A stretch of DNA of 64,000 nucleotides from Casimicrobium huifangae (lineage in GTDB: Bacteria; Pseudomonadota; Gammaproteobacteria; Burkholderiales; Casimicrobiaceae), in assembly GCF_009746125.1 (NCBI RefSeq), contig NZ_CP041352.1:2526436-2590435 (forward strand), written 5' to 3'. Made by a program: the position numbers and the translations under genes. The notes beneath the pieces were generated by a model that did not search any database, was not told the origin of the DNA, and was given only the letters and a program-made list of their open reading frames with translations. The stretch's first letter is position 1. Every line of letters starts with the position of its first letter. Shown here piece by piece: positions 1 through 64,000 of this stretch.

Positions 1-1060
1 ACCGTGCCAGAGGCGGCGCTGTTGCCCGCGATGTTGGTCGCGACCACCGAGCAGGTGTACGCCGTGCCGTTGGTCAATCCCGTCACCGTCAGTGGCGAGG
101 CAGGCCCCGTCGCCGTCGCTGTCGCCGCTCCTGCGGTACACGTGACCGTGTAGCCGGTGATCGCTGAGCCACCGTTGGACGCCGGTGCCGTGAAGGCGAT
201 CGTCGCCTGCGTGTTGCCCGGCGTCGCCGCACCTATCGTCGGCGCGCCAGGCACCGTGTACGGCGTGACCGTGACCGTGCCAGACGCCGCACTCGGGCCC
301 GCTGCGTTGGTCGCGACCACCGAGCAGGTGTACGCCGTGCCGTTGGTCAACCCCGTCACCGTCAGCGGCGAGGCAGGCCCCGTCGCCGTCGCTGTCGCCG
401 CTCCTGCGGTACACGTGACCGTGTAGCCCGTGATCGCTGAGCCACCGTTGGATGCCGGCGCCGTGAAGGCGATCGTCGCCTGACCATTGCCCGGTGTGGC
501 CGCGCCTATCGTCGGTGCACCCGGAACCGTGTACGGCGTGACCGTGACCGTGCCAGACGCCGCACTCGGGCCCGCTGCGTTGGTCGCTACCACCGAGCAG
601 GTGTACGCCGTGCCGTTGGTCAACCCCGTCACCGTCAGCGGCGAGGCCGGACCCGTGGCCGTGAAGCCGCCCGCGTTACACGTGACCGTGTAGCCCGTGA
701 TCGCTGAGCCACCGTTGGATGCCGGTGCCGTGAACGCGATCGTCGCCTGACCATTGCCCGGTGTGGCCGCGCCTATCGTCGGTGCACCCGGCACCGTGTA
801 CGGCGTGACCGCAACCGTCGCCGAGGCCGCACTCGGGCCCGCTGCGTTGGTCGCTACCACCGAGCAGGTGTACGCCGTGCCGTTGGTCAACCCCGTCACC
901 GTCAGCGGCGAGGTCAGACCCGTGGCCGTGAAGCCTCCCGCGTTACACGTGACCGTGTAGCCCGTGATCGCTGAGCCACCGTTCGACGCCGGCGCCGTGA
1001 AGGCAATCGTCGCCTGACCGTTGCCCGGCGTCGCCGTGCCAATCGTCGGCGCGCCAGGTA
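1..1060. repeat. Tandem near-identical FN3-domain repeats of about 267-273 bp
   Basis: Four consecutive copies of an FN3-coding unit lie within the surface protein gene. The same marker sequence (ACCGTGTACGGCGTGACC) starts at 253, 526 and 793, giving unit lengths of 273 and 267 bp. The length difference is six extra bases in the first unit. Long stretches of adjacent copies are identical or nearly so at the DNA level, including silent positions, whereas the Calx-beta and He_PIG parts of the gene are diverged. This points to recent duplication or gene conversion, and the copy number is likely to vary between strains and in assemblies. Confidence 0.9.
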
Positions 1061-3914
1061 CCGCAGCATTGATCACCAGCGTATAGGCACGAGTGCTTGA
1101 ATACGGTCCGGTACCGGTGCTGCTATCCGTGGCGCTGAGGCTGAAATTGAAGGTGCCAACCGCTGTCGTTGTACCAGCCAACGCCCCGGTCGCCGGAGTG
1201 ACGTTAATACCGGCCGGCAATGCACCTGCTGCCAAAGCGTACGTATACGGTGCCGTGCCACCTGAGGCCGGTGTTATCGCAGCGGAGTACGGCGTATTGA
1301 ACAGGCCAGACGCCAACGACGTAGCCGGCAGTGTGATCACGGCCGGGTTGACAACCAGCGTGTAAGCCTGGCTGCCGCTATACGGGCCTGGGGCCGCACT
1401 GCTGTCGGTCGCGGTAGCGGTGAAGTTAAACGTACCACCTGCCGTCGGTGTACCGCCAATCACACCACCTGGAGACAACGTCAGGCCCGCCGGCAGCGCG
1501 CCGCCCGTCACTGCGAATGTATAGGGCCCCAAACCGCCGTTGCCGGCGAGCGGCTGACTGTACGCCGCAGCTACGGTGGCATTGGGCACCGTGACCGGGC
1601 TGATGGTCACCGGTACGTCGTCATTGGTGATGGTGCCGACGCCCTGATTGTCGGCAATCGTCGCATTCACCGCACCGCTCAGGTTGACGAAGAAGGTCTC
1701 ATTGGCCTCGGGAATCGTCTCGCCGATCACGGGTACCGTAATGGTCCGGGTCGTCTGCCCCGGAGCGAAGGTCAGTGTGCCCGACACGGCGGTGTAATCG
1801 GCCGGCTGCGCCGCGGTGCCGTCAGCGGTTGCGTAATTGACGGTGACAGTCTGACCGCTGGCTGCGCTCAACGTGACGGTAAACACGGCGTTGGTCGTGC
1901 CGCTATTACCTTCAACCACCGCAACATCATTGATCGACAGGCTAGGCACCGGATCATCATTGTTGATGGTACCAACGCCCTGACCATCCACCACTATCGC
2001 GTTGGTCACACCGGTGACATTGACAAAGAATGTCTTGTTTGGCTCATTCAGTAGATTGGCAATTACCTGCACGGTAAAGGTGTAGGTGCTGCTGCCTGCT
2101 GGAATGGTCTGACCGGTCAGCGACTGGGCGACGTAGTCCGTGCCAGCGGTGGCGGAGCCGTTGGCGGTGGCGATGTTGAAGGTGGCGCCGCCCGGGCCGG
2201 CCGGTGCACTCAGGCTGACGGTGAACACGGCATTGGTAATACCGCTGTTGCCTTCAGTCACGGTGACATCGTTGATCGTCAAATTGGGCAAATCGTCGTT
2301 GAGGATCGTGCCGGTGGCGCTGTTCGGCACGCCCACGGTGTACCCTGAGCCTGCCGCCAGCGTCAGCGTGACGGTTTCGTCAGCCTCAATCGTCGCGTCC
2401 GCTGTCGGATTGACGGTGATGGTGCCCGTGGTGTTGCCGGCCGGGATAACCAACGGGGACGCGATAGTCGCGTAGTCTGTGCCGTTTGTCGCCGTGCCAC
2501 CGATGGTGAAGTTGATGCTCGTAGCGGTGAACGCAGCTTGATTCAGCGTAACCGTAAAGATCAGATTGGGGGCGCCATCCTCAGCGACAGCCGCTGGAGA
2601 TACGCTAATCGTTGCACTCGGTACATCGTCATTCAGTATGGTACCTGTCGCACTTGCCGGGACACCCACTGTGTATCCCGTGCCGGCAGCGACGGTGAGC
2701 GTCACGGTTTCGTCTGGTTCAACGGTGCCATCGACGTTAGGATTGATAACGATGGTTGCCGTCGTTGCGCCGGCCGGTATCGTCACTGTCGCCACGGCGC
2801 CGCTGTAGTCCGTCCCCGCAGTGGCGGTGCCCGTCGTCGTGATGTTCACCACAGTCGGCGAAGTCAGATTGAGCGAACGTGTTACCGTGAAAGTAAGATT
2901 TGTGGCGCCGTCTTCGCTGACCGATGCCGGCGACACCGCGATCGAAACGCTGGGCGGCGGGCTGACCGTCAGTGTGTAGTTCTCCACTTCGAAATAGGTA
3001 CCGGGGCCGGTACTCGAGTCCGTCACCCGGATCGTGACCGGGTAGTTACCGGGGGCGGCTGTTGTCGTACCGCCCACGACGCAGCCACTCGACACTGAAA
3101 TACCAGCCGGGAATGTCCCCGTTTCGAGCAGGCAACTGAATGGTGCGACGCCGCCGCTTACCGTCAAGGTTTGCGAAAAGGCGACGTTCTGAATCGCGGT
3201 ACCACTAGCCGACGTCAACGTGAGAGTAGGGTTCGCAACGTTACCCGTGTAGCCCTTGTCGACAAACTGGGCAGTTGGAGTCGTGCTGTCAGTGGAGCGA
3301 ACGGTGAAAACGTAAAGGCCACGCTGGGTGGGCGTGCCACTGAGCAAGCCGCCACTGGTCAATGAGACGCCAACAGGAAGTGAGCCGCTCTGCAGCGCGT
3401 AGGTGTAGGCCGCCAGTCCACCAGCCGAAGTCAGTGTCTGTGAAAAGGCCGCGCCGGCCGTCATCGCCGGCAGACTCCCCGGGGAAACCACGATAGGTGA
3501 AACGGCGGCGGTGATCGTGACGTTGAAGGTCAGGAGGTCTCCGTTTGCATCCTCCAACTGAAAGGTATCGGACGTGGCGGAATCACCGTTGTGCGCGTAG
3601 GTAGCAAACTGATTCCCCCCAATGTTGCAGCAAGGGCTCAAAGTCACCGTGCCGTGGGGCGTATTGAAGGGGTTACCATTTGGAGTCACCGGGATCATCC
3701 CGATGTCGAACACCGGATCATCACAGGTGGCGAGGTTCGCAGAGGTAACCGACCCACCCTGCGACACAGTCAAATTTTGGGTGGGGCAAAACGGCGAAAC
3801 CCCCGCCTGCACCGACATCGCGCTGAAGCCCAACACCATCAACAGCAGGAGGCGCGACCAAAAACCGAAACCTGTGGCACAACTTTTCAAAAGTTGCGTC
3901 GAGACGAATTGCAT
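1..3914 (-). CDS. Large exported Ig-like/Calx-beta/FN3 repeat protein (partial, C-terminus off the left edge)
   Basis: An open minus-strand frame runs from ATG at 3914 to the left edge, about 1304 codons, with no stop in the stretches I translated. Residues 1-36 form a signal peptide (hydrophobic LLLLMVLGF, cleavage near VQA). Then follow a Cys-containing N-terminal domain, two putative-Ig (He_PIG-type) domains (about residues 140-318), about four Calx-beta-like domains (about 318-765, recurring GTATAGTDY and NDD motifs), two more He_PIG domains (765-950), and at least four FN3-like domains starting PGAPTIG and containing YTCSVVATN. This layout is typical of secreted or surface adhesin-like proteins, and the missing part may hold a surface anchor. 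It is divergent from the tail-collar genes at 4211-6009. Surface location is inferred and no ligand can be named. Confidence 0.88.
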   Translation of the reverse strand, partial: MQFVSTQLLKSCATGFGFWSRLLLLMVLGFSAMSVQAGVSPFCPTQNLTVSQGGSVTSANLATCDDPVFDIGMIPVTPNGNPFNTPHGTVTLSPCCNIGGNQFATYAHNGDSATSDTFQLEDANGDLLTFNVTITAAVSPIVVSPGSLPAMTAGAAFSQTLTSAGGLAAYTYALQSGSLPVGVSLTSGGLLSGTPTQRGLYVFTVRSTDSTTPTAQFVDKGYTGNVANPTLTLTSASGTAIQNVAFSQTLTVSGGVAPFSCLLETGTFPAGISVSSGCVVGGTTTAAPGNYPVTIRVTDSSTGPGTYFEVENYTLTVSPPPSVSIAVSPASVSEDGATNLTFTVTRSLNLTSPTVVNITTTGTATAGTDYSGAVATVTIPAGATTATIVINPNVDGTVEPDETVTLTVAAGTGYTVGVPASATGTILNDDVPSATISVSPAAVAEDGAPNLIFTVTLNQAAFTATSINFTIGGTATNGTDYATIASPLVIPAGNTTGTITVNPTADATIEADETVTLTLAAGSGYTVGVPNSATGTILNDDLPNLTINDVTVTEGNSGITNAVFTVSLSAPAGPGGATFNIATANGSATAGTDYVAQSLTGQTIPAGSSTYTFTVQVIANLLNEPNKTFFVNVTGVTNAIVVDGQGVGTINNDDPVPSLSINDVAVVEGNSGTTNAVFTVTLSAASGQTVTVNYATADGTAAQPADYTAVSGTLTFAPGQTTRTITVPVIGETIPEANETFFVNLSGAVNATIADNQGVGTITNDDVPVTISPVTVPNATVAAAYSQPLAGNGGLGPYTFAVTGGALPAGLTLSPGGVIGGTPTAGGTFNFTATATDSSAAPGPYSGSQAYTLVVNPAVITLPATSLASGLFNTPYSAAITPASGGTAPYTYALAAGALPAGINVTPATGALAGTTTAVGTFNFSLSATDSSTGTGPYSSTRAYTLVINAAVPGAPTIGTATPGNGQATIAFTAPASNGGSAITGYTVTCNAGGFTATGLTSPLTVTGLTNGTAYTCSVVATNAAGPSAASATVAVTPYTVPGAPTIGAATPGNGQATIAFTAPASNGGSAITGYTVTCNAGGFTATGPASPLTVTGLTNGTAYTCSVVATNAAGPSAASGTVTVTPYTVPGAPTIGAATPGNGQATIAFTAPASNGGSAITGYTVTCTAGAATATATGPASPLTVTGLTNGTAYTCSVVATNAAGPSAASGTVTVTPYTVPGAPTIGAATPGNTQATIAFTAPASNGGSAITGYTVTCTAGAATATATGPASPLTVTGLTNGTAYTCSVVATNIAGNSAASGT

Positions 3915-4210
3915 TTCTACCCCCTGATCGCGACACCCTCGAATCGGGCATCTGCTAAAGCTGCGACGCGCGTGGCGCCTGTTTAACGCGGAGCGCACCC
4001 AATTGCCAGCGAAACAAACAAATATTTGGCGACTGAGCACTGCACTGATCTGCAATTAAAGCAGGATCGGTGAATCTCCGAAAGCCCAAAACAAAAAAAG
4101 TTGTCGTTTGTCCCAAAATGGAACTTGCGGCCGTTCGTGATGATGATCAGAATACATTGGATAGACCGGGGCAATGGTGCGCCGCGCTCAACAACAAAAG
4201 GCAAGACTTC
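3915..4210. promoter_or_regulatory. Divergent intergenic region between surface protein and tail-collar genes
   Basis: This stretch of about 300 bp has no convincing gene of its own and is more AT-rich than its flanks around 4010-4110. It must hold the start signals for the surface protein (leftward from 3914) and the first tail-collar gene (rightward from 4211). A purine-rich AAAAGGCA lies about 7 bases before the ATG at 4211. I could not identify clear -35/-10 boxes or an operator. Confidence 0.4.
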
Positions 4211-4756
4211 ATGAGCGATTTTTTTATTGGCCAGATCATGATGGCTGGCTTTAACTTCGCGCCGAAGTTCTGGGCGCTGGCCAATGGCCAACTTCTGCCA
4301 ATTGCGCAGAATCAGGCTCTGTTCTCGCTTTTGGGGACGCAGTACGGCGGCAACGGCACCACCAACTTCGCTCTGCCCGATTTGCGCAGCCGTACGCCAA
4401 TCGGCTATGCCTCTTCGGTAGACCCAAGCTGGCAGCCGCCTGCCGTGCAGATCGGTCAGTCAGCCGGCGTAGAAAACGTCACTTTGCTGAGCACCAATTT
4501 GCCTTCGCATACGCACTCCGTGAATGCATCGACCACCGCTGGCGATAACCGTAACCCTTCCACTCGCGTTTTCGCCACCAGCACCAATACCTCCTCCGCA
4601 CTCAACATGTACGGGCCGTCAAATGGTGCTTTGGTACCACTGAATCCGCAAACCGTGAGCCCTGCGGGCGGTAACCAGCCTCATCCCAACCTCCAGCCGT
4701 ACAGCGTAATTAACTTTTGCATTGCGCTGAGTGGGATTTATCCGTCGCGTAACTAG
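4211..4756 (+). CDS. Phage tail collar domain protein (microcystin-dependent protein family), copy 1
   Basis: A 181-residue protein of the tail-collar family. The N-terminus reads FIGQIMMAGFNFAPKFWALA and is followed by LPI, YGGNG, LPDLRSR, a PSHTH segment, and a C-terminus with PHPNLQPY and CIALSGIYPSRN. The frame is open further upstream, but ATG 4211 is preferred because both paralogues begin at the same place (FIGEI motif) and a purine-rich site precedes it. Relatives are called microcystin-dependent proteins in bacterial chromosomes, and the fold is that of the collar region of phage tail fibres. First of three tandem paralogues (4211, 4833, 5470). No other phage gene is nearby, so a domesticated surface or secreted role is inferred. 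The specific role is unknown. Confidence 0.88.
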   Translation: MSDFFIGQIMMAGFNFAPKFWALANGQLLPIAQNQALFSLLGTQYGGNGTTNFALPDLRSRTPIGYASSVDPSWQPPAVQIGQSAGVENVTLLSTNLPSHTHSVNASTTAGDNRNPSTRVFATSTNTSSALNMYGPSNGALVPLNPQTVSPAGGNQPHPNLQPYSVINFCIALSGIYPSRN

Positions 4757-4832
4757 CTGCGCTGACGCGGAACGTTTGTCGGGTCACGACCGAGTCGTGA
4801 GACCCACCCAATAATTTCGGAGGATTCAAGTA

Positions 4833-5369
4833 ATGAGCGACCCCTATATCGGTGAGATTCGAATGTTTGGCTTCGGCACGCGCGGCGCACCGAATGGCTG
4901 GCAGGCGTGTGATGGCAGCCTGCTGCCAATATCCCAGTATGACGCCTTGTTCGCGCTGATTGGCACTACTTACGGCGGCGACGGGCAGACTACTTTCGCC
5001 GTCCCAGATCTGCGTGGTCGCGTTCCCATTCATCAGGGGACCGGTCCCGGTCTCAGTACTTACGTGATCGGCCAACGCGCTGGTACCGAGACCGTGACGG
5101 TGCTGCCAACGCAAATGCCCGCGCACACCCATACCGCTGTGGCCACCACGGCGGCCGCGACCTCCCTGACACCTGGCAATACCCTGCTACCGGGTACGGT
5201 GAGCGGCGACACCTTCTATGCAACCGATCTCACCGGCGCGACGGCGGTTGCGATGTCAGCACAGTCCACTTCTTTGGCCGGTGGCAGCCAACCGCACGAA
5301 AACTGCATGCCAACTCTCACGGTGCAGTACTGCATCGCGACACAGGGCATTTTCCCGTCGCAGGGATGA
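4833..5369 (+). CDS. Phage tail collar domain protein (microcystin-dependent protein family), copy 2
   Basis: 178 residues. The ATG is preceded by a strong ribosome site (TCGGAGGA, about 8 bases upstream). The conserved features are YIGEIRMFGFG, the GW and CDGSLLPI block, YGGDGQTTF, PDLRGRVPIHQGTGPGLS, MPAHTH, GGSQPHENCMPTL and a CIATQGIFPSQG end. It lies 76 bp downstream of copy 1 and 100 bp upstream of copy 3, so co-transcription is likely. The middle region (about residues 100-145) is the variable part between the copies, as expected for a tip or ligand-facing region. There is no signal peptide, so export would need a dedicated route. Function not established. Confidence 0.9.
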   Translation: MSDPYIGEIRMFGFGTRGAPNGWQACDGSLLPISQYDALFALIGTTYGGDGQTTFAVPDLRGRVPIHQGTGPGLSTYVIGQRAGTETVTVLPTQMPAHTHTAVATTAAATSLTPGNTLLPGTVSGDTFYATDLTGATAVAMSAQSTSLAGGSQPHENCMPTLTVQYCIATQGIFPSQG

Positions 5370-5469
5370 TCGTCAGGCGCCAAGTGCCCCGTACTGAATC
5401 GCGACTGGCATTGACCATCGCATCGCCATTTCATAGGTAAGCGGCACGCCGCACCGGAGGAACCAAGTC

Positions 5470-6009
5470 ATGACACAACCTTTCATCGGCGAAATCCAGT
5501 TGTTCGGATTCAATTTCAACCCGCGCGGCTGGGCATTTGCCAATGGCGCGACTCTGCCTATTTCGCAAAACACAGCCCTCTTCTCGCTGATCGGCGTGAT
5601 CTACGGCGGGAATGGACAGACGACTTTTCAGCTGCCGAACTTTGCCGGTCGAGCGGGATGCGAGCAGGGCAATGGCCCAGGCCTGAGCCCTCGAACGTTA
5701 GGACAGCCGTTCGGCGTCAATACAGTGACGCTATTGAGCACGCAGATACCGCAGCACAATCACGGTGTGAATTCTTACCTGCAGCCAGATGCGGCAAAAA
5801 AGACCGGCACGCCGGCAGCCAATTCCGCGCTAGCCGTGCTTTCTGCAGGGGTTCCCAAGCCGTATATCGCAACGCCGATCAACACGACTTTCGCGCCCAA
5901 TATGCTGAGTTCCAGTCAGGGCGGTGGCTTCCCGCACGAAAACCAGCAGCCTTACCTGGGTGTCAATTACTGCATCGCATTGCAAGGCATCTATCCGTCG
6001 TTCCCGTGA
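5470..6009 (+). CDS. Phage tail collar domain protein (microcystin-dependent protein family), copy 3
   Basis: 179 residues, with the ribosome site CCGGAGGAA ahead of the ATG. The N-terminus FIGEIQLFGFNFNPRGWAFA and the C-terminus GGGFPHENQQPYLGV, CIALQGIYPSFP match copies 1 and 2. The usual LPDLRGR is LPNFAGR here, so this copy is slightly diverged. The stop codon is followed one base later by the GTG start of the GNAT gene, so the four genes probably form one transcription unit. The conserved ends with a variable centre suggest three proteins that could assemble together or bind different targets. This is inference. Confidence 0.88.
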   Translation: MTQPFIGEIQLFGFNFNPRGWAFANGATLPISQNTALFSLIGVIYGGNGQTTFQLPNFAGRAGCEQGNGPGLSPRTLGQPFGVNTVTLLSTQIPQHNHGVNSYLQPDAAKKTGTPAANSALAVLSAGVPKPYIATPINTTFAPNMLSSSQGGGFPHENQQPYLGVNYCIALQGIYPSFP

Positions 6010-6010
6010 T

Positions 6011-6562
6011 GTGACGAACCCGATTCTGCCGGCGCCTGCGAGTTTTCCGCCGGAAAGGTCTGAACGTGCGCAGGCGCCTGAGTTCCTGGCCAAGCGTGGC
6101 TTGAAGCTACGCTGGATGCGCAACACCGATCTCCCTTGGTTACGCGACCTCTATGCCACGACTCGCAGCGAAGAAATGCGCTCGATGCCATGGGACGCCC
6201 AGACCAAGCGGCTATTTCTGAACCAGCAGTTTGCACTTCAGCACGAACACTTTGTCGGTCACTTCAGTGACGCCGATTTTCTAGCCATTGAACGTGAGCG
6301 CGGCAAACCGATCGGGCGCTATTACGTCACTCGCGGCGATCCGATGCACATCGTTGACATCGCATTGCTGCCCGAACACCGTGGCCGCGGCATCGGAACG
6401 GCGCTGATTGAGCAAACGTTGGCGCAGGCGCGCGATCGCGATTGCGGCGTGCTTCTGCATGTGGTGAAAGCCAACGCCCAGGCTACGAAGCTCTACCAGC
6501 ATCTCGGTTTCACTATCCAGGGCGACGTTGACTCGCACTGGATGATGCGCTGGTCCCCCTGA
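6011..6562 (+). CDS. GNAT family N-acetyltransferase
   Basis: About 183 residues from a GTG start one base after the stop of collar copy 3. An in-frame ATG at 6116 is possible but would remove the first GNAT strand (LKLRWMR), and ATG 5924 would overlap copy 3 by 86 bases. The acetyl-CoA binding motif A is clear: DIALLPEHRGRGIGTALIEQTL at about residues 116-137, followed by the motif B region with ANAQATKLYQHLGF. GNAT enzymes transfer acetyl from acetyl-CoA to an amine. The substrate cannot be read from sequence. Its tight linkage to the collar genes suggests it modifies one of them or their target, which is inference. Confidence 0.85.
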   Translation: MTNPILPAPASFPPERSERAQAPEFLAKRGLKLRWMRNTDLPWLRDLYATTRSEEMRSMPWDAQTKRLFLNQQFALQHEHFVGHFSDADFLAIERERGKPIGRYYVTRGDPMHIVDIALLPEHRGRGIGTALIEQTLAQARDRDCGVLLHVVKANAQATKLYQHLGFTIQGDVDSHWMMRWSP

Positions 6563-6663
6563 GGCCTATTTCGGCCGCCGCAATGCCCTGCAAAGACCGT
6601 TTGCGGCCCCCTTAGACGCAATACGCTTGGCGCATCGTCGCACCGCCCCCTGGACCAGTTCAT

Positions 6664-7266
6664 TCATTTGCGAGGACGCTCTCTGGGCAAGTGATTGCCT
6701 CGCCCCAGTCGGCGGCTTGCGCGTGGCAGCTGCGTATCGAGATTGGCTGATAGTGTCGCCGCTGCCTCATGCAGACGAGAAAGATAGCGATCAAACGTCG
6801 CCGCCTCAGTGTCATTCAAAGTCGCAACAATCGTTTCGTTAATGCGCCGCACTTGTGGCAACAAATCGTCGCAAACGGCGCGCCCAGCATCGGTCAGGCT
6901 GACGAGCGCGCTGCGTCCGTCACCCGCGACGGCCACGCGCGCGACCAGCCCTTTCTGCCGCAGCGAACCAAGCGCCTTCGAGGTACGCGCGCGATCAAGG
7001 TGGATTTCCGCCGCCAGCGCCGACGGCTGCATTTCAACGCCGAGCTGCAGCGCCACCATCAGGCGCCACTCCCGCCGGGTGATGCCATAGCCCCCCTCAC
7101 ACAGGCGCACCACCATCGCCCCCGCATCAGCACTTAGCCGTGCCACGCGAAAGAGCAGCAAGTCATCCAGCGTGGCAAGACGACGCGACGGAGTCTGATT
7201 CAGTGCGGTCAATTCAGGCAGCGCTGGCAAGGCAATGAATAGTTGATTTGAACAATTTTCCGCCAC
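6664..7266 (-). CDS. MarR family transcriptional regulator
   Basis: About 200 residues from a GTG at 7266. There is no early ATG, so the true start may be further in. A MarR winged helix lies at about residues 60-140: ITRREWRLMVAL, then the recognition helix region LDRARTSKALGSLRQKGLVARV and the wing with DGRSALVSLTDAGRA. It is divergently transcribed from the Bug receptor gene at 7307 with only 40 bp between, so it probably controls the receptor-receptor-sulfatase operon and itself. The ligand is unknown. A phenolic or other aromatic acid would be typical for the family. Confidence 0.85.
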   Translation of the reverse strand: MAENCSNQLFIALPALPELTALNQTPSRRLATLDDLLLFRVARLSADAGAMVVRLCEGGYGITRREWRLMVALQLGVEMQPSALAAEIHLDRARTSKALGSLRQKGLVARVAVAGDGRSALVSLTDAGRAVCDDLLPQVRRINETIVATLNDTEAATFDRYLSRLHEAAATLSANLDTQLPRASRRLGRGNHLPRERPRK

Positions 7267-7277
7267 GCGAGTACATT
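7248..7277 (+). promoter_or_regulatory. Candidate sigma-70 promoter of the Bug-Bug-sulfatase operon
   Basis: TTGAAC at 7248-7253 and TACATT at 7272-7277, separated by 18 bp, lie just ahead of a strong ribosome site (AAGGAGGA) and ATG 7307. The site overlaps the predicted N-terminus of the divergent MarR gene, so either MarR starts further inside or the promoter and coding region overlap. No clear MarR palindrome was found. Confidence 0.4.
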
Positions 7278-7306
7278 CCGCCAGATAGTTACAAGGAGGA
7301 CTCGAT

Positions 7307-8275
7307 ATGCAACGCTACAACCGCATTTTGCTTGCTGTGCTCGCGCTCGCCAGCGCATTCGCCGTCGCACCAGCCACGCAAGCTCAGGACAAACCACCGC
7401 TGAAGATCCTGGTCGGCTTTCCGCCCGGCGGCTCTGCCGATGTCATTGCGCGCCTGATCGCCGACGGCATCAAGGCCGACTTCGGAACTATCGTGGTTGA
7501 AAACAAAGCTGGCGCGGGTGGGCGAATTGCACTTGGAGCAGTCAAGGCGGCGAAGGCTGACGGCCAGACCGTAATCATCCTGCCGAGCGGTCCGATGGTG
7601 TTGTTCCCGCATGTCTACAAGAAGCTCGAGTACGACGCTGTGCGCGATTTCACGCCCGTGTCGCTGATTGGGCACTTTCAGTTTGGCGTCGTCGCAGGCC
7701 CGGCATCCAGTGCGAAGAATGTCCAGGAAATGATTGCGCTGGCCCGTGCCAACCCTGGCAGCGCGAGCTACGGCACGCCCGGGGCGGGCACGCTGCCGCA
7801 CTTCATGGGCGTGCTGCTCGAACAATCGGCAGGCATCACCATGAACCATGTGCCGTTCCAGGGCGGCGGGCCCGCCAACACGGCGCTGTTGGGCGGCCAC
7901 ATCCAGTACAAGTTCGACGTCGTGTCCGAGACCGCCGAACTACACCGCACCGGCAAGGCCCGAATCCTTGCAGTCACCGGCGACAAACGCGACCCGCAGG
8001 TGCCCGAGGTGCCCACGCTCGCCGAGGCTGGCGTGCCGATGCGCGCCACGGCATGGTTTGCGATGTATGGCCCTGCCAACCTGCCGCCGGACGCGCTGAA
8101 GCGGCTGGAAAGTGCGGTGGCCAAAGCCGTGCGCGAGCCAGGCCTGCGCAAGAAACTGGTCGATCTTGGTTATGACCCGGTGGGTTCCACCTCCGCCGAG
8201 CTCGCCGCTGCCCAGCGCGCTGACCTCGCCCGCTGGGAAAAGCCGATCAAGGCCACTGGCGTGCAGCTCGACTGA
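7307..8275 (+). CDS. Bug family (TctC-type) periplasmic solute-binding receptor
   Basis: 322 residues with a Sec signal peptide ending near TQAQ (about residue 27), then the family hallmark ILVGFPPGGSADVIARL, ENKAGAGGR, the YGTPGAGTLPHF segment and HVPFQGGGPANTALLGGH. Bug proteins bind small carboxylates such as citrate, dicarboxylates or aromatic acids for tripartite tricarboxylate transporters. Many, as here, are encoded away from TctA/TctB and may share the membrane subunits encoded at 54352-56331. It is followed 13 bp later by a second Bug gene and then a sulfatase, so its ligand may be an anion related to a sulfate ester. The ligand is inference. Confidence 0.93.
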   Translation: MQRYNRILLAVLALASAFAVAPATQAQDKPPLKILVGFPPGGSADVIARLIADGIKADFGTIVVENKAGAGGRIALGAVKAAKADGQTVIILPSGPMVLFPHVYKKLEYDAVRDFTPVSLIGHFQFGVVAGPASSAKNVQEMIALARANPGSASYGTPGAGTLPHFMGVLLEQSAGITMNHVPFQGGGPANTALLGGHIQYKFDVVSETAELHRTGKARILAVTGDKRDPQVPEVPTLAEAGVPMRATAWFAMYGPANLPPDALKRLESAVAKAVREPGLRKKLVDLGYDPVGSTSAELAAAQRADLARWEKPIKATGVQLD

Positions 8276-8288
8276 GGGCAGCGCGAGA

Positions 8289-9299
8289 ATGATCATGTCC
8301 GCACTTCACACCATCACGGCGCCCAACGTGAAACGGATCGCCCGCACACTCGCCGCAGCCAGCGTCGGGCTGCTCGCCTCGCTCGCCGCTACGGCAGCGT
8401 TGGCGCAGGCCTACCCCGCCAAACCGATCAAACTGATCAACAACTTCCCGCCGGGCGGCCCGTCTGACTTTCTCGCGCGCACGGTCGGCGAATACATCAC
8501 CGCGAGCAGCAAGCAACCGGTGATCATCGACAACCGCGCTGGCGCCGGCGGCAACCTTGGCGCCGAAGTGGTGGCCAAAAGCCCCGCGGATGGCTACACC
8601 GTCCTGTTCGGCATCGACACCACGCTCACGGTCAATCCGCATCTATACGCCACGCTGCCGTTCAAGCCGGACGACCTGGAGCCGGTCATCATCATGGCCT
8701 CGTCCGGGCTGCTGCTGGGTGTGCATCCCGGCACCGGCTTCAAGTCGTTGAAGGAGTTGATCGCAGCCGCCCCGAAAAAGCCGCTCAGCTTCTCCAGCGG
8801 CGGCAGCGGCAGCCCTGGCCACCTTGCGGTCGCGCTATTCAACGAGGCAACCGGCGGCAACGTGCAGCACGTGCCGTACAAAGGCAACACGCCTGCCGTG
8901 ACCGCAGTGCTCTCGGGTGAAGTGGAAGGCGGCGTGCTGGCAACTCCCGGCATGCTGCCGCACGTAAAGGCTGGCAAGATCACCGCGCTCGCCGTCACCA
9001 GCCGACAGCGCGCGCGTGGCGCGCCGGACGTGCCAACCGTCGGCGAACTCGGCGTCAATGACCTGCAGCTCGAAGTGCTCTATGCCACCTGGGTGCCGAA
9101 AGGCACGCCCCGCCCGGTGGTGCAGTACCTGCAGAAAGCCATCGCCGATGCGCTCAACCGCCCGCAGGTGCAAAGCCAGTTCGCCACGCTGGAGATGTTC
9201 TACGACGGCGCGACAGGCGCTGACGCCGCGAAACGCCTTGCCGACAGCTCGGCCCGCTACGCCCGTGTCATCAAGAAGACCGGCATGAAGGTCGATTGA
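8289..9299 (+). CDS. Bug family (TctC-type) periplasmic solute-binding receptor
   Basis: About 336 residues from ATG 8289 (a second ATG lies at 8295). The signal peptide has a long n-region and ends near ALAQ. The mature protein begins AYPAKPIKLINNFPPGGPSDFLART and contains DNRAGAGGNLGAEVVAKS, SSGGSGSPGHLA and HVPYKGNTPAV, all Bug-family landmarks. Its TGA stop overlaps the ATG of the sulfatase gene (TGATG at 9297-9301), which shows translational coupling. The two adjacent receptors are clearly diverged, so they probably bind different ligands or are used under different conditions. Confidence 0.93.
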   Translation: MIMSALHTITAPNVKRIARTLAAASVGLLASLAATAALAQAYPAKPIKLINNFPPGGPSDFLARTVGEYITASSKQPVIIDNRAGAGGNLGAEVVAKSPADGYTVLFGIDTTLTVNPHLYATLPFKPDDLEPVIIMASSGLLLGVHPGTGFKSLKELIAAAPKKPLSFSSGGSGSPGHLAVALFNEATGGNVQHVPYKGNTPAVTAVLSGEVEGGVLATPGMLPHVKAGKITALAVTSRQRARGAPDVPTVGELGVNDLQLEVLYATWVPKGTPRPVVQYLQKAIADALNRPQVQSQFATLEMFYDGATGADAAKRLADSSARYARVIKKTGMKVD

Positions 9300-10630
9300 T
9301 GAGCACGACCCGCCCCAACATCATCTTCATCGTGGCCGATGATCTCGGCTTCGCCGATCTCGGCTGCTACGGTGGCCGCGACGCTGCCTTCGGCCGCGTA
9401 TCACCGGTTATCGACCAGCTTGCCGCCGACGGCCTGCGCTTCACGCAGGGCTACAGCAACTCGCCCGTGTGTTCGCCCACCCGCTTCGCGCTGATGACCG
9501 CCCGCTACCAGTACCGCCTGCGCGGTGGCGCCGACGAGCCTATCAACAGCCGCAGCAAGGGCAGCACCGTGCTCGGCCTGCCGCCGGACGTGCCCACGCT
9601 GCCGGGCATGCTGCGTGAGGCCGGTTACCACACCGCGCTGATCGGCAAGTGGCATCTCGGCTATCCGCCGCATTTCAGTCCGCTGCGCTCAGGCTACGAC
9701 GAGTTCTTCGGCCCGATGTCAGGCGGCGTGGACTACTTCACCCATTGCAGCACGACCGGGGCGCATGATCTTTACGTCGGCGAGGAAGAAGCGCAGCAAG
9801 AGGGCTACCTCACTGACCTCATCTCCCAGCGCTCGGCGGACTATGTGCGCCGCATGGCCGACGACGCGCGCGGCGGCAAGCCGTTCTTCCTGAGCATGCA
9901 CTACACGGCGCCGCACTGGCCGTGGGAGTCGCGGCACGACGCTGCGATTGCAGCTGACGTGCGCAGCAACCTCTTCCACCTCGACGGCGGCAACATTGAG
10001 ACCTATCGCCGCATGATCCACCACATGGACGAAGGCATCGGCTGGGTGGTGGACGCGCTGCGCAAGGAGCAACTGCTCGACAACACGTTGATCGTCTTCA
10101 CCAGCGACAACGGTGGCGAGCGCTTCTCCGACAACTGGCCGCTGGTCGGCGGCAAGATGGATCTCACCGAGGGCGGTATCCGCGTGCCGTGGATCGCGCA
10201 CTGGCCGGCAGTGATCGCCAGCGGTGGCGTGACCGAGCAGCAATGCATGACGATGGACTGGTCCGCCACGATGCTCCAGCTCGGTAGCGCGCAGCCACCC
10301 ACCGATCACGCGCTAGACGGGATTTCACTCGAAGGCGTGCTGCGCGACGCTCAACACCGCTTCGATCGCCCACTCTACTGGCGCATGAAGCATCGCGGCC
10401 AGCGCGCGCTACGCGTCGGCAACTGGAAGTATCTCCGGGTCGACGGTCACGACTACCTCTTCGACCTGAGCCAGGACGAACGCGAACGCGCCAACCGCGC
10501 CAAACGCGAACCCGACCGCCTCGCCGCAATGCGTGCGCAGTGGGAGGCTTGGGACGCCACGGTGCCGGTCATCCCAGAGGATGCGACGGTGAGTTTGGGG
10601 TATGGGGTGGCGGACATGCCGCAGCGATAG
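9299..10630 (+). CDS. Sulfatase (arylsulfatase-type, formylglycine-dependent)
   Basis: 443 residues. ATG 9299 is preferred to the TTG at 9296. The N-terminus NIIFIVADDLG carries the metal-binding Asp pair (residues 14-15), and SPVCSPTR gives the CxPTR formylglycine motif with Cys58. GKWHLGY, HYTAPHWPW and FTSDNGGE supply the remaining metal and sulfate ligands. There is no signal peptide, so the enzyme should be cytoplasmic. It would hydrolyse a sulfate ester and needs a formylglycine-generating activity that is not encoded in the window. Coupling to two Bug receptors suggests uptake and desulfation of an organic sulfate. The substrate is unknown. Confidence 0.92.
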   Translation: MSTTRPNIIFIVADDLGFADLGCYGGRDAAFGRVSPVIDQLAADGLRFTQGYSNSPVCSPTRFALMTARYQYRLRGGADEPINSRSKGSTVLGLPPDVPTLPGMLREAGYHTALIGKWHLGYPPHFSPLRSGYDEFFGPMSGGVDYFTHCSTTGAHDLYVGEEEAQQEGYLTDLISQRSADYVRRMADDARGGKPFFLSMHYTAPHWPWESRHDAAIAADVRSNLFHLDGGNIETYRRMIHHMDEGIGWVVDALRKEQLLDNTLIVFTSDNGGERFSDNWPLVGGKMDLTEGGIRVPWIAHWPAVIASGGVTEQQCMTMDWSATMLQLGSAQPPTDHALDGISLEGVLRDAQHRFDRPLYWRMKHRGQRALRVGNWKYLRVDGHDYLFDLSQDERERANRAKREPDRLAAMRAQWEAWDATVPVIPEDATVSLGYGVADMPQR

Positions 10631-10682
10631 AGACCGATACAGCATCTTCAGATCGTGAAATCGCGTCCAGGATTCGACGTGC

Positions 10683-10705
10683 CGTCATTCCCGCGAAGGC
10701 GGGAA
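10683..10705. repeat. REP-like inverted repeat (TTCCCGC-GAAG-GCGGGAA)
   Basis: A short palindrome of the CGTCATTCCCGCGAAGGCGGGAA type lies between the sulfatase and the toxin-antitoxin genes. Repeats of this kind are widespread between genes in betaproteobacteria. It could also act as a weak transcription barrier after the sulfatase. Only one copy was seen in this window. Confidence 0.6.
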
Positions 10706-10761
10706 GCGAGACCTCAGCCCTGATCGCAATCGGAATCGGTCTCGTATCGTTCGCTACAAAT

Positions 10762-10790
10762 ATTACGTAAAATACGTATTTATATGTAAT
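10762..10790 (+). promoter_or_regulatory. AT-rich palindromic operator/promoter of the toxin-antitoxin pair
   Basis: A sharply AT-rich island contains the perfect 10-bp palindrome AATACGTATT (10771-10780), flanked by ATTAC (10762-10766) and GTAAT (10786-10790). It lies 18 bp before the antitoxin ATG. Type II toxin-antitoxin operons are usually repressed by the antitoxin bound to such a palindrome. That it does so here is inferred. Confidence 0.5.
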
Positions 10791-10807
10791 TTGCTAGGAC
10801 AGCATCC

Positions 10808-11065
10808 ATGCAAGGCATCACCGCCACTTTGCTTGCGCGCAACACCAGCGCAGTCCTGGATCAAGTCGTTCGTGAGCGTCAACCGATCCTGATCGAACGC
10901 GGCCGTACGGTGATCGCGCGCCTTTCTCCTGAAGCGGGCACGATGACGGCCGCGCAGGCGCTCGCCAATTTCCGCGCGCCTGTCCTGAGCGCACGCGAAG
11001 GGCGCGCGTGGCTGAGAGACAGTCGCCTGAACGCTAACGAAAGCCTGCGTGATCCGTGGGAGTAA
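10808..11065 (+). CDS. Type II antitoxin (Phd/VapB-like)
   Basis: 85 residues. The N-terminal half (ITATLLARNTSAVLDQVV, QPILIERGRTVIARLSPE) looks like a Phd/YefM or VapB DNA-binding and dimerisation domain. The C-terminal half would be the toxin-wrapping segment. It overlaps the start of the PIN toxin by 10 bases, the usual antitoxin-first arrangement. The exact antitoxin superfamily is not certain from sequence alone. Confidence 0.8.
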   Translation: MQGITATLLARNTSAVLDQVVRERQPILIERGRTVIARLSPEAGTMTAAQALANFRAPVLSAREGRAWLRDSRLNANESLRDPWE

Positions 11066-11460
11066 TTCTCGATACTTGTGTATGGGTCGCGATCGCATCT
11101 GGCACGCTGGCGCGTGAGAACGTCATCGCGCGGGCCGGCGACGCGCCCGTGTTCACTTCCGTCATTTCGCTCGGCGAGCTCAGCTTCGGCGTGCACGCGT
11201 GCCTCGACCCTGCAGAGCGTGCCCGCCGCGCCGCCGTGCTGCGACAAATCGAGTTGCGACCGACACTCGACGTCACGGCGCAAACTGCCGCTGCGTACGG
11301 TCTGCTATGCGCTTCGGTCAAAGCGGCTGGTCGTTCGCCTCGTCCGCGAATGAACGATTTGTGGATTGCCGCTCAAGCCATCGAGAATGGCCACACGCTA
11401 ATGACGTTCAATGAGCGTGACTTTGCTGACTTGCCTGGCCTGAGCGTCGTAGTCCCTTAA
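11056..11460 (+). CDS. vapC: PIN-domain toxin (VapC-like ribonuclease)
   Basis: 134 residues from a GTG start within the end of the antitoxin gene. PIN acidic residues are visible: LDTCVW (Asp6), a central SLGELSFG Glu, NDLWIAAQA and the C-terminal FNERDF. VapC toxins are Mg-dependent endoribonucleases that cut tRNA or rRNA and are held inactive by the partner encoded just upstream. All expected acidic positions are present, so the toxin looks intact. The RNA target cannot be predicted. Confidence 0.88.
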   Translation: MGVILDTCVWVAIASGTLARENVIARAGDAPVFTSVISLGELSFGVHACLDPAERARRAAVLRQIELRPTLDVTAQTAAAYGLLCASVKAAGRSPRPRMNDLWIAAQAIENGHTLMTFNERDFADLPGLSVVVP

Positions 11461-11624
11461 CGACGCTTACGTCGCCGCACTTCGGTTGACTAAGCATAGT
11501 TTGAGCACAGGCGCAGCGCAGCAACGCCGATGGTGCCGCGCGACACAAAGCGGAATAGACGCGAGACATCGTAGGGCGGGGCGCCTGCGATCCCGCCGAA
11601 TGCGGCAAAGAGTTGGCAGACTCG

Positions 11625-13058
11625 CTAAAACGGACTATCCCCACCAAACTTCGGCCCGGCCGATTTGACTGACTGGATGGCGCCGCCCGGCATATAGGAA
11701 TCCGTGGCGGCGTAGTTTTCGAAGCGGGTGAACTCGCCGCGGAAGGTGAGGTTGACGGTGCCGATCGGGCCGTTACGCTGCTTGCCGATGATGATTTCGG
11801 CAATGCCCTTTTGCGCGGACTCCTGGTTGTAGACCTCGTCGCGATAGATGAAGAGGATCACGTCGGCGTCCTGCTCGATGGCGCCGGATTCGCGCAGATC
11901 GCTCATCACCGGGCGCTTGTTCGGGCGCTGTTCCAGCGAGCGGTTCAACTGCGACAGCGCAATCACCGGCACATGCAACTCTTTCGCCAGCGCCTTCAGC
12001 GAGCGCGAGATTTCCGAGATTTCGGTGGCGCGGTTTTCGCCGCCGCTGGCGCTCTGCATGAGCTGGATGTAGTCGATGATGATCAGGCCGAGCCCGCCGA
12101 CCTGCCGCGCCAGCCGGCGCGCGCGGGCGCGTAGCTCGAACGGGTTCAAGGCCGGCGTTTCGTCGATATACATCGGGCTGGCGTCAAGCTGCGACAGCGC
12201 ATCGGTGAAGCGCTGCCAGTCGCCCTCAGACAGCCGGCCCGTACGGAGCACGTGCTGGTCGAGCTTGCCGACCGAGCCGATCAGACGCATCGCCAATTGC
12301 AAGGCGCCCATTTCCATCGAGAACACCGCAACCGGCTTCTTGAGCTTCACCGCGACGTGTTCGCCGATGTTGAGCGAGAACGCTGTCTTGCCCATCGACG
12401 GACGGCCGGCCACGATGATCAGGTCGCCGCCCTGCAGGCCCGCGGTCATGCGGTCCAGGTCGGTGTAGCCAGTGGCGGTGCCGGTCACGTCGCTGGGGTT
12501 GTCGCGACGGTAAAGCTCTTCCACGCGATCAATCGCCTGTGCGGCGAGGTCCGACAGTGAAAAGAAATTCTGCTTGCTGCGGTCGCCTGATTCGGCGATT
12601 TCGAAGACCTTGCCTTCCGCCTCGTCGAGCAACTGCTCGCTGGTCTTGCCCATCGGGTTGAAGGCGGCTTCGGCAATGTCGGTGGCAACCCCGGCCAGGC
12701 GGCGCATCACCGAACGGTCGCGCACGATCTCGGCGTAACGGCGGATGTTGGCGGCCGTCGGCACGGCGTTGGCGATGGCCCCGATGTAGGCGAGACCGCC
12801 GACGTAGTCCAGTTTTCCGGCAGCGCGCAGGCTCTCCGACACGGTCACCGCGTCGGCCGGGTGGCTGTCCACTGCCAGGCGGTTAATGTGCTCGTAGATC
12901 AGCCGGTGGCCCTCGTTGTAGAAGTCCTCCGACTTCAGCAGATCCGCTACCTTGTCGATAGCGTTGTTGTCGATGATCAACGCGCCGAGCACCGATTGCT
13001 CGGCTTCGATCGAATGCGGAGGGGTGCGGAGCGCCTGTACGTCGGAATCGAGAGCCAT
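11625..13058 (-). CDS. dnaB: Replicative DNA helicase DnaB
   Basis: 477 residues from ATG 13058 (MALDSDVQALRTPPHSIEAEQSV). The upstream in-frame extension to 13160 has no family similarity. The N-terminal DnaG-interacting domain (PPHSIEAEQSVLGALI) is followed by a RecA-type core with Walker A GRPSMGKTAF, DYIQLMQ (Walker B), SLKALAKEL and the DnaB finger region LRESGAIEQDADV. It is the hexameric 5'-3' helicase of the replication fork. It is a housekeeping gene, separate in function from the respiratory operon upstream of it on the same strand. Confidence 0.97.
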   Translation of the reverse strand: MALDSDVQALRTPPHSIEAEQSVLGALIIDNNAIDKVADLLKSEDFYNEGHRLIYEHINRLAVDSHPADAVTVSESLRAAGKLDYVGGLAYIGAIANAVPTAANIRRYAEIVRDRSVMRRLAGVATDIAEAAFNPMGKTSEQLLDEAEGKVFEIAESGDRSKQNFFSLSDLAAQAIDRVEELYRRDNPSDVTGTATGYTDLDRMTAGLQGGDLIIVAGRPSMGKTAFSLNIGEHVAVKLKKPVAVFSMEMGALQLAMRLIGSVGKLDQHVLRTGRLSEGDWQRFTDALSQLDASPMYIDETPALNPFELRARARRLARQVGGLGLIIIDYIQLMQSASGGENRATEISEISRSLKALAKELHVPVIALSQLNRSLEQRPNKRPVMSDLRESGAIEQDADVILFIYRDEVYNQESAQKGIAEIIIGKQRNGPIGTVNLTFRGEFTRFENYAATDSYMPGGAIQSVKSAGPKFGGDSPF

Positions 13059-13107
13059 TCGACCGATTCTATCGGCGCCGGCGCCCTCGGCCGGCGTGCG
13101 ACGAGCG

Positions 13108-15051
13108 CTATGGGTGTGCGGGCGGTCGCGTGACGTGTTCGGCGCCCGAAAGTGCGGCACGCGCAGGCACGAACGCGTCCGAGAAGCATGCGTCGGCGCT
13201 CAGCCCGTGCGCCAGGAATTCTGGTACCGCTGCATCAACCATACGGACGGAGCCGCACACGTAAAGTTCATAACCAGCCAGACTCGGAAAATCAGTCAGC
13301 ATGGCTTCATGCACCAGACCGATCCGGCCCGCCCACTGATCCGCCGCAACCGGTTCGGACACAACAGGACTGAAATGGAAATTGGCATGTTGCCGCTCCC
13401 AGTCTCGCACGATGTCAAGCAGGTAGAAGTCGGCCGGTTGGCGCACACCCCAGTACAGCCACATGGGCCGCTGGACACCACGCAGGAACGCATCCTCAAG
13501 AATGCTCTTGACCGGCGCAAATCCCGTCGCACCCGCCACCATGAGAATGGGTGCGTCACTCTCAGACAGAGTGAAGCTTCCCAGCGGCCCTTCAAAGCGC
13601 AACGAGTCACCCACCTTCATCTGGTCAAAGACATGGCCAGTGAAGCGACCACCGACGATGCGGCGGACATGCAGCTCAATCACGTCGGCGCGTTGCGGCG
13701 GGTTTGCGAACGAGAATGCACGTCGCTGACCATCATCGAGCAGGATGTTGATGTACTGACCAGCCTTGAACGGCACACTCTGCCCATCAGTTGTAGCAAG
13801 CAGCAATCGCATCACATCTGGCGCGAGTGGCTCCATTGCCTCCACACGCGCAGAGTGCACGCCACTGGCAGCCGGTGCCAGCAGCGTTGCGGTGTCATCC
13901 AGTTCAATCTCAACGTCCGTCAGGGGCGTGGCGCAGCACAGCAGCGCTCGTCCGCTGTTGCGAGCGGCGGCCGGGAGCACGCGTTCCTGATAGAGGCCAT
14001 GATCGACTCTGCCATCCAGGACGGTACACACGCAGACGCCACAACCGCCGTTGCGGCATTCGAAGGGCAAGGCAAGTCCTTCGCGCAATCCGGCGTCGAG
14101 CAATGTCTCGCCCGGCCGCACGGCGATCTTCCGGGTGCTACCAGCTATTCTCAGGTGAACCGGCCCTGCTCCGGCTCGCACCGGTCGTCGACGCAGCCAC
14201 GGCAACACGGCGAGCAGCACACTGCTCCCGATGACCAGCGTCCACACGTAACGGGCTGGCAGGCGTTCAATCAGGGGCAACAAGGGCAACAAGAACCAAT
14301 CGAGATCGACGTTTGCAACCGCCCGCTCAAGCGCAGCTGGCCCCTGCTGGCTGACCACTGGTGCGAACATGGCCAGCACCAGTAGCGCCAGCAGAAGCCC
14401 TACGATGATCGGCCGTGGCGGCGCAGTCTTCGCCTTTGGTACCCGCTGCACATGTACCCACATCAACAGCAACACCAGCAGTGAAATGCCGATATGCATG
14501 AACGCCAGCAACGAGAAGAACCGGTCGTTGATGCTGCTGGGGTACATGACATTGCGGATCAGCGTCCCACCAAGGCCGGGTAGCCAGTCCAGCCATTCGA
14601 ACGACGTGACGATCACGAATTGCGCCAGACGGTCCCACGGCAGCATGTAGCCGTTGACGCCGGCCACATAGACCAGCCAGAGCAGCATTAGCCCTGTCAG
14701 CCACGAGAAAGCACGGAACCCGCTGAAACGGTCGAACGCGAAGTGGCGCACCAGATGCAGCAGCATGGTCAACACGAATGCATCGGACGCGTAACGATGA
14801 ATGCTGCGGAGCACGCCACCCGCGTACCACTGCCGGTTTGTCAACGCTTGAACCGAGAGATACGCGTCAGCGACACCAGTGCCGAAGAAGGCATACAGAT
14901 AGACGCCGCTGCCCGCCACAATCCAGAATAGAAAGAAGCTGATCGCCCCCAGATGGTAGAAAGGGTTAAGCCGATCACCAAAGAAGGCGTTGAAACGCGC
15001 CTCTACGGCCATGAAAGCCGCTTGCAGCGCGCGCTGCACCAATGCAATCAC
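13108..15051 (-). CDS. Cytochrome b - [2Fe-2S] ferredoxin - FAD/NAD(P) oxidoreductase fusion
   Basis: About 647 residues from GTG 15051, just after the upstream stop at 15057. Residues 1-290 are a cytochrome b/b6-type membrane domain with His85/His99 and His186/His200 as bis-heme ligands (both x13 spacing). Residues about 297-385 are a plant-type ferredoxin (Cys332, 337, 340 and a Cys at 372/373). Residues about 395-640 are a ferredoxin-NADP reductase module with RAFSF (FAD), GATGFAP and YVCGSVRMVD (nicotinamide). One chain could therefore carry electrons between NAD(P)H and membrane b hemes. It is the last gene of the overlapping operon. I know no characterised enzyme with this exact domain order. 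The direction of electron flow is inferred. Confidence 0.88.
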   Translation of the reverse strand: MIALVQRALQAAFMAVEARFNAFFGDRLNPFYHLGAISFFLFWIVAGSGVYLYAFFGTGVADAYLSVQALTNRQWYAGGVLRSIHRYASDAFVLTMLLHLVRHFAFDRFSGFRAFSWLTGLMLLWLVYVAGVNGYMLPWDRLAQFVIVTSFEWLDWLPGLGGTLIRNVMYPSSINDRFFSLLAFMHIGISLLVLLLMWVHVQRVPKAKTAPPRPIIVGLLLALLVLAMFAPVVSQQGPAALERAVANVDLDWFLLPLLPLIERLPARYVWTLVIGSSVLLAVLPWLRRRPVRAGAGPVHLRIAGSTRKIAVRPGETLLDAGLREGLALPFECRNGGCGVCVCTVLDGRVDHGLYQERVLPAAARNSGRALLCCATPLTDVEIELDDTATLLAPAASGVHSARVEAMEPLAPDVMRLLLATTDGQSVPFKAGQYINILLDDGQRRAFSFANPPQRADVIELHVRRIVGGRFTGHVFDQMKVGDSLRFEGPLGSFTLSESDAPILMVAGATGFAPVKSILEDAFLRGVQRPMWLYWGVRQPADFYLLDIVRDWERQHANFHFSPVVSEPVAADQWAGRIGLVHEAMLTDFPSLAGYELYVCGSVRMVDAAVPEFLAHGLSADACFSDAFVPARAALSGAEHVTRPPAHP

Positions 15052-15056
15052 CTTGT

Positions 15057-16502
15057 CTAGGCTCCCTGGCGCGCGCACTCGGGCTGCGCCAGTATCGCGC
15101 GGAGCACGATGACCACGAACAGCATGCCTCCGATGATCGCCAGCAGTCCGCCGAGCCCCATCAAGCCCATCCCTGCTGTCTCGCCGGCCGTTCGTAGCAC
15201 CTGGTCGGCGCCGGCAACCTTGCGCTGCACGCCATAGCCACCCGACCACACCAGCCCGATGATGTGCAGCAATTGCCCCAGACCGTAGATGTAGGGCTGC
15301 GCCACCGCCAGCCGGCCGCGAACAGTGCGATAGCCAAGTTGCGGCAGCAGGTGGTAGACCAGCCCCATGAACGCGAGTGTCACACCGACGATGCAGCCGT
15401 GATAGTGCGCCGGAATTTTCACGTTGTTGCCGTGGATCAGCGCACCGATGATGCCGCCCGACGCAAACAGCAACATGGAGGCGATCAGGGAGGCGCGCAC
15501 GGGTTTGGCTGCGGCATCTGGCGCACGACTTCGCAGTAATCCCTCAACCACAGCAAGTGTGATGGGAACAATCGCGAGCCCACCACCCAGTCGCATCGCC
15601 CATGTATGCAGGTTGCGATGCTCAACCGTGGCGATGTCGTACGCCAGATAGGCGTAGGGCGTCACGAACACAGCGATCAGGGCCAGCGCAAACATCAGGA
15701 CTGCAAGCCGCGGCGACAGCAGTGTAGGGGCGCCGGAGGCAGACCCGAGCCACAACCAGCAAACCAGCATCAGCAGCGTCCACACAAACTGCAGCGCGTG
15801 GCCACCGCCCCAGAACAGAATTTCGTAGTAAGCCTTGCCCACCAGCGAATGCGGCAGCACGAGATAAGACCAGACAAAGGCAAGCAGCGCGACGGCGGAG
15901 GCCACTGCCGCCGCACTGATGCCAAAACGCAGTGCCGCGTGGCCGTCGATCAGCGCCCCCGTGGCCGGCGCTGCCAACAAGGCCCGCAACACCAGCAGGC
16001 CGGCACCCGCTGCTACTGCGATCAACCCGGCAAGGAAGATTCGGTTGTCCAGCACCGGAATGTAATTCGCCATTACCGGTTGCGGGTCACTGGTAAAGGC
16101 GGCGGCAGCCATGGCGACAGTGCCGAAACAAGTGAGCACCATAGCCACCCAGCCCAACGCGACTGAGGCGTGGCGTCCACTAATGCTCCACATCAAACCG
16201 GCGATGGCAATAAACCACACCAGCACTGACAGATCCACGTGCACGACCAGCGCCGTGCGGAAGAAGTCAACGCCGGGCAGCAGCCCATTCACAACAGGCG
16301 TGCGCGACAGTACGAGCAGTATTGAAAACAAACCGGAGCCGGCAATCGCCAGCAAACCAAGCCATAGCCAAGCGCGCGCCATCGTTCGGCGGCTGTCCAG
16401 TGGCACCGGCAAGCTGTAGGTTGTGCGGGCGGTCCGGGCGGTTACGCTATGGCGTCGCGGCGCGCCAACGTCGTTGAGTGGCGGGTGGGCAATCGTACTC
16501 AT
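15057..16502 (-). CDS. Divergent heme-copper oxidase subunit I-like membrane protein
   Basis: 481 residues with about 12 hydrophobic segments. Heme-copper landmarks are a TM2 His in VVHVDLSVLVWF, a TM6 FWGGGHALQFVW (copper-type His but no Tyr four residues on), and a late AHYHG with a His-x-His pair for the two hemes. The usual adjacent copper His-His pair is not present as HH. EHRNLHTWA lies at about the right place. It may be a degenerate or NO-reductase-like member, or a heme protein working with the two cytochrome b proteins. It overlaps the preceding gene by 4 bases (ATGA). Confidence 0.75.
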   Translation of the reverse strand: MSTIAHPPLNDVGAPRRHSVTARTARTTYSLPVPLDSRRTMARAWLWLGLLAIAGSGLFSILLVLSRTPVVNGLLPGVDFFRTALVVHVDLSVLVWFIAIAGLMWSISGRHASVALGWVAMVLTCFGTVAMAAAAFTSDPQPVMANYIPVLDNRIFLAGLIAVAAGAGLLVLRALLAAPATGALIDGHAALRFGISAAAVASAVALLAFVWSYLVLPHSLVGKAYYEILFWGGGHALQFVWTLLMLVCWLWLGSASGAPTLLSPRLAVLMFALALIAVFVTPYAYLAYDIATVEHRNLHTWAMRLGGGLAIVPITLAVVEGLLRSRAPDAAAKPVRASLIASMLLFASGGIIGALIHGNNVKIPAHYHGCIVGVTLAFMGLVYHLLPQLGYRTVRGRLAVAQPYIYGLGQLLHIIGLVWSGGYGVQRKVAGADQVLRTAGETAGMGLMGLGGLLAIIGGMLFVVIVLRAILAQPECARQGA

Positions 16503-17026
16503 TGCAGGGTAATGCCGCCTTTCGCGGAATCAAAGTCGATAACCAGAATCTGGGTGGGCGCAAGGGTCACGGTGGCATCGCGTACATGCGCGAATCCCGA
16601 AACGCGGGCATCGTCGGCGAGGCGGACCTGCAATCGATGCTGGCCGGCCGGTACCTCAAGTCGGTGATACACGGAGGCGGCACCGTCGCGCGAGATTCCA
16701 CTTGGCAATGCCACGTGGCGATAGGCCAGCGCGCCGTCAACGTCAAGTTCCACGGTTACCGGCGAGCGTTCGCGCGGGCAACGCACCGGCGCCCGCATGT
16801 TCGGTGGCAACTTGGCGAGTTCGGCAGCACTCGTTTGATGGCAGTCGGACACTGGCTTGCCGTGGTGGCTGAAACTCAGCTTGACCAGTGCCCGATCGGG
16901 CGCCAGCGCCTGATATGACGGCCAACGGGAAAAGACGCCGATGAAGGCGATAAACAGGCCGTAGAAAAAGATTTGCCCGGCAATTGAGCGCACGCTGGTC
17001 GCTTCCCTTTTTTGGCTGCTGCTCAT
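16499..17026 (-). CDS. Small membrane-anchored protein of the respiratory operon, function unknown
   Basis: 175 residues: one N-terminal transmembrane segment (IFFYGLFIAFIGVFSRW, about residues 19-35), then a soluble domain with two Cys (DCHQ, VRCPRE) that should face the periplasm. No family is recognised with confidence. The start overlaps the upstream stop and the stop overlaps the next start (ATGA in both cases), so it is made with the two large electron-transfer proteins on either side. A structural or assembly subunit is the simplest guess. Confidence 0.75.
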   Translation of the reverse strand: MSSSQKREATSVRSIAGQIFFYGLFIAFIGVFSRWPSYQALAPDRALVKLSFSHHGKPVSDCHQTSAAELAKLPPNMRAPVRCPRERSPVTVELDVDGALAYRHVALPSGISRDGAASVYHRLEVPAGQHRLQVRLADDARVSGFAHVRDATVTLAPTQILVIDFDSAKGGITLQ

Positions 17027-18660
17027 TGCAGGTGCTCCGCTTTCTGTTCCTCGATACCGAGGCTCACTCGCCTGCGAAGCGCGGCGATGGCCGCGCGCAC
17101 GCGGCCCTCTTCGCCGCGCTCAGCCCAGACAGTTTCAACCTGCACGGCGGCAACGCCTCGGCGCAAGTGCGGTTCCCGATTGCCCGCCAGACGCTCCTCC
17201 GTCCACTGCGCCCCCAGCCGGAACTCGCAACCACGGGCGCGGCATCCGGTAACCACTACCGCCGCGGCGCCGTCACGCAATGCGTACTCGACAAACGACG
17301 GTGGCAGCATCCCGATGCAGGCCAGGCTGAACGGAATCGTGTGTGCATCGGCCAGACTGTCGATCCTCGCCCCCTGGTCGCAGCCGAAGATCACGACCGC
17401 GGTGTGAGGCTCTGTACCCGCCAGCTCATGCCGCAGGCGGGCGCGCAACTGGTCGATGGGTGCCTGCGGCAAGTCAATCCCGGTAACCAGCTTTTCGCTG
17501 CCGCGAAATGGTGTCGACGATGGGCAGGCACCGACGCAGATGCCACAACTGGCACACAGGTCGGTGTCGACCTGCGCCATCTCCCTGCCCTGCACGCCGC
17601 CAATGTGCGCGACCATTGTCACGGCGGCATAAGGACAGTCATCGAAACAGCGCCGGCAACCGTTGCAGTGCGCCGGATCAACTACCGCGACCGGTAGACG
17701 CTGCCGCCGGCTCAGCAGTGGCAGCGCCAGCAGTGCACCGATGCTCAATACAACGACCAGCCACAATACCGTCGGCGTGGTCGCGTACATGAGGGGATGG
17801 GGAAATAGCACGAACCAGTCAACCGGCAAACTCGCAGGCAACACCGACGATTCGGCGGGCGCCTGGCTGACCACCGGCGCCAGCACGGCAAGTAGCAGCA
17901 ACGAAACGCCAGTGCCAAGCATCAGCCGCTGTGGGGGTAGCACGTCGGCCCGACTGATGCGCTGGACGTGGAACCAGAGCCCAAGCAGCAGCGCCAGCGC
18001 AACACCAATGTGAACGAAAACAAACAACGAGAACAGACGATCGCTTACCGCATCGGCGGTCAGGAAGTTTCTTGTGAGTGGGGACGCAAAAATTGGCCAG
18101 CGATCCAGCCATTCGGCAGTGGCCAACGCCGAGAATTGGCCGAGCTGGTCCCAGTTAAGCCAGAAGCCACCGATGCCACTGCTGAACATGAAAAGCAACA
18201 GCAGCACACCCGTCAACCACGAGAACCAGCGGAATGCCCGAAAACGACCAAGCAGCCATTCACGCGCCAGATGCAGGAATGTGCACAGCACCATTGCATC
18301 TGCGGCGTAGCGGTGGATGCCACGCAGCAGTCCGCCGAGGGAACTGCCATCCCGCGTCAGCCGATCAATCGACCGATAAGCGCCGGTTGCCGACGTATCG
18401 AGCACCGCGTAGAGATAGGCACCGGAGACGCTCAGCAAAACAAAGAAAAAGACACCGAGTGCACCCAGGTGCCGCAGTGGGCTCTCCCCGGCGCCAAACA
18501 CGCGATCAAAGGGCCTGTCGAGACTGCGTACGAACCGCCGCCCCCACGTTTCCGCTGCGCCACTTTGGCCCTGCGGTGCAACGAGGACCGGAACAACCGG
18601 ATACTGCGTGCTGAAACTGCTATCGGGACGCACTCGCAAAATCGCTTTCCGAGCCACCAT
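17023..18660 (-). CDS. Cytochrome b - 2x[4Fe-4S] ferredoxin - MvhD-like fusion
   Basis: About 545 residues from ATG 18660, overlapping the sco end by 41 bases (an in-frame GTG at 18633 is an alternative). The cytochrome b domain has His116/His130 and His217/His231. The ferredoxin part has CNGCRRCFDDCP (from Cys332) and CASCGICVGACP (from Cys369). The C-terminal domain (about 420-520) resembles the delta subunit of methyl-viologen hydrogenase/heterodisulfide reductase (MvhD): FGCDQG, CIGMLPP, and VTGCRARGCEF. MvhD normally passes electrons between iron-sulfur partners. Here it is joined to a membrane cytochrome b. The partner protein is unknown and no hydrogenase gene is present. Confidence 0.87.
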   Translation of the reverse strand: MVARKAILRVRPDSSFSTQYPVVPVLVAPQGQSGAAETWGRRFVRSLDRPFDRVFGAGESPLRHLGALGVFFFVLLSVSGAYLYAVLDTSATGAYRSIDRLTRDGSSLGGLLRGIHRYAADAMVLCTFLHLAREWLLGRFRAFRWFSWLTGVLLLLFMFSSGIGGFWLNWDQLGQFSALATAEWLDRWPIFASPLTRNFLTADAVSDRLFSLFVFVHIGVALALLLGLWFHVQRISRADVLPPQRLMLGTGVSLLLLAVLAPVVSQAPAESSVLPASLPVDWFVLFPHPLMYATTPTVLWLVVVLSIGALLALPLLSRRQRLPVAVVDPAHCNGCRRCFDDCPYAAVTMVAHIGGVQGREMAQVDTDLCASCGICVGACPSSTPFRGSEKLVTGIDLPQAPIDQLRARLRHELAGTEPHTAVVIFGCDQGARIDSLADAHTIPFSLACIGMLPPSFVEYALRDGAAAVVVTGCRARGCEFRLGAQWTEERLAGNREPHLRRGVAAVQVETVWAERGEEGRVRAAIAALRRRVSLGIEEQKAEHLQ

Positions 18661-19606
18661 TGCCCAGACGACTGGCTTTGCCGCGACGCGTGCGCCGCCG
18701 GGACCACCACTCGCCGATGAAAAACCAGCACATGGCCAGTGCAAACGTCGCGCCGCCGGCAATCTCCAGGATCAACCCGTAGTCGTAGCGGTACTTGCCG
18801 GTCGTCGGGTCATATACGGTGCAGATGATGCGGATGCGGTCGATCACATCGTCGATACCTGCGTTCTGCGGCACCGGCGCGTTGCGCAACAGTTGGCGCA
18901 CCGGCTCGCCAATCTTGTCTGGCGTCACCCGATCGCCGTACACCTGCGAATAGATGGCACCAGACGCGTCGACCACCGTGACCGCGAGAACATGGTCAAA
19001 ACCTGCTGGGGTTTCGACATAGCTGAAGCCAAAGTCACCGGTGAGTGCGCCCACGATATCCGCAGGCGGGCTCAGGAAGTCCCAATTGGGCGCTGCGATG
19101 GCGTGCTGAGCGGCAAAGCTGCGCATTGCCTGTGGCGAATCAAAGGGCTGGTTGAACCCGATACTCACCACGTTGAATCGATCTCGCCCAACTGACGATT
19201 GCAGATTCTCCACCGCCTCACGCAGTGATCGGGTGTTGGTGGGGCAAACCTGAAAACAGCCGGTGTAGATGAAACTGACTAGCGTCGGTTTGCCGTGGAA
19301 GCTCGACAAGCGGACTGGTGTCCCTTGCCGATTCAACAGAGTGAAGTCAGTCGGCCGCTTGCCGATGACGCCTTGACTCAAGCGCAGTGCCTCGACCTGA
19401 TTCAGTGCAGGTACCGTGGCTTGCGGCGCGCTAGCGGCAACATCAGCGGCCCCAGTAACCATCGGCGTCAAGATTGCAAGCAGGGCAACCGCTCTCCGCA
19501 GCAACCGGTAGACAGCGCCCTGCACTTCGCCGGTGGACGTCCACAACTCACGCCCGGCGGCGATGTAATCTTCACCAGCAATGAGTCGCCGTCGTGGCCT
19601 TTTCAT
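18620..19606 (-). CDS. SCO1/SenC family copper chaperone
   Basis: 328 residues. An N-terminal hydrophobic segment (LLRRAVALLAILTPMV) is followed by a thioredoxin-like SCO domain with the copper site CFQVC (CxxxC) and a distal His in DHVLAVTV, and by an unusual C-terminal transmembrane helix (ATFALAMCWFFIG). SCO proteins load the CuA centre of heme-copper oxidases, and a CuA subunit II is encoded in the same operon. The ATG shares a base with the ctaB stop (TAATG). The first 35 or so residues are poorly conserved, so the true start could be later. Confidence 0.93.
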   Translation of the reverse strand: MKRPRRRLIAGEDYIAAGRELWTSTGEVQGAVYRLLRRAVALLAILTPMVTGAADVAASAPQATVPALNQVEALRLSQGVIGKRPTDFTLLNRQGTPVRLSSFHGKPTLVSFIYTGCFQVCPTNTRSLREAVENLQSSVGRDRFNVVSIGFNQPFDSPQAMRSFAAQHAIAAPNWDFLSPPADIVGALTGDFGFSYVETPAGFDHVLAVTVVDASGAIYSQVYGDRVTPDKIGEPVRQLLRNAPVPQNAGIDDVIDRIRIICTVYDPTTGKYRYDYGLILEIAGGATFALAMCWFFIGEWWSRRRTRRGKASRLGNGGSESDFASASR

Positions 19607-20502
19607 TAGCGAAGCCAGGCATCGACGCTGGCACCGACCAGTACGGCGCTTAACTGCACGATCGAAGCCAGAAACGAGCCGATGGCGGTCCCGCGATTAA
19701 CCGAGCGGGTCAGCTGCCATGCCCGATAGACAAAGTAAGTGCCCCCGGCGACGCTGCAAAGCAGATACACCAGCCCGGCACCAAAGGCGACCGGCAGCAA
19801 TGAACCCGCCACCAGCAGCACCGCGCTGACGAATACAGCCTGTGCGGCGCGCTCAGGCCCAACCACTACCGGAAGCATCGGAACGCCTGCCGCAGCGTAT
19901 TCGGCTTCGTTGGCGATGGCGAGGCTCCAGAAGTGGGGGGGCGTCCACAGGAATAGCGTCACCGCCAGCAGCCCGGGCAAAGCGCCAATCTGGGTGTCTA
20001 CCGCCGCCGCACCGGCAAGCACGGCAAAGCTGCCAGCAAGACCACCAACGACGATATTCAGCCAGGTGCGACGCTTGAGCCAGACCGTGTACACCACTCC
20101 ATAGAAAAAGGCCCCCAGAAACACAAAGATCGCCGCCAGTGGATTCAGCACTTGCCAGGCGGCCGCCACTGCGCCTGCGAGCATTGCGGCCATGACAGCC
20201 AGCCACAACGGACGACGGCGCAGCGCGCCGGTCACGAACGCACGGTTGCGCGTCCGCCCCATGCGGGCATCACTCTCGAACTCGTAGTACTGGTTGAAGG
20301 CGCCCGCGCTTGCCGAAGCCATCAGCACCGACATGGCGAGTACCAGCCACTGGCCAACACCGAGCGAGGCGGTCGGTGCCACCAGCGCCCCCACCAGCCC
20401 AGTGACCATGATCATCACCCCGATACGCAGCTTGAAGATGCCGAGCACCGAGCGAGCCAGGCGGCCCACTTCGCTGCTACCGGATGCCAGTGTGGTGCTC
20501 AT
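19606..20502 (-). CDS. ctaB: Protoheme IX farnesyltransferase (heme O synthase)
   Basis: 298 residues of the UbiA superfamily with about eight to nine transmembrane segments. The first Asp-rich motif reads NQYYEFESDARMGRT and the second region YGVVYTVWLKRRTWLNIVVGG. LWTPPHFWSLAI is typical of heme O synthases. It attaches a farnesyl group to heme B to make heme O. With CtaA encoded divergently at 23186, the cell can make heme A for the heme-copper enzyme of this operon. It starts 7 bases after the subunit I stop. Confidence 0.95.
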   Translation of the reverse strand: MSTTLASGSSEVGRLARSVLGIFKLRIGVMIMVTGLVGALVAPTASLGVGQWLVLAMSVLMASASAGAFNQYYEFESDARMGRTRNRAFVTGALRRRPLWLAVMAAMLAGAVAAAWQVLNPLAAIFVFLGAFFYGVVYTVWLKRRTWLNIVVGGLAGSFAVLAGAAAVDTQIGALPGLLAVTLFLWTPPHFWSLAIANEAEYAAAGVPMLPVVVGPERAAQAVFVSAVLLVAGSLLPVAFGAGLVYLLCSVAGGTYFVYRAWQLTRSVNRGTAIGSFLASIVQLSAVLVGASVDAWLR

Positions 20503-20509
20503 GGTATGC

Positions 20510-22210
20510 CTAGCTCAGGCCCCAGACCTGCGACAGATACTTCCAGTTGATGAAGTAGTACAGGACGAAGGACACCAGAAACACCATCGCCAGCGTGAAG
20601 GTACCTGGCGCCGCGAAACCGGCAGAGCCATAGGTTTGTACCACCGGCGCCGGCGTCGTTGGCGGAATCGGTGTGAATTCGCTGCTCTGGCGACCGGCAT
20701 CCAGGCGCTTGCCCCACAACAGCGAACCGACCGTGATGTAGATGTAGAGCGCGCCGCCGACAATCGCCGCCACGCCAGCGATGCCAACCAGCCCCATCAT
20801 CAGGTAAGCCGCGCCCGGCCACTCGTAGGCGAGCGCTGCACCATTAAACGCCATGTCCCAGTGCCGGCGGGACACACCCAGCGTACCGGCGCCCATCATG
20901 ACCAGACAGAAGAAGTACATCGACAGGCCGAACAGGTACGGCTGGTACTTGGCCAGGCCCGGTGCGATCATCTCGCGCTTGAACAGCACCGGAATCAGGA
21001 AGTAGGTCAGCGCCATGAACGACAGCGTCGTCCCGACCACCACCGTGGCGTGGAAGTGCCCCGGCACGTAGATCGTGTTGTGGATGATCATGTTGAGCTG
21101 TTCGGTGCCCATCATCACCCCGGAGATCCCGCCAAGGAAGCCGAATCCGATCAGCGAGATGAACACACCCGAGAACACCGGGTTACCCCACGGCGCCTTG
21201 CGCAGCCATTCGAAGAGCCCTTTGTTGAATCCTTTGGCACGTTGTGCCACCTCAATCGCACCGGGGATGGTCAGGCCATGGATCATCGACGCCAGTACTG
21301 CGAAATACATGAAGTAGCTGGTGTTGACCACCTTCCACGCCGTGCTGACACCAGGATCGGCCAGCAGGTGGTGCGCGCTCGCCAGTTGCAGAAACAGGAT
21401 GTAGAGCAGGAAGGCGCCACGACTGACACGCTCCGACATCGGGCGGGCGCCGAACGCAATGGCCGCGACCGCGTACCAGATCGAGATATGGGCCGCCACG
21501 TTGATCTGCTGCGACGAATGGCCGAATGCCCACCAGATGGTGCGGTAGATCAGCGGATCCACCTGCTTCACCAGACCAATCGACATCAGATAGGTCGGGA
21601 TCAGGATGATGGCACCCGAGGTAATCGTGAACACCGCAATGATGCAGGCTGTCACGGCGCCAAAAGTCACCAGCGGAATTGAACCCTGATAAGTCTTTTC
21701 ACGTTTGGCAACCACGAGTGTGCCGAGGAAGATGAAGCAGGCCATCAGCGCGCCTACCGCGAACAGGATCAAGCCCAGATAGAACGACGGCGCGGCCATC
21801 ATTGGCACGTAGGACGTCATCATCACGCTGGAGCCGCCCTGGAATACGGCGACGTTGTTCATGATCGCGCCTATCAGCATCAGCGCAAAGGCAACCCAGG
21901 CCAGCTTGGGTGTTGCCAATCGACAGCGCAGCAAAGTGGACGAACAGAAGTAGAGAACGGCGACTTCGAAAAAGATGATCCAGAAGATCAGCATGTCGAT
22001 GCCGTGGGCCGTCAGCACCTGGTAGAAGGTGTCGGCCTCCAGCCAGTGCACGGCGGGCCAGCGGGTCAGCACCACGCCAATGGCAAGGATGCCGCCGAGC
22101 AGCAGGAACACCACGGCGACCACGGCGTTGGTTTTGATCAGCAGCTCGGCGCTTGCCTCGAACTGCAGGCCCGATCGCGGGCAGGTACGGTAGGTTGTAG
22201 CGTTTGCCAT
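20510..22210 (-). CDS. B-family (ba3-like) heme-copper oxidase/reductase subunit I, active-site Tyr replaced by Gln
   Basis: 566 residues. Low-spin heme ligands are His69 (LTAHG) and His387. The high-spin heme ligand is His385 (VPGHFH). The copper-site ligands are His231 (AFGH) and His280/281 (SAHHLLADPG). The HHLLADPG and APWGNP stretches match the B-family (Thermus ba3 type). In that family the motif GHPIVY places the cross-linked Tyr four residues after the copper His. Here GHSSQQ puts Gln235 there. Loss of this Tyr is typical of enzymes that reduce NO rather than O2, but cbb3 oxidases place it on another helix. The neighbours are subunit II, a small subunit, ctaB, sco and ctaA. The substrate is undecided. 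Confidence 0.92.
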   Translation of the reverse strand: MANATTYRTCPRSGLQFEASAELLIKTNAVVAVVFLLLGGILAIGVVLTRWPAVHWLEADTFYQVLTAHGIDMLIFWIIFFEVAVLYFCSSTLLRCRLATPKLAWVAFALMLIGAIMNNVAVFQGGSSVMMTSYVPMMAAPSFYLGLILFAVGALMACFIFLGTLVVAKREKTYQGSIPLVTFGAVTACIIAVFTITSGAIILIPTYLMSIGLVKQVDPLIYRTIWWAFGHSSQQINVAAHISIWYAVAAIAFGARPMSERVSRGAFLLYILFLQLASAHHLLADPGVSTAWKVVNTSYFMYFAVLASMIHGLTIPGAIEVAQRAKGFNKGLFEWLRKAPWGNPVFSGVFISLIGFGFLGGISGVMMGTEQLNMIIHNTIYVPGHFHATVVVGTTLSFMALTYFLIPVLFKREMIAPGLAKYQPYLFGLSMYFFCLVMMGAGTLGVSRRHWDMAFNGAALAYEWPGAAYLMMGLVGIAGVAAIVGGALYIYITVGSLLWGKRLDAGRQSSEFTPIPPTTPAPVVQTYGSAGFAAPGTFTLAMVFLVSFVLYYFINWKYLSQVWGLS

Positions 22211-22222
22211 CGTCGGTTCCCC

Positions 22223-22762
22223 CTATTTCACGTAGACGCGGCCCACCATCGTGTGATGGTTGATGCCGCAGTACTCGTTGCAGACCACCGAATAGGTGCC
22301 GGACTGATTGGGTGTCACCGTCACGACATGCTCGAATCCCGGCACGATCTGGATGTTGATGTTGGCCGGCTGCAGCGAAAAGCCGTGGTTGTAATCGAGT
22401 GAAGTCAGGTGCAGACGATAGGTCTTGCCCTTCTCGAATTCGATGATCGGCCAGAAGCTCCACAACCGGGCGATCAGGTAAACGTCGCTACCGGGGGGCG
22501 GTGCAACAACCGGAATCTTGGCATCGGTCTCGGTACGCACGGTGTATTTGTCGACCACTGCCTGTGCCTTGGCGGTGAAGGTCTCCACACTGGTGCGATA
22601 GGTCTCGGTCGAGAGGTTCTGCTTGCCGTAAATGTGCCAGCCAACCATCATCGCGAACATGATCAGGCACCAGACCAGCGCGATCACGATCCAGGTGCCT
22701 TCAACGCGGTCCAGCGGGTGCTTCCACCACAGTCGCTCGGCCGGGGGCAGTATGGCGCTCAT
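22223..22762 (-). CDS. Cytochrome c oxidase subunit II with CuA centre
   Basis: 179 residues: one N-terminal transmembrane helix (WIVIALVWCLIMFAMMVGW, about 24-42), a linker, then a cupredoxin domain. The CuA ligands are complete: His126 (DYNHGF), Cys161 and Cys165 (CNEYCG), His169 and Met172. The length and single helix match B-family subunit II (CbaB-like) rather than the two-helix aa3 type. The domain would face the periplasm and accept electrons from a soluble donor such as cytochrome c or a cupredoxin. It lies 12 bases upstream of subunit I. Confidence 0.93.
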   Translation of the reverse strand: MSAILPPAERLWWKHPLDRVEGTWIVIALVWCLIMFAMMVGWHIYGKQNLSTETYRTSVETFTAKAQAVVDKYTVRTETDAKIPVVAPPPGSDVYLIARLWSFWPIIEFEKGKTYRLHLTSLDYNHGFSLQPANINIQIVPGFEHVVTVTPNQSGTYSVVCNEYCGINHHTMVGRVYVK

Positions 22763-22814
22763 ATCAACGTCCTTTCTTTTGCATTGGGTGGCGCATGGCC
22801 ACAGCAGCCGTCAT

Positions 22815-22970
22815 CTACTTCGCGACCGGCAAGGTGAGGATGTCGATCACCCCCCACAACGAGTACACGATCATCGGCACCATGACGCCGAAGAACAGCA
22901 ACAGGAATGGGTTGTCCAGCAGCTGCTGCATCATTGGTACCGGCTCGTTGTCATGTTGTTTGTCGCTCAT
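22815..22970 (-). CDS. Small single-helix subunit of the heme-copper enzyme (CbaD/subunit IIa-like)
   Basis: 51 residues from ATG 22970, with a very good ribosome site (CGGAGGA) upstream. The frame is open further upstream to 23087, but that part has no ribosome site. A short hydrophilic N-terminus rich in Gln/Met precedes one transmembrane helix (PFLLLFFGVMVPMIVYSLWGVI). Small one-helix subunits encoded next to subunit II are known in B-family oxidases (Thermus subunit IIa). It is the first gene of the operon. Confidence 0.8.
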   Translation of the reverse strand: MSDKQHDNEPVPMMQQLLDNPFLLLFFGVMVPMIVYSLWGVIDILTLPVAK

Positions 22971-23185
22971 AACCCATCCTCCGAAAGTGGTTGTGCGCCG
23001 CGCGTTCGGCCACACGAATGGGCGGCAGTTTGCCGTTGCCAACACTGCCAAGACATTGATCCAGAATAAGTCTGGCCCCCGTTTCAACGGTTGCTGCGCC
23101 AGCGCAACGTCTGTTGTTTATGTTCCGCCCGAGTCCAACCGCCACCACTACACTGGCCCGCGTTTCTTCGTGCCTCAGCCGGCCA
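22971..23185. promoter_or_regulatory. Divergent promoter region of the respiratory operon and ctaA, with FNR-like half-site
   Basis: 215 bp separate the first operon gene (leftward) from ctaA (rightward). TTGAT-CCAG-AATAA at 23056-23069 has one perfect half of the FNR/ANR/DNR consensus (TTGAT-N4-ATCAA) and three of five matches in the other. It overlaps the 15-bp palindrome CCAGAATAAGTCTGG (23061-23075). The site is weak and is only a candidate for oxygen or NO control. Confidence 0.3.
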
Positions 23186-24139
23186 ATGAACCCAGATCCA
23201 GCACATCGCCGTCTGTTGCAGCGCACCGCCATCACTGGCGCACTGCTTGTTATCTGCATCGTTGGGTTGAGCGCCTTCATGCGCCTGTCGGCCGATGGTT
23301 TGAGTTGTCAGCCCTGGCCGCAGTGCTACGCCGAGGCCATGCACGCGCAGCAACAGGGCGTCTCTCGCACCGTCACAGTGGACAACCATGTCGTCATCGC
23401 CCGCGTGTTGCATCGCCTGTTCGCAATCCTGCTTTTGCCGCTGACCCTGGTTCTGCTGTTCGCCGGATTCACCGCGCGACCGCAACGTTGGGCCGGGCGC
23501 TGGCTGGCTGTTGCAGCGCTTGCGGTTGTGCTGTTTCTCGCGGCGCTTGGCCGCGCCACAGCGGGGGCGCGATTGCCTGCGGTCACGCTGGGCAATCTGC
23601 TGGGTGGCTTCGTGCTGTTCGCGCTGTTCTGGCGCATGGCAACGCTGCCACCTGAGCCGGTGCAACGGCGCCAGTCGTCACCGTGGCACTGGCTGGCTGC
23701 GTTCGGGCTCATCGTGCAGATCGCGCTGGGTGCGCTGGTCAGCGGCAGTCATGCCGCGCTCAGTTGTCCCTCGCTGACCGATTGCCAGGTGATGACACCG
23801 CTTCCGTGGTCGAGCCTGAACCCGTGGCAGGTGCCGGCGTTCGATCCTTACGCCAAGCCCTGGTACCCAGAAGGAGCCTTGCTGCACTGGCTGCATCGCA
23901 GCGCAGCGCTGTTCGTGGCTTTCGCCGTCACCATGAGCGCACATCGTCGCGCAAAGTCCGGAGACCAGCGTGGGGCAGCACTGCTGATTGCACTTGTGCT
24001 CGTTCAGATCGGCCTCGGTGCGCTGGCCGTGGGCAACGGGTTGCCGCTATGGGCGGTGCTTGCTCACAATCTGACTGCCGCGTTGCTGCTGGCCGTCGCC
24101 GCAAGCCCAGTAGCACCGGCTACGCGCGTTGCCGCATGA
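23186..24139 (+). CDS. ctaA: Heme A synthase (COX15/CtaA family)
   Basis: About 317 residues from ATG 23186, with alternative in-frame ATGs at 23114 and 23120. There are eight predicted membrane helices in two four-helix halves. Heme-ligand His residues are in DNHVVIARVLHRLFAI in the first half and LLHWLHRSAALF in the second. RLSADGLSCQPWPQCY and LSCPSLTDCQ supply the paired extracellular Cys. CtaA oxidises heme O to heme A. It is divergent from the operon that contains ctaB, so both heme A genes flank the same promoter region. Confidence 0.93.
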   Translation: MNPDPAHRRLLQRTAITGALLVICIVGLSAFMRLSADGLSCQPWPQCYAEAMHAQQQGVSRTVTVDNHVVIARVLHRLFAILLLPLTLVLLFAGFTARPQRWAGRWLAVAALAVVLFLAALGRATAGARLPAVTLGNLLGGFVLFALFWRMATLPPEPVQRRQSSPWHWLAAFGLIVQIALGALVSGSHAALSCPSLTDCQVMTPLPWSSLNPWQVPAFDPYAKPWYPEGALLHWLHRSAALFVAFAVTMSAHRRAKSGDQRGAALLIALVLVQIGLGALAVGNGLPLWAVLAHNLTAALLLAVAASPVAPATRVAA

Positions 24140-24162
24140 GCACAAAACGTTAGCCTGTTGTC

Positions 24163-25542
24163 CTATTCCGTCCCATCGGCTGCGTTGGCTGCGCAGAACA
24201 CGGTCCCTTCCGGCACCCAGCCTTTGCCCGTCATTTCGTTGTAGCGCGCAGCGGCGACGGTGTAGCGATGATTGCCATCGTTCTGCGCGGACCGGTTGTT
24301 AAAAGAGCGGTAGACCGTGAACGGCGTTGAGCTGGGGCACACCCCGTTCACTGGAATGGCTACCGCGAAATCTTCGCCCTCGTACTCGAACACCGGGTTG
24401 CCGGTGGCGCGCACAAGGTCGCAATCGGCTGGGCGGCCGTAGAAATGGCTGTTCGGCCCGCCCTTCGCGGGTGGCAGATAAAAGCGGCAAATCGGCTCGG
24501 TGCCTTCCGGAGCGCCTGCGGCCGCCCACGCCGTAAAGCGCGCGCCGGTGCGGCGGAATGCGGCGGGCACGCCGTCCAGTGCCGCCTGCTCGGCCGTGCG
24601 ACCGGTGATGAAGTATTTGTTGAGACCGATGTTGAAGTATTCGATCACCTCCACCGCCGACGAAGTCACCTTCGGGCCGATGACGGCGATGTAGGTCGGC
24701 AGGCTGAGACCACCACTGCCCACCGCCACTACCGTGCCGAGGCGGGCGCCGGTCGCTGGGTCGAGCTTCACCACGGCGCCGCCACTCACCACCAACAGGT
24801 TGCCATCCGGCGCGTAAGCAATGCCAGTCGGCCGGATCAGCGCAGCAGTGACCAGCGTCAGCGCCTTGCTCGCCACATTGAATTTGAACAACTGCCCGGA
24901 AAGCTCGGCGGTGAACCACAGATGCTGGTTGTCCTTGGCTACAAGCAGTCCGCGCGAACCAGCGATGTTCTGGGCGCCCGCCGGGATAGCTACCGCTACT
25001 GCCCCTGTTACGGGGTCGTAGCTGACCACGTTGTTCGAGTCATAGCCAGGGATGTAGAGCTTGCCGTCCGGCCCGAAGGTCAGGCCGTTGTCCGGGCCGA
25101 ACAGCACAGCCGTGTTGCGCGCGACTGGCTCGTCAATCAGCGCCCCGGCGCGGCTGTAGCGCGACACTGCACTCGCCTCATAGCGACCGATATAGAGCCG
25201 GCCCTGGCTGTCGAAGGCTATCCCCGTTGGATTGCCATTGGTGGTGACGTATTCACCCAGAAAGTCCAGCGTGTCGCGGTGGTATTTGAGGATCTTCTGC
25301 GTGTTCTCGCTCACCAGGTAGATGTGGCCGTCAGGTCCAAGCTTGATCGCCTGCGCGCCATTGATGCGGGTACGGCTGTCCAGCGTGCGCTGGAAGGCGC
25401 CCGTGCAGGCGTCGTAGACATGCACGGTGCTGGCGTACCCGGACACGAACAGGCGTGACGGGCAGACAGTCTGTGCGCTCGCGAGCGGCGTCCAGATTGA
25501 CAAACCGAACAACGCTGCCAAAAACAAAATGCATCGAATCAT
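24163..25542 (-). CDS. Exported beta-propeller (NHL/SMP-30-like) protein with C-terminal DUF5648-type repeats
   Basis: 459 residues from ATG 25542, which places a clear signal peptide at the start (MIRCILFLAALFGL, cleavage near ASAQ). The in-frame extension upstream lacks one. Residues about 25-290 hold repeated propeller blades (GPDGHIYLV, DSQGRLYIG, GPDGKLYIP, APDGNLLVV). Residues about 305-455 match DUF5648-type repeats: EYFNIGLNKYFITG, CRFYLPP, NSHFYGR, YRSFNN, NHRYTV, GWVPEGTVFCA. Such proteins are common exported proteins of betaproteobacteria without an assigned function. It is divergent from the CadC-like regulator at 25680. Confidence 0.88.
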   Translation of the reverse strand: MIRCILFLAALFGLSIWTPLASAQTVCPSRLFVSGYASTVHVYDACTGAFQRTLDSRTRINGAQAIKLGPDGHIYLVSENTQKILKYHRDTLDFLGEYVTTNGNPTGIAFDSQGRLYIGRYEASAVSRYSRAGALIDEPVARNTAVLFGPDNGLTFGPDGKLYIPGYDSNNVVSYDPVTGAVAVAIPAGAQNIAGSRGLLVAKDNQHLWFTAELSGQLFKFNVASKALTLVTAALIRPTGIAYAPDGNLLVVSGGAVVKLDPATGARLGTVVAVGSGGLSLPTYIAVIGPKVTSSAVEVIEYFNIGLNKYFITGRTAEQAALDGVPAAFRRTGARFTAWAAAGAPEGTEPICRFYLPPAKGGPNSHFYGRPADCDLVRATGNPVFEYEGEDFAVAIPVNGVCPSSTPFTVYRSFNNRSAQNDGNHRYTVAAARYNEMTGKGWVPEGTVFCAANAADGTE

Positions 25543-25679
25543 GAAGGCCTCAAACCAGAGAGACAGAAAGCCACATGCTGTGACGCCAAACGCCATTGCG
25601 CCCGGTACAAAGCCTCCGTTTTTCTTCCAAAAAGTCTCCCCATCACCAATTTCGGCGTCTGGCACCCTATAGTTGCAGC

Positions 25680-28052
25680 GTGCAAAAGCCCCAGAAAATC
25701 TCCTGGCGACCCGACACGCAGGTGCAAATCGGCGAATTCCTCGCCGACCCGGCATCGAATGAGATTTCTGCCTCGGGCAAGACCACCCGCTTGCGACCAA
25801 TCCTGATGGATGTCCTGCTGCGGCTGGCGGCCGACGCTGGCAGTGCGGTGAATCGAGAAACCCTGCTCAATGACGTGTGGCCAAGGCGGATGGTCAACGA
25901 TGAGGTGCTGTCGCGCGCAATTGCCGAGCTGCGCACGGCGCTTGGCGACGACCCGAAGCATCCGCGCTACATCGAGACCCTGCCGAAAATCGGCTACCGA
26001 CTGATCGCCAGTGTCGAGTCAACGGCGCAATCGTCCGACCTGCTGCTGGCGGCGGGCGCCATCCCGGCATCTGTTCCCGAAGCGGCCGACGCGGCCCCCG
26101 AGACCAGTTTGACACCAGCACCACCCCAGTCCGAAGTGGCAAGTGCAGCGACGTCGCCCCCCGTGCCGCCAGCGCGCCGGCCGGCAGCGGACGCCCGTGA
26201 AGAGACCTTGCCAACGCTCACCGAGACGGTCGCAACCACCCCCGACGCGGCCACCGCACAACGCGTGTCGCTATGGAAACTCATCCGGCTACCGCTGATC
26301 GGGGTCGCCGCGCTGGCGCTGTATGGGGTTTACAAGACGCAGCCGCTATCCGTATCCGCCAGCCGGCAGATTGAGCTCGAACGCCAGATCAGCGCGGCCG
26401 TGCCGTTCGCGACCTCGCCGCAGACCGAGAGCAACCCGCGCTTTGCGCCGGATGGCAAGTCGGTTGTGTTTGACCGCAGCAGCGAAACGACCTCCGAGAT
26501 CGTGATTCAGGACATTGCCAGCGGTGCGCAACGTGCATTCTCAGTGGCCAATGCGCGCGTCGCCTCACCGGTGTTCATGCCGGACGGAAAGCGCGTCGCG
26601 TACTGGTTGCGCCGCACCGCACCCGCCAGCGGGCAGCCGGACTGCGCGATTGCCCTGCGCGATCTCGACCGCGGCACCGACACCGTGCTGGTGGATTGCC
26701 AGCAACGCCCGCAGCCGGTGTTCGACCTCAGTGCCGATGGCGCGTCGCTAATCTACGCCGCCCTGCCCCGCGCGGACTATCCCCTGGCGCTGATGCGCCG
26801 CAACCTTGCTGCCCGCAGCATCGAGCAGCTCACGGCTCCGGCGCCCGGCGAGGGTCATGACGCTTACCCGCGCATCAGCCCGGATGGCAAGACGGTTGCC
26901 TTCTTTCGCGGCACGCAGTCGCACGTGCGGCTGTGGACGCTCGCGCTTGCGTCCAAGAATGCGAGACCAGGTGCGGCCGCAGGCGAACTGCCGAAGCCGC
27001 AGCCGGCGTCGGCGCTGGAAGGCCTCTCTTACGGCGTGGCCTGGCTGCCACGCGGCGGCGGACTTGTCGCAGCGGCGGACTGGCTGGGGTTTCGCGCGCT
27101 GAACGCTGTCTCGCTGACCGATGGCGGCGCCCGTTTGCTCGGCGCCCGTGGCGCGCGTTTCCCTGATGCGCACAGCAACGGCAGCCTGGTGTTCGAGACG
27201 GCGACTTACCGCGCCGACCTCTGGCTCTCAAGCGTTGATAGCGCAGGCACTGCAGCCAACGCGGCCCGCGTACTGTGGCCGTCAACGCGCTACAGCAATC
27301 AGCCCGAGTTCTCGCCCGACGGCAAGCGCGTGGTCTTCGCGTCAAATCGCTCGGGCAGCGATGCCATCCACCTTGCCGCACTCGACGGCGAACCGCAGCG
27401 CCTGCCGCTCAGTAGCGACGCGCGCTACATCCAGCCGCATTGGTCAGCTGATGGTAACGAGGTTTTCGCAGTACGCATCGCCGTGACCGATGGCAAACCG
27501 GCCGCGCAGCACGCTGTGCGCATCCGCCTTGGTGGTGGCGAAGCCATCGAGCTCACGCATCTGGGTAGCAAGGTCAACAACGCAGTGCCGCTGGCCAACG
27601 GCCGCGACGTGCTCTACGGCGAGTTGGCCGAGCATGCCATGCGACTCTACCGCGCGCCCATCGCCGGCGGCACACCCGAACGGCTGCCGCTGCCACTGGT
27701 GGCGAGCTTCGCTGCCGTCGGCAACGATCTCGTGTTCACCCAGCCACAACTCACCGGCGCCACCCGCTGCAAACTGGACACGATGGCGTGCACGCCGGTC
27801 AAGGTGGAGCTCGACGACAGCCTGCGCTTCGACTGGACGCTCAGCCCCGGTGCGATCTGGTTCACCGGACGCGACGGCAACAAACGCGTATTGGCGCGCC
27901 TCGATCTCGACAGCGGTCAGCGCCGCAATATCGACCTCGCCCCCAGCGCCGCCGGCACCAACATCGCCATCAGCCGCGACGGCCAATCCATCGTCGTCGC
28001 CCGCGAAGCGCCAGCGGTGGTGGATTTGATGATTGCAAAGCCGCAACCCTGA
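25680..28052 (+). CDS. CadC-like membrane transcriptional regulator with TolB-type beta-propeller sensor
   Basis: About 790 residues from GTG 25680. An OmpR/PhoB-type winged helix lies at about residues 5-105 (LRPILMDVLLRLA, VNRETLLNDVWPRRMVNDEVLSRAIAELRTALGDD, YIETLPKIGYRLIA). A Pro/Ala-rich linker follows, then one transmembrane helix (LPLIGVAALALYGVY) and a large periplasmic propeller with WD40-like/TolB repeats (FAPDGKSVVFDR, SPDGKTVAFFRG, SPDGKRVVFASN). This is the ToxR/CadC one-component layout, in which a membrane-bound DNA-binding protein responds to a periplasmic signal. It probably regulates the divergent propeller gene, which is inferred from position. Confidence 0.88.
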   Translation: MQKPQKISWRPDTQVQIGEFLADPASNEISASGKTTRLRPILMDVLLRLAADAGSAVNRETLLNDVWPRRMVNDEVLSRAIAELRTALGDDPKHPRYIETLPKIGYRLIASVESTAQSSDLLLAAGAIPASVPEAADAAPETSLTPAPPQSEVASAATSPPVPPARRPAADAREETLPTLTETVATTPDAATAQRVSLWKLIRLPLIGVAALALYGVYKTQPLSVSASRQIELERQISAAVPFATSPQTESNPRFAPDGKSVVFDRSSETTSEIVIQDIASGAQRAFSVANARVASPVFMPDGKRVAYWLRRTAPASGQPDCAIALRDLDRGTDTVLVDCQQRPQPVFDLSADGASLIYAALPRADYPLALMRRNLAARSIEQLTAPAPGEGHDAYPRISPDGKTVAFFRGTQSHVRLWTLALASKNARPGAAAGELPKPQPASALEGLSYGVAWLPRGGGLVAAADWLGFRALNAVSLTDGGARLLGARGARFPDAHSNGSLVFETATYRADLWLSSVDSAGTAANAARVLWPSTRYSNQPEFSPDGKRVVFASNRSGSDAIHLAALDGEPQRLPLSSDARYIQPHWSADGNEVFAVRIAVTDGKPAAQHAVRIRLGGGEAIELTHLGSKVNNAVPLANGRDVLYGELAEHAMRLYRAPIAGGTPERLPLPLVASFAAVGNDLVFTQPQLTGATRCKLDTMACTPVKVELDDSLRFDWTLSPGAIWFTGRDGNKRVLARLDLDSGQRRNIDLAPSAAGTNIAISRDGQSIVVAREAPAVVDLMIAKPQP

Positions 28053-28089
28053 GTAGCCCGGAGAAGCGAAGCGCGTCCAAGTAACGCTG

Positions 28090-28734
28090 CTAATCGCCGA
28101 CGAACAGTTCCACTTGCGAGCGAATTTTTGCAATCCGTAGCGCGGAGAGTTTCTCGTTTGTCGCAAAGAACTTCTGGTCAACAGGAGCCAGTTTCGAGTG
28201 TTTGTATGACTTGGAAAATGCTTCGATGGTGCCGTCGCGTTTGAACTCAGCCATGAGCTGCGCCTCGGCTTGTCGGACTGCAAGGGCTTCGCGTACGACC
28301 GCTGCGTGTTCTATCGCGTTAAAGAACTCAAAGCTATTGATCGCAGAGTCAGCAAACTGCCCCGCTGAATTCCAAAAGTATTGATTGAAACCGCCATTAC
28401 CGACTTCTGCCTCTAACCGCCAAGTGATGTACAGCGCGCGAATACCTGGTGAAAGACCGTCTACGATTTTTCTTTCACTTGCGTAGTCGCCACCGACTTT
28501 GTAGTCCACATAGTCCACGATCGCCTGCTCTAGTCTGTCATCGGCTATGCCGTTGAGCGTGGGGACATCAAGCTTTTGGTAGCGTGTTCGCGATGCATAC
28601 TCGCGCACTGACTTCGCGATCAATTCGCTGATTACTGTGGCCTTCGGATCGGGTTGAGTAGAACAAGATGACAAGGTCGAAATCACCAAAGGGACAAGCA
28701 AGAGTTGCCTTACCCGAGCGTACACAATCTTCAC
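28090..28734 (-). CDS. DUF4375 (DMP19-like) lipoprotein
   Basis: 214 residues from GTG 28734, chosen because TTAGGAGA lies about 8 bases upstream and the resulting N-terminus is a lipoprotein signal (LLLVPLVISTLSSC, lipobox LSSC). The mature part carries the DUF4375 signature WRLEAEVGNGGFNQYFWNSAG. DUF4375 proteins are mostly cytoplasmic and uncharacterised. An exported, lipid-anchored one is less usual. It lies 12 bp downstream of the SDR gene and could be co-transcribed with it. Confidence 0.82.
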   Translation of the reverse strand: MKIVYARVRQLLLVPLVISTLSSCSTQPDPKATVISELIAKSVREYASRTRYQKLDVPTLNGIADDRLEQAIVDYVDYKVGGDYASERKIVDGLSPGIRALYITWRLEAEVGNGGFNQYFWNSAGQFADSAINSFEFFNAIEHAAVVREALAVRQAEAQLMAEFKRDGTIEAFSKSYKHSKLAPVDQKFFATNEKLSALRIAKIRSQVELFVGD

Positions 28735-28745
28735 CGGGTAGTCTC

Positions 28746-29474
28746 CTAACTCAACCCCGTCACAGGCACCAAAGCCCCATTCACTGCACGCGCCGCGTCG
28801 GACGCAAGGAACAGCACTACGTCCGCCAGCGCCTCCGGTGCTACCCACTTACCTGGATCAGCGCCCGGCATATCCGCCCGATTCTGTGGCGTGTCGATGA
28901 TGGTGGGCAGCACGGCGTTGACGTTGATGCCCTGCTCGCGCAGTTCGGCGGCCATTGATTCGGTGAGCCGCATGACGCTTGCCTTTGATGCCACGTAGGC
29001 GCCCATCTGGGCGCCGCCCTTTTGCGCGCCGAAGGCGCCAATGTTGACCACCTTGCCACGGCAGCCCGCCGCGTCGGGCGACTGCGCGAGCATCTGCGGC
29101 ACTACGGCGCGCGCGGCATGCAGCAGCGTGCGGGCGTTGATGTCGAACAGGAAGTTCCACGTCGCGTCCGACGTCTCGTGCACGGCCTCACCCATGCGGA
29201 AGCCACCAGCGATGTTGCACAGCACATGCACACCGCCGAACTTCGCCACCGCCGCCTGCACCATCGCACTCACCTGCGTCTGGTCGAGCAGATCGGTGAC
29301 CGAGAGCAGATGCGTGGCGTCGTCGGCGAAGCCTGCGCGCTGTAGCGCCTCGAGATGCCGGTCTACCAAGACCAGGTTCGCCCCGCCCGCCGCAAACGCC
29401 CGCGCGACGGCAGCGCCCAGATTGCCCGAAGCACCCGTCACGATCACCGTGCGGCCTGTCCATTCAGCTTGCAT
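28746..29474 (-). CDS. Short-chain dehydrogenase/reductase (SDR), catalytic Ser absent
   Basis: 242 residues from ATG 29474 (MQAEWTGRTVIVTGASGNLG). The Rossmann motif TGASGNLG and the YVASK catalytic Tyr-Lys pair are present. The position about 13 residues before Tyr, normally Ser, lies in NIGAFGAQKGG and is Ala or Gly. C-terminal NAVLPTIIDTPQNRADMP is like a known SDR subgroup of proteobacteria. It is divergent from the DHDPS-family gene across a 343-bp region. It probably oxidises or reduces a sugar acid or hydroxy acid in the same pathway, which is inference. Confidence 0.87.
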   Translation of the reverse strand: MQAEWTGRTVIVTGASGNLGAAVARAFAAGGANLVLVDRHLEALQRAGFADDATHLLSVTDLLDQTQVSAMVQAAVAKFGGVHVLCNIAGGFRMGEAVHETSDATWNFLFDINARTLLHAARAVVPQMLAQSPDAAGCRGKVVNIGAFGAQKGGAQMGAYVASKASVMRLTESMAAELREQGINVNAVLPTIIDTPQNRADMPGADPGKWVAPEALADVVLFLASDAARAVNGALVPVTGLS

Positions 29475-29817
29475 CAACTGCACCTTGCAACACAATTTTG
29501 ATGCCGCGATTGTCACCCGATTTGTGTTGCGGCGACGACCCAGCTTTGCTTGAGTCGGGCAAGTGCATTGCTCAGCTCGCCAGCAACGGGAAACTTATAA
29601 GGCTTTTCCATGAAACGCCCATTTCATAAGGGCTAAGACCACGAAATGCCTTTAAGTCGACTTTATGCAATTTACCGCCCTAAGCCCAATTCAAATGAGG
29701 CTTCACATCAAAAGCCAACGCTGCGAGCAATACGGAATCGCAGGCACTTCCAATTGTTTTACAAGTTATATATATTTCGTTAACTTGTAAATTTCAACGC
29801 AACCAACCACCCTGCCC
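29475..29817. promoter_or_regulatory. Divergent intergenic region with strong inverted repeat (candidate FadR-type operator)
   Basis: This 343-bp region has no gene. At 29758-29791 there is an inverted repeat with perfect 11-bp arms (TTTACAAGTTA and TAACTTGTAAA) around a 12-bp AT-rich spacer, 27 bp ahead of the ATG at 29818. It is a good operator candidate for the DHDPS-family gene, with the FadR-type regulator at 31945 the obvious partner. The same region also holds palindromic element A (29618-29705). Confidence 0.6.
29618..29705. repeat. Intergenic palindromic element, copy A
   Basis: Arms GGGCTAAG (29630-29637 region) and CCTAAGCCC (29679-29687) enclose a centre with AAGTCGACTT (29654-29663). 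The outer flanks are CATTTCATAAG and AATTCAAATGAGG. The layout is the same as in copies B, C and D: outer arm GGGCTnAG, central AGTCGACT, outer arm CTnAGCCC. Confidence 0.75.
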
Positions 29818-30744
29818 ATGAAAACCACTCCGATCACCAAAGCCGACCTCGAACGTTCCGTCATCGCCGTGCCGCCGCTGGCGCGCAACGCTGATTTCTC
29901 GCTGAACAAGGCCGCCAACCTGCGCCTGATCAAGCACCTTGAAGGTGGTGGCGTGAAGAACATCATGTACGGCGGCAACGCCAACTTCTACCATGCACCG
30001 CTGGCCGAATACGCGGGCCTGCTGGACTTCCTGGCCGAGAGCGTCGGCGCCGACACCTGGGTGCTGCCCTCGGTCGGCCCGGACTATGGCAAGGCGATGG
30101 AGCAGGCCAAAGTGATCAAGGCCAGCGCCTATCCGACGGCGATGCTGCTGCCGATGACCTTTCCGTACACCGACGCCGGCATCGCGACCGGCGTGCGCCA
30201 CCTGACCGACGCGATGGGCAAGAAAGCCGTCGTCTACATCAAGTCCGCCAACTACCTGAAGCCCGAAACAGTTGCCAAGCTCTGTGACGAAGGCCGCGTT
30301 GCCTCGATCAAATACGCCGCCGTGATGGAAGACCCGAAGGTTGACCCGTACCTCAGCGAACTTGTAAAGGTTGTCAACCGCGACCTGCTGGTCAGCGGCA
30401 TTGGCGAGCGCCCGGCCATTGTGCATCTGCGTGACTTCGGTTTGACCGGATTCACCTCCGGCTCGGTCTGTGTGGCACCGCGTGGCTCGATGCAACTGCT
30501 GTCGCTGCTCAAGCAGAAGAAGTACGACGAAGCCGAAACCGTCCGCGCCCGCTACATCCCGCTGGAAGACTGCCGCGACGGCATCAGCCCGATCCGTGTG
30601 CTGCACGACGCCGTCACGCTCGCCGGCGTGGCCGACATGGGCCCGATGCTGCCGATGCTCACCGGCCTTGAGCCCGCCGAGCGCGCCCGCGTGGAGCCGG
30701 TGGCGAAGGCGCTGCTGGCGGCGGATGGCGGTTACGCCGGTTGA
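29818..30744 (+). CDS. Dihydrodipicolinate synthase family protein (aldolase/dehydratase)
   Basis: 308 residues with the TIM-barrel DHDPS/N-acetylneuraminate lyase fold. The Schiff-base Lys is in ASIKYAAVMEDP, and the fold motifs GGVKNIMYGGNANFYHA and TWVLPSVGPDYGKAMEQA replace the classical GTTGE-type stretch, so this is not a standard DapA. Members of this family act on keto acids from sugar acid breakdown. Its neighbours are an SDR, a Bug receptor and a FadR-type regulator, consistent with a small catabolic cluster. The substrate is not known. Confidence 0.87.
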   Translation: MKTTPITKADLERSVIAVPPLARNADFSLNKAANLRLIKHLEGGGVKNIMYGGNANFYHAPLAEYAGLLDFLAESVGADTWVLPSVGPDYGKAMEQAKVIKASAYPTAMLLPMTFPYTDAGIATGVRHLTDAMGKKAVVYIKSANYLKPETVAKLCDEGRVASIKYAAVMEDPKVDPYLSELVKVVNRDLLVSGIGERPAIVHLRDFGLTGFTSGSVCVAPRGSMQLLSLLKQKKYDEAETVRARYIPLEDCRDGISPIRVLHDAVTLAGVADMGPMLPMLTGLEPAERARVEPVAKALLAADGGYAG

Positions 30745-30750
30745 CAGCGT

Positions 30751-30799
30751 CAGGCGGGCACTGCCCGCCAATCATGCGCCAGGCGGGCAGTGCCCGCCC
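30751..30799. repeat. Tandem pair of GGCGGGCA inverted repeats
   Basis: Two copies of a near-perfect palindrome, CAGGCGGGCACTGCCCGCC (30751-30769) and CAGGCGGGCAGTGCCCGCC (30780-30798), lie 11 bp apart between the DHDPS-family and Bug genes. They are short intergenic repeats that can form hairpins in either strand. They may cap the upstream transcript or dampen read-through into the Bug gene. Confidence 0.8.
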
Positions 30800-30838
30800 T
30801 ACGATCTGCAAATTTAGTGACATTGCCAAGGAGGCCTT

Positions 30839-31825
30839 ATGAACTTCTCTCCCATTCGCCGCACCCTGCTCGCCGCCACCATCGGCACCGCCTGCGTGCT
30901 CGCCGCACCGACCTTCGCACAAGACAAATGGCCATCGAAGCCCATCACCTATGTCGTTGCCTTCCCGGCTGGCGGTACGACTGACGTGCTGGCGCGGCTG
31001 ATCGCGCAAAAGCTCGGCCCCGCGCTGGGCACTACGGTCATCGTTGAAAACCGCGCCGGCGCCGGCGGCAACATCGGCTCGGACTACGTCGCCAAGGCGG
31101 CGCCCGATGGCTACACCATCCTCGGCGGCACCATCAGCTCACACGCCATCAATGTGAGCCTCTACCCGAAGCTGCCGTATGACCCGGTCAAGTCGTTCTC
31201 GCCGGTAGCGCTGATCGGCACCAACGCCAACGTGTTGGTGGTGGGCGCATCGAGCCCCTACAAAACCGTACAGGAGCTGACCGCGGCGGCGAAGGCCAAG
31301 CCCGGCAGCATCTCCTTTGCCTCCGCCGGTAACGGCACCTCGCAGCATTTGAGCGGTGAACTCTACAAGAGCATCGCCGGGCTCGACATGGTGCATGTAC
31401 CGTACAAGGGGAGCGCGCCGGCTATTCAGGACGTGATCGGTGGTCAGGTGCCGATGATGTTTGACACCAGTGTGGTGGCGATGCCGTTCATCGAAAGCGG
31501 CAAGGTGCGTGCGCTGGCCGTGACGTCCAGCAAGCGTGCGGCGACGCTGCCGAATGTCCCGACGATGGCCGAGAGCGGCGTGACGGGTTATGACCTGCAA
31601 TCCTGGCAGGCGATCTTCGCGCCGGCTGGCGTGCCGGCCCCGATCCTAAGCCGCTTGCAGACGGAAGTCGGCAAGATTCTCAAGAGCCCGGAGATCGTCG
31701 AGCGTCTTGGCAAGCTCGGGATGGAAGCTTCGACCATGACGCCGGAGCAATTCGCTGCGTTCCAGGTAGCCGAGATAGCCAAGTGGGCGAAAGTGATCAA
31801 AGCGGGCAACATCAAGATCGATTGA
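30839..31825 (+). CDS. Bug family (TctC-type) periplasmic solute-binding receptor
   Basis: 328 residues with the ribosome site AAGGAGG ahead of the ATG. The signal peptide ends near TFAQ, then KPITYVVAFPAGGTTDVLARL, ENRAGAGGNIGSDYVAKA, FASAGNGTSQHLSGEL and HVPYKGSAPAIQDV identify the Bug family. The receptor probably captures the organic acid degraded by the neighbouring SDR and DHDPS-family enzymes and delivers it to a tripartite transporter encoded elsewhere. The ligand is unknown. Confidence 0.93.
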   Translation: MNFSPIRRTLLAATIGTACVLAAPTFAQDKWPSKPITYVVAFPAGGTTDVLARLIAQKLGPALGTTVIVENRAGAGGNIGSDYVAKAAPDGYTILGGTISSHAINVSLYPKLPYDPVKSFSPVALIGTNANVLVVGASSPYKTVQELTAAAKAKPGSISFASAGNGTSQHLSGELYKSIAGLDMVHVPYKGSAPAIQDVIGGQVPMMFDTSVVAMPFIESGKVRALAVTSSKRAATLPNVPTMAESGVTGYDLQSWQAIFAPAGVPAPILSRLQTEVGKILKSPEIVERLGKLGMEASTMTPEQFAAFQVAEIAKWAKVIKAGNIKID

Positions 31826-31837
31826 TCGCCGCAGCAG

Positions 31838-31902
31838 TAGCCCGGCTGCTCGCAGCCGGGGCGTCTCGTGCACGAAACCCGGTTGCGAGCAACCGGGCTA
31901 CC
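31838..31902. repeat. Pair of GTAGCCCGG inverted repeats
   Basis: GTAGCCCGGCTGCTCGCAGCCGGG (31838-31860) and CCCGGTTGCGAGCAACCGGGCTAC (31878-31902) are each hairpins and together form a larger inverted repeat (GTAGCCCGG at one end, CCGGGCTAC at the other). A fragment of the same sequence (GTAGCCCGG) occurs near 28055. They sit between the Bug gene and the FadR-type regulator gene. Confidence 0.75.
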
Positions 31903-31944
31903 ATAAGGCCACGAAAGGGTGCTCCACCGCCCAAGCTCGCGCCC

Positions 31945-32682
31945 ATGCCAAAACCCGCCACAACGCCCGCCGATCCAGCGCCTGCCACCGGCAAGCGCGC
32001 CCGCCTGTCTGATCAGATTTACGGGCAGATATTCGAGCGCATCGTCAGCGGCCGCCTCAACGTCGGCGACCAGTTGCCATCGGAGAACGAGATCGCCGAG
32101 CAATACGGTGTGTCGCGCCCGGTGGTGCGTGAAGCGCTGCTGCGCCTGCGCGCCGACGGCCTTGTCACGGCGCATCAGGGCCTGGGCTCGTTCGTCAGCG
32201 CGCAGCCGGCATCACGCCTGAAGTCGCTCACGTCGGCCGATAACGTCGCCGAGTATCTGCGCTGCCAGGAAGTCCGCATCGCGCTCGAAGGCGAAGCCGC
32301 ACGTCTGGCTGCGCTGCGCCACAGCGACACGCAATTGCGCGTCATCGACGAAGCCCACACCCGTTTCGCCGCCAGCGCTGACGAGGGCCGCATCAACGCC
32401 GAGGAAGACCTCGCCTTTCATCGCGCCATTGCCGATGCCGCCAACAACGAGTTTTTCGTCAGTGTGCTCGACAGCACGCACGAAGCGATGTCCGGCTTCA
32501 TGCGGCTGACCATCAGCCTCACGCGCTCCGGCTCCGCGCGGCGTGCACAAAAGGTGCTGGAGGAGCACACCGCGATTGTCGAAGCCATTCGCGCCCGCGA
32601 CGGTGACCGCGCCCGTGTGGCGATGCAGTTTCACCTCGACCAGGCACGGCAGCGCTTGATCAATCGCGAACGGGACAACTAG
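31945..32682 (+). CDS. FadR-type GntR family transcriptional regulator
   Basis: 245 residues from ATG 31945. The in-frame extension to 31783 runs through the repeat and the end of the Bug gene. GntR winged helix at about residues 20-90 (LPSENEIAEQYGVSRPVVREALLRLRADGLV), then an all-helical FCD ligand-binding domain with the conserved metal/acid-binding residues in EDLAFHRAIADAANNEFF and a C-terminal EEHTAIVEAI. Such regulators sense organic acids. The inverted repeat at 29758-29791 is its likely operator, from position alone. Confidence 0.9.
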   Translation: MPKPATTPADPAPATGKRARLSDQIYGQIFERIVSGRLNVGDQLPSENEIAEQYGVSRPVVREALLRLRADGLVTAHQGLGSFVSAQPASRLKSLTSADNVAEYLRCQEVRIALEGEAARLAALRHSDTQLRVIDEAHTRFAASADEGRINAEEDLAFHRAIADAANNEFFVSVLDSTHEAMSGFMRLTISLTRSGSARRAQKVLEEHTAIVEAIRARDGDRARVAMQFHLDQARQRLINRERDN

Positions 32683-32719
32683 GGCGTCGTCGCCCACCGT
32701 CCCACGACACGCTGCAGCA

Positions 32720-32774
32720 GTAGCCGCGACGGCCGCGATTGCCCTCTCTCCGCATCAATAGCGGCCGTCGCGAC
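32720..32774. repeat. Inverted repeat/hairpin after the FadR-type gene
   Basis: CGCGACGGCCGC near 32725 and GCGGCCGTCGCG near 32761 are perfect 12-bp complements separated by about 24 bases. The repeat lies between the convergent ends of the FadR-type gene and the membrane protein gene at 32839. It may act as a bidirectional transcription barrier, although no T-run follows. Confidence 0.6.
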
Positions 32775-32838
32775 CGTCAGGGCTGGCTTCCGGTCCTGAC
32801 CATCACTGCGGCACCGGGCGATTGCCTGCGCCTCGCGG

Positions 32839-33240
32839 TCAACTGAGTAGCGCTGCCCGCCAAAGCAAGCCGCCGACTGCCGCGAAGGTCACTGACACCA
32901 GACTGGCGAGCAGCGCCGCCATGGACAGCTGCACGGCACTCTCCGCATCTTCCTTGGCGTGAGTGCGATCGGGCCGATTCCAGCTCGACACCATCTTTAC
33001 CGTTATCCATGCCACCATGCCGACGGCCGCGCCAGAAATGTCGTAGGCCACTACGATGGTGAAGAAAATGCGCTCAATGACGCCGATAAGCCAGCCAGGC
33101 ACGACCGGTCCGGCGGGAAGTTTTGAGGCGAGATCAAGACGCTTGATCAGCCGGCGGTAGAAGATCGCCGTGGCGATCCCGCCAAGAGGCAGCGAAATAA
33201 CCAGAGCAATACCAAACCAGAACAGTTCAGCTGGAGTCAT
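32839..33240 (-). CDS. Small membrane protein, function unknown
   Basis: 133 residues from ATG 33240. A GTG at 33252 with GGGGAA ahead is an alternative, and the frame extends to a TTG at 33324. It has four hydrophobic segments: FWFGIALVISLPLGGIATAIF, a second near VIERIFFTIVVAYDISG, a third near AAVGMVAWITV, and SMAALLASLVSVTFAAVGGLLW at the end. No family is recognised. It is directly downstream of the cyclase gene on the same strand, so it may belong to the signalling island. Confidence 0.65.
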   Translation of the reverse strand: MTPAELFWFGIALVISLPLGGIATAIFYRRLIKRLDLASKLPAGPVVPGWLIGVIERIFFTIVVAYDISGAAVGMVAWITVKMVSSWNRPDRTHAKEDAESAVQLSMAALLASLVSVTFAAVGGLLWRAALLS

Positions 33241-33320
33241 AGTTAGCGCGTTCACCAGTTCCCCCGTGGTCGCGTTTTTTGGTTGCCGATCCGCAAGGTA
33301 GCCTACGTGCGACAACAAAG

Positions 33321-35108
33321 TCAAGCCGTTCGCAGGACCCGATACAGTGGTGCAGTGCCGAAGCTCTTCGGCAGTTGCGTCTCACCGATGTACTCGCAAC
33401 GGAAGCCGGTCTCACCATTCACCGCCAGCAAGGCGGCAAAGGTCTCGGTCGCATAAATCTGGCCCGGCTGCACGATCGCCTCCAGCCGAGCGGCGCGGTT
33501 GACGTGCGAACCGTAGAACGTATCTTTCCGCATCACTGGGTCATAGGTTCGATAGGCTGGCCCGGCGTGCAGTCCAATACGCACCGTCGTATCTTGCGGC
33601 AGTCCCAGTGCGGTCCAGTCAGTTGCCCGGATGGCTGCAAGCACATTGTGGGCGCAGATGGCAGCATCGTTTGCGGAATCAAACACCAGGTACAAACCGT
33701 CGCCGCGCGTGTTGGCGTCGACAGGTGGCCGTTGCATTGCATCGAGAACACATCGAATGGATGTCAGAAAAGTATCAACGAAGGCCGGCGTGTACTCTTC
33801 GGGCATCTTCGAGAAGCCGGTAACGTCGGCAAACATGAAGGAATGTATCGTGCGGCGCGACGGCATCGGCTCGCCGGTCATCGGCTGGCGCTCAGCTTGC
33901 AGCGCCGGAAGTACTGTCGGCTCCAGTTCGATGCAGTCGGATGTCCAATCAGCACTGTTCCAGCGCGTCGCGGTCGCGACTGTGCCTCCCAGGTGCGACT
34001 CCGCTCCCGATTGCGCGACCACCAGCAGGTGTGGCGTAGTGGCGAGCTCACTCGCGCGGAGAAAAGCCATACCCTGAATTAGATCGGCGGCGTGCTGGAA
34101 CAGCACATCATCTCCCAGATAGCGCTCTTCGGTGGCATGGACGACACGCGTCGCGTTCGCCAGCACCTTCCGGTGCCGGGCCACCCATGCCGGGCCAGCG
34201 AATGTCACGCTGGTCTCGAGGTAGTCTGCAGCCGAAAAAGGCAACACAACGGTTGTCTGCATGCCTGCCTCCTGCATAGCTTCGAGAAACAGGATGTCGG
34301 CACCGCACGCAGCCTGACTGAATCCAACCACCTGCCCGTAGCCGTCGATCTTTTCGCGCAACCTGCGTGCAACGGCGTCCGCCATTGTCCCGGTGAATCT
34401 CGGCACTTCGCGATCCGGTCGGTCGAGCATGTGGCCGGTAAACGCAATCACCACTGGCGCTGGAACTTCGTTGAGGCAGTCATGGCTGCCGGGTACGGCG
34501 AGCAAATCGAGCTGCCTGCGCATGGATGCGACCAGGCCGTGCTGCCCTCGGGCAAGGCCGTATGCAGCCCGATATTCCGTCTGCGCTGCTGTGACGTCTC
34601 CCAGCAGAAGATGCGCTTCGGCTCTTGTGGCGCATGGCCACACCCCTGCCAGGCCAAGACTGCCGATGAGGGCAATGTGCGCGAACTGCCTGCAGGCTGC
34701 GTTCTCACCAATGATCCATGCCATCGCCGCAGCATTGATAGCCGCATAGGGCGTCACGTACTCGTCAAACGCTTTCTTGTAATGGATGAAAGCTTCGACC
34801 GCATGGCGGATGGCACGATGCTCGTCGACGGATTTGAGCGCGGCAAATCGCAGCTTGGAGATGCGGGCAGCGACACACAGTGCGTCACTGCGCAACGACG
34901 CGTCTGCGATGGTCGTCAGATCGAGACGTCCGTACCAGGTCTGTGCCTCGGCAAAGGCACCCATCCTTACACAAGCGAGGCATGCCAGATAAGCCGCTTC
35001 TGCTGCTGGTGGGTCGGCTGAATCGGAGACGCTGGCACGAACAGCGTCCAGCGCCTCAGCGTTCCGGCTTTGCGCGATCAAGTCCCGAATGGACTCAATA
35101 TTGTTCAT
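33321..35108 (-). CDS. TPR-like / SLOG-like / class III nucleotide cyclase protein
   Basis: 595 residues from ATG 35108 (ribosome site GAGGGAGA). Residues 1-210 are helical, TPR-like repeats. Residues about 217-375 look like a Rossmann-type SLOG nucleotide-binding domain: VVIAFTGHMLDRPDRE, GFSQAACGADILFLEAM, TVVLPF. Residues about 420-590 are a class III cyclase with metal Asp428 (FADVTGF) and Asp470 (TRGDG), YGSHVNRAARLE (transition-state Asn/Arg) and PGQIYATE. It should make cAMP or cGMP. SLOG domains with TPR-like regions are known from nucleotide-based conflict and signalling systems. The joint sensor-cyclase role is inferred. Confidence 0.82.
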   Translation of the reverse strand: MNNIESIRDLIAQSRNAEALDAVRASVSDSADPPAAEAAYLACLACVRMGAFAEAQTWYGRLDLTTIADASLRSDALCVAARISKLRFAALKSVDEHRAIRHAVEAFIHYKKAFDEYVTPYAAINAAAMAWIIGENAACRQFAHIALIGSLGLAGVWPCATRAEAHLLLGDVTAAQTEYRAAYGLARGQHGLVASMRRQLDLLAVPGSHDCLNEVPAPVVIAFTGHMLDRPDREVPRFTGTMADAVARRLREKIDGYGQVVGFSQAACGADILFLEAMQEAGMQTTVVLPFSAADYLETSVTFAGPAWVARHRKVLANATRVVHATEERYLGDDVLFQHAADLIQGMAFLRASELATTPHLLVVAQSGAESHLGGTVATATRWNSADWTSDCIELEPTVLPALQAERQPMTGEPMPSRRTIHSFMFADVTGFSKMPEEYTPAFVDTFLTSIRCVLDAMQRPPVDANTRGDGLYLVFDSANDAAICAHNVLAAIRATDWTALGLPQDTTVRIGLHAGPAYRTYDPVMRKDTFYGSHVNRAARLEAIVQPGQIYATETFAALLAVNGETGFRCEYIGETQLPKSFGTAPLYRVLRTA

Positions 35109-35169
35109 CTGCTCTCCCTCACGCTCGTTGCCGGACAAACCGGGGGTACCACTCGCGGGAGGCGGAACC

Positions 35170-35697
35170 TCACGGCACAGCAAACCGTCGTTGTGACTCA
35201 CAAAACACGCCACTTGCCCCGCGACCAGCATCGCCGCGGTCGTCTACAGCTGGCAGCACGGAGCAACGAACGGGGCTGACTTCATCAACCTTCTGCGGCC
35301 ACCACCGCCTGCTCTCTGTCGTCGCCATGTTCTGCTCTACCCCGTGACCGAAAGAATACATCGCTGCGAGCATCCGCTGGGCGGCGGCGTTGCCGCCGAT
35401 TGCCGCAGCGCGAAGCCACTTCGACGCAGCCCGGTGACGGGTCGGTCGCGACGGACACAGTGCGGCGCCATGCAGGTTTATGGTCCCTGCAAGCTCCTGC
35501 GCGCAAACATCGCCTGTCGCTGCTGCGGCGACATAGTGCGTAACAGCATCATTGAGTCTGCCTTCGAGATACGCTCAATCACCGTTTGCGCTGTGTGCAG
35601 GTTCAGCTGCTGCGGTTGAACCGCAAGCCAACGTGAACAGGCACACAGCCATTGTCATTGCAAGGTCAGGCAAATCCGCGTGTTTTCGACAGTCCAT
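35170..35697 (-). pseudogene. Sel1-repeat lipoprotein gene interrupted by a TGA stop
   Basis: From ATG 35697 the frame codes for a lipoprotein signal (MAVCLFTLACGS, lipobox LAC), runs to codon 40, meets TGA at 35575-35577, and then continues in the same frame without another stop to 35170. The distal part has a Sel1-like repeat (AASKWLRAAAIGGNAAAQRMLAAMYSFGHGVEQ). A signal peptide and its mature domain in one frame separated by a single stop suggests a recent nonsense mutation, or a sequencing error. Restored, the product would have about 175 residues. It lies between the cyclase and a small membrane protein gene. Confidence 0.7.
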
Positions 35698-35705
35698 GAC
35701 CGCTG

Positions 35706-36017
35706 CTAATACGTCATGTCGACGACGTTACCGCTGGTCGGCTCGGCGCGCTCCGGACGGGACACCGGCTCCGGAGCGACGGGCGTTGCTGCATCGGCCG
35801 GCAGCGGCTCGGGAACAGCCGCAGCAGCGGCAACATCAGCGCCACGCGGCGCCGTGACGTTCGACAACGGAGCGGTCGCGATGGCGATCAGCGCAAACGC
35901 GATGGCAGCAAAGCATGCGACAAAAGCAGCCATAACACTCAGACTTTCGCGACGGTCATCGCTTTGGGCGGTCGCTACGCCGGGCTTCAATTCGGTGCGA
36001 ATATTGCCGTTCAACAT
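35706..36017 (-). CDS. Small single-helix membrane protein, function unknown
   Basis: 103 residues from ATG 36017, with AGGAG seven bases upstream (the in-frame ATG at 36023 lies inside that site). One transmembrane helix (FVACFAAIAFALIAIATAPL) is followed by an Ala/Pro/Glu-rich tail that should be exported. The N-terminal NGNIRTELKPGVATAQSDDRRESL is cytoplasmic and charged. No family is recognised. The gene is in line with the Sel1 remnant and the cyclase gene and ends 8 bases before the Sel1 start. Confidence 0.65.
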   Translation of the reverse strand: MLNGNIRTELKPGVATAQSDDRRESLSVMAAFVACFAAIAFALIAIATAPLSNVTAPRGADVAAAAAVPEPLPADAATPVAPEPVSRPERAEPTSGNVVDMTY

Positions 36018-36110
36018 GATCATCTCCTGTTTTGCACCGCCTCAACATGAGGCGTTTGCGTGGAGACAATTTAGGTTTTCAGCGAGTCGCAGCGTTATCG
36101 CAAAGTCGGC

Positions 36111-36134
36111 AAAAAAAATGCCGAATATTCGGCA
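36111..36134 (-). terminator. Rho-independent terminator of the Crp-like gene
   Basis: Read on the minus strand, the palindrome TGCCGAATATTCGGCA (36119-36134) is followed by eight T residues (36111-36118). It lies about 55 bases after the Crp-like stop codon, so the regulator is transcribed separately from the membrane protein and cyclase genes. Confidence 0.85.
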
Positions 36135-36189
36135 AATTCAGTTGATGGTGCGCGAAGTTTTCAGGGCGCTGCACAACCCACAAGCAGCT

Positions 36190-36840
36190 CTACCAGTGCG
36201 CAGGAAATGGCTTGTGAATCGTGTACGTCTTCTGCTCCACTGACAGGTACCCCCCGGCCACCAGTTCCTTCAGTATGCGGCTCACCATGTCGCGAGAAGC
36301 CCCCACCCGTTCAGCAATCTCGATCTGCGTCAGCTTTTTTGCAGACACCCGAAGCCCGTTGCGAGGTTCGCAAATCTCATTGAGCAATTGTGTCACCCGC
36401 TCGTACACATCCATCAGCGCGAGGTTTTTTGCCACTTCCGTAGTGCGTCGGGTGCGTGCGATGAGCACATCGACCAACGTCATTGCGAAATCAGGATCAC
36501 TCATCACTGCGCTGCGCAACATCGCCCGCGAAATGAGTACGAGTGTGCATGGCTCGATTGTCATCACCGACGCCGACCGCGCGCGACCATCGAGAGCGAG
36601 TTCGCCAACAAACTCGCCCGCGCTGCGGTTGGCCAGGATCATCTCCGTGCCTCCGGCGTCCGAGACGAAAACCTTGACCGCTCCCGCGAGCAAGACATAA
36701 ATGGTGTCGGAACTGTCACCCTCGGTGATGAGCAAGGTGTTCCGCGGGAAGCTCCGCACCACACCGCAGGCAGCAAGGGCACGGATGGCGGGATCGCTAA
36801 TGGCGAGTAGCTGCTGTTGACTGGGACTCGAGGTCGACAT
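36190..36840 (-). CDS. Crp/Fnr family transcriptional regulator (cyclic nucleotide type)
   Basis: 216 residues from ATG 36840. The N-terminal cyclic-nucleotide-binding barrel has the phosphate-binding cassette GEFVGELALDGRARSASV, including the RSAS Arg-Ser pair typical of cAMP binders. There is no Cys cluster of the FNR type. The C-terminal HTH_CRP has LTQIEIAERVGASRDMVSRILKELVAGGYL. It likely responds to the product of the cyclase encoded at 33321-35108. Its start codon lies 180 bp from that of the divergent FecR-TPR gene, which is probably a target. The link is inferred. Confidence 0.9.
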   Translation of the reverse strand: MSTSSPSQQQLLAISDPAIRALAACGVVRSFPRNTLLITEGDSSDTIYVLLAGAVKVFVSDAGGTEMILANRSAGEFVGELALDGRARSASVMTIEPCTLVLISRAMLRSAVMSDPDFAMTLVDVLIARTRRTTEVAKNLALMDVYERVTQLLNEICEPRNGLRVSAKKLTQIEIAERVGASRDMVSRILKELVAGGYLSVEQKTYTIHKPFPAHW

Positions 36841-37019
36841 TGGATAGCACCTTCGTGACACCGGACGCGCATCACACCGACCGGCAATGTGCAGAATTCT
36901 CCGCGATTTTTCTGCGGAATCGTCAATGGACAGGCCCTGCAGTCCGGCATATATTGGTTCGACGCGCGGCACTGGACGTGGCTTTGCTGCCTGCGACCGG
37001 GCTGCTGAAAGGGTGCGAG

Positions 37020-39257
37020 ATGTTTAAGTTGAACTATCTTTGCCATATCGTCCCAGCGCAGGCAAGGCTCACGCGCAGCGCCTGCGCAATGCCTGCCAAG
37101 CGACCTCGGTCAATAGCCTCATGGCTTCGTGCCGCGACTGGTGCCTTCGTCGCCGGTTGTATGGCCGTTGCGGCAGCAGCATCCAACATTGTGGTCACTG
37201 GCATTCAGGTGGACGGCAAATCCGACGTATCGTCCGTCGATGCAGCGCTCCGCGCAAAGGGAAATGCCTCACCCGTGCAACGTTCGCTCGCGCGCGGCAG
37301 CGAGCTCGAATTCGAGTCCGAGCTGATTGTTCCTGCGCGTACCGTGATCACGCTCAAATCCAGTAACGGCAACACCATCACACTTCAACCCGGTAGCCGC
37401 TTCGTCGTTCGCCTCGTCAGTGATGAAGGAGAAAGCTACTCCATCGAGGAAGGCAGCGTGTCGCTTGACGTCGTCAAGGCGCTCAACTTCTTCAACGTGA
37501 ATTACCGCCGCTTTCTCGCCTTTGTCAGAGGCACCCGGTTCAGCGTTGAGGTTGAACCGGACAAGGAGATCCGATTTTCGGTGACCGAAGGCACCGTCGA
37601 AGTACAGCGCGAGGTGAAGGTGCTGATCCGCGAGCCGGGTGCTGAGGATCGGACGGCTGAAGTTGTTACCAGCGAAACACTGGATACCAATACCAAACGC
37701 AGTGTCACCTATCAGCTCAATTACGACGACTATCTGAAGACATTCGACACGCTCAAGGGGGCGGAGGAGTACTTTCAGAAGCAGCTCGAGGAGAGCGAAG
37801 CGAGCCGCAACGATGAGCGAATTGCTGCCTCTCTTGCGAATCTCATCAATGTGATGCGCAAAGTGGACAAGCCGAGGATCGCACTAACGCTATCGCAGCG
37901 TGCGAGTACGTTGCGCGGCCTGTCCAACGCGAAGCGCTTCAAATTTCTTCTTGCGACTGGCGCCACGCACGCCGAATTAGGGGAGATTCGTCAAGCGCTT
38001 GCACTCTTTGGGGAATCGCTTGACCTGGCACGGCGATCAGGCATCGAATCTGCCGTTTGTCAAAGTTGTGCCTTGGGAAATCTTGCGCAGGCCTACGCAA
38101 GATTGGGAGAATCTGCAAAAGCGCTGCAAATGCTCGAAGATGCGCGTGCGACCGCGGTTCGTGAATCGCACCCGGACAGTAAAGCCAGCTTGGCTAACAC
38201 TATCCACAATATGGGTGTCGCGTATTTGAATGAGGGCAACCCGGTGAAGGCGCGTTCGCTCCTTGAAGAGTCTCTAGCCATGCGAGTAAAGCTATATCCA
38301 AATCGCGCACATCCCGATACAGCTTGGAGTTACATGACTCTAGGTACGGTGTTGTCGCTGCTGGGAGACTTCCCAACCGCTAGCGAACACTTTGCCAGAG
38401 CTCGCGCAATGCAGGCTGAGCTATATCCCAGCGAAGCCAACCGTGCCGTCGCACTTACCCTATATCAGGTAGCAAGACACAATTTGCGGCAAGGACGCAT
38501 GGAGGATGCGATGCAGGCAATCAAAAAATCAGTGATGCTCTACGAAGAAGCACAGATTGCTGACTCTGAATCTGTCATACGAGCATACTTATTTCAGGGC
38601 GAAATGCTGGCCCGACTGGGCAATTGTCAGGCAGCCCTAAAGTCGTTCGAAAGTGCCGAGACCACTTATCGGCAGCGACCGCCAGCCGGTGGCAGCGCCG
38701 AGGAGTTTCTGATCCATCAGGCCTTCGGTACTTGCCACGACAAACTTGGGCACGAGAATCTCGCGATCAGCGCCTTTAGCAAGGCGATCTCATCAGCCGA
38801 AAGCCACTATGGGAGCGGAATCGGCTCACGCGTCAACATTTCGCACGCTCGCCTGGCGACGATATTCGAGAAGCGTGGAGAACTTGAGAGTGCACGATTC
38901 CACCTGGAAAGGATTATTGCCACCCTTGCTAACTCAAGTGATCGTGCAAGCGCGACGTTCGCCACGGCGAGCCTTGCCAGCCTGGCCCGGATTTCGATGT
39001 CGGCTGGCGATGCGCGAGCTGCCATTGCCTATTTAGAACGGGCCGTGGCAAAGGCGAGCCAAATGGCCGACTTAACCAGTCAATTGTTGATTGCAGAAGC
39101 ACAAGATCGCCTCACAGAGGCATGGACAATGCTCGGAGACGCCGAGAAAGCCGCCAAATATTCCGACGATGCCAAGCGAACGCGGGCCGCTATCTCAGCG
39201 CGGTCATCCTCCAATGCCACCGCCACGCCTGCTGGCAGCGGAAGCAGTGCCAAGTAG
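37020..39257 (+). CDS. FecR-domain protein with C-terminal TPR repeats
   Basis: About 745 residues from ATG 37020 (an ATG at 37089 is possible). A signal peptide or N-terminal membrane helix (TGAFVAGCMAVAAAAS) precedes a FecR-like beta domain (GSRFVVRL, EGSVSLDV, FVRGTRFSVEV, SVTEGTVEVQ) at about residues 85-200. From about 240 to 720 there are tetratricopeptide repeats (ALFGESLDLARRSG, AQAYARLGESAKALQ, NMGVAYLNEGNPVKARSLLEESLAM). FecR-TPR proteins are often encoded next to CHASE2-type sensor genes, as here. They are thought to be the periplasmic half of a signalling pair. Confidence 0.87.
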   Translation: MFKLNYLCHIVPAQARLTRSACAMPAKRPRSIASWLRAATGAFVAGCMAVAAAASNIVVTGIQVDGKSDVSSVDAALRAKGNASPVQRSLARGSELEFESELIVPARTVITLKSSNGNTITLQPGSRFVVRLVSDEGESYSIEEGSVSLDVVKALNFFNVNYRRFLAFVRGTRFSVEVEPDKEIRFSVTEGTVEVQREVKVLIREPGAEDRTAEVVTSETLDTNTKRSVTYQLNYDDYLKTFDTLKGAEEYFQKQLEESEASRNDERIAASLANLINVMRKVDKPRIALTLSQRASTLRGLSNAKRFKFLLATGATHAELGEIRQALALFGESLDLARRSGIESAVCQSCALGNLAQAYARLGESAKALQMLEDARATAVRESHPDSKASLANTIHNMGVAYLNEGNPVKARSLLEESLAMRVKLYPNRAHPDTAWSYMTLGTVLSLLGDFPTASEHFARARAMQAELYPSEANRAVALTLYQVARHNLRQGRMEDAMQAIKKSVMLYEEAQIADSESVIRAYLFQGEMLARLGNCQAALKSFESAETTYRQRPPAGGSAEEFLIHQAFGTCHDKLGHENLAISAFSKAISSAESHYGSGIGSRVNISHARLATIFEKRGELESARFHLERIIATLANSSDRASATFATASLASLARISMSAGDARAAIAYLERAVAKASQMADLTSQLLIAEAQDRLTEAWTMLGDAEKAAKYSDDAKRTRAAISARSSSNATATPAGSGSSAK

Positions 39258-39287
39258 ATCGCGAAGGCTGTCTTTCCCTCGCAGCAC

Positions 39288-40952
39288 TTGCCGTACGACA
39301 GTTCCACCATCCATCGCTTACAGTCAGTGTCAAACCGTGTACTCGTGATCTCAGTACCCTCGATAGCCCGCTACACCGCGCTCTGGTTGCTCGCGATGGC
39401 CGTGGTGCTGTGGACGCCGTGGTGGCGGGAAGCGGACTGGCGGGTATTCGGTTTACTGAACAAGTCCAACACGCCTAGCTGGCCGCAGCAGTGGGTGATC
39501 GTGGACGTCCCGTATGAAGACGCAGACGGTGACCCGACCGTGTTCCGCAGGGAGATCAGCGACGTGCTAGCAGCCATCCGCGAGCGCCAGCGCCCGCGCA
39601 TGGTGATTCTTGACGTTTATTTTTCGTCCGACCCCCGTGGACTGGATGTGCTGCAGGGTTCATTGCGACAACTGCGTGACGCACGAATTCCGGTCTTTGC
39701 CGCGATCAACCCGGTCGACCAGAGCGGCAACCCGACGGCGCAATTCATGAGCAGCCACGCGGCCCCGATTTACCAGCAACAGCTCGACGGCTTCGGCCAT
39801 ACGCAATTCGAGTTTGGCGGAAGCACGCTCAAGTACGAGCCCTTTCTTGCCTTGTCGTCCGCTCTGGCGGTGCCCGCGCTGGCGGTCGTCGTTGCCGAAC
39901 AGCAATTTGCTCGCCCTGTCACCTCGGAGAACACATCACTGATCGTCAACGTCGGCAAGCCCGCTGTTGCCGTTGAGCATACGGTCCGTGCGTTTCGCGC
40001 GGTCGACGGCAGCATCAATTTCCGTGGCGCGAAGGGATCGGTCGATTTGACCGGAACCAACGTATTGATCGGCAGTCTCGACAAGGATCGCAGTCCCTTT
40101 GCAAACCGCAGCGGCCCGGAGCTGCTTGCCTGGGCACTGATTGAGCGGACGAGCACTTTTGATGCAGCGGTTGCTCAGCGACCATTGACCAGTGACTGGA
40201 TAGTGGTTGTGCTGGCAACCGTGGTGCCTCTTGCTTCAGTGCTAGCGTTCTTGCGCCTGCGACGACTGCCGCGCCGGCAAACCCTTACGCTGTGGGTGCC
40301 CGCACTGGGGGCCGTGGTGCTCGGCCTCACTCTTGTCGCGATGTGGATCGGATTGACGTATGCGCTTGGCTATCTCTACCCGCGGGTCACGCTGGTTGCT
40401 GTTGGGGTGATGCTGGCGGTGGCACTGGCGTGGCTCAGCGCGCGACAGGCGGCGCTTCGCAGCGCAGTAGAGATGCAGATTGATGACCAACGCGAAGTTC
40501 TGGCGCCTCAATACGATTTCTTCATCAGTTATTCGAGAACCCCTGACAACGCTCGCTGGGTAGCAAAAAACGTATATGAGCCGTTGCGAAGCGCGCGCGA
40601 CGCGAGCGGCAGGCCGCTACGGGTGTTCTTTGATACCGAAGACATCAAGGCGGGCGCGTCGTGGTACGCAACCCTGGTGACGGCCATCAACAGCAGCAGG
40701 CATTTCGTTGCAGTGTATTCAAAGGACTACTTCAGCAAAGGGTTCTGCCGCTTCGAAATGGAGCGCGCCGCAATCCGCCGCGTAAACCAGAACGATTTCA
40801 TCATTCCAGTGCTTCGTGAAACAGTTCAGGTCCCGGCAGAGTTTGATCACATCCAGTTTGTCGACGCCAGAGACGATCGCGATTTCATTGACAAGGTTCT
40901 GGCCCAGGCCAATGCTTCACCGCCGGCCGAGGCTGATCCGTTACAGCGCTGA
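39288..40952 (+). CDS. CHASE2-like membrane sensor fused to a TIR domain
   Basis: About 554 residues from TTG 39288. The start is uncertain, and GTGs at 39327 and 39345 would keep the first helix. One transmembrane helix (about 29-43) leads into a periplasmic CHASE2-like region (WVIVDVPYEDAD, RPRMVILDVYF, GSINFRGAKG, LIGSLDKDRSPF). Three transmembrane helices follow (about 300-385), then a cytoplasmic TIR domain (409-545): YDFFISYSR, RVFFDTEDIKAG, SRHFVAVYSKDYF, and CRFEMERA with the likely catalytic Glu490. CHASE2 proteins usually end in cyclases or kinases. A TIR output suggests NAD consumption or nucleotide signalling, which is inference. Confidence 0.85.
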   Translation: MPYDSSTIHRLQSVSNRVLVISVPSIARYTALWLLAMAVVLWTPWWREADWRVFGLLNKSNTPSWPQQWVIVDVPYEDADGDPTVFRREISDVLAAIRERQRPRMVILDVYFSSDPRGLDVLQGSLRQLRDARIPVFAAINPVDQSGNPTAQFMSSHAAPIYQQQLDGFGHTQFEFGGSTLKYEPFLALSSALAVPALAVVVAEQQFARPVTSENTSLIVNVGKPAVAVEHTVRAFRAVDGSINFRGAKGSVDLTGTNVLIGSLDKDRSPFANRSGPELLAWALIERTSTFDAAVAQRPLTSDWIVVVLATVVPLASVLAFLRLRRLPRRQTLTLWVPALGAVVLGLTLVAMWIGLTYALGYLYPRVTLVAVGVMLAVALAWLSARQAALRSAVEMQIDDQREVLAPQYDFFISYSRTPDNARWVAKNVYEPLRSARDASGRPLRVFFDTEDIKAGASWYATLVTAINSSRHFVAVYSKDYFSKGFCRFEMERAAIRRVNQNDFIIPVLRETVQVPAEFDHIQFVDARDDRDFIDKVLAQANASPPAEADPLQR

Positions 40953-40980
40953 TCATCCTGGTGGCACCGCACGAAACGGG

Positions 40981-41619
40981 TCAGACGCCGCGCACGTAGG
41001 GGTTCATCTTGCGTTCGCGTCCGAACGTGCTCTCTGGCCCATGCCCCGGAATGAACACGGTGTCGTCACCCATCGGCCACAGGCGTTGCCGGATGCTGTT
41101 GATCAGGGTCTGGTGGTCGCCCTGCGGAAAATCGGTACGCCCGATTGATCCGGCAAAGAGAACGTCGCCAACAAAGGCGCGCTTCAGCTCGGGTGAATGG
41201 AACACTACGTGGCCCGGCGTGTGGCCGGGGCAATGACGCACATTGAGCACATGCCCCCCCAGTTCAACAGTGTCGCCATCGGCAAGCCAGCGCGTGGGCG
41301 TGAACGGGTCCACGCGCGGAAAGCCAAACATCTGCCCCTGCTCCGCCAGTGCGTCGATCCAGAACTGGTCGCCCGGATGCGGCCCGATGATCGGCACCTC
41401 CAGTCGTTTCGCGAGCTCTGACGTTCCGCCTGCGTGATCGATATGTGCATGCGTGAGCCAGATTTGCTCAATCGTGACGCCCAGTCGCTCGGCCTCAGCC
41501 AGCAAGCGATCAATCTCACCGCCCGGATCGATGACGGCGCCATCATGCGTTTCGTCGCACCAGAGCAGGCTGCAGTTTTGCTGGAAGGGCGTGACGGGAA
41601 TGGTTTTGTAGTGAAGCAT
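40981..41619 (-). CDS. MBL-fold metallo-hydrolase (glyoxalase II-like)
   Basis: 212 residues. The zinc motif THAHIDHAGG (HxHxDH) is followed by further ligands in CPGHTPGH, FVGDVLFAGSIGR and PGHGPESTFG. The short length and FAGSIGRTDFP fit the glyoxalase II-like/YcbL branch that hydrolyses thioesters such as S-lactoylglutathione. It is convergent with the TIR gene and 24 bases from the next gene on its own strand (peptidase C26). Confidence 0.92.
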   Translation of the reverse strand: MLHYKTIPVTPFQQNCSLLWCDETHDGAVIDPGGEIDRLLAEAERLGVTIEQIWLTHAHIDHAGGTSELAKRLEVPIIGPHPGDQFWIDALAEQGQMFGFPRVDPFTPTRWLADGDTVELGGHVLNVRHCPGHTPGHVVFHSPELKRAFVGDVLFAGSIGRTDFPQGDHQTLINSIRQRLWPMGDDTVFIPGHGPESTFGRERKMNPYVRGV

Positions 41620-41643
41620 CTAACGCAACGGCGGCAAATCAGG

Positions 41644-42423
41644 TCAGGCGGCTGATCGCGCAGCACGCCACTGCTGGCAGGCCGTGCCGAATGCGGCGAA
41701 GATCTTCTGCGACGTGGCGTCCTCGGACGCGCGCCACTCGGGATGCCATTGCAGCGCCAGCGAAAAGCCGGAATGCGCCGCCAGCGAGATGGCTTCAATC
41801 TGGCCATCCGGTGCCAGCGCCTCCACACGCACGCCCTCAGCGGGCCGGTCAATGCCCTGGCCGTGCACTGAGTTCACCACCACTTCGTCACGCCCGAGAA
41901 TCGCGGCGAGACAGCCACCGCTTGTGATAGCGACCGGATGTGCCGGCGCATAGCGCTCGGGCGTCAGCACACCGGCACGGCCACGGGCGCCGCGATGGTC
42001 GTCGCGCCCCGGCAGCTCCTGAATGGCCTGATGCAGGCTGCCGCCGAGGGCAACGTTGATCTCCTGCAAGCCACGGCAAATCGCGAGCAAGGGCATGCCG
42101 AGCTCGACAACGCGGCGGATCAGGGGCAAGGTGGTGGCGTCGCGCATGGCGTCGAGCGGCAGCGATTCATCATGCACGTTTTGCCCGAAGTGCGAGGGAT
42201 GCACATTGGCCGGCGATCCAGTCAGCATGACGCCGTCGGCAATCGAGAGATATGCATCCAGGTCTTCCTTGCCGGTGCACGGCAGCGGGATCGGCAGGCA
42301 GCCGGCCTGATCGCGCACGGCGTCGAAGTAGCGGTTGTAGAGCACCACCATCGGCACATCGCCGAACATGCGGTTGTCACAGGGGATGAGAACGAGCGGT
42401 GGATGCTTGGCGGCGACCGGCAT
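41644..42423 (-). CDS. Gamma-glutamyl-gamma-aminobutyrate hydrolase family (class I glutamine amidotransferase-like, peptidase C26)
   Basis: 259 residues from ATG 42423 (a GTG at 42489 would add 22 residues). The nucleophile Cys is in AICRGLQEINVALGGSLHQ and the catalytic His in ALQWHPEW. SIADGVMLTGSPANVHP is the substrate loop of the PuuD-like group. The family cuts gamma-glutamyl bonds, for example in putrescine degradation. No other putrescine genes are nearby, so the physiological substrate is open. Confidence 0.9.
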   Translation of the reverse strand: MPVAAKHPPLVLIPCDNRMFGDVPMVVLYNRYFDAVRDQAGCLPIPLPCTGKEDLDAYLSIADGVMLTGSPANVHPSHFGQNVHDESLPLDAMRDATTLPLIRRVVELGMPLLAICRGLQEINVALGGSLHQAIQELPGRDDHRGARGRAGVLTPERYAPAHPVAITSGGCLAAILGRDEVVVNSVHGQGIDRPAEGVRVEALAPDGQIEAISLAAHSGFSLALQWHPEWRASEDATSQKIFAAFGTACQQWRAARSAA

Positions 42424-42770
42424 GGCGTAAGTGATTGATTGGAAAGATACCGGCGCTGCATTGACTGCAACGGGGGGATGGATTGTCACATGCCAGCAAA
42501 CGCAAACGGCTTCTGCGGATGTTGCGCTGAAACACGGCGGGCGCCGCTACGCGATGGTCACCGCGATCAATTTGTCAGCGCCGATTTGCCGGCAGCATTT
42601 CTTTCAGTGCACAGCTGAATGCGGCTTGGGCGCCGAAAAACACAACAGTCGACTTGTAACGAAATTCGGCTCCAAGCCCAATTAAAACGGGGCATACAGC
42701 AAAAAGCCATATACCCCGTCGAATGCCGACACGCGCCCCGGCAGCTTGCACCGGCGGGCGGATACGGTCG
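42424..42770. other. Intergenic region with palindromic element, no gene
   Basis: This stretch of 347 bp between the peptidase C26 start and the phaB stop holds no convincing gene. Its main feature is palindromic element B at 42621-42695, which would lie in the phaB 3' region on the minus strand. The rest shows no clear promoter. Confidence 0.5.
42621..42695. repeat. Intergenic palindromic element, copy B
   Basis: Outer arm GGCTTGGG (42623-42630), centre AGTCGACT (42647-42654), outer arm CCAAGCCC (42672-42679) followed by AATTAAAACGGGG. The arms differ from copies A and D in sequence (CTTGGG/CCAAG) but are compensatory, so the stem is preserved. That argues for a structural role. Confidence 0.75.
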
Positions 42771-43511
42771 TTACTGCATGTGCTGGCCACCGTTGATCGC
42801 GATGTTGGCACCAGTCAGGAACGCGGCCTCTTCGCTGGCGAGGTAAGCGACCAGACCGGCTACTTCTTCCGGCTTGCCGAGACGGCCCATCGGGATCTGC
42901 GGGATGATCTTGCTGTCGAGCACGTCCTGCGGGATCGCCATGACCATCTTGGTGCCGATGTAACCCGGCGAGATGGTGTTGACGGTCACGCCCTTGCGCG
43001 CCACCTCCAGCGCCAGCGCCTTGGTGAAGCCGTGCATGCCGGCCTTGGCGGCCGAGTAGTTGGTCTGGCCGAAGGCACCCTTCTGGCCGTTCACCGACGA
43101 GATGTTGATGATGCGGCCCCAGCCACGATCCAGCATGCCGTCGCAGACCTGCTTGGTCATGTTGAACGTGGAATCGAGGTTGGTCGACATCACGGCATGC
43201 CAGTTGACCTTGTCCATCTTCTTGAACGTCATGTCGCGGGTGATACCGGCGTTGTTCACCAGCACGTCAACCGGGCCAACCTCTTTGGTGACCTGTTCGA
43301 TGCAGGCTTTGGCGGAATCAAAATCCGCGACATCGCAGGGATAGGCCTTGAAGTTGTGGCCCTGCTGCTTCATTGAATCGAGCCACTCTTTCCACGTCTT
43401 GTTGCCGGGCGAATAGGTGGTGACGACCTGATAGCCCAGCGCGGCCATCTTGATGCAGATGGCTTCGCCGAGGCCGCCCATGCCGCCGGTAATCAATGCA
43501 ATACGTGACAT
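42771..43511 (-). CDS. phaB: Acetoacetyl-CoA reductase
   Basis: 246 residues of the SDR family: ALITGGMGGLGEAIC (NADP-binding glycine motif), NNAGITRD, the catalytic INISSVNGQKGAFGQTNYSAAKAG with Ser, Tyr and Lys, and NTISPGYIGTKMV. This is the standard PhaB sequence pattern. It reduces acetoacetyl-CoA to (R)-3-hydroxybutyryl-CoA with NADPH for polyhydroxybutyrate synthesis. It lies 72 bp downstream of phaC on the same strand. No phaA thiolase gene is in this cluster. Confidence 0.95.
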   Translation of the reverse strand: MSRIALITGGMGGLGEAICIKMAALGYQVVTTYSPGNKTWKEWLDSMKQQGHNFKAYPCDVADFDSAKACIEQVTKEVGPVDVLVNNAGITRDMTFKKMDKVNWHAVMSTNLDSTFNMTKQVCDGMLDRGWGRIINISSVNGQKGAFGQTNYSAAKAGMHGFTKALALEVARKGVTVNTISPGYIGTKMVMAIPQDVLDSKIIPQIPMGRLGKPEEVAGLVAYLASEEAAFLTGANIAINGGQHMQ

Positions 43512-43583
43512 TTCTCTCTCCTTATTGTCGACTCGAAAACTGCGGACGCGGCGCTACCGCGACTGCAAAAAATCAGGCGTTGA

Positions 43584-45413
43584 TCAGGCTTTCGCCAGTA
43601 CATACGTGCCCGGCGCTGCGCCAAGCTTTGACTTCGGCTGCTTCGGTGCGGCGACCCGCTTGCCGGAATGCGGCGCCAGCCAGGTGTACCAGTGCGGCCA
43701 CCAGCTGCCGGGGTGCTCTTTCGCCTTGCTGTCCCACGCCTCCGGCGTCGGTGCCGGGAAATTGCCCGTCCAGTAGCTGCGTTTTTTCGGCCCCGGCGGA
43801 TTGATGACGCCGGCGATATGCCCGGATGCGCCCATCACAAACTCAACATCACCGCCCCACAACTCGGCCGAAGCAAAGGCGCTCTTCCAGGGCACGATGT
43901 GGTCTTCCCGCGAGCAGTAGACAAACGTTGGCACGTCAACCAGCGCGAGATCAACGTCTTCGCCCAGCATGTTGATGCCACCGTGTTCGGTGAGCTTGTT
44001 GTCGAGATAGAAATTGCGGATGTAGTACAGGTACATCGGCCCCGGCAGATTGGTCGAATCGCCGTTCCAGAATAACAGGTCAAAGGCCGGCGGATCCTGC
44101 CCTTTGAGATAGTTGTTGACCACGTAGTTCCAGATCAGGTCGTTGGCGCGCAGCGACGCAAACGATTGCGCCAGCTCCGAGCCTTTCATCATGCCGCCGG
44201 TGCCGTCCGGCCCGAACTGCTGCGCCCGCATCTGGTAAGTGCTCTCGCCCAGATAGGCCTTGATGTCGCCTGGCTCGCTGAAGTCGAGCAGCGTGGTGAG
44301 ATAGGTCGCGCTCTCGATAAAGTCGTCCAGCTCGCCGCGCGCCGCCAGCACGCCCAGCGCGCTGGCGAGAATGGTGCCGCCGACGCAGAAGCCCAGCACG
44401 TTGATTTTTTCGATACCGGCGTGGCTGCGCACTTCGTCGATCGCGGTCAGCGCGCCCTCTTCCAGGTAGTCTTCCCAGGTCAGCGTCTTCAGCTCTTCCG
44501 GCACATTGCGCCACGACACCAGATACACATTGAAGCCTTGTGCCACGGCATGGGCAACAAAGGAGTTCTCCGGTTTCAGGTCGAGGATGTAGAACTTGTT
44601 GATGCACGGCGGCACGATCAGCAGCGGCCGCTGGTAGACCGTTTTTTGCGTCGGCGTGTAATGAATGATCTCGATCAGCTCGTTGCGGAACACCACCTGA
44701 CCGGGCGTCACGGCGAGGTTTTCACCCACCTTGAACGCGGTCTCGTCGGTCATGGCAATGTGGCCGGCCTCAATGTCGTGGGCCAGGTTTTCCATGCCGT
44801 GCTTGACGCTTTCGCCCTTGGTTTCGACCGCGCGCTGGATGGCCTCGGGGTTGGTCAGGAAGAAGTTGCTCGGCGCCGAGGCATCAAGGAACTGTTCCAG
44901 GAAGAACTTCGCGCGATGCCGCTCACGGTCGTCAAGGTCGGCATGTTCGACCACATCGCGCCAGAACGCCGCAGTGCGCAAATACTGGTCGCGCACGGCC
45001 TGAAAGAACGGCTGCGACTGCCAGCCTTCGCCACGGAAGCGTCGGTCCGCCGCTGCCAGTGCAGCGACATCGGTCTGCGGTGAAAACCATTTCATCGCCG
45101 CGGCCTGAAATGCTTCCGGCTTGACGGCCGGCAACCACCACCAGCCGGCCTCCGGCGCGGCCGGTGCCCCGGCAAAGGACGGCATAGCCGATGCGGCCCA
45201 CGGCTGCTGCCCGAGGTTGCCGCTCATCATGGTCTGCATGGCGTCAAGGCCCGCCGCAAACGGGTTGGCCCCGGCCTTGCCGCCACCGGCAAAGGGATTG
45301 TCTGCCGACCCTGCTGCGAAGGGATTATTCGCCGCCGCTGCAGCAAAAGGATTGTTCTCCATCCACGCTGCGAAGGGATTGTTGCCCGCCTCACCCGGCT
45401 TTTTGGTACTCAT
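43584..45413 (-). CDS. phaC: Class I poly(3-hydroxyalkanoate) synthase with N-terminal NPFAA repeats
   Basis: 609 residues. The lipase-like box GFCVGG carries the active-site Cys. VYCSREDHIVPWKSA supplies the Asp and GASGHIAGVINPP the His of the triad. PPCINKFYILDL and the C-terminal WWPHWYTWL are typical of class I PhaC. The enzyme polymerises hydroxybutyryl-CoA on PHB granules. Unusual: residues 11-54 hold five NPFAx motifs (at 12, 21, 30, 39 and 50), mostly spaced 9 residues apart. A related NPFAG occurs in the PhaM-like protein at 46980-47411. Confidence 0.96.
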   Translation of the reverse strand: MSTKKPGEAGNNPFAAWMENNPFAAAAANNPFAAGSADNPFAGGGKAGANPFAAGLDAMQTMMSGNLGQQPWAASAMPSFAGAPAAPEAGWWWLPAVKPEAFQAAAMKWFSPQTDVAALAAADRRFRGEGWQSQPFFQAVRDQYLRTAAFWRDVVEHADLDDRERHRAKFFLEQFLDASAPSNFFLTNPEAIQRAVETKGESVKHGMENLAHDIEAGHIAMTDETAFKVGENLAVTPGQVVFRNELIEIIHYTPTQKTVYQRPLLIVPPCINKFYILDLKPENSFVAHAVAQGFNVYLVSWRNVPEELKTLTWEDYLEEGALTAIDEVRSHAGIEKINVLGFCVGGTILASALGVLAARGELDDFIESATYLTTLLDFSEPGDIKAYLGESTYQMRAQQFGPDGTGGMMKGSELAQSFASLRANDLIWNYVVNNYLKGQDPPAFDLLFWNGDSTNLPGPMYLYYIRNFYLDNKLTEHGGINMLGEDVDLALVDVPTFVYCSREDHIVPWKSAFASAELWGGDVEFVMGASGHIAGVINPPGPKKRSYWTGNFPAPTPEAWDSKAKEHPGSWWPHWYTWLAPHSGKRVAAPKQPKSKLGAAPGTYVLAKA

Positions 45414-45537
45414 CGCTGCGCCTCCTTACCTGAGTCAATGTAGCCAACGCACTTCGCGCTGGCAATGCCCTGATCGCGCTTTTCGGAATTGATGACGCGG
45501 AAGTAACATCAAGTGTTGCTTACTTGACCACTGCCCG

Positions 45538-45768
45538 ATGATCATCGTTGCGATCGGCTGGCTTTACGTTGTCGTAATGATCGCCGCAGTTTCTGACACC
45601 TTGCTGAAAGCCGTGGTGCGCGTGCTGTTTCTCGGTGTGCTGCCAATCGCCATCCTGCTATGGACACGCGGTCTGCGGCGGCCAAAGCGTCGCGAGGATG
45701 GGCAGGAAAGTACTGAGGCAGGCAACACCTCGGGGACTGATCAAGCGGGGGCAGACCCGCGCCGTTGA
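45538..45768 (+). CDS. Small two-helix membrane protein, function unknown
   Basis: 76 residues: two hydrophobic segments (IIVAIGWLYVVVMIAAV and VLFLGVLPIAILLWT) joined by a short loop, and a charged C-terminal tail. It stands alone between phaC (divergent) and the ZIP gene (convergent, 17 bp away). No recognised family and no clear ribosome site, so it is only a moderately likely gene. Confidence 0.5.
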   Translation: MIIVAIGWLYVVVMIAAVSDTLLKAVVRVLFLGVLPIAILLWTRGLRRPKRREDGQESTEAGNTSGTDQAGADPRR

Positions 45769-45785
45769 TGCGTTCCGGCCTTGGC

Positions 45786-46589
45786 TCAGTGCCCGACGTG
45801 CAGCAGCGAATGAGTCAGCGTCACCGTAGCGACGCCGAGACCGATCATTACCATCTGCTGCAGGGTGTCCTTCAGCGAAAAACGGCGATGCAGGGTCGGA
45901 ATCAGATCTGCCACCGCCACGTAAAGCATTGACGCCGCCGCGAAGGCGAGCACCGGGGTCACCCAGGTCTCTGCCTTTTCCAGCGCGAAATAGGCGATCA
46001 CGCCGCCGACCACCATCGCCAGGCTCGAAATCAGGTTGTAGAGAAAGGCCTTGCTGCGCGAGTAACCCGAGTGCAGCAGCACGAAGAAATCGCTCACTTC
46101 CTGCGGCACTTCATGGGCGATGATCGCCAGCGCAGTCACCACGCCCAGCCTGAAATCGGCGAGAAACGCGGCAGCAATCACCACGCCATCGGTCGCGTTG
46201 TGCAGGGAATCCCCGATCAGGACCATCAGGCCCGAGCGACCGCCGTCGTGATGGTGATGTCCGTGGCTGTGGTGACGCGCGTGGTCGTGATCGTCCGCCG
46301 CGTCGCGGGGCGTCAGGTCGCCGTGCGAGTGCCGCCAGATCACCAGTTTTTCGAGGAAAAAGAAGAACAGCACACCGCCGAGCACCCACGCCATCAGCGA
46401 GGCCGGCGCCACGCCTTCCGACAGCGCGTGCGGCAGGATGTCCAGAAATACCACCGCCAGCATCGCGCCCACGGCAAATGCCACCCAGCGCTCGATCGAA
46501 GTCAGTCGGGCATAAAGCGCGAATGCTGCGACAGCACAGGAAGCGATGCCACCGATAACGGCGGCGATGATGATGGCGAGGAGCGTCAA
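45786..46589 (-). CDS. ZIP family divalent metal transporter
   Basis: 267 residues from a TTG start at 46589, with no ATG before the second helix. Eight transmembrane segments are predicted. A His-rich cytoplasmic loop (DDHDHARHHSHGHHHHD, about residues 100-116) is followed by the transport motifs LHNATDGV in TM4 and AHEVPQEVSDF in TM5. ZIP proteins import Zn or other divalent metals into the cytoplasm. The long His loop suggests zinc sensing or binding. No regulator is adjacent. Confidence 0.92.
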   Translation of the reverse strand: MTLLAIIIAAVIGGIASCAVAAFALYARLTSIERWVAFAVGAMLAVVFLDILPHALSEGVAPASLMAWVLGGVLFFFFLEKLVIWRHSHGDLTPRDAADDHDHARHHSHGHHHHDGGRSGLMVLIGDSLHNATDGVVIAAAFLADFRLGVVTALAIIAHEVPQEVSDFFVLLHSGYSRSKAFLYNLISSLAMVVGGVIAYFALEKAETWVTPVLAFAAASMLYVAVADLIPTLHRRFSLKDTLQQMVMIGLGVATVTLTHSLLHVGH

Positions 46590-46979
46590 AACGGGGAGCT
46601 GCGAAGGAGCGGCGCGATTGGCAAGAGAGTCTGACTTGAACTCTCATCACGGCGCGGTTCTGCGCCGTTAATCGCAACAGAATTGCATTTTACGCGAATG
46701 ACGTCTTCAGTGACTGCGCAAACTCGGCAATGCGTCGCCGCATCGCCGGTCACATGGTCGGCAACCATTGTTGCCAGGCACTCAAAAAAGGTCCACCAAA
46801 TCGGCAACAGCTTTGGCAAATATCTTTGCAGCCCCCTTACCGAATAAGGACTCACGCCGCATGTGCGACGAAAAGGTTAAGAAGTCGACTTCACGGCTTT
46901 TTATGGCTTGAGCCCATATCCTATGGTGTATTCAGCCAAAAGCTGACTGTCAAAACGCCTTTACGACGACGCCTCGCGT
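46590..46979. other. Intergenic region with palindromic element, no gene
   Basis: This 390-bp gap between the ZIP start and the phaM-like stop holds no convincing gene. It contains element C (46840-46935) and otherwise ordinary AT-richer sequence. The ZIP promoter should lie at 46600-46750, but I could not identify boxes or a Zur-type operator. Confidence 0.5.
46840..46935. repeat. Intergenic palindromic element, copy C
   Basis: Outer arm AATAAGGACTCA (46843-46854), a perfect 12-bp centre GAAGTCGACTTC (46881-46892), outer arm CTTGAGCCC (46908-46916). The layout is the same as in copies A, B and D. Confidence 0.75.
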
Positions 46980-47411
46980 TCAGCGTTTGCGCGCCGTACC
47001 GCGCGCGGCGCGCTTGACGGTACGTGTCCCGCGCACGGCCGCGACGGCAGCCTCGGCACTGTCGTTCATGGTCTTGCTTGCCGATTCGCTCATCTTGTTG
47101 AACGAAGCGTAGGCATCCCGCTGCATTTCCATCGTGCGGATTGACACCTCGACGCCCGACAGCGCAAGCTTCATCCATGCCTCCACGGCGCGCAAGTCCT
47201 GAATACGCCGTTCGATCTCGGCCGGGTCAATCGCCTTCATGAACTGCTGCGGGTCAAAGGCACCACCCGCCGCGCTGGCACCGGGCATGCCTGGCATCCC
47301 CGGCAAGCCCATCATGCCGGCAAACGGGTTCAGCGCCGCCGGATTGCTCATCATCTTCTGCATGGATTCCGCCCACGCGGCCCAAGGCTCATTTGCTGCC
47401 GGTTTTGACAT
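46980..47411 (-). CDS. phaM: PhaM-like polyhydroxyalkanoate granule protein
   Basis: About 143 residues from ATG 47411 (a GTG at 47423, closer to GGAGG, would add four). The N-terminus WAAWAESMQKMM and NPFAGMMGLPGMPGMPG is followed by a conserved helix ERRIQDLRAVEAWMKLALSGVEVSI typical of the PhaM family, and a basic, Ala/Arg/Lys-rich tail (KRAARGTARKR) suited to DNA binding. PhaM links PHB granules to the nucleoid and activates PhaC. The shared NPFA motif with PhaC in this genome fits direct contact. Confidence 0.82.
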   Translation of the reverse strand: MSKPAANEPWAAWAESMQKMMSNPAALNPFAGMMGLPGMPGMPGASAAGGAFDPQQFMKAIDPAEIERRIQDLRAVEAWMKLALSGVEVSIRTMEMQRDAYASFNKMSESASKTMNDSAEAAVAAVRGTRTVKRAARGTARKR

Positions 47412-47535
47412 GCCCCGCCCCACCCTTTCCTCCGTGATTGCCGATCAACACCACCGCCAGACTCGCGGCGGTCACTTCGCTGCTAGACTCGTTTGAAGTC
47501 TACTCGCGATGCGCTCGTTGGCGCCGGATTGCTAC

Positions 47536-47772
47536 GTGGGAAAAATCATCTTCTGGATTGTTGTCTTCTTTCTGGTGTTGCTGGCGCTGCGCATGTTCTC
47601 GGCCCATCAGACGAAACGCGAGCGGCAGGAACGGGAAAAACGCGAGCGCGCGGCCGCCAATGAGCCGATGATCCGCTGCGGCCGCTGTGGCGTCTATCTG
47701 CCGAAGTCGAACGCGGTGATGACCGAAACCGGCTACGGCTGCGGCGACGCCAACTGTGCAAACCGGCGCTGA
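47536..47772 (+). CDS. PP0621 family zinc-ribbon membrane protein
   Basis: 78 residues from GTG 47536 (ATG 47509 is also in frame). One N-terminal transmembrane helix (IIFWIVVFFLVLLALRMF), a basic linker, and a C-terminal zinc-ribbon-like part with CGRCGVYLPKSNAV and later Cys residues (GCGDANC). The same small gene commonly precedes pilS-pilR-ampD in Burkholderiales, as it does here. It overlaps the pilS start by 17 bases. Function unknown. Confidence 0.8.
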   Translation: MGKIIFWIVVFFLVLLALRMFSAHQTKRERQEREKRERAAANEPMIRCGRCGVYLPKSNAVMTETGYGCGDANCANRR

Positions 47773-49345
47773 AGGTATCGCGGTCAACGCCGCGCTGCGC
47801 GGTGCGCTGATCGGCACGCCGCTGCGCGTACTGCGTCTGCTGGCGCTGTACCGCTGCGTAGTCGCCGTCGCGCTGGCGGTGGCGTCGGGTGCCACCAATC
47901 TCGGCTCGTTCAGCTACGCAGCGAGTTCGGCCTATGCCGTCTGGGCGCTGCTCAGCGTGGCGATGCTGGGTCGATTCCGTGGCGGTATCAGCGGCCTGTT
48001 GCTGGCGCAGCTGGCAATCGATTTGCTGTTCATTGCCAGCACCTTTTTTGACTCTCACACGCCGGCGACGACGCTGGCCACGTATCTTTATCCGATCCTC
48101 GCCGCGCATGGCTGGTTTCTGCGCAGTCGCATCGCGCTGGCGCACGCGGCATTGGCATCAATCGCGCTGTTGCTGGCAGAGCTGCTGCTGCGTACCGGCT
48201 CGGTGCAGGCGATCACGCAGGCCGCACTGGTCGGCGCCGGCTACTTCCTGCTCGCGCTGCTCGGCATGCTGCTTGGGCGCAGCGCCGAAGAGTCGGAGCA
48301 CCGGGCGGCGCTACGCACCGCTGATGTTCGGCGCCTTGCGCATATCAATCAGGTGGTCATCAACGAGCTGGAAGATGGCGTTCTCGTCGTCGGCGCGCTG
48401 GGCCAGATCGTGATGGCCAATCCACAGGCGACCCGCTGGCTGGGTGGCGACGAGGCGTCGATGCAACGCGGCGTGCAGCTGCACGAACTGTCGCCCGATC
48501 TGCACGCTCGCTGGCAGGCGTTCTTTGTTTCCGGCAGTACGCTGGATGCAGCGCCCATTCGCACGCGCGACGGGCAGCGCTCGCTGGTGCCGCGCATGAT
48601 GCCGGTGGATCTGGAGGAGCGTGCCGGAACGCTGGTGTTTCTCGAAGACATGGATCAGGCCGAAGCGCAGGCGCAGCAGATCAAGCTCGCCGCGCTCGGC
48701 CGCCTGTCGGCCAGCATCGCCCACGAAATCCGTAACCCGCTGTCCGCCATCAAGCAGGCGGCTCAGCTGATTGGCGAGGAAATGGCGGAGCGGCCCGAAG
48801 CGCAGGCGCTGACCACCATGATCGACAAGAACGTCGACCGCATCGATCGCATCGTGCGCGATGTCTCCCTGCTCGGGCGCCGCGATCGCGGCACACCGGT
48901 CGCCATCGAGGTCGAAACCGCAGTGACTGAGCTGATTGATGACCTGAGCGCCACCTTGCCCGCACCTCGAAACGCTTTCCGCATCGCCACGCAGGGCCAG
49001 GCAACGATCCACGCCGACCGTGGTCACTTTGAGGAAATGCTGGTCAATCTGGTGTCCAACGCGTGGCGGCACTCGGCCAGGGTAGAAAACAGCGTCACCA
49101 TCACGGCAACGGTGGAAGACGACATGCAGCGTGCCGTGATCACCGTGATCGATGACGGCGACGGCGTTCCCGCAGACATTTCGGACCGCATCTTCGAGCC
49201 GTTCTACAGCGGCAGCGGCAGCACCGGGCTCGGGCTCTATCTGGTGCGCGAACTGGCACTGGCCAACGGTGGTAGCGTACGTCTTGGCTCCTCCAAAAAG
49301 GGAGCCCGCTTTGTGCTCGAATTACCCTTGATGCCGATTCACTGA
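47756..49345 (+). CDS. pilS: Sensor histidine kinase PilS
   Basis: 529 residues from GTG 47756. Six hydrophobic segments (about 20-180), a PAS-like domain (INQVVINELEDGVLVVGALG), then HisKA with the phospho-accepting His in SIAHEIRNPLSAIKQAAQL, and HATPase with N-box LVSNAWRH, DDGDGVP and GSTGLGLYLVRELA. Membrane topology and sequence fit PilS, the kinase that controls pilin transcription with sigma-54. It is followed 10 bases later by its cognate regulator. Confidence 0.93.
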   Translation: MQTGAEGIAVNAALRGALIGTPLRVLRLLALYRCVVAVALAVASGATNLGSFSYAASSAYAVWALLSVAMLGRFRGGISGLLLAQLAIDLLFIASTFFDSHTPATTLATYLYPILAAHGWFLRSRIALAHAALASIALLLAELLLRTGSVQAITQAALVGAGYFLLALLGMLLGRSAEESEHRAALRTADVRRLAHINQVVINELEDGVLVVGALGQIVMANPQATRWLGGDEASMQRGVQLHELSPDLHARWQAFFVSGSTLDAAPIRTRDGQRSLVPRMMPVDLEERAGTLVFLEDMDQAEAQAQQIKLAALGRLSASIAHEIRNPLSAIKQAAQLIGEEMAERPEAQALTTMIDKNVDRIDRIVRDVSLLGRRDRGTPVAIEVETAVTELIDDLSATLPAPRNAFRIATQGQATIHADRGHFEEMLVNLVSNAWRHSARVENSVTITATVEDDMQRAVITVIDDGDGVPADISDRIFEPFYSGSGSTGLGLYLVRELALANGGSVRLGSSKKGARFVLELPLMPIH

Positions 49346-49355
49346 CAGGCGCCCA

Positions 49356-50798
49356 ATGGCCAAAAAACTTGAGACCGCCCCGCGTGTGCTGGTGGTGGAC
49401 GATGAACCCGATCTGCTGACGTTGATGCAGCTGACCCTGACCAAGCTCGGCCTGGAAGTGGTCACTGCTGATTGCCGTGAAAGCGCACTGGCGGCGCTCG
49501 ACCGCCAGACCTATTCGTTGTGTCTGACCGATATGCAGCTCGGAGATGGCACCGGACTCGATGTGCTGGCGGCCATCGCCGAACGCGGGCTTGACCTGCC
49601 CTGCGCCGTGATCACCGCCTTCGGTAATGCCGACAATGCGGTGGCGGCGCTGAAGGCCGGCGCCTTCGACTATCTTGCCAAGCCGGTTTCGCTCGATCAG
49701 TTGCGGACCCTGGTCAAATCGGCCATCAAGGTGCCGGAGCGGCGTATTGGGGCGGCAACGGCAGCAGCAAGTGGCGGTGGGCACGCCAGCGCCGGAGCCG
49801 CTGCGGTCAATGCATCAGCGAACGTACCGGCGCTGATCGGCGAGTCGCCCACCATCGAAGCGTTGCGCACGCTGCTGGCCAAGCTGGCCAACACGCAGAC
49901 GCCAGTGCATATTCACGGCGAATCCGGCACCGGCAAGGAACTCGCCGCACGCATCCTGCATGCATCGGGGCCGCGCGCCAACGGCCCCTTTGTCGCCGTC
50001 AACTGCGGTGCAATCCCCGAGAACCTGATGGAAAGCGAGTTCTTCGGCTACCGCAAAGGTGCATTCACCGGCGCCGAGAGCGATCGCGATGGCTTCTTTC
50101 AGGCCGCCTCGGGCGGTACCCTCTTTCTCGACGAAGTCGCCGATTTGCCGCTGCAGTTGCAGGTGAAGCTGCTGCGCGCCATCCAGGAGCGCAAGGTGCG
50201 CAAGGTGGGCAGCACTGCCGAAGACGCGATTGATGTGCGCATCGTGAGCGCCACCCACAAGAATCTTGGAACCCTGGTGCAATCCGGGCACTTCCGGCAG
50301 GACCTGTTTTACCGTCTGAACGTATTGCAGGTGTCGATGCCCGCGCTGCGTGAAATTGCGTCCGACATCCCCGTCATCGCCATGCGCACGCTGGCGCGCA
50401 TCGCCAGCGGCATGACCGTTGCGCTGGCACCGTCGGCAATTACGGCGTTGACACGCTATAGCTTCCCGGGCAACGTTCGTGAGCTTGAAAACGTCCTCGA
50501 GCGCGCCATGGCGCTGGCCGACAATCCGGCCCGCATTGAGGTTTCGGATTTGCGGTTGACCGTTGACGACAATCCGGTCACCCAGGCAGCAGCCACATCG
50601 ACGCCAACCGGCTCTGGCACGCTGGCTGGACGAACGCCACTGCAGGACTTTCTTGATCGCGCCGAGCGCGAAACCCTGGAGCTGGCACTGGCGCAGACGC
50701 GTGGCAATCGCACCCAGGCCGCCAAGCTGCTCGGCATTACCTTCCGCTCGATGCGCTATCGGCTGGAGCGGCTGGGCCTTGAACCGGACGATGAGTAA
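49356..50798 (+). CDS. pilR: Sigma-54-dependent response regulator PilR
   Basis: 480 residues: receiver domain with acidic VVDDEPD and the phosphorylated Asp in LCLTDMQLGDG, AAA+ domain with GESGTGKELAARILH, GAFTGAESDRDGFFQAASGGTLFLDEVADLPL, and a Fis-type HTH at the end (TRGNRTQAAKLLGITFRSMRYRLERLGL). The GAFTGA loop shows it contacts sigma-54. It pairs with PilS to activate type IV pilin expression. Its last 8 bases overlap ampD. Confidence 0.95.
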   Translation: MAKKLETAPRVLVVDDEPDLLTLMQLTLTKLGLEVVTADCRESALAALDRQTYSLCLTDMQLGDGTGLDVLAAIAERGLDLPCAVITAFGNADNAVAALKAGAFDYLAKPVSLDQLRTLVKSAIKVPERRIGAATAAASGGGHASAGAAAVNASANVPALIGESPTIEALRTLLAKLANTQTPVHIHGESGTGKELAARILHASGPRANGPFVAVNCGAIPENLMESEFFGYRKGAFTGAESDRDGFFQAASGGTLFLDEVADLPLQLQVKLLRAIQERKVRKVGSTAEDAIDVRIVSATHKNLGTLVQSGHFRQDLFYRLNVLQVSMPALREIASDIPVIAMRTLARIASGMTVALAPSAITALTRYSFPGNVRELENVLERAMALADNPARIEVSDLRLTVDDNPVTQAAATSTPTGSGTLAGRTPLQDFLDRAERETLELALAQTRGNRTQAAKLLGITFRSMRYRLERLGLEPDDE

Positions 50799-51357
50799 CG
50801 CTCTGGCAATTGATTCCACCGCAGCCTGGGACGCTGGCTGGTGGCTCGCCGCCGAACGCCGTTACAGCCCGAATTTCAATGCGCGACCGGAAGGCACAAC
50901 CGTCGATCTGGTGGTGCTGCATCACATCAGCCTGCCACCCGGGGTATTCGGGGGTGACGAGGTGGCGGCCTTTTTCGAGAACCGGCTCAATCCCTCCGGC
51001 AACGCCGAGCTGGAAGCGATAGCGCACCTGCAGGTATCGGCGCACTTTTTTCTGCGCCGCGGCGGGTTATTGCAGCAGTTTGTGAGCTGCGATGATCGTG
51101 CCTGGCAAGCCGGTGTCTCCTGCTGGCACGGTCGACACACCTGCAATGACTACTCGATCGGCATCGAAATCGAAGGCGATGCCGTGCAGCCTTTCACGGC
51201 CGCACAGTACACGGCGCTGGACCCATTGCTCGCAGCCATCGCGGCCCGTTATCCGGTCCGCGCGGTCACCACGCACAGCGAAATTGCGGCCGGGCGCAAG
51301 GTAGATCCTGGCCCAACCTTTGATTTTTCGCGACTTGCGCGGCGCTGGGCAGTCTAG
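50791..51357 (+). CDS. ampD: 1,6-anhydro-N-acetylmuramyl-L-alanine amidase AmpD
   Basis: 188 residues from ATG 50791 inside the end of pilR. Zinc ligands are in VVLHHISLPPG and at the C-terminus THSEIAAGRKVDPGP (His and Asp). NDYSIGIEIEG is conserved in AmpD. The enzyme is cytoplasmic and splits the muropeptide amide bond in cell-wall recycling, and in many species it keeps beta-lactamase induction low. The pilS-pilR-ampD order is usual in this group. Confidence 0.95.
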   Translation: MSNALAIDSTAAWDAGWWLAAERRYSPNFNARPEGTTVDLVVLHHISLPPGVFGGDEVAAFFENRLNPSGNAELEAIAHLQVSAHFFLRRGGLLQQFVSCDDRAWQAGVSCWHGRHTCNDYSIGIEIEGDAVQPFTAAQYTALDPLLAAIAARYPVRAVTTHSEIAAGRKVDPGPTFDFSRLARRWAV

Positions 51358-51384
51358 GGCCTGCCTGCACCGCACGCATTCTGG

Positions 51385-51810
51385 CTACGCCAACTTGAGT
51401 GTCACGTCGATGTTGCCACGCGTCGCGTTCGAGTACGGGCAGACGATGTGCGCCTGGTCGACCAGACCCTGCGCCACGGCACGATCAACGCCCGGAATGG
51501 CGACGGTCAGCGTCACCTCGATACCAAAGCCCGTCGGCAGTGGGCCGATACCGACATCGCCGGTGATGGTGGTGTCGGCGGGCAGCGCGACCTTGGCCTT
51601 GCCGGCGACAAACTTGAGGGCGCCGAGGAAGCAGGCGCTGTAGCCCGCGGCGAACAGCTGTTCGGGGTTGGTACCGGGCAGGCCATTGCCACCAAGCTCC
51701 TTCGGGGTCGTCAGCTTGACATCGAGAATGCCGTCGGACGAGCGCGACGTGCCCTCGCGGCCGCCGGTCGAGGTGGCTTGCGCGCGGTAGAGAACTTTTT
51801 CGAGAGACAT
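51385..51810 (-). CDS. ohr: Organic hydroperoxide resistance protein Ohr
   Basis: 141 residues of the OsmC/Ohr family. The two reactive Cys are in [13 protein letters not shown] and [13 protein letters not shown], and the catalytic Arg lies in the N-terminal region with Glu in the first motif. Ohr is a thiol peroxidase that reduces organic hydroperoxides. It lies 9 bases downstream of the ohrR gene on the same strand, so the two are probably one transcript. Confidence 0.95.
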
Positions 51811-51819
51811 GGGCTTTCC

Positions 51820-52299
51820 TTAATTTTCGGGAGTGAGGGTTGGCGCAGGCTCGGTCGCCACACGGGCAACCAGTTGGTCGCGCAAGGCCTGCAGCTCGCG
51901 CGTCAGTGATTCGATGGCGGGCAGATCGCAGCCCGACAATTGCAGGATGCAACGCGGAATAGCCTCCGCCCGCGCGCGCAACCGCTTGCCGGCCGGTGTC
52001 AGCGACAGCTCGACATGGCGCTCATCGCGTTCGCTTCGCTGGCGTTGCAACAGGCCAAGCGCCTGCAGCCGCTTGGTCAGCGGTGTCAGCGTGCCGGAAT
52101 CCAGAAACAGCCGCGCGCCCAGCTCGCCGACACCCAAGGTGCCGTGCTGCCACAAGGCCAGCATCACCAGATATTGCGGATAGGTCAGACCGAGCTCCGC
52201 CAGCAGGGGCTTGTACACCTTGGTCATGGCCAGCGACGACGAATACAGCGCGAAACAGAGCTGGGCATCGAGGTCGAGAATGTTGGCAGGTGTCTTCAT
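51820..52299 (-). CDS. ohrR: MarR family organic hydroperoxide sensor OhrR
   Basis: 159 residues. The peroxide-sensing N-terminal Cys is at residue 15 in LDAQLCFALYSSSLA, followed by LAELGLTYPQYLVMLALWQHG and a MarR winged helix (FLDSGTLTPLTKRLQALGLLQRQRS, DERHVELSLTPAGK). OhrR represses ohr until Cys oxidation releases it. The long palindrome at 52395-52416 is the probable operator. Confidence 0.94.
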   Translation of the reverse strand: MKTPANILDLDAQLCFALYSSSLAMTKVYKPLLAELGLTYPQYLVMLALWQHGTLGVGELGARLFLDSGTLTPLTKRLQALGLLQRQRSERDERHVELSLTPAGKRLRARAEAIPRCILQLSGCDLPAIESLTRELQALRDQLVARVATEPAPTLTPEN

Positions 52300-52394
52300 C
52301 GTGGAGCGTTTGCCTTCGGACAGGCGAGTCGTGGCGGCCTGGTTGCGCTGGCGCTCATCGCGCTGGCGCGTCGGTCAATTCGTCATCGGAATAA

Positions 52395-52416
52395 ATTATA
52401 TTGCACACAATATAAT
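52395..52416. promoter_or_regulatory. OhrR-type operator palindrome
   Basis: ATTATATTG-CACA-CAATATAAT is a perfect inverted repeat with 9-bp arms in a strongly AT-rich island, 96 bp upstream of the ohrR start. It resembles known MarR/OhrR boxes. It also lies 76 bp before yciB on the other strand, so control of both directions is possible. Confidence 0.75.
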
Positions 52417-52491
52417 TGTCAACAATTTTTAATCGTTAGTGACTTGTGCAGATAAGCCGCAGCGTTGGCCAACTGCATACAATGCGCACCC

Positions 52492-53064
52492 ATGCAGTTC
52501 ATCCTCGAATACGCGCCGATCATCCTGTTCTTCGCCGCGTACAAGCTCAAAGACATCTATTTCGCCACCGGCGTCGCCATCGCAGCTTCGGTTCTGGCGA
52601 TCGCCTACGCCTGGTTCGCCACACGCAAGGTCAGCACCATGCAGTGGCTGTCGCTCGGCATCATCGTGATCTTCGGCGGCGCGACGCTGCTGCTGCACGA
52701 TGAAACCTTCATCAAGTGGAAGCCGTCCGCGTTGTACGGCGCCTTCGGGCTCACCCTGCTCTTCGGCAAGCTGGTACTCGGGCGCGACTGGATTCGTGTG
52801 CTTTTCCAGCAGGCGCAGATTCAGGCACCTGACGCCGTCTGGGGCCGCATCACGTGGGCGTGGATCGTCTTCTTTGCGTTCATGACGGCGCTGAATGGTT
52901 ATGTTGCAACGCAATACAGCCTTGATGCCTGGGTCAATTTCAAGGTGTGGTGGGCGATGGGCATCTTTTTCGCCTTTACCGTCGCCAATGTGGTCGTGCT
53001 CGCCAAATACATGAAGGAAGGCGACCCCGTTGATAACGCACCCACCCGGGGCGATCAGGCCTGA
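52492..53064 (+). CDS. yciB: Intracellular septation protein A (YciB)
   Basis: 190 residues from ATG 52492 with five or six transmembrane helices. MQFILEYAPIILFFAAYKLKDIYFATG, the HDETFIKWKP motif and LNGYVATQYSLDAWVNFKVW are diagnostic of the YciB family, an inner-membrane protein linked to cell envelope and septum formation. It is first of a block with bolA and a parvulin, an order common in Burkholderiales. Confidence 0.95.
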   Translation: MQFILEYAPIILFFAAYKLKDIYFATGVAIAASVLAIAYAWFATRKVSTMQWLSLGIIVIFGGATLLLHDETFIKWKPSALYGAFGLTLLFGKLVLGRDWIRVLFQQAQIQAPDAVWGRITWAWIVFFAFMTALNGYVATQYSLDAWVNFKVWWAMGIFFAFTVANVVVLAKYMKEGDPVDNAPTRGDQA

Positions 53065-53085
53065 TCGGCCATCCAGCGGACGGCC

Positions 53086-53388
53086 ATGAGCGAACTGACT
53101 GCACTGCTGATTGAGCGGCTGGCCCCGCTGGCGCCCACCACCGTTGAGGTGGCCGATGACTCGGCAAAACACGCCGGTCATGCCGGAAATACCGGCGGCG
53201 GGCACTTATCGGCGAAAATCGTGTCCAACGCGTTTTCCGGGCTTTCCACGGTGGCTCGCCACCGGGCGGTCTACCGGCTGGTGGCTGATTTGATGCCGGC
53301 GCGCATTCATGCGCTGTCGCTGATCACCAGTACGCCCGAAGAACTTTCATCAACCAACGACAAATCCAACAACAGGAATCTTCAATGA
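53086..53388 (+). CDS. BolA family protein
   Basis: 100 residues. The BolA fold is visible from TVEVADDSAKHAGH, GGGHLSAKIVSNAF and VARHRAVYRLVADLMPARIHALSLI. The central GGGH and the late His region are where BolA proteins bind an iron-sulfur cluster with glutaredoxins. The C-terminal tail is poorly conserved. The stop overlaps the next start (ATGA). Confidence 0.92.
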   Translation: MSELTALLIERLAPLAPTTVEVADDSAKHAGHAGNTGGGHLSAKIVSNAFSGLSTVARHRAVYRLVADLMPARIHALSLITSTPEELSSTNDKSNNRNLQ

Positions 53389-54206
53389 TCTATCGTCAAA
53401 CGCTCGCGACCGCTCTGCTGCTCGCCGTGATGGGCACACCGGCCGTTGCGCAAACGGCAGCCAAGAAACCGGCGGCAGCGGCAGCCGCAGCCGCCGCCAA
53501 GCCCGCCGCCGGCGGTGACCTGGTATCGCAGGCGCAGTTCGACCTTATCCTCAAGGAACGCATGGGGCAAGGGCAGCCGGACTCGCCCGAGCTGCGTGCC
53601 GCGCTGCGCGATGAATTGACCAACCGCGAGCTGTTCCTGCGCGCCGCCAAAGCCAAAGGCATGGATCGCGACGCCACGATGAAAACGCAGATGCAGGTGG
53701 CGAGCGAGTCGATCCTGATTCGCGCCTACATCGGTGACTTCCTTGGCGCCAATCCGGTCGGTGACGATGTGCTCAAGAAAGAGTACGAAACCATCAAGGC
53801 CGGCCTTGGCGACAAGGAATACCGCGCTCGCCATATCCTGGTCGAGAAGAAGGAAGATGCTGACGCACTGATCAAGCAACTGCAGGGCGGCGCCAAGTTC
53901 GACGATCTCGCCAAAGCCAACTCGAAGGACCCCGGCTCGAAAGACAACGGCGGTGATCTCGACTGGGCGGTGCCATCCAACTACGTGAAGCCGTTTGCCG
54001 ATGCGCTGGTTGCCCTGCAAAAAGGCAAATACACGCCGCAACCGGTACAAAGCCCGTTCGGCTACCACATCATCCAGCTTGATGACGTCCGCGATGCCAA
54101 GGTGCCGAGCTTCGATGAAGTGAAGCCGCAACTGGCGCAACGCCTGCAGGGTCAGGTCGTCGAGAAGCATCTCGCCGAGCTGCGTGCCAAGGCTGGCATC
54201 AAGTAA
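53385..54206 (+). CDS. Periplasmic parvulin-type peptidyl-prolyl isomerase
   Basis: 273 residues. A signal peptide (LATALLLAVMGTPAVAQ) precedes an Ala/Pro/Lys-rich linker, an N-terminal helical chaperone-like region (residues about 48-130) and a rotamase domain with YRARHILVEKKEDADALIKQLQGGAKFDDLAKANSKDPGSKDNGGDLDW and SPFGYHIIQLDD. It resembles PpiC/PrsA-type foldases for exported proteins. A terminator follows at 54245. Confidence 0.93.
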   Translation: MIYRQTLATALLLAVMGTPAVAQTAAKKPAAAAAAAAAKPAAGGDLVSQAQFDLILKERMGQGQPDSPELRAALRDELTNRELFLRAAKAKGMDRDATMKTQMQVASESILIRAYIGDFLGANPVGDDVLKKEYETIKAGLGDKEYRARHILVEKKEDADALIKQLQGGAKFDDLAKANSKDPGSKDNGGDLDWAVPSNYVKPFADALVALQKGKYTPQPVQSPFGYHIIQLDDVRDAKVPSFDEVKPQLAQRLQGQVVEKHLAELRAKAGIK

Positions 54207-54244
54207 GCTGCCAGCCACTCAGCGAGCATTTCGCTGCGATGCAC

Positions 54245-54268
54245 AAAGCCACCTTCGGGTGGCTTTTT
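54245..54268 (+). terminator. Rho-independent terminator after the parvulin gene
   Basis: Stem AAAGCCACC/GGTGGCTTT with a TTCG loop, ending in a T-run, 38 bases after the stop codon. It closes the yciB-bolA-parvulin unit. Confidence 0.9.
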
Positions 54269-54351
54269 CATTTTCGGGTGACAAAAAGGACAGGCAGGCG
54301 ACAGTCTGATCAACAATAATCAACAAGTCACTACTTCGGAGGAGGCGTTAC

Positions 54352-54813
54352 TTGAACAGTTTCTTGAAAAACAAGGATCTGCTCGCCGGATTGATGTTCA
54401 TCGTCATCGGCGTGGTGTTCTTTGTTGGGGCATACAACTATCAGATGGGGACAGCCGCCCGTATGGGGCCGGGGTACTTCCCGCGCATTCTCGGCGGTGT
54501 GATGGCGGTGCTGGGCGTTATCGTCGCCGGTATTGGCCTCAAGAATCAGGCGCAATGGGCCGCAACTGATGGCATCGGCTGGACCTGGAAGCCGGTCATC
54601 ATCCTGACAGCCGCTGTGGTGCTGTTCGGTGCCACACTGCCGTCGCTCGGCATGGTGATCGCAATCATCCTGCTCACCATCATTTCCGGCATCGCGGCTC
54701 ACGACAAGAATTATCGTGAACTGGCAATCATCACCGTGATCATGTGCCTGTTCTGCGCTGCCGTCTTCGTGTGGGGGCTCAAGCTGCAGATGAAACTCTT
54801 CCCCTGGAGCTAG
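54352..54813 (+). CDS. tctB: Tripartite tricarboxylate transporter small membrane subunit TctB
   Basis: 153 residues from a TTG start with GGAGGAGG upstream. Four transmembrane helices. The family pattern is visible in LLAGLMFIVIGVVFFVGA, the AARMGPGYFPRILG segment typical of TctB, and a late TVIMCLFCAAVFVWGLKLQMKLFPW. It forms the membrane permease with TctA, encoded 9 bases downstream. The periplasmic receptor is likely the Bug protein at 57476-58504. Confidence 0.92.
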   Translation: MNSFLKNKDLLAGLMFIVIGVVFFVGAYNYQMGTAARMGPGYFPRILGGVMAVLGVIVAGIGLKNQAQWAATDGIGWTWKPVIILTAAVVLFGATLPSLGMVIAIILLTIISGIAAHDKNYRELAIITVIMCLFCAAVFVWGLKLQMKLFPWS

Positions 54814-54822
54814 GCAAACACC

Positions 54823-56331
54823 ATGGATCTGCTCAATAACCTGTCTCTGGGATTTGGCGTCGCGCTGACGGTGACCAATATCCTTTACGCGCTGGTCGGC
54901 TGCCTGCTGGGAACGCTGATCGGTGTGTTGCCCGGCATCGGCCCGGTGGCAACCATCGCCATGCTGTTGCCTACCACCTATGCCCTGCCGCCGGTGTCGG
55001 CGCTGATCATGCTGGCCGGCATCTACTACGGCGCGCAGTACGGTGGCTCCACCACGGCGATTCTGGTCAACCTGCCGGGCGAATCGTCCTCGGTGGTCAC
55101 CGCGCTTGACGGCTACCAGATGGCGCGTCAGGGCCGTGCCGGCGCCGCGCTGGGTATGGCTGCCATCGGCTCCTTCATCGCCGGCTCGTTCTCGACGCTG
55201 CTGGTCGCCGCGTTCGCACCGCCGCTGTCGGAAGCCGCTCTCAAGTTCGGCCCGGCCGACTACTTCTCGCTGATGGTGCTGGGCCTGATCGCCGCTGTCG
55301 TGCTGGCGCACGGTTCAGTGGTCAAGGCTATCGCGATGATCGTGCTCGGCATCGTGCTGGGGCTGGTCGGCACCGACGTGAACTCCGGCGTCGCTCGCTA
55401 CAGCTTCGACACCCCGGAACTCACCGATGGCATCGGCTTCGTCGCAGTCGCGATGGGCATTTTCGGCATCGGCGAAATCCTGATCAACCTTGAAAAGGGC
55501 GAAGCCCGCGAAATCTTTACCGCCAAGGTGGGCAAGCTGCTGCCAACGGCACAGGACTTCAAGGATTCTGCGGGTGCAATTACTCGCGGCACGCTGCTCG
55601 GCTCGCTGCTCGGCATTCTTCCTGGTGGCGGTGCGCTGCTCGCTTCGTTCTCGTCGTATTCGCTCGAGAAGAAAATGGCCGGCGCCAACGCCAAGCCGGC
55701 CTTCGGCAAGGGCAACATCCGTGGCGTCGCGGCACCGGAGTCAGCCAATAACGCTGGTGCGCAAACCTCCTTCATCCCCCTGCTCACGCTGGGCATTCCG
55801 CCGAATGCCGTGATGGCGCTGATGGTGGGCGCGATGACCATCCACAACATCCAGCCGGGTCCGCAGGTCATCACCGCCAACCCGCAGTTGTTCTGGGGCC
55901 TGATCGCCTCGATGTGGGTCGGTAACCTGATGCTGGTGATCCTTAACCTGCCGCTGATTGGCATGTGGGTGCAGTTGCTGAAGATTCCGTATCGTCTGCT
56001 CTACCCGATGATCCTGGTGTTCTGCTGCATCGGCGTTTACACCGTGAACAACACCACGTTCGACGTCTGGATCATCGCGGTGTTCGGCGTGGTCGGATAC
56101 ATCTTCGCCAAGCTGGAATGCGAAGCAGCCCCGCTGCTGCTTGGCTTCATCCTTGGCCCGATGATGGAAGAGAACCTGCGCCGCGCGCTGCTGCTGTCGC
56201 GGGGCAGCCCGTCGGTGTTCCTGGAGCGCCCGATCAGCGCCACCATGCTGGTACTGTCGTTGATTCTGCTGATCATCCTGGCGATGCCGGCAATCCGCAA
56301 GAAGCGCGACGAGACTTTCGTCGAGGATTGA
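54823..56331 (+). CDS. tctA: Tripartite tricarboxylate transporter large membrane subunit TctA
   Basis: 502 residues with about 12 transmembrane helices. It contains IGVLPGIGPVATIAMLLP, GIYYGAQYGGSTTAILVNLPGE, ILPGGGALLASF and ESANNAGAQTSFIPLLTLGIPPNAVMALMVGA, all conserved in TctA. It couples carboxylate uptake to a cation gradient. The many orphan Bug receptors in the window (7307, 8289, 30839) may also deliver ligands to it. Confidence 0.96.
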   Translation: MDLLNNLSLGFGVALTVTNILYALVGCLLGTLIGVLPGIGPVATIAMLLPTTYALPPVSALIMLAGIYYGAQYGGSTTAILVNLPGESSSVVTALDGYQMARQGRAGAALGMAAIGSFIAGSFSTLLVAAFAPPLSEAALKFGPADYFSLMVLGLIAAVVLAHGSVVKAIAMIVLGIVLGLVGTDVNSGVARYSFDTPELTDGIGFVAVAMGIFGIGEILINLEKGEAREIFTAKVGKLLPTAQDFKDSAGAITRGTLLGSLLGILPGGGALLASFSSYSLEKKMAGANAKPAFGKGNIRGVAAPESANNAGAQTSFIPLLTLGIPPNAVMALMVGAMTIHNIQPGPQVITANPQLFWGLIASMWVGNLMLVILNLPLIGMWVQLLKIPYRLLYPMILVFCCIGVYTVNNTTFDVWIIAVFGVVGYIFAKLECEAAPLLLGFILGPMMEENLRRALLLSRGSPSVFLERPISATMLVLSLILLIILAMPAIRKKRDETFVED

Positions 56332-56357
56332 TCCTCAGCACGATCTCTCGATACGAA

Positions 56358-56387
56358 AAAACGGGCACTTCGGTGCCCGTTTTGTTT
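56358..56387 (+). terminator. Rho-independent terminator after tctA
   Basis: Stem ACGGGCAC/GTGCCCGT with a TTCG loop, flanked by A and T runs, 27 bases after the tctA stop. It separates tctBA from the FAH-family gene, which therefore needs its own promoter or read-through. Confidence 0.9.
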
Positions 56388-56487
56388 GGCCCAGCGTATC
56401 CTTCGCGAACGTGTGTCCCGCGAGCCGTGCGCCCTAGCCAAAGGCACCAGACGCAGCAACGCAACGATATTGCAGCAGGAGGAAATC

Positions 56488-57321
56488 ACGTCCAGCCCAT
56501 CGAATCCACCCGGCACCACCCGCCGTGACGTCCTGAAAACGCTCGGCACCGCAGGTGCACTCGGCAGCGCCACCGCGCTCACCGCCTGCTCGACCACCGT
56601 CAACGTCAGCGCCAGCCCGACAACGCGTGCCACGCCGTTCCAGATTGCAGCAACAACCATCCCGATCGTCGGCAGCAATGAGGTCTTTCCGGTGCGTCGC
56701 ATCTACTGCATCGGCCGCAACTACGCTGCGCACGCCCGTGAGATGGGCTCGGACCCGACCCGCGAGCCGCCGTTCTTCTTCCAGAAACCGACCGATGCGA
56801 TCCAGTTCGTACCGCCCGGCCAGACGGTGGATCACCCCTATCCACCGCTGACCAAGAACTACCACTACGAGATCGAGCTGGTCGCAGCACTCAAGAGCGG
56901 TGGTCGCAACATCGCAATGGCTGATGCGCTGTCGCACGTCTACGGCTATGCGCTCGGGCTCGACATGACCCGGCGCGACCTGCAGCGTGCGATGGGTGAC
57001 GAAAAGAAGCCCTGGGAGATCGGCAAGAGCTTTGACCGATCGGCGCCAATCGGGCCGATCCATCGCGTCGGGCAGACTGGTCACTTCAGCAAGGGCCGCA
57101 TCCAGCTGCTGGTCAACGGCAACGTCAAGCAGAACGCCGACCTGAACCAGATGATCTGGAACGTTGCCGAACAGATCAGCAAGCTCTCGGAAGCGTTCGA
57201 GCTAATGGCTGGCGACATCATCTATTCCGGCACGCCAGAGAATGTCGGTCCGGTGGTGCGCGGCGACCTGATGACCGGCAAGCTCGAAGGTTTGCCGGAC
57301 CTCAACGTGAAGGTGGTTTAG
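56488..57321 (+). CDS. Fumarylacetoacetate hydrolase family protein with Tat-lipoprotein signal; probable ACG start
   Basis: About 277 residues. The first residues after a likely ACG start at 56488 (MSSPSNPPGTTRRDVLKTLG) make a twin-arginine signal followed by LGSATALTAC, a lipobox. AGGAGG ends five bases before this ACG, and no ATG/GTG start fits. TTG 56470 is an alternative. The mature part is an FAH-family hydrolase/isomerase: YCIGRNYAAHAREMG, FFFQKP, YHYEIELVAAL (metal-binding Glu), LDMTRRDLQ, SGTPENVGPV. The family usually acts on beta-diketo acids in the cytoplasm. Export to the periplasm is unusual and may relate to the adjacent Tct transporter. Confidence 0.82.
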   Translation, partial: TSSPSNPPGTTRRDVLKTLGTAGALGSATALTACSTTVNVSASPTTRATPFQIAATTIPIVGSNEVFPVRRIYCIGRNYAAHAREMGSDPTREPPFFFQKPTDAIQFVPPGQTVDHPYPPLTKNYHYEIELVAALKSGGRNIAMADALSHVYGYALGLDMTRRDLQRAMGDEKKPWEIGKSFDRSAPIGPIHRVGQTGHFSKGRIQLLVNGNVKQNADLNQMIWNVAEQISKLSEAFELMAGDIIYSGTPENVGPVVRGDLMTGKLEGLPDLNVKVV

Positions 57322-57369
57322 CGGTTTGCCGCGCAGTCATTCGCGGCATCATCTTTTTGTCGAATCGAC

Positions 57370-57455
57370 CATTGGATAAGGGCTCAGTACGCAATTCGAC
57401 CAAAAGTCGACTTTTGGCTATTTGTGGTGCTGAGCCCAGATGGAATAAGGTTTTC
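57370..57455. repeat. Intergenic palindromic element, copy D (best conserved)
   Basis: Outer arm ATAAGGGCTCAG (57376-57387), a perfect 18-bp centre CCAAAAGTCGACTTTTGG (57400-57417), outer arm CTGAGCCC (57430-57437), then AGATGGAATAAGG. GGGCTCAG and CTGAGCCC are exact complements, so the whole element can fold into a two-part hairpin. It lies between the convergent FAH-family and Bug genes. Confidence 0.8.
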
Positions 57456-57475
57456 AGACTCAGGCTGTAACCCGA

Positions 57476-58504
57476 TCAGGCCTTGACGCCGAGCCCCAGC
57501 CGCTCGATGACCGCCTTTTCCTTGACGTACTGTTCGGCGATGAACTTCGTGTAGTCGGCTGTGTTCATGTAGATCACCGACTGGTCGTACTTGTCGAAGG
57601 TCGCAAGCACCGCCGGGTCTTCCAGCGTCTTTTTGAACGCGTCGTGCAGGCGCCGGGTGAGTGCTGGATCCATGCCCCTGGGTGCGCCGATGCCGAACGG
57701 CGAGTCCGAAATCGTCTCGTACCCGAGCTCGTTCAGCGTCGGCACGTTCGGGTAGCGCTTCGCCCGCTTGCTGCCGTAGGTGGCGAGCAGGCGCAAATTA
57801 CCGGCGTCAACCTGCGGCGCCCAGCCCGTCGAATCGCTGTGCGACATCACATGGCCGCCAAGCACGGCCTGCACGCCCTCCGCTGCGCCCTTGTACGGGA
57901 TATGCGAAAGCTTGATGCCTGCCTTCGCCGCGAACTCCTCCACTGCCAGATGCGGCGTGGTGCCGGCCCCCGGCGTGCCATAAGTGAACTTCTCGGGGTT
58001 TGCCTTGGCGTACTCGACGAGATCCTTGATGCTCTTGATCGGCGAATCGCTGCGCACCACGATGCCAAAGGTGTAGCCGGTCAGGCAGGCGATGTAGGTG
58101 AAATCCTTGAGCGGATCGAACTGCATCTTCTGCATGTGCGGCAGCCGCGCGACGCCGATGGTGAGTTGCGACAGCGTGTAGCCGTCCGGCGCCGCCTTCA
58201 CCAGCTCGTTGGGGCCCAGCATGCCGCTGGCGCCGGCCTTGTTCTCCACCAACATGGACCCGCCGAGCGCCTTGCCCGCACTCTCGGCGATGGCGCGCAT
58301 CACGGCATCCGTTGCACCACCCGCTGGCCACGGGCAGATCAGGCGGATCGGTTTCGCCGGGTAGGCCTGGCCGACTGCAACGCCGGGCAGCGCCCCAGCG
58401 GCGGCAACCGCCAGCGTCGTCTGCAGGAACTGACGGCGCGACGGCGACACCGTACCAACGCCAACGTGGTCAAGCGGCAAACCGCCCGGTGCAATGTGAT
58501 CCAT
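57476..58504 (-). CDS. Bug family (TctC-type) receptor with Tat signal
   Basis: 342 residues from ATG 58504 (ribosome site AAGGAGG). The signal SRRQFLQTTLAVAAAGALPG has the twin-arginine pattern (RRQFL), so export by Tat is likely, unlike the other Bug proteins here. The mature part begins AYPAKPIRLICPWPAGGATDAVMRA and has ENKAGASGMLG, YGTPGAGTTPHLAVEEF and HIPYKGAAEGVQAVLGGH. It is convergent with tctBA and the FAH gene and is the best candidate receptor for that transporter. Confidence 0.94.
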   Translation of the reverse strand: MDHIAPGGLPLDHVGVGTVSPSRRQFLQTTLAVAAAGALPGVAVGQAYPAKPIRLICPWPAGGATDAVMRAIAESAGKALGGSMLVENKAGASGMLGPNELVKAAPDGYTLSQLTIGVARLPHMQKMQFDPLKDFTYIACLTGYTFGIVVRSDSPIKSIKDLVEYAKANPEKFTYGTPGAGTTPHLAVEEFAAKAGIKLSHIPYKGAAEGVQAVLGGHVMSHSDSTGWAPQVDAGNLRLLATYGSKRAKRYPNVPTLNELGYETISDSPFGIGAPRGMDPALTRRLHDAFKKTLEDPAVLATFDKYDQSVIYMNTADYTKFIAEQYVKEKAVIERLGLGVKA

Positions 58505-58713
58505 GATTCCTCCTTGATCGCCGTGCTTGCCGCACGATTCAGTTGAGCGGTATGGTGTATTGATCACCGCTCACCGGAAATTTAGGAGAAAGCAAGGGCA
58601 CCGTCAATGACGGCTATCCCGTATGGAAAATGCGGTATGTCGCGAGGGCCATGATCGCGACGGCGACCGCAGGTCAACAATTGCTGCGCTCGGTCAACCA
58701 GATTGCCACCACA

Positions 58714-58730
58714 GCCGGCAAAATGCCGGC
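58714..58730. promoter_or_regulatory. Short palindrome just upstream of nsrR
   Basis: GCCGGCA-AAA-TGCCGGC has perfect 7-bp arms and a 3-base spacer, 23 bases before the nsrR ATG. It could be an operator or a 5' leader hairpin. No known consensus was matched. Confidence 0.4.
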
Positions 58731-58753
58731 ATGAGAGCAGCCCCGGACCCGCG

Positions 58754-59233
58754 ATGCGCCTGACCACCATGACGGATTACTCGCTGCGTCTGCTGATGTA
58801 TGTCGCGCAGCGGCCGGAACAGCTATGCACGATCGCCGAAGTCGCTGCCGCCTACGGCATCTCGGAAGCGCACCTGATGAAGATCACGCACCAGCTTGGG
58901 CTCGCGGGGTTTATCGAGACGGTGCGTGGCAAGGGCGGCGGCATGCGGCTGGCGCGAGCGCCCGGCGAGATCAACCTGGGCGCAGTCGTGCGCAGCGTCG
59001 AACCGGATTTCAACCTGGTGGAATGCCTCGCCACCGGCAACACCTGCACCTTGACCGGACAGTGCCGGCTGACCGCCATCGTCAGCGGCGCGCTGCGACA
59101 GTTTCTCGACCACCTCGATGGCCATACGCTGGCCGACGTACTGCCGGCTCATGGCGATGGTCCCGCGCAAGCCCGTACGATGAAGTTGCAACCTCTGCGG
59201 CGTCGGCCTGCCGTCAGCGAATCCGGCAAGTAG
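58754..59233 (+). CDS. nsrR: Rrf2 family NO-sensing repressor NsrR
   Basis: 159 residues from ATG 58754. An Rrf2 winged helix (MRLTTMTDYSLRLLMYVA, YGISEAHLMKITHQLGLAGFIETVRGKGGGMRLA) and an iron-sulfur cluster loop ECLATGNTCTLTGQC with Cys91, Cys98 and Cys104, as in NsrR. The [Fe-S] cluster reacts with NO and releases repression of NO-detoxification genes. The hemerythrin, DUF2249 and ccoG genes downstream are likely targets. Confidence 0.92.
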   Translation: MRLTTMTDYSLRLLMYVAQRPEQLCTIAEVAAAYGISEAHLMKITHQLGLAGFIETVRGKGGGMRLARAPGEINLGAVVRSVEPDFNLVECLATGNTCTLTGQCRLTAIVSGALRQFLDHLDGHTLADVLPAHGDGPAQARTMKLQPLRRRPAVSESGK

Positions 59234-59289
59234 AAGCCGGCCCGCTCTGTTCCGCTGCCGGTCGCTGGCCAGCGCCCTGTCTGATCTGG

Positions 59290-59330
59290 CGCAATAAAGA
59301 TTACTTTTTAATATTGCTTTAAGAGCCAGG
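59290..59330 (+). promoter_or_regulatory. AT-rich promoter region of the hemerythrin-DUF2249-ccoG genes
   Basis: An AT-rich stretch AAAGATTACTTTTTAATATTGCTTT is an imperfect palindrome (AAAG...CTTT) and weakly resembles NsrR sites (AAGATGYATTT-type halves). Its position between nsrR and the hemerythrin gene makes it the natural place for NsrR control. The match is not strong. Confidence 0.3.
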
Positions 59331-59405
59331 GCGACCTAACATAGATACATAGCAAATAAATCTTATCGACAGACCGAAGCCGCCAAGGCACTGGCCGACG
59401 CACCG

Positions 59406-59837
59406 ATGAAACGCCAAGCTGCACTGATTCCTCTTTCACGCGAACACCACGACGCGCTGTCGTACGCGCGACAGGCCGTCGCGGCCTGCCAAGGTCAGCA
59501 CGCGGACACGGTGCGCCTGCGCACACTGGCGCTCTGGGACAGCAGCATTGCAGCTCATCTGGCAACCGAAGAGGCCAGCCTGCTACCTGCCCTGGCCGCC
59601 GCCGGTGCCGGCGACGAGGCCGCACGGGCATTCGCGCAGCACCAGCAGTTGCGACAATTGGTGGCTCGCCTGCGCGACGGCGAACCTGACGCGTTGGCCG
59701 AATGGGGCGAGGCGATGCGTGAGCACGTCCGCTATGAGGAACGCGTGCTGTTCCCACTGGCGCAGCGCCTGCTGGATCTCGATGCGCTGGCCAACACCCT
59801 CAACCGTCCGTCCACGCTTCCGACGGTGTCGATATGA
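59406..59837 (+). CDS. Hemerythrin-domain protein
   Basis: 143 residues, four helices with the diiron His/Glu pattern: PLSREHHDALSY (His14/His15), AHLATEEASLLPAL, AQHQQLRQLV and EHVRYEERVLFPL. This is the hemerythrin HHE fold. Downstream of nsrR, such proteins are linked with NO or nitrosative-stress repair (YtfE/DNR-type), though this one lacks the N-terminal Cys-containing domain of YtfE. It would bind O2, NO or iron. The role is inferred from context. Confidence 0.88.
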   Translation: MKRQAALIPLSREHHDALSYARQAVAACQGQHADTVRLRTLALWDSSIAAHLATEEASLLPALAAAGAGDEAARAFAQHQQLRQLVARLRDGEPDALAEWGEAMREHVRYEERVLFPLAQRLLDLDALANTLNRPSTLPTVSI

Positions 59838-59877
59838 CACATCGCCATTTCCATCAACACGAACTCGGAGTCACCGA

Positions 59878-60144
59878 ATGAGCACCATCTCGCAACCACA
59901 TCTGCACCTGTCGCCCACGGCGATCTATCCCTTCGACGCACGCGGCATCGCCAAACGCTTTCGCCATGCCGCCATCTTCGGTGCGCTTGATGCCCTGAAC
60001 CCCGGCGAGACGATGCGTTTCGTCAACGACCACGATCCGCTGCCGCTGCTCGATCAGCTGCGGGCGCGCTATGGTGAATCGGTGTCGATCGAATATCGTC
60101 AGCGCGATCCCGGCGCCATTGCGATCGATTTCGTCGTTCGCTGA
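59878..60144 (+). CDS. DUF2249 (TusA-like fold) protein
   Basis: 88 residues from ATG 59878. FDARGIAKRFRHAAIFGALDALNPGETMRFVNDHDPLPLLDQL and a terminal FVVR match DUF2249, a small domain related to TusA/SirA. DUF2249 genes are frequently found beside hemerythrin and denitrification genes. It is unlikely to carry sulfur, since the TusA Cys is missing. It lies 30 bases before ccoG. Confidence 0.85.
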   Translation: MSTISQPHLHLSPTAIYPFDARGIAKRFRHAAIFGALDALNPGETMRFVNDHDPLPLLDQLRARYGESVSIEYRQRDPGAIAIDFVVR

Positions 60145-60174
60145 AGCTTCCGCCCCAGAGACGACCAGAGCGAG

Positions 60175-61683
60175 ATGCACAACACCCCATCCCGAGTGAT
60201 TCCGATCCGCGCGCTCACGCCCGCCGCCGTCAGTGCGGGCGCAGCCGAACCGGACCGCGAAGTCGTCATTGACCTCTACGAAAAGCAGCCCAAGATTTAC
60301 CCGCGCGCCGTGCACGGCTGGTTCGCCGGCTGGCGCTGGGCAATGGTGTGGCTGACGCAGCTGGTGTTTTACGGGCTGCCGTGGTTGCAGTGGAATGGCC
60401 GGCAGGCCGTGCTGTTCGACCCCACGCAGCGCCGTTTCCAGATCTTCGGACTGCTGCTGCAACCGCAGGATTTCATCTACCTGGCCGCGCTGCTGGTCAT
60501 CTCAGCACTCGCCCTCTTCTTCTTCACCGCGATGGCCGGGCGCCTCTGGTGTGGCTATGCCTGCCCGCAAACCGTCTACACGGAAATTTTCCTGTGGGTC
60601 GAGCGCCGTACCGAGGGCGACCGCCTCGCCCGCATGCGCCTCGACAGTGGCCCGTGGACGCCGGTCAAATTCGCGCGCAAAGGCAGCAAGCAGACGATCT
60701 GGATCCTGATCAGCCTGTTCACCGGGTTCAGCTTCGTTGGCTACTTCACGCCCATACGCACACTTGCCAGCGAGGCCGCTGCGCTGTCGTTTTCGCCGTG
60801 GGAGTGGTTCTGGGTTCTGTTTTACGGCTTTGCGACGTACGGCAACGCCGGCTACCTGCGCGAGCAGATGTGCAAGTTCATCTGCCCGTACGCACGTTTC
60901 CAGAGCGCGCTGATCGACAAGGACTCGATGGTGATCGCCTACGACAGCGCGCGCGGCGATCCGCGCGGCGGACGCTCGCGCAAGGCCGATCGCAATACGC
61001 TGGCGCTGGGTGACTGTCTCGATTGCAAGCTTTGCGTCCACGTTTGCCCCACCGGCATCGACATTCGCAACGGCCTGCAGAACGAATGCATCGGCTGCGC
61101 GGCGTGCATCGACGCCTGCGACGATGTGATGGACCGCATGGGCTACCGCAAAGGCCTGATTCGCTACTCGACCGAGAACGGGGTCGCGCAGCGGCTGAGT
61201 CGTCGTGAGATGCTGCGACGGGTAGCGCGCCCGCGCGTGCTCATCTACGGTGCGCTGCTCGGCGCGGCAATCACCACGTTCGCCGTGAGCCTGTGGCAAC
61301 GACCCGACTTCCGGGTCGACATCGTTCGTGATCGCGCAGCACTGGCCCGCGTGGCCGACGACGGCGCTATCGAGAACGTGTACCAGCTGCACCTGGTGAA
61401 TGCCACTGAACGCCCCCTGCATCTGTCAGTGGCGCTATCGAACGAAGGTAATCCACGCGATGCCAGCGGCAACCCCGTGCTACGCATCGTCACGCCGACC
61501 AGCACGACGCTGGAGGCTGGCAGCAGCGGCAAACTGTCGCTGCGCCTGCGCCTCGGTGCTGATGCTGCGGAACCGCTACGCGGGCGCTCCAGCACGATCG
61601 GCATCGACATCACCGCCGCCGGCAACGACGGCTCGTCGTTGCAAACGATGACCGAAAAATCGACCTTCTTCGTGCCGCGCTAG
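60175..61683 (+). CDS. ccoG: Cytochrome c oxidase accessory protein CcoG (RdxA/FixG)
   Basis: 502 residues. Several transmembrane helices in the N-terminal half with CGYACPQTVYTEIFLWVE, then a polyferredoxin part with CLDCKLCVHVCPTGID and CIGCAACIDACD (two [4Fe-4S] clusters), and a C-terminal periplasmic Ig-like domain after RRVARPRVLIYGALLGAAITTFAVSL. CcoG reduces copper for cbb3 oxidase assembly. No ccoNOP genes are in the window. It follows the nsrR, hemerythrin and DUF2249 genes. Confidence 0.94.
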   Translation: MHNTPSRVIPIRALTPAAVSAGAAEPDREVVIDLYEKQPKIYPRAVHGWFAGWRWAMVWLTQLVFYGLPWLQWNGRQAVLFDPTQRRFQIFGLLLQPQDFIYLAALLVISALALFFFTAMAGRLWCGYACPQTVYTEIFLWVERRTEGDRLARMRLDSGPWTPVKFARKGSKQTIWILISLFTGFSFVGYFTPIRTLASEAAALSFSPWEWFWVLFYGFATYGNAGYLREQMCKFICPYARFQSALIDKDSMVIAYDSARGDPRGGRSRKADRNTLALGDCLDCKLCVHVCPTGIDIRNGLQNECIGCAACIDACDDVMDRMGYRKGLIRYSTENGVAQRLSRREMLRRVARPRVLIYGALLGAAITTFAVSLWQRPDFRVDIVRDRAALARVADDGAIENVYQLHLVNATERPLHLSVALSNEGNPRDASGNPVLRIVTPTSTTLEAGSSGKLSLRLRLGADAAEPLRGRSSTIGIDITAAGNDGSSLQTMTEKSTFFVPR

Positions 61684-61699
61684 AGGCAATTTCTGCATG

Positions 61700-61770
61700 G
61701 CTGCCAAGCGAAAAGCATCGACTTTCCGCCTTCTGGGCCGCCAGCCCCATGCAACAAGGCTTTGCAAAAA
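61700..61770. repeat. Degenerate copy E of the intergenic palindromic element
   Basis: AAAAGCATCGACTTT (61711-61725) and the following GGGCCGCCAGCCCCATGCAACAAGGCTTT align with the centre and right half of copy D (AAAAGTCGACTTTT, then GCTGAGCCCAGATGGAATAAGGTTTT). The centre is no longer a perfect palindrome. It lies between the convergent ccoG and Ldh-family genes. Confidence 0.5.
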
Positions 61771-61793
61771 AAGCTGTAGCCGTCGTTCGAGCG

Positions 61794-62906
61794 CTACGCC
61801 ATCTGCAGCGACAACGCTCCTGGACCTCTGCCCTGGTTGGCGGCCGCCACAGTTGCTGCCGCCGCATCCATCTCGGCGATTGTCCCGTCGTCGATCGGCA
61901 CCGCCTGCGCGCGTGCCTTGCGCGACTGGCGCTCGGGGTCACCCGGCATCAGGATGGCGTCAAATCCCTCGGCGAGCTTGGCCGATTGCACCCATTCGAC
62001 GAACTCACGCGTCGCCATCTCAAAGGCGCTTTGGGTGCCAAATCGGGCCGGGTCGAACACGATGGTCAGCATGTTGTTCCACACCCCGGCCTTGGGCTGG
62101 TTTTTCGGGATGGTGACCGGGCCGCCGGTCAGTGCAGCGCCGAGTAGTTCGCAAACCATCGCCAGCGCGTAGCCCTTGTGCGCCGCCATCGTGGTCAGCG
62201 CACCGGTGCGGCCATTGACCGGCTCGAACAGCACACCGGGATTGGTGGTCGGAAAGCCCTCATGATCAATCAGCGCGCCTTCGGGCGTGTGCTTCTTGGC
62301 GTTGTAGGCCACGCGCACCTTGCCCTGGGCGATGGCGCTGGTGGCGAAGTCCAGCACAATCGGGCCGCCGTCGGCGTCCGGCCGCGGGATGCCTACGGTA
62401 AAAGGATTGGTCACAAAGCGCGCCTCGGCACCACCGTAAGGCGCCACCCAATGCTGGCTCACGGCGTTAGTGAAGTGAATCGCAATCAGCCCTTCGCTGA
62501 CCGCCTGCTCCGCCCAGTGCCCGACCCGGCCGAGGTGGTGCGAGTTGCGCAGCCCCATGACGCAGACACCGCTCTCCTTCGCCCGCTCAATCGCGATCAC
62601 CATCGCCTGATGCGTCACGCTCTGGCCAATGCCGCGATGCGCGTCAATCAGCATCAGCCCGCCGGTGTCGGTCACCACCTCCACATTCTGGTTAAGCACC
62701 AACTCGCCCGCCGCGATGGCCTTGACGTAACGCGGCACCATGCCGACGCCGTGGGAGTCGTGACCGCTCAGGTTTGACAGGACGAGATGATCGGCAGTCA
62801 GCCGCGCCTCGGTGGCTGAGGAGCCGGCAGCAAGAAAGACGTCGTTAACCCAGCGGTGCAGGGCGTCGGGGTGAATGGTGCGCATGGCGGAGGTATCGGT
62901 GCTCAT
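61794..62906 (-). CDS. Ldh family NAD(P)-dependent oxidoreductase (malate/L-lactate/ureidoglycolate type)
   Basis: 370 residues of the non-Rossmann malate/L-sulfolactate dehydrogenase family. SNLSGHDSHGVGMVPRY, MGLRNSHHLGRVGHW, APYGGAEARFVTNPFTVGIP and LDFATSAIAQGKVRVA are conserved. The enzymes oxidise 2-hydroxy acids to 2-keto acids. The specific substrate cannot be told. It is not in an obvious operon and may serve organic-acid use together with the transporters in the window. Confidence 0.93.
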   Translation of the reverse strand: MSTDTSAMRTIHPDALHRWVNDVFLAAGSSATEARLTADHLVLSNLSGHDSHGVGMVPRYVKAIAAGELVLNQNVEVVTDTGGLMLIDAHRGIGQSVTHQAMVIAIERAKESGVCVMGLRNSHHLGRVGHWAEQAVSEGLIAIHFTNAVSQHWVAPYGGAEARFVTNPFTVGIPRPDADGGPIVLDFATSAIAQGKVRVAYNAKKHTPEGALIDHEGFPTTNPGVLFEPVNGRTGALTTMAAHKGYALAMVCELLGAALTGGPVTIPKNQPKAGVWNNMLTIVFDPARFGTQSAFEMATREFVEWVQSAKLAEGFDAILMPGDPERQSRKARAQAVPIDDGTIAEMDAAAATVAAANQGRGPGALSLQMA

Positions 62907-63013
62907 GGCGCAGGAGTTTAGGCGCTCAGGCTGTCGCGCCGACGCTACCGAATCGCGTGACGGAACGCCGGCCCGACTTCACGGCGCGCTGCAATGAGTC
63001 TGCGTCGGTGCGG

Positions 63014-64000
63014 TCAGCCACCGCGAGGCAGCAGCCGCTGCCACGCGGCCAACGCATCTGCCGCGCTGATACTCGCAACATTGCCGTCGTCCTTCGTCTC
63101 GCGGTTGCCGAGCGGGATCACCTGCGAATGCGGCGCCCGTGGTACCCAGCGCCCCCACCCGTGGTAGCCAAACAGCACCACGCAGGGACAGTCCATCGCG
63201 GCAGCAATGTGGGCCGGGCCAGTGTCAATGGAAATCATGCTGTGCGCGAACGACGCCAGACCGATCAAGCGTGGCAACGGCAAGTCCTCTGCTGCCGTCA
63301 GCACCCGCGAGTCCGCACAAGCGGCAACAATTTCGTTCACCAGATCAGCCTCGCGCGGCGAACCGCAGACCACCACCCGCAGCGCCGGCTTCGCCTGCAA
63401 CGCACCGGCAATGACCTGAGCCCAGCGCTCAACCGGCCAGAACTTGTCGTTGTTAGTGCGGTGCAGCGACCAGCGTTTCGATGTCTTCTTGTTGCCGGGC
63501 TGGATCAGCAGGATGGGGGCATCGCCGACACCACGTGCACCTGCCCAGGCGTGCGCGTCAGCAACCCAGTCAGGCGACGCATATAGGCGCGGCTGGCCAC
63601 GCCCCGCCGCGAGCGGCTCGCCGCTGCCTGTGCTGTGCCACCAGTCGGCCCAATGCGCCCCAAGGCCGGGCCAGTTATCCCACGGTGCGATGATGCGTTC
63701 ACGCGGCACCGCGCGCTCAACCAGCCGTCGCGCGTATTTGTCCGGGTCACACAAATACACCGGCCCTTTATGTGCAGCCAGCCATTGCACTGCTTCGCGC
63801 TGGCTGGCCGTAAACCAGTACGGACTCTTGCGACTGGTCACCAGCTGGACGTCCGCTACGGCCGGGTCGTTGGCGAGCAACGTGCGCGTCCAGCCACCGG
63901 ACGCTAACAAATCAACTGGAGTGCCGTGGCGCCTGGCAAGCTGCTCCAGCAGCACCGTGAGCAGAACGACATCGCCAAGGGCGGCGAAACGGACAACGAC
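63014..64000 (-). CDS. Glycosyltransferase family 9 (heptosyltransferase-like), partial at the right edge
   Basis: At least 329 residues. The frame is open to the window end and reads VVVRFAALGDVVLLT at the very edge, which is the usual start region of the family, so only the first few residues are missing. Later motifs are LIQPGNKKTSKRW, VVVCGSPREADLV and FAHSMISIDTGPAHIAAAMDCPCVVLFG. GT9 enzymes add heptose or similar sugars to lipopolysaccharide core. The acceptor and donor are not known. Confidence 0.92.
   Translation of the reverse strand, partial: VVVRFAALGDVVLLTVLLEQLARRHGTPVDLLASGGWTRTLLANDPAVADVQLVTSRKSPYWFTASQREAVQWLAAHKGPVYLCDPDKYARRLVERAVPRERIIAPWDNWPGLGAHWADWWHSTGSGEPLAAGRGQPRLYASPDWVADAHAWAGARGVGDAPILLIQPGNKKTSKRWSLHRTNNDKFWPVERWAQVIAGALQAKPALRVVVCGSPREADLVNEIVAACADSRVLTAAEDLPLPRLIGLASFAHSMISIDTGPAHIAAAMDCPCVVLFGYHGWGRWVPRAPHSQVIPLGNRETKDDGNVASISAADALAAWQRLLPRGG

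Follow-up and report, generated by a model that had tools for sequence, protein, structure and literature searches.

We found that nine genes on the minus strand of the window (the whole 64,000-nt stretch of Casimicrobium huifangae DNA that was analyzed) form one operon, whose terminal enzyme is probably a nitric oxide (NO) reductase of the eNOR type. This enzyme class is known but little studied; here it looks to be paired with two unusual membrane proteins, in a gene order kept in many related bacteria. We give about even credence to the proposal that the operon encodes an eNOR-type NO reductase together with its own helpers for haem and copper and an electron-supply arm dedicated to it. The proposal draws on the eNOR signature, the co-inheritance of the genes, their link to NirS and the ligands for cofactors in each cytochrome b fusion, all of which were established from sequence.

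Operon structure and samples

The comparisons included two samples. One comprised 150 genomes of the host's order. The other comprised loci around HCO1, the heme-copper subunit I of the operon, for which the best 80 of at least 549 relatives were kept. Twenty-one of the 80 loci were left out for short flanks, including L060 and L082, which had the FNR fusion and no MvhD fusion. Since only the best 80 relatives were kept, the 59 complete loci all come from close relatives of the window. The features were as follows.

23056..23069, minus strand: TTATTCTGGATCAA, a half-palindrome of the FNR/DNR-like kind that precedes the CbaD-like gene's ATG by 86-99 bases
22815..22970, minus strand: P0009, CbaD-like small one-helix subunit, from its ATG; position kept in 59/59 complete named loci
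22223..22762, minus strand: P0008, CuA subunit II (COX2, 27.3 bits, cut-off 22)
20510..22210, minus strand: P0007 (HCO1), heme-copper subunit I, eNOR type (COX1, 214.9 bits, cut-off 34.8)
19606..20502, minus strand: P0006, ctaB/cyoE heme O synthase (cyoE_ctaB TIGR01473, 242.1 bits, cut-off 210.3)
18620..19606, minus strand: P0005, SCO-family copper protein (SCO1-SenC, 51 bits, cut-off 22.8)
17023..18660 (open frame to 18762), minus strand: P0004, cytochrome b with two 4Fe-4S and MvhD/FlpD (Cytochrome_B, Fer4 and FlpD/MvhD matches)
16499..17026, minus strand: P0003, one helix and a beta-sandwich domain; constant neighbour of the fusions
15057..16502, minus strand: P0002 (HCO2), heme-copper-fold protein (COX1, PF00115, 46.1 bits, cut-off 34.8)
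13108..15051 (open frame to 15249), minus strand: P0001, cytochrome b with plant-type 2Fe-2S and flavin/NAD reductase (Cytochrome_B, Fer2, FAD_binding_6 and NAD_binding_1)

The operon is real and far from a chance arrangement. All nine genes that an earlier note on this DNA had assigned to it were present, and the tight spacing described there was confirmed, the widest intergenic gap being 52 bp (22762 to 22815). Since a scan of 12800-23500 gave no sigma-70-like promoters against 2.5 expected and terminator-like sites at about the expected number (nine against 10.0), both a weak kind of evidence, there was no hint of an internal break, in line with the unsplit operon of the note. The open reading frames of the two fusions overlap their upstream genes by 143 and 193 bases if the first possible start codon is taken. 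Homologues of the fusions align from about residue 30-85 onward, mostly 60-85, so these overlaps are artefacts of the earliest start choice. The FNR fusion plausibly begins at GTG 15051, and the MvhD fusion at ATG 18660, TTG 18639 or GTG 18633.

P0008 carries a CuA motif, read from the sequence as Cys161-x3-Cys165-x3-His169-x2-Met172. Neither P0009 nor P0003 matched a Pfam or NCBIfam family above cut-off. The note had counted all maturation genes for haem A in the operon; ctaB and sco were indeed there, but the nine genes include no ctaA, and ctaB itself was missing from 7 of the 59 complete named loci. Also among the nine genes, neither a Rieske protein (Pfam/NCBIfam) nor a cytochrome c gene was found.

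HCO1 carries the eNOR signature

Hemp and Gennis (2008) reportedly set out eNOR as a family of NO reductases, and Murali et al. (2024) are said to have dealt with the Rhodothermus marinus enzyme. In HCO1, the haem ligands are His69, His385 and His387 and the CuB ligands are His231, His280 and His281; Gln235 occupies the place of the cross-linked Tyr. The Gln was found in all 96 aligned HCO1 rows, which include two from the window itself, and also in sequences of Defluviimonas, Thermus (two) and Thermomicrobium; Tyr was kept in seven other plasmid B-family relatives. The CuB His triad was present in 96/96 rows and the haem His in 95/96, the remaining row being truncated. The His387 column has Lys in the two Thermus sequences, perhaps through misalignment. 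PMC8756737 gives the exchange of the cross-linked Tyr for Gln as the eNOR signature, and its Table A4 has Asn at this place for sNOR and one proton channel for eNOR.

Two other assignments were rejected on this residue. sNOR was the first guess from the operon layout, and according to PMC4940428 the norSY-senC-orf1 cluster of ammonia oxidisers comprises a CuA subunit, a heme-copper subunit I and a SCO/SenC gene, clustered as in the window. However, where sNOR carries Asn at this site, the window has Gln. An ordinary B-family oxidase was rejected because Gln stands where the cross-linked Tyr would be expected. HCO1 has the B-family fold and its best PDB matches were ba3-type oxidases; in the tree it was set apart from B-family oxygen reductases with a support of 1.000. 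With the eNOR family it shares the Gln, the CuB and haem His residues and a CuA subunit gene directly upstream; the CuA gene adjoined subunit I in all 59 complete loci. The Thermus and Thermomicrobium relatives were 44-48% identical to it. The difference is that the window adds two cytochrome b fusions, P0003 and the copper-less HCO2, none of which lies beside the Thermus and Thermomicrobium genes. The terminal reductase of the note thus stood as a heme-copper enzyme, and was changed to an eNOR type for which, given the Gln signature and the way it follows NirS, NO is the most likely substrate.

The other COX1-family genes of the window's genome were aa3 and CcoN, and among heme-copper types no second NO reductase candidate was found in that genome. 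The absence of cNOR and qNOR applies to the window's genome, because five COX1-family proteins in other module genomes (L155, L156, L157, L158 and L162) were unclassified.

Co-inheritance with the fusions and with NirS

The HCO1 gene was found in 15 of the 150 genomes of the order. The two fusions were present in 13 and 14 of these 15, and in none of the 135 others. The window's exact gene order occurred in 38 of the 59 named loci with enough flank. All 59 had at least one cytochrome b fusion: the MvhD type was missing in four, the FNR type in two and both in none. Each fusion is therefore dispensable on its own, and the idea that the two always occur together did not hold. Among cultured carriers, Castellaniella defragrans (L091) has the FNR type alone, and Acidovorax sp. 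210-6 (L084) has both. The expected tie between the fusions and the heme-copper genes was seen within the order and in the named loci, but only in part for the MvhD fusion outside the order, where 9 of the 33 loci carrying it lacked HCO1 throughout the stretch retrieved, which reached 8 kb or more upstream. All nine belonged to one family, and seven had a nirS-like gene nearby. The Thermus and Thermomicrobium relatives have HCO1 without fusions, so the putative electron-supply arm is not required for the enzyme as such.

NirS was detected in 14 of the 15 module genomes and in 24 of the 135 others, by a model (PF02239) that also matches relatives such as NirN and with counts uncorrected for kinship; the module genome with no NirS match (G100) is 87% complete. 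Near the operon, nirS-like genes occurred in 27 of 95 loci. Comparatively, neither NirK (0/15 vs 17/135, P = 0.22) nor clade I NosZ (3/15 vs 9/135, P = 0.10) was significantly linked to the module. The window's TTATTCTGGATCAA has two mismatches to TTGATN4ATCAA and is weak alone, as about 15% of control windows reach that. Overall, 65 of 94 loci had an FNR/DNR-type site with at most two mismatches ahead of the operon, compared with 275 of 1860 control windows.

Cytochrome b fusions, HCO2 and P0003

Pfam domains and ligands bore out the description of two distinct diheme cytochrome b proteins with redox domains of cytoplasmic type. The four haem His were invariant in all 186 cytochrome b domains. 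In P0004, the four haem His, the eight Fe-S Cys and the Cys of the FlpD part were invariant (12/12 aligned); in P0001, so were the four haem His and the four 2Fe-2S Cys (10/10 aligned). The PDB profile matches of the cytochrome b part were cytochrome b6 (6rqf, 110.6 bits) and cytochrome b. These share with it the four-helix diheme core and the four His; the window's proteins differ in being fused to redox domains and in seemingly keeping no more of the PEWY-type Qo motif than Asp-Trp, and their operon has no Rieske gene. The Asp-Trp was found in 186/186 domains, at the spot where the bc1 cytochrome b of the genome reads PVWY in the alignment, although the similarity of this stretch is weak (6.9 bits; PF00032 E 0.24).

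The C-terminal half of P0001 resembles 2Fe-2S flavin reductases of the BenC/NqrF type (BenC model 189.5 bits against a cut-off of 430; PDB 5ogx, 229.5 bits), but here it is fused to a membrane cytochrome b. P0004 has the PF02662 domain (36.8 bits, cut-off 22.3) of MvhD/FlpD systems with HdrA-type proteins; the differences are that it sits on a cytochrome b and that no HdrA or hydrogenase gene is among the nine. P0004 had no FixG/CcoG-family match among the matches listed at E 0.1.

The "second heme-copper-like protein" of the note was retained in fold (hhalign 99.4%; Foldseek 3s8f, TM 0.69) and in haem His (His88, His366 and His368), but not in its CuB site: only His235 of the three is left, and the His pair is replaced by Ala284-Tyr285. 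HCO2 was thus ruled out as a second catalytic subunit. Paralogues of HCO2 were found in cytochrome c maturation clusters. P0003 has two invariant Cys (62 and 83), and its gene was present in 59/59 complete loci and 32/33 wider loci. It had no PDB match by Foldseek at E 0.001 or better, and the label FixH was dropped for want of a supporting Pfam or NCBIfam family.

Discussion

In the arrangement we propose, the CbaD-like subunit, the CuA subunit and heme-copper subunit I would form the enzyme core, and the fusions would deliver electrons to it. At one entry, NAD(P)H in the cytoplasm may pass electrons by way of FAD and the 2Fe-2S site to a diheme cytochrome b; at the other, a ferredoxin-like donor may pass them through two 4Fe-4S clusters and the MvhD domain to the second diheme cytochrome b. 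Electrons would reach the periplasmic side of cytochrome b, directly or via the copper-less HCO2 and the anchored P0003, and would then pass through CuA to the haem-CuB site, where two NO would be converted to N2O. As one fusion alone suffices in some genomes, the two fusions might be alternative plugs for one socket. The route through bc1 and cytochrome c would be bypassed while NirS makes NO. The bypass would not mean that a classical bc1 complex is lacking, as the note had put it, since the genome encodes a bc1-type cytochrome b.

That same bc1 cytochrome b favors a different reading, which we regard as unlikely but not negligible: the eNOR would be fed in the usual way by a periplasmic cytochrome c or cupredoxin, and the fusions would be separate, co-regulated quinone-linked dehydrogenases or reductases, in contact with it only via the quinone pool and bc1. 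The fusion-free relatives in Thermus and Thermomicrobium, the Asp-Trp retained at the Qo place and the MvhD fusions beside nirS with no HCO1 nearby fit this as well. However, the fusions are absent from all 135 order-sample genomes without HCO1, the nine genes include no cytochrome c gene, and P0003 is constantly beside the fusions. The aligned Asp-Trp could also point to quinol bifurcation, in which the fusions would oxidise quinol at a Qo-like pocket, sending one electron to CuA and NO and passing the other over both b haems to reduce NAD(P)+ or ferredoxin. The redox domains are of the low-potential acceptor type, and NO removal would then pay for low-potential reductant; but with so weak a similarity at the Qo stretch and an operon that lacks a Rieske gene, we consider this improbable.

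CcoG acts as a trans-membrane reductase in cbb3 assembly, and the fusions, HCO2 and P0003 could likewise be assembly factors, for example holding copper or haem reduced for loading. The presence of ctaB and sco within the operon and the occurrence of HCO2 paralogues in maturation clusters are in keeping with such a role. It has a low probability in our estimation, since the matches of P0004 listed at E 0.1 included no FixG/CcoG family, a pair of different, complex donors looks like more than assembly would need, and the Thermus and Thermomicrobium relatives manage without the fusions. Finally, the B-family fold and the ba3-type oxidases at the top of the PDB matches would suit a high-affinity oxygen reductase, and an oxidase role is argued for the related sNOR of Nitrosomonas in PMC6967387. 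We find this very improbable for HCO1, in view of Gln for Tyr in every member examined, the NirS link and the aa3 and cbb3 enzymes that the genome already has.

If the fusions do supply the eNOR, the system would resemble the flavorubredoxin NorVW in using a flavin reductase to bring electrons of NADH to NO. NorVW is a soluble diiron enzyme, whereas the window encodes a membrane heme-copper enzyme. In the titles and abstract openings searched, nothing described such fusions alongside genes for heme-copper enzymes or NO reductases, and the main eNOR paper (10.1073/pnas.2316422121) may describe the gene set.

NO is toxic, and its reduction yields N2O, a strong greenhouse gas. Because public records name HCO1 "cbb3-type cytochrome c oxidase subunit I", a genome like that of the window, with NirS and no other heme-copper NO reductase candidate, would be read as free of NO reductase. 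If the fusions feed the eNOR, NO reduction in these bacteria would draw on cytoplasmic electrons and bypass bc1, and a new role would emerge for a heme-copper-fold protein that is copper-less.

Operon layout and conservation

The window spans positions 2526436-2590435 of a genome of 4.47 Mb in one contig and contains the following features.

22970 to 13108, minus strand: nine-gene operon, intergenic gaps of at most 52 bp
11625-13160, minus strand: dnaB, replicative helicase, in the direction of the operon and directly after the FNR fusion gene
23056-23069: candidate FNR/DNR-type site before the CbaD-like gene, with 2 mismatches, by itself non-significant

The family assignments of the nine genes in the earlier note were largely upheld by Pfam and NCBIfam. 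The note had also claimed a complete set for heme A maturation. Heme A synthesis is incomplete within the operon, and two long gene overlaps are a product of start-codon choice. The longest frame of dnaB shares 53 bases with the gene of the FNR fusion (cytochrome b, 2Fe-2S, flavin/NAD reductase). Elsewhere in the window, at 33321-40952, a guanylate/adenylate cyclase domain with TPR-S, a FecR-TPR protein and a TIR-domain protein are neighbours and could form a signalling or defence cluster.

The nine-gene set is a conserved unit. Close relatives of the heme-copper subunit I, HCO1 (P0007), were found in 15 of the 150 genomes of the order sample. The full-length MvhD fusion (cytochrome b, two 4Fe-4S sites, MvhD) was present in 13 of these 15 and the FNR fusion in 14, compared with none of the 135 other genomes for either; in most of the latter, only the common reductase half of the FNR fusion was matched. 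HCO2, a heme-copper-fold protein, occurred in all 15 and in one further genome. All of 12 loci (L021-L032, 13-20 kb each) had CbaD-CuA-HCO1, sco, the anchored protein P0003 and HCO2, together with one or both fusions.

Among the best 80 of 549 relatives of HCO1, close named ones include Curvibacter, Piscinibacter, Acidovorax and Simplicispira, which makes Burkholderiales the most probable order of the window's genome. Of these 80 named loci, 59 were complete (at least 9.5 kb after the HCO1 start and 0.9 kb before it). The exact gene order of the window was kept in 38 of the 59, and the two fusions were swapped in 11. Missing genes were ctaB alone (three loci), ctaB and the MvhD fusion (four), the FNR fusion (two) and detectable HCO2 (one). 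No complete locus was without both fusions, and P0003 was found in 59/59. A P0003-like gene was seen in two copies, one after each cytochrome b fusion, at L026:2973-5620 and L029:10558-13210.

Identity of HCO1

The alignment of P0007 to ba3 oxidases covers most of its length. P0007 retains the haem and CuB histidines and has Gln, not Tyr, four residues after the helix VI CuB His. Gln occupied this place in 96 of 96 aligned rows, of which two (P0007 and L034) are the window's own sequence, and relatives from Defluviimonas, Thermus and Thermomicrobium have Gln as well. Tyr was found in seven further plasmid B-family relatives (Geobacillus, two Deinococcus, two Haloarcula, Methylobacterium and Burkholderia), and in the tree the oxidases split from the Gln group with support of 1.000. 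According to PMC8756737, Gln at the Tyr place identifies eNOR, the corresponding sNOR residue is Asn, and many Proteobacteria carry eNOR, often misannotated as oxidase. P0007 thus differs from sNOR at this residue. The assignment of HCO1 as an eNOR is well supported and very probable.

Nitrite and NO context

Cytochrome d1 (PF02239, E ≤1e-20) was found in 14 of the 15 genomes with HCO1 and in 24 of the 135 others (Fisher P = 7e-9, ignoring kinship). Differences were not significant for NirK over the cut-off (0/15 versus 17/135) or clade I NosZ (3/15 versus 9/135). A nirS-like gene lay inside 27 of 95 fetched loci; NirS of the window's genome is about 432 kb distant. A Thermus plasmid relative of HCO1 is close to nirS. 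Besides HCO1, the COX1-family genes of the window's genome are aa3 (CtaD, 652 bits over a 443-residue stretch, below the cut-off of 670.75), cbb3 CcoN (733 bits, above the cut-off of 583) and HCO2, four in all; HCO1 is therefore the sole heme-copper NOR candidate there. An FNR/DNR-type palindrome with at most two mismatches preceded the CbaD-like gene in 65 of 94 loci, compared with 275 of 1860 control windows; with at most one mismatch, the counts were 28/94 and 42/1860.

Cytochrome b fusions and the proposed electron path

Four haem His and an Asp-Trp pair were invariant in all 186 cytochrome b domains of both fusion kinds. In the genome's own bc1 cytochrome b, the aligned counterpart of this Asp-Trp is the PVWY Qo motif; similarity in this stretch is weak (6.9 bits; PF00032 E 0.24). 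The fusions seem to consist of cytochrome b6 and a remnant of the next helices, followed by a redox domain, which we take to be on the cytoplasmic side from cytochrome b topology. In one kind, the redox part comprises two 4Fe-4S sites plus MvhD, and its Cys are invariant; in the other, plant-type 2Fe-2S is combined with a flavin/NAD reductase. In a tree with bc1 cytochrome b as the root, FNR-type fusions grouped in a single clade (support 1.0) and MvhD-type fusions did not; the FNR type therefore looks like a later exchange of the input domain. Four genomes of family f79 (L194, L204, L205, L206) had a tandem pair of MvhD-type fusions.

The most likely system would be an eNOR with a cytoplasm-facing electron arm and two interchangeable inputs. 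Judged from co-inheritance and cofactors alone, the chances that electrons would pass directly from the fusions to eNOR are about even. As Thermus-type eNOR is without the fusions, the arm is an addition to eNOR. eNOR itself is already known; the two fusions with P0003 and a CuB-less heme-copper-fold protein were undescribed in the titles and abstract beginnings searched.

HCO2 and P0003

HCO2 has the heme-copper fold (AF2 pTM 0.86, mean pLDDT 81; best Foldseek match 3s8f, TM 0.69). It retains haem His88, His366 and His368, plus His235, and Ala284-Tyr285 is aligned with the helix VII His pair. We infer that it is a haem relay or a structural subunit without CuB. P0003 is predicted as one helix and a beta-sandwich (mean pLDDT 92) with two invariant Cys, and Foldseek gave no telling structural match. 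Distant HCO2 relatives, 37-45% identical, occur at other places (L119:8199-10340, L120:8150-10408, L121:7900-9828). The genes that come after it in L119 are ccmB, ccmC, that of a CcmF/NrfE-type heme lyase, and dsbE. A cytochrome c maturation cluster may thus include a copper-less member of the heme-copper fold; L120 resembles L119 by eye only.

The gene set outside the order

The MvhD fusion was present in 34 of 398 phylum-sample genomes, the window's included, and the cytochrome b profile likewise in 34. Among the 33 other MvhD-fusion loci, P0003 was found in 32, HCO1 within the fetched stretch in 14, and a nirS-like gene in 15 at ≥50% identity and nine at ≥65%. In nine loci, all of family f87, coverage reached at least 8 kb upstream and HCO1 was not found within it; seven of the nine had a nirS-like gene, and three other f87 loci had HCO1. 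For the remaining ten, coverage stops less than 8 kb upstream, at the end of the stretch or of the contig. A plasmid of Defluviimonas (Alphaproteobacteria) carries an eNOR block without HCO2 or the FNR fusion:

L115:13175-19921: CbaD-CuA-HCO1-ctaB-sco-MvhD-P0003

A hemerythrin-family gene was observed after this block. Because of the wider-phylum and Defluviimonas loci, the MvhD fusion with P0003 may be the oldest unit, linked to nitrite/NO respiration, with eNOR usually, not always, in cis.
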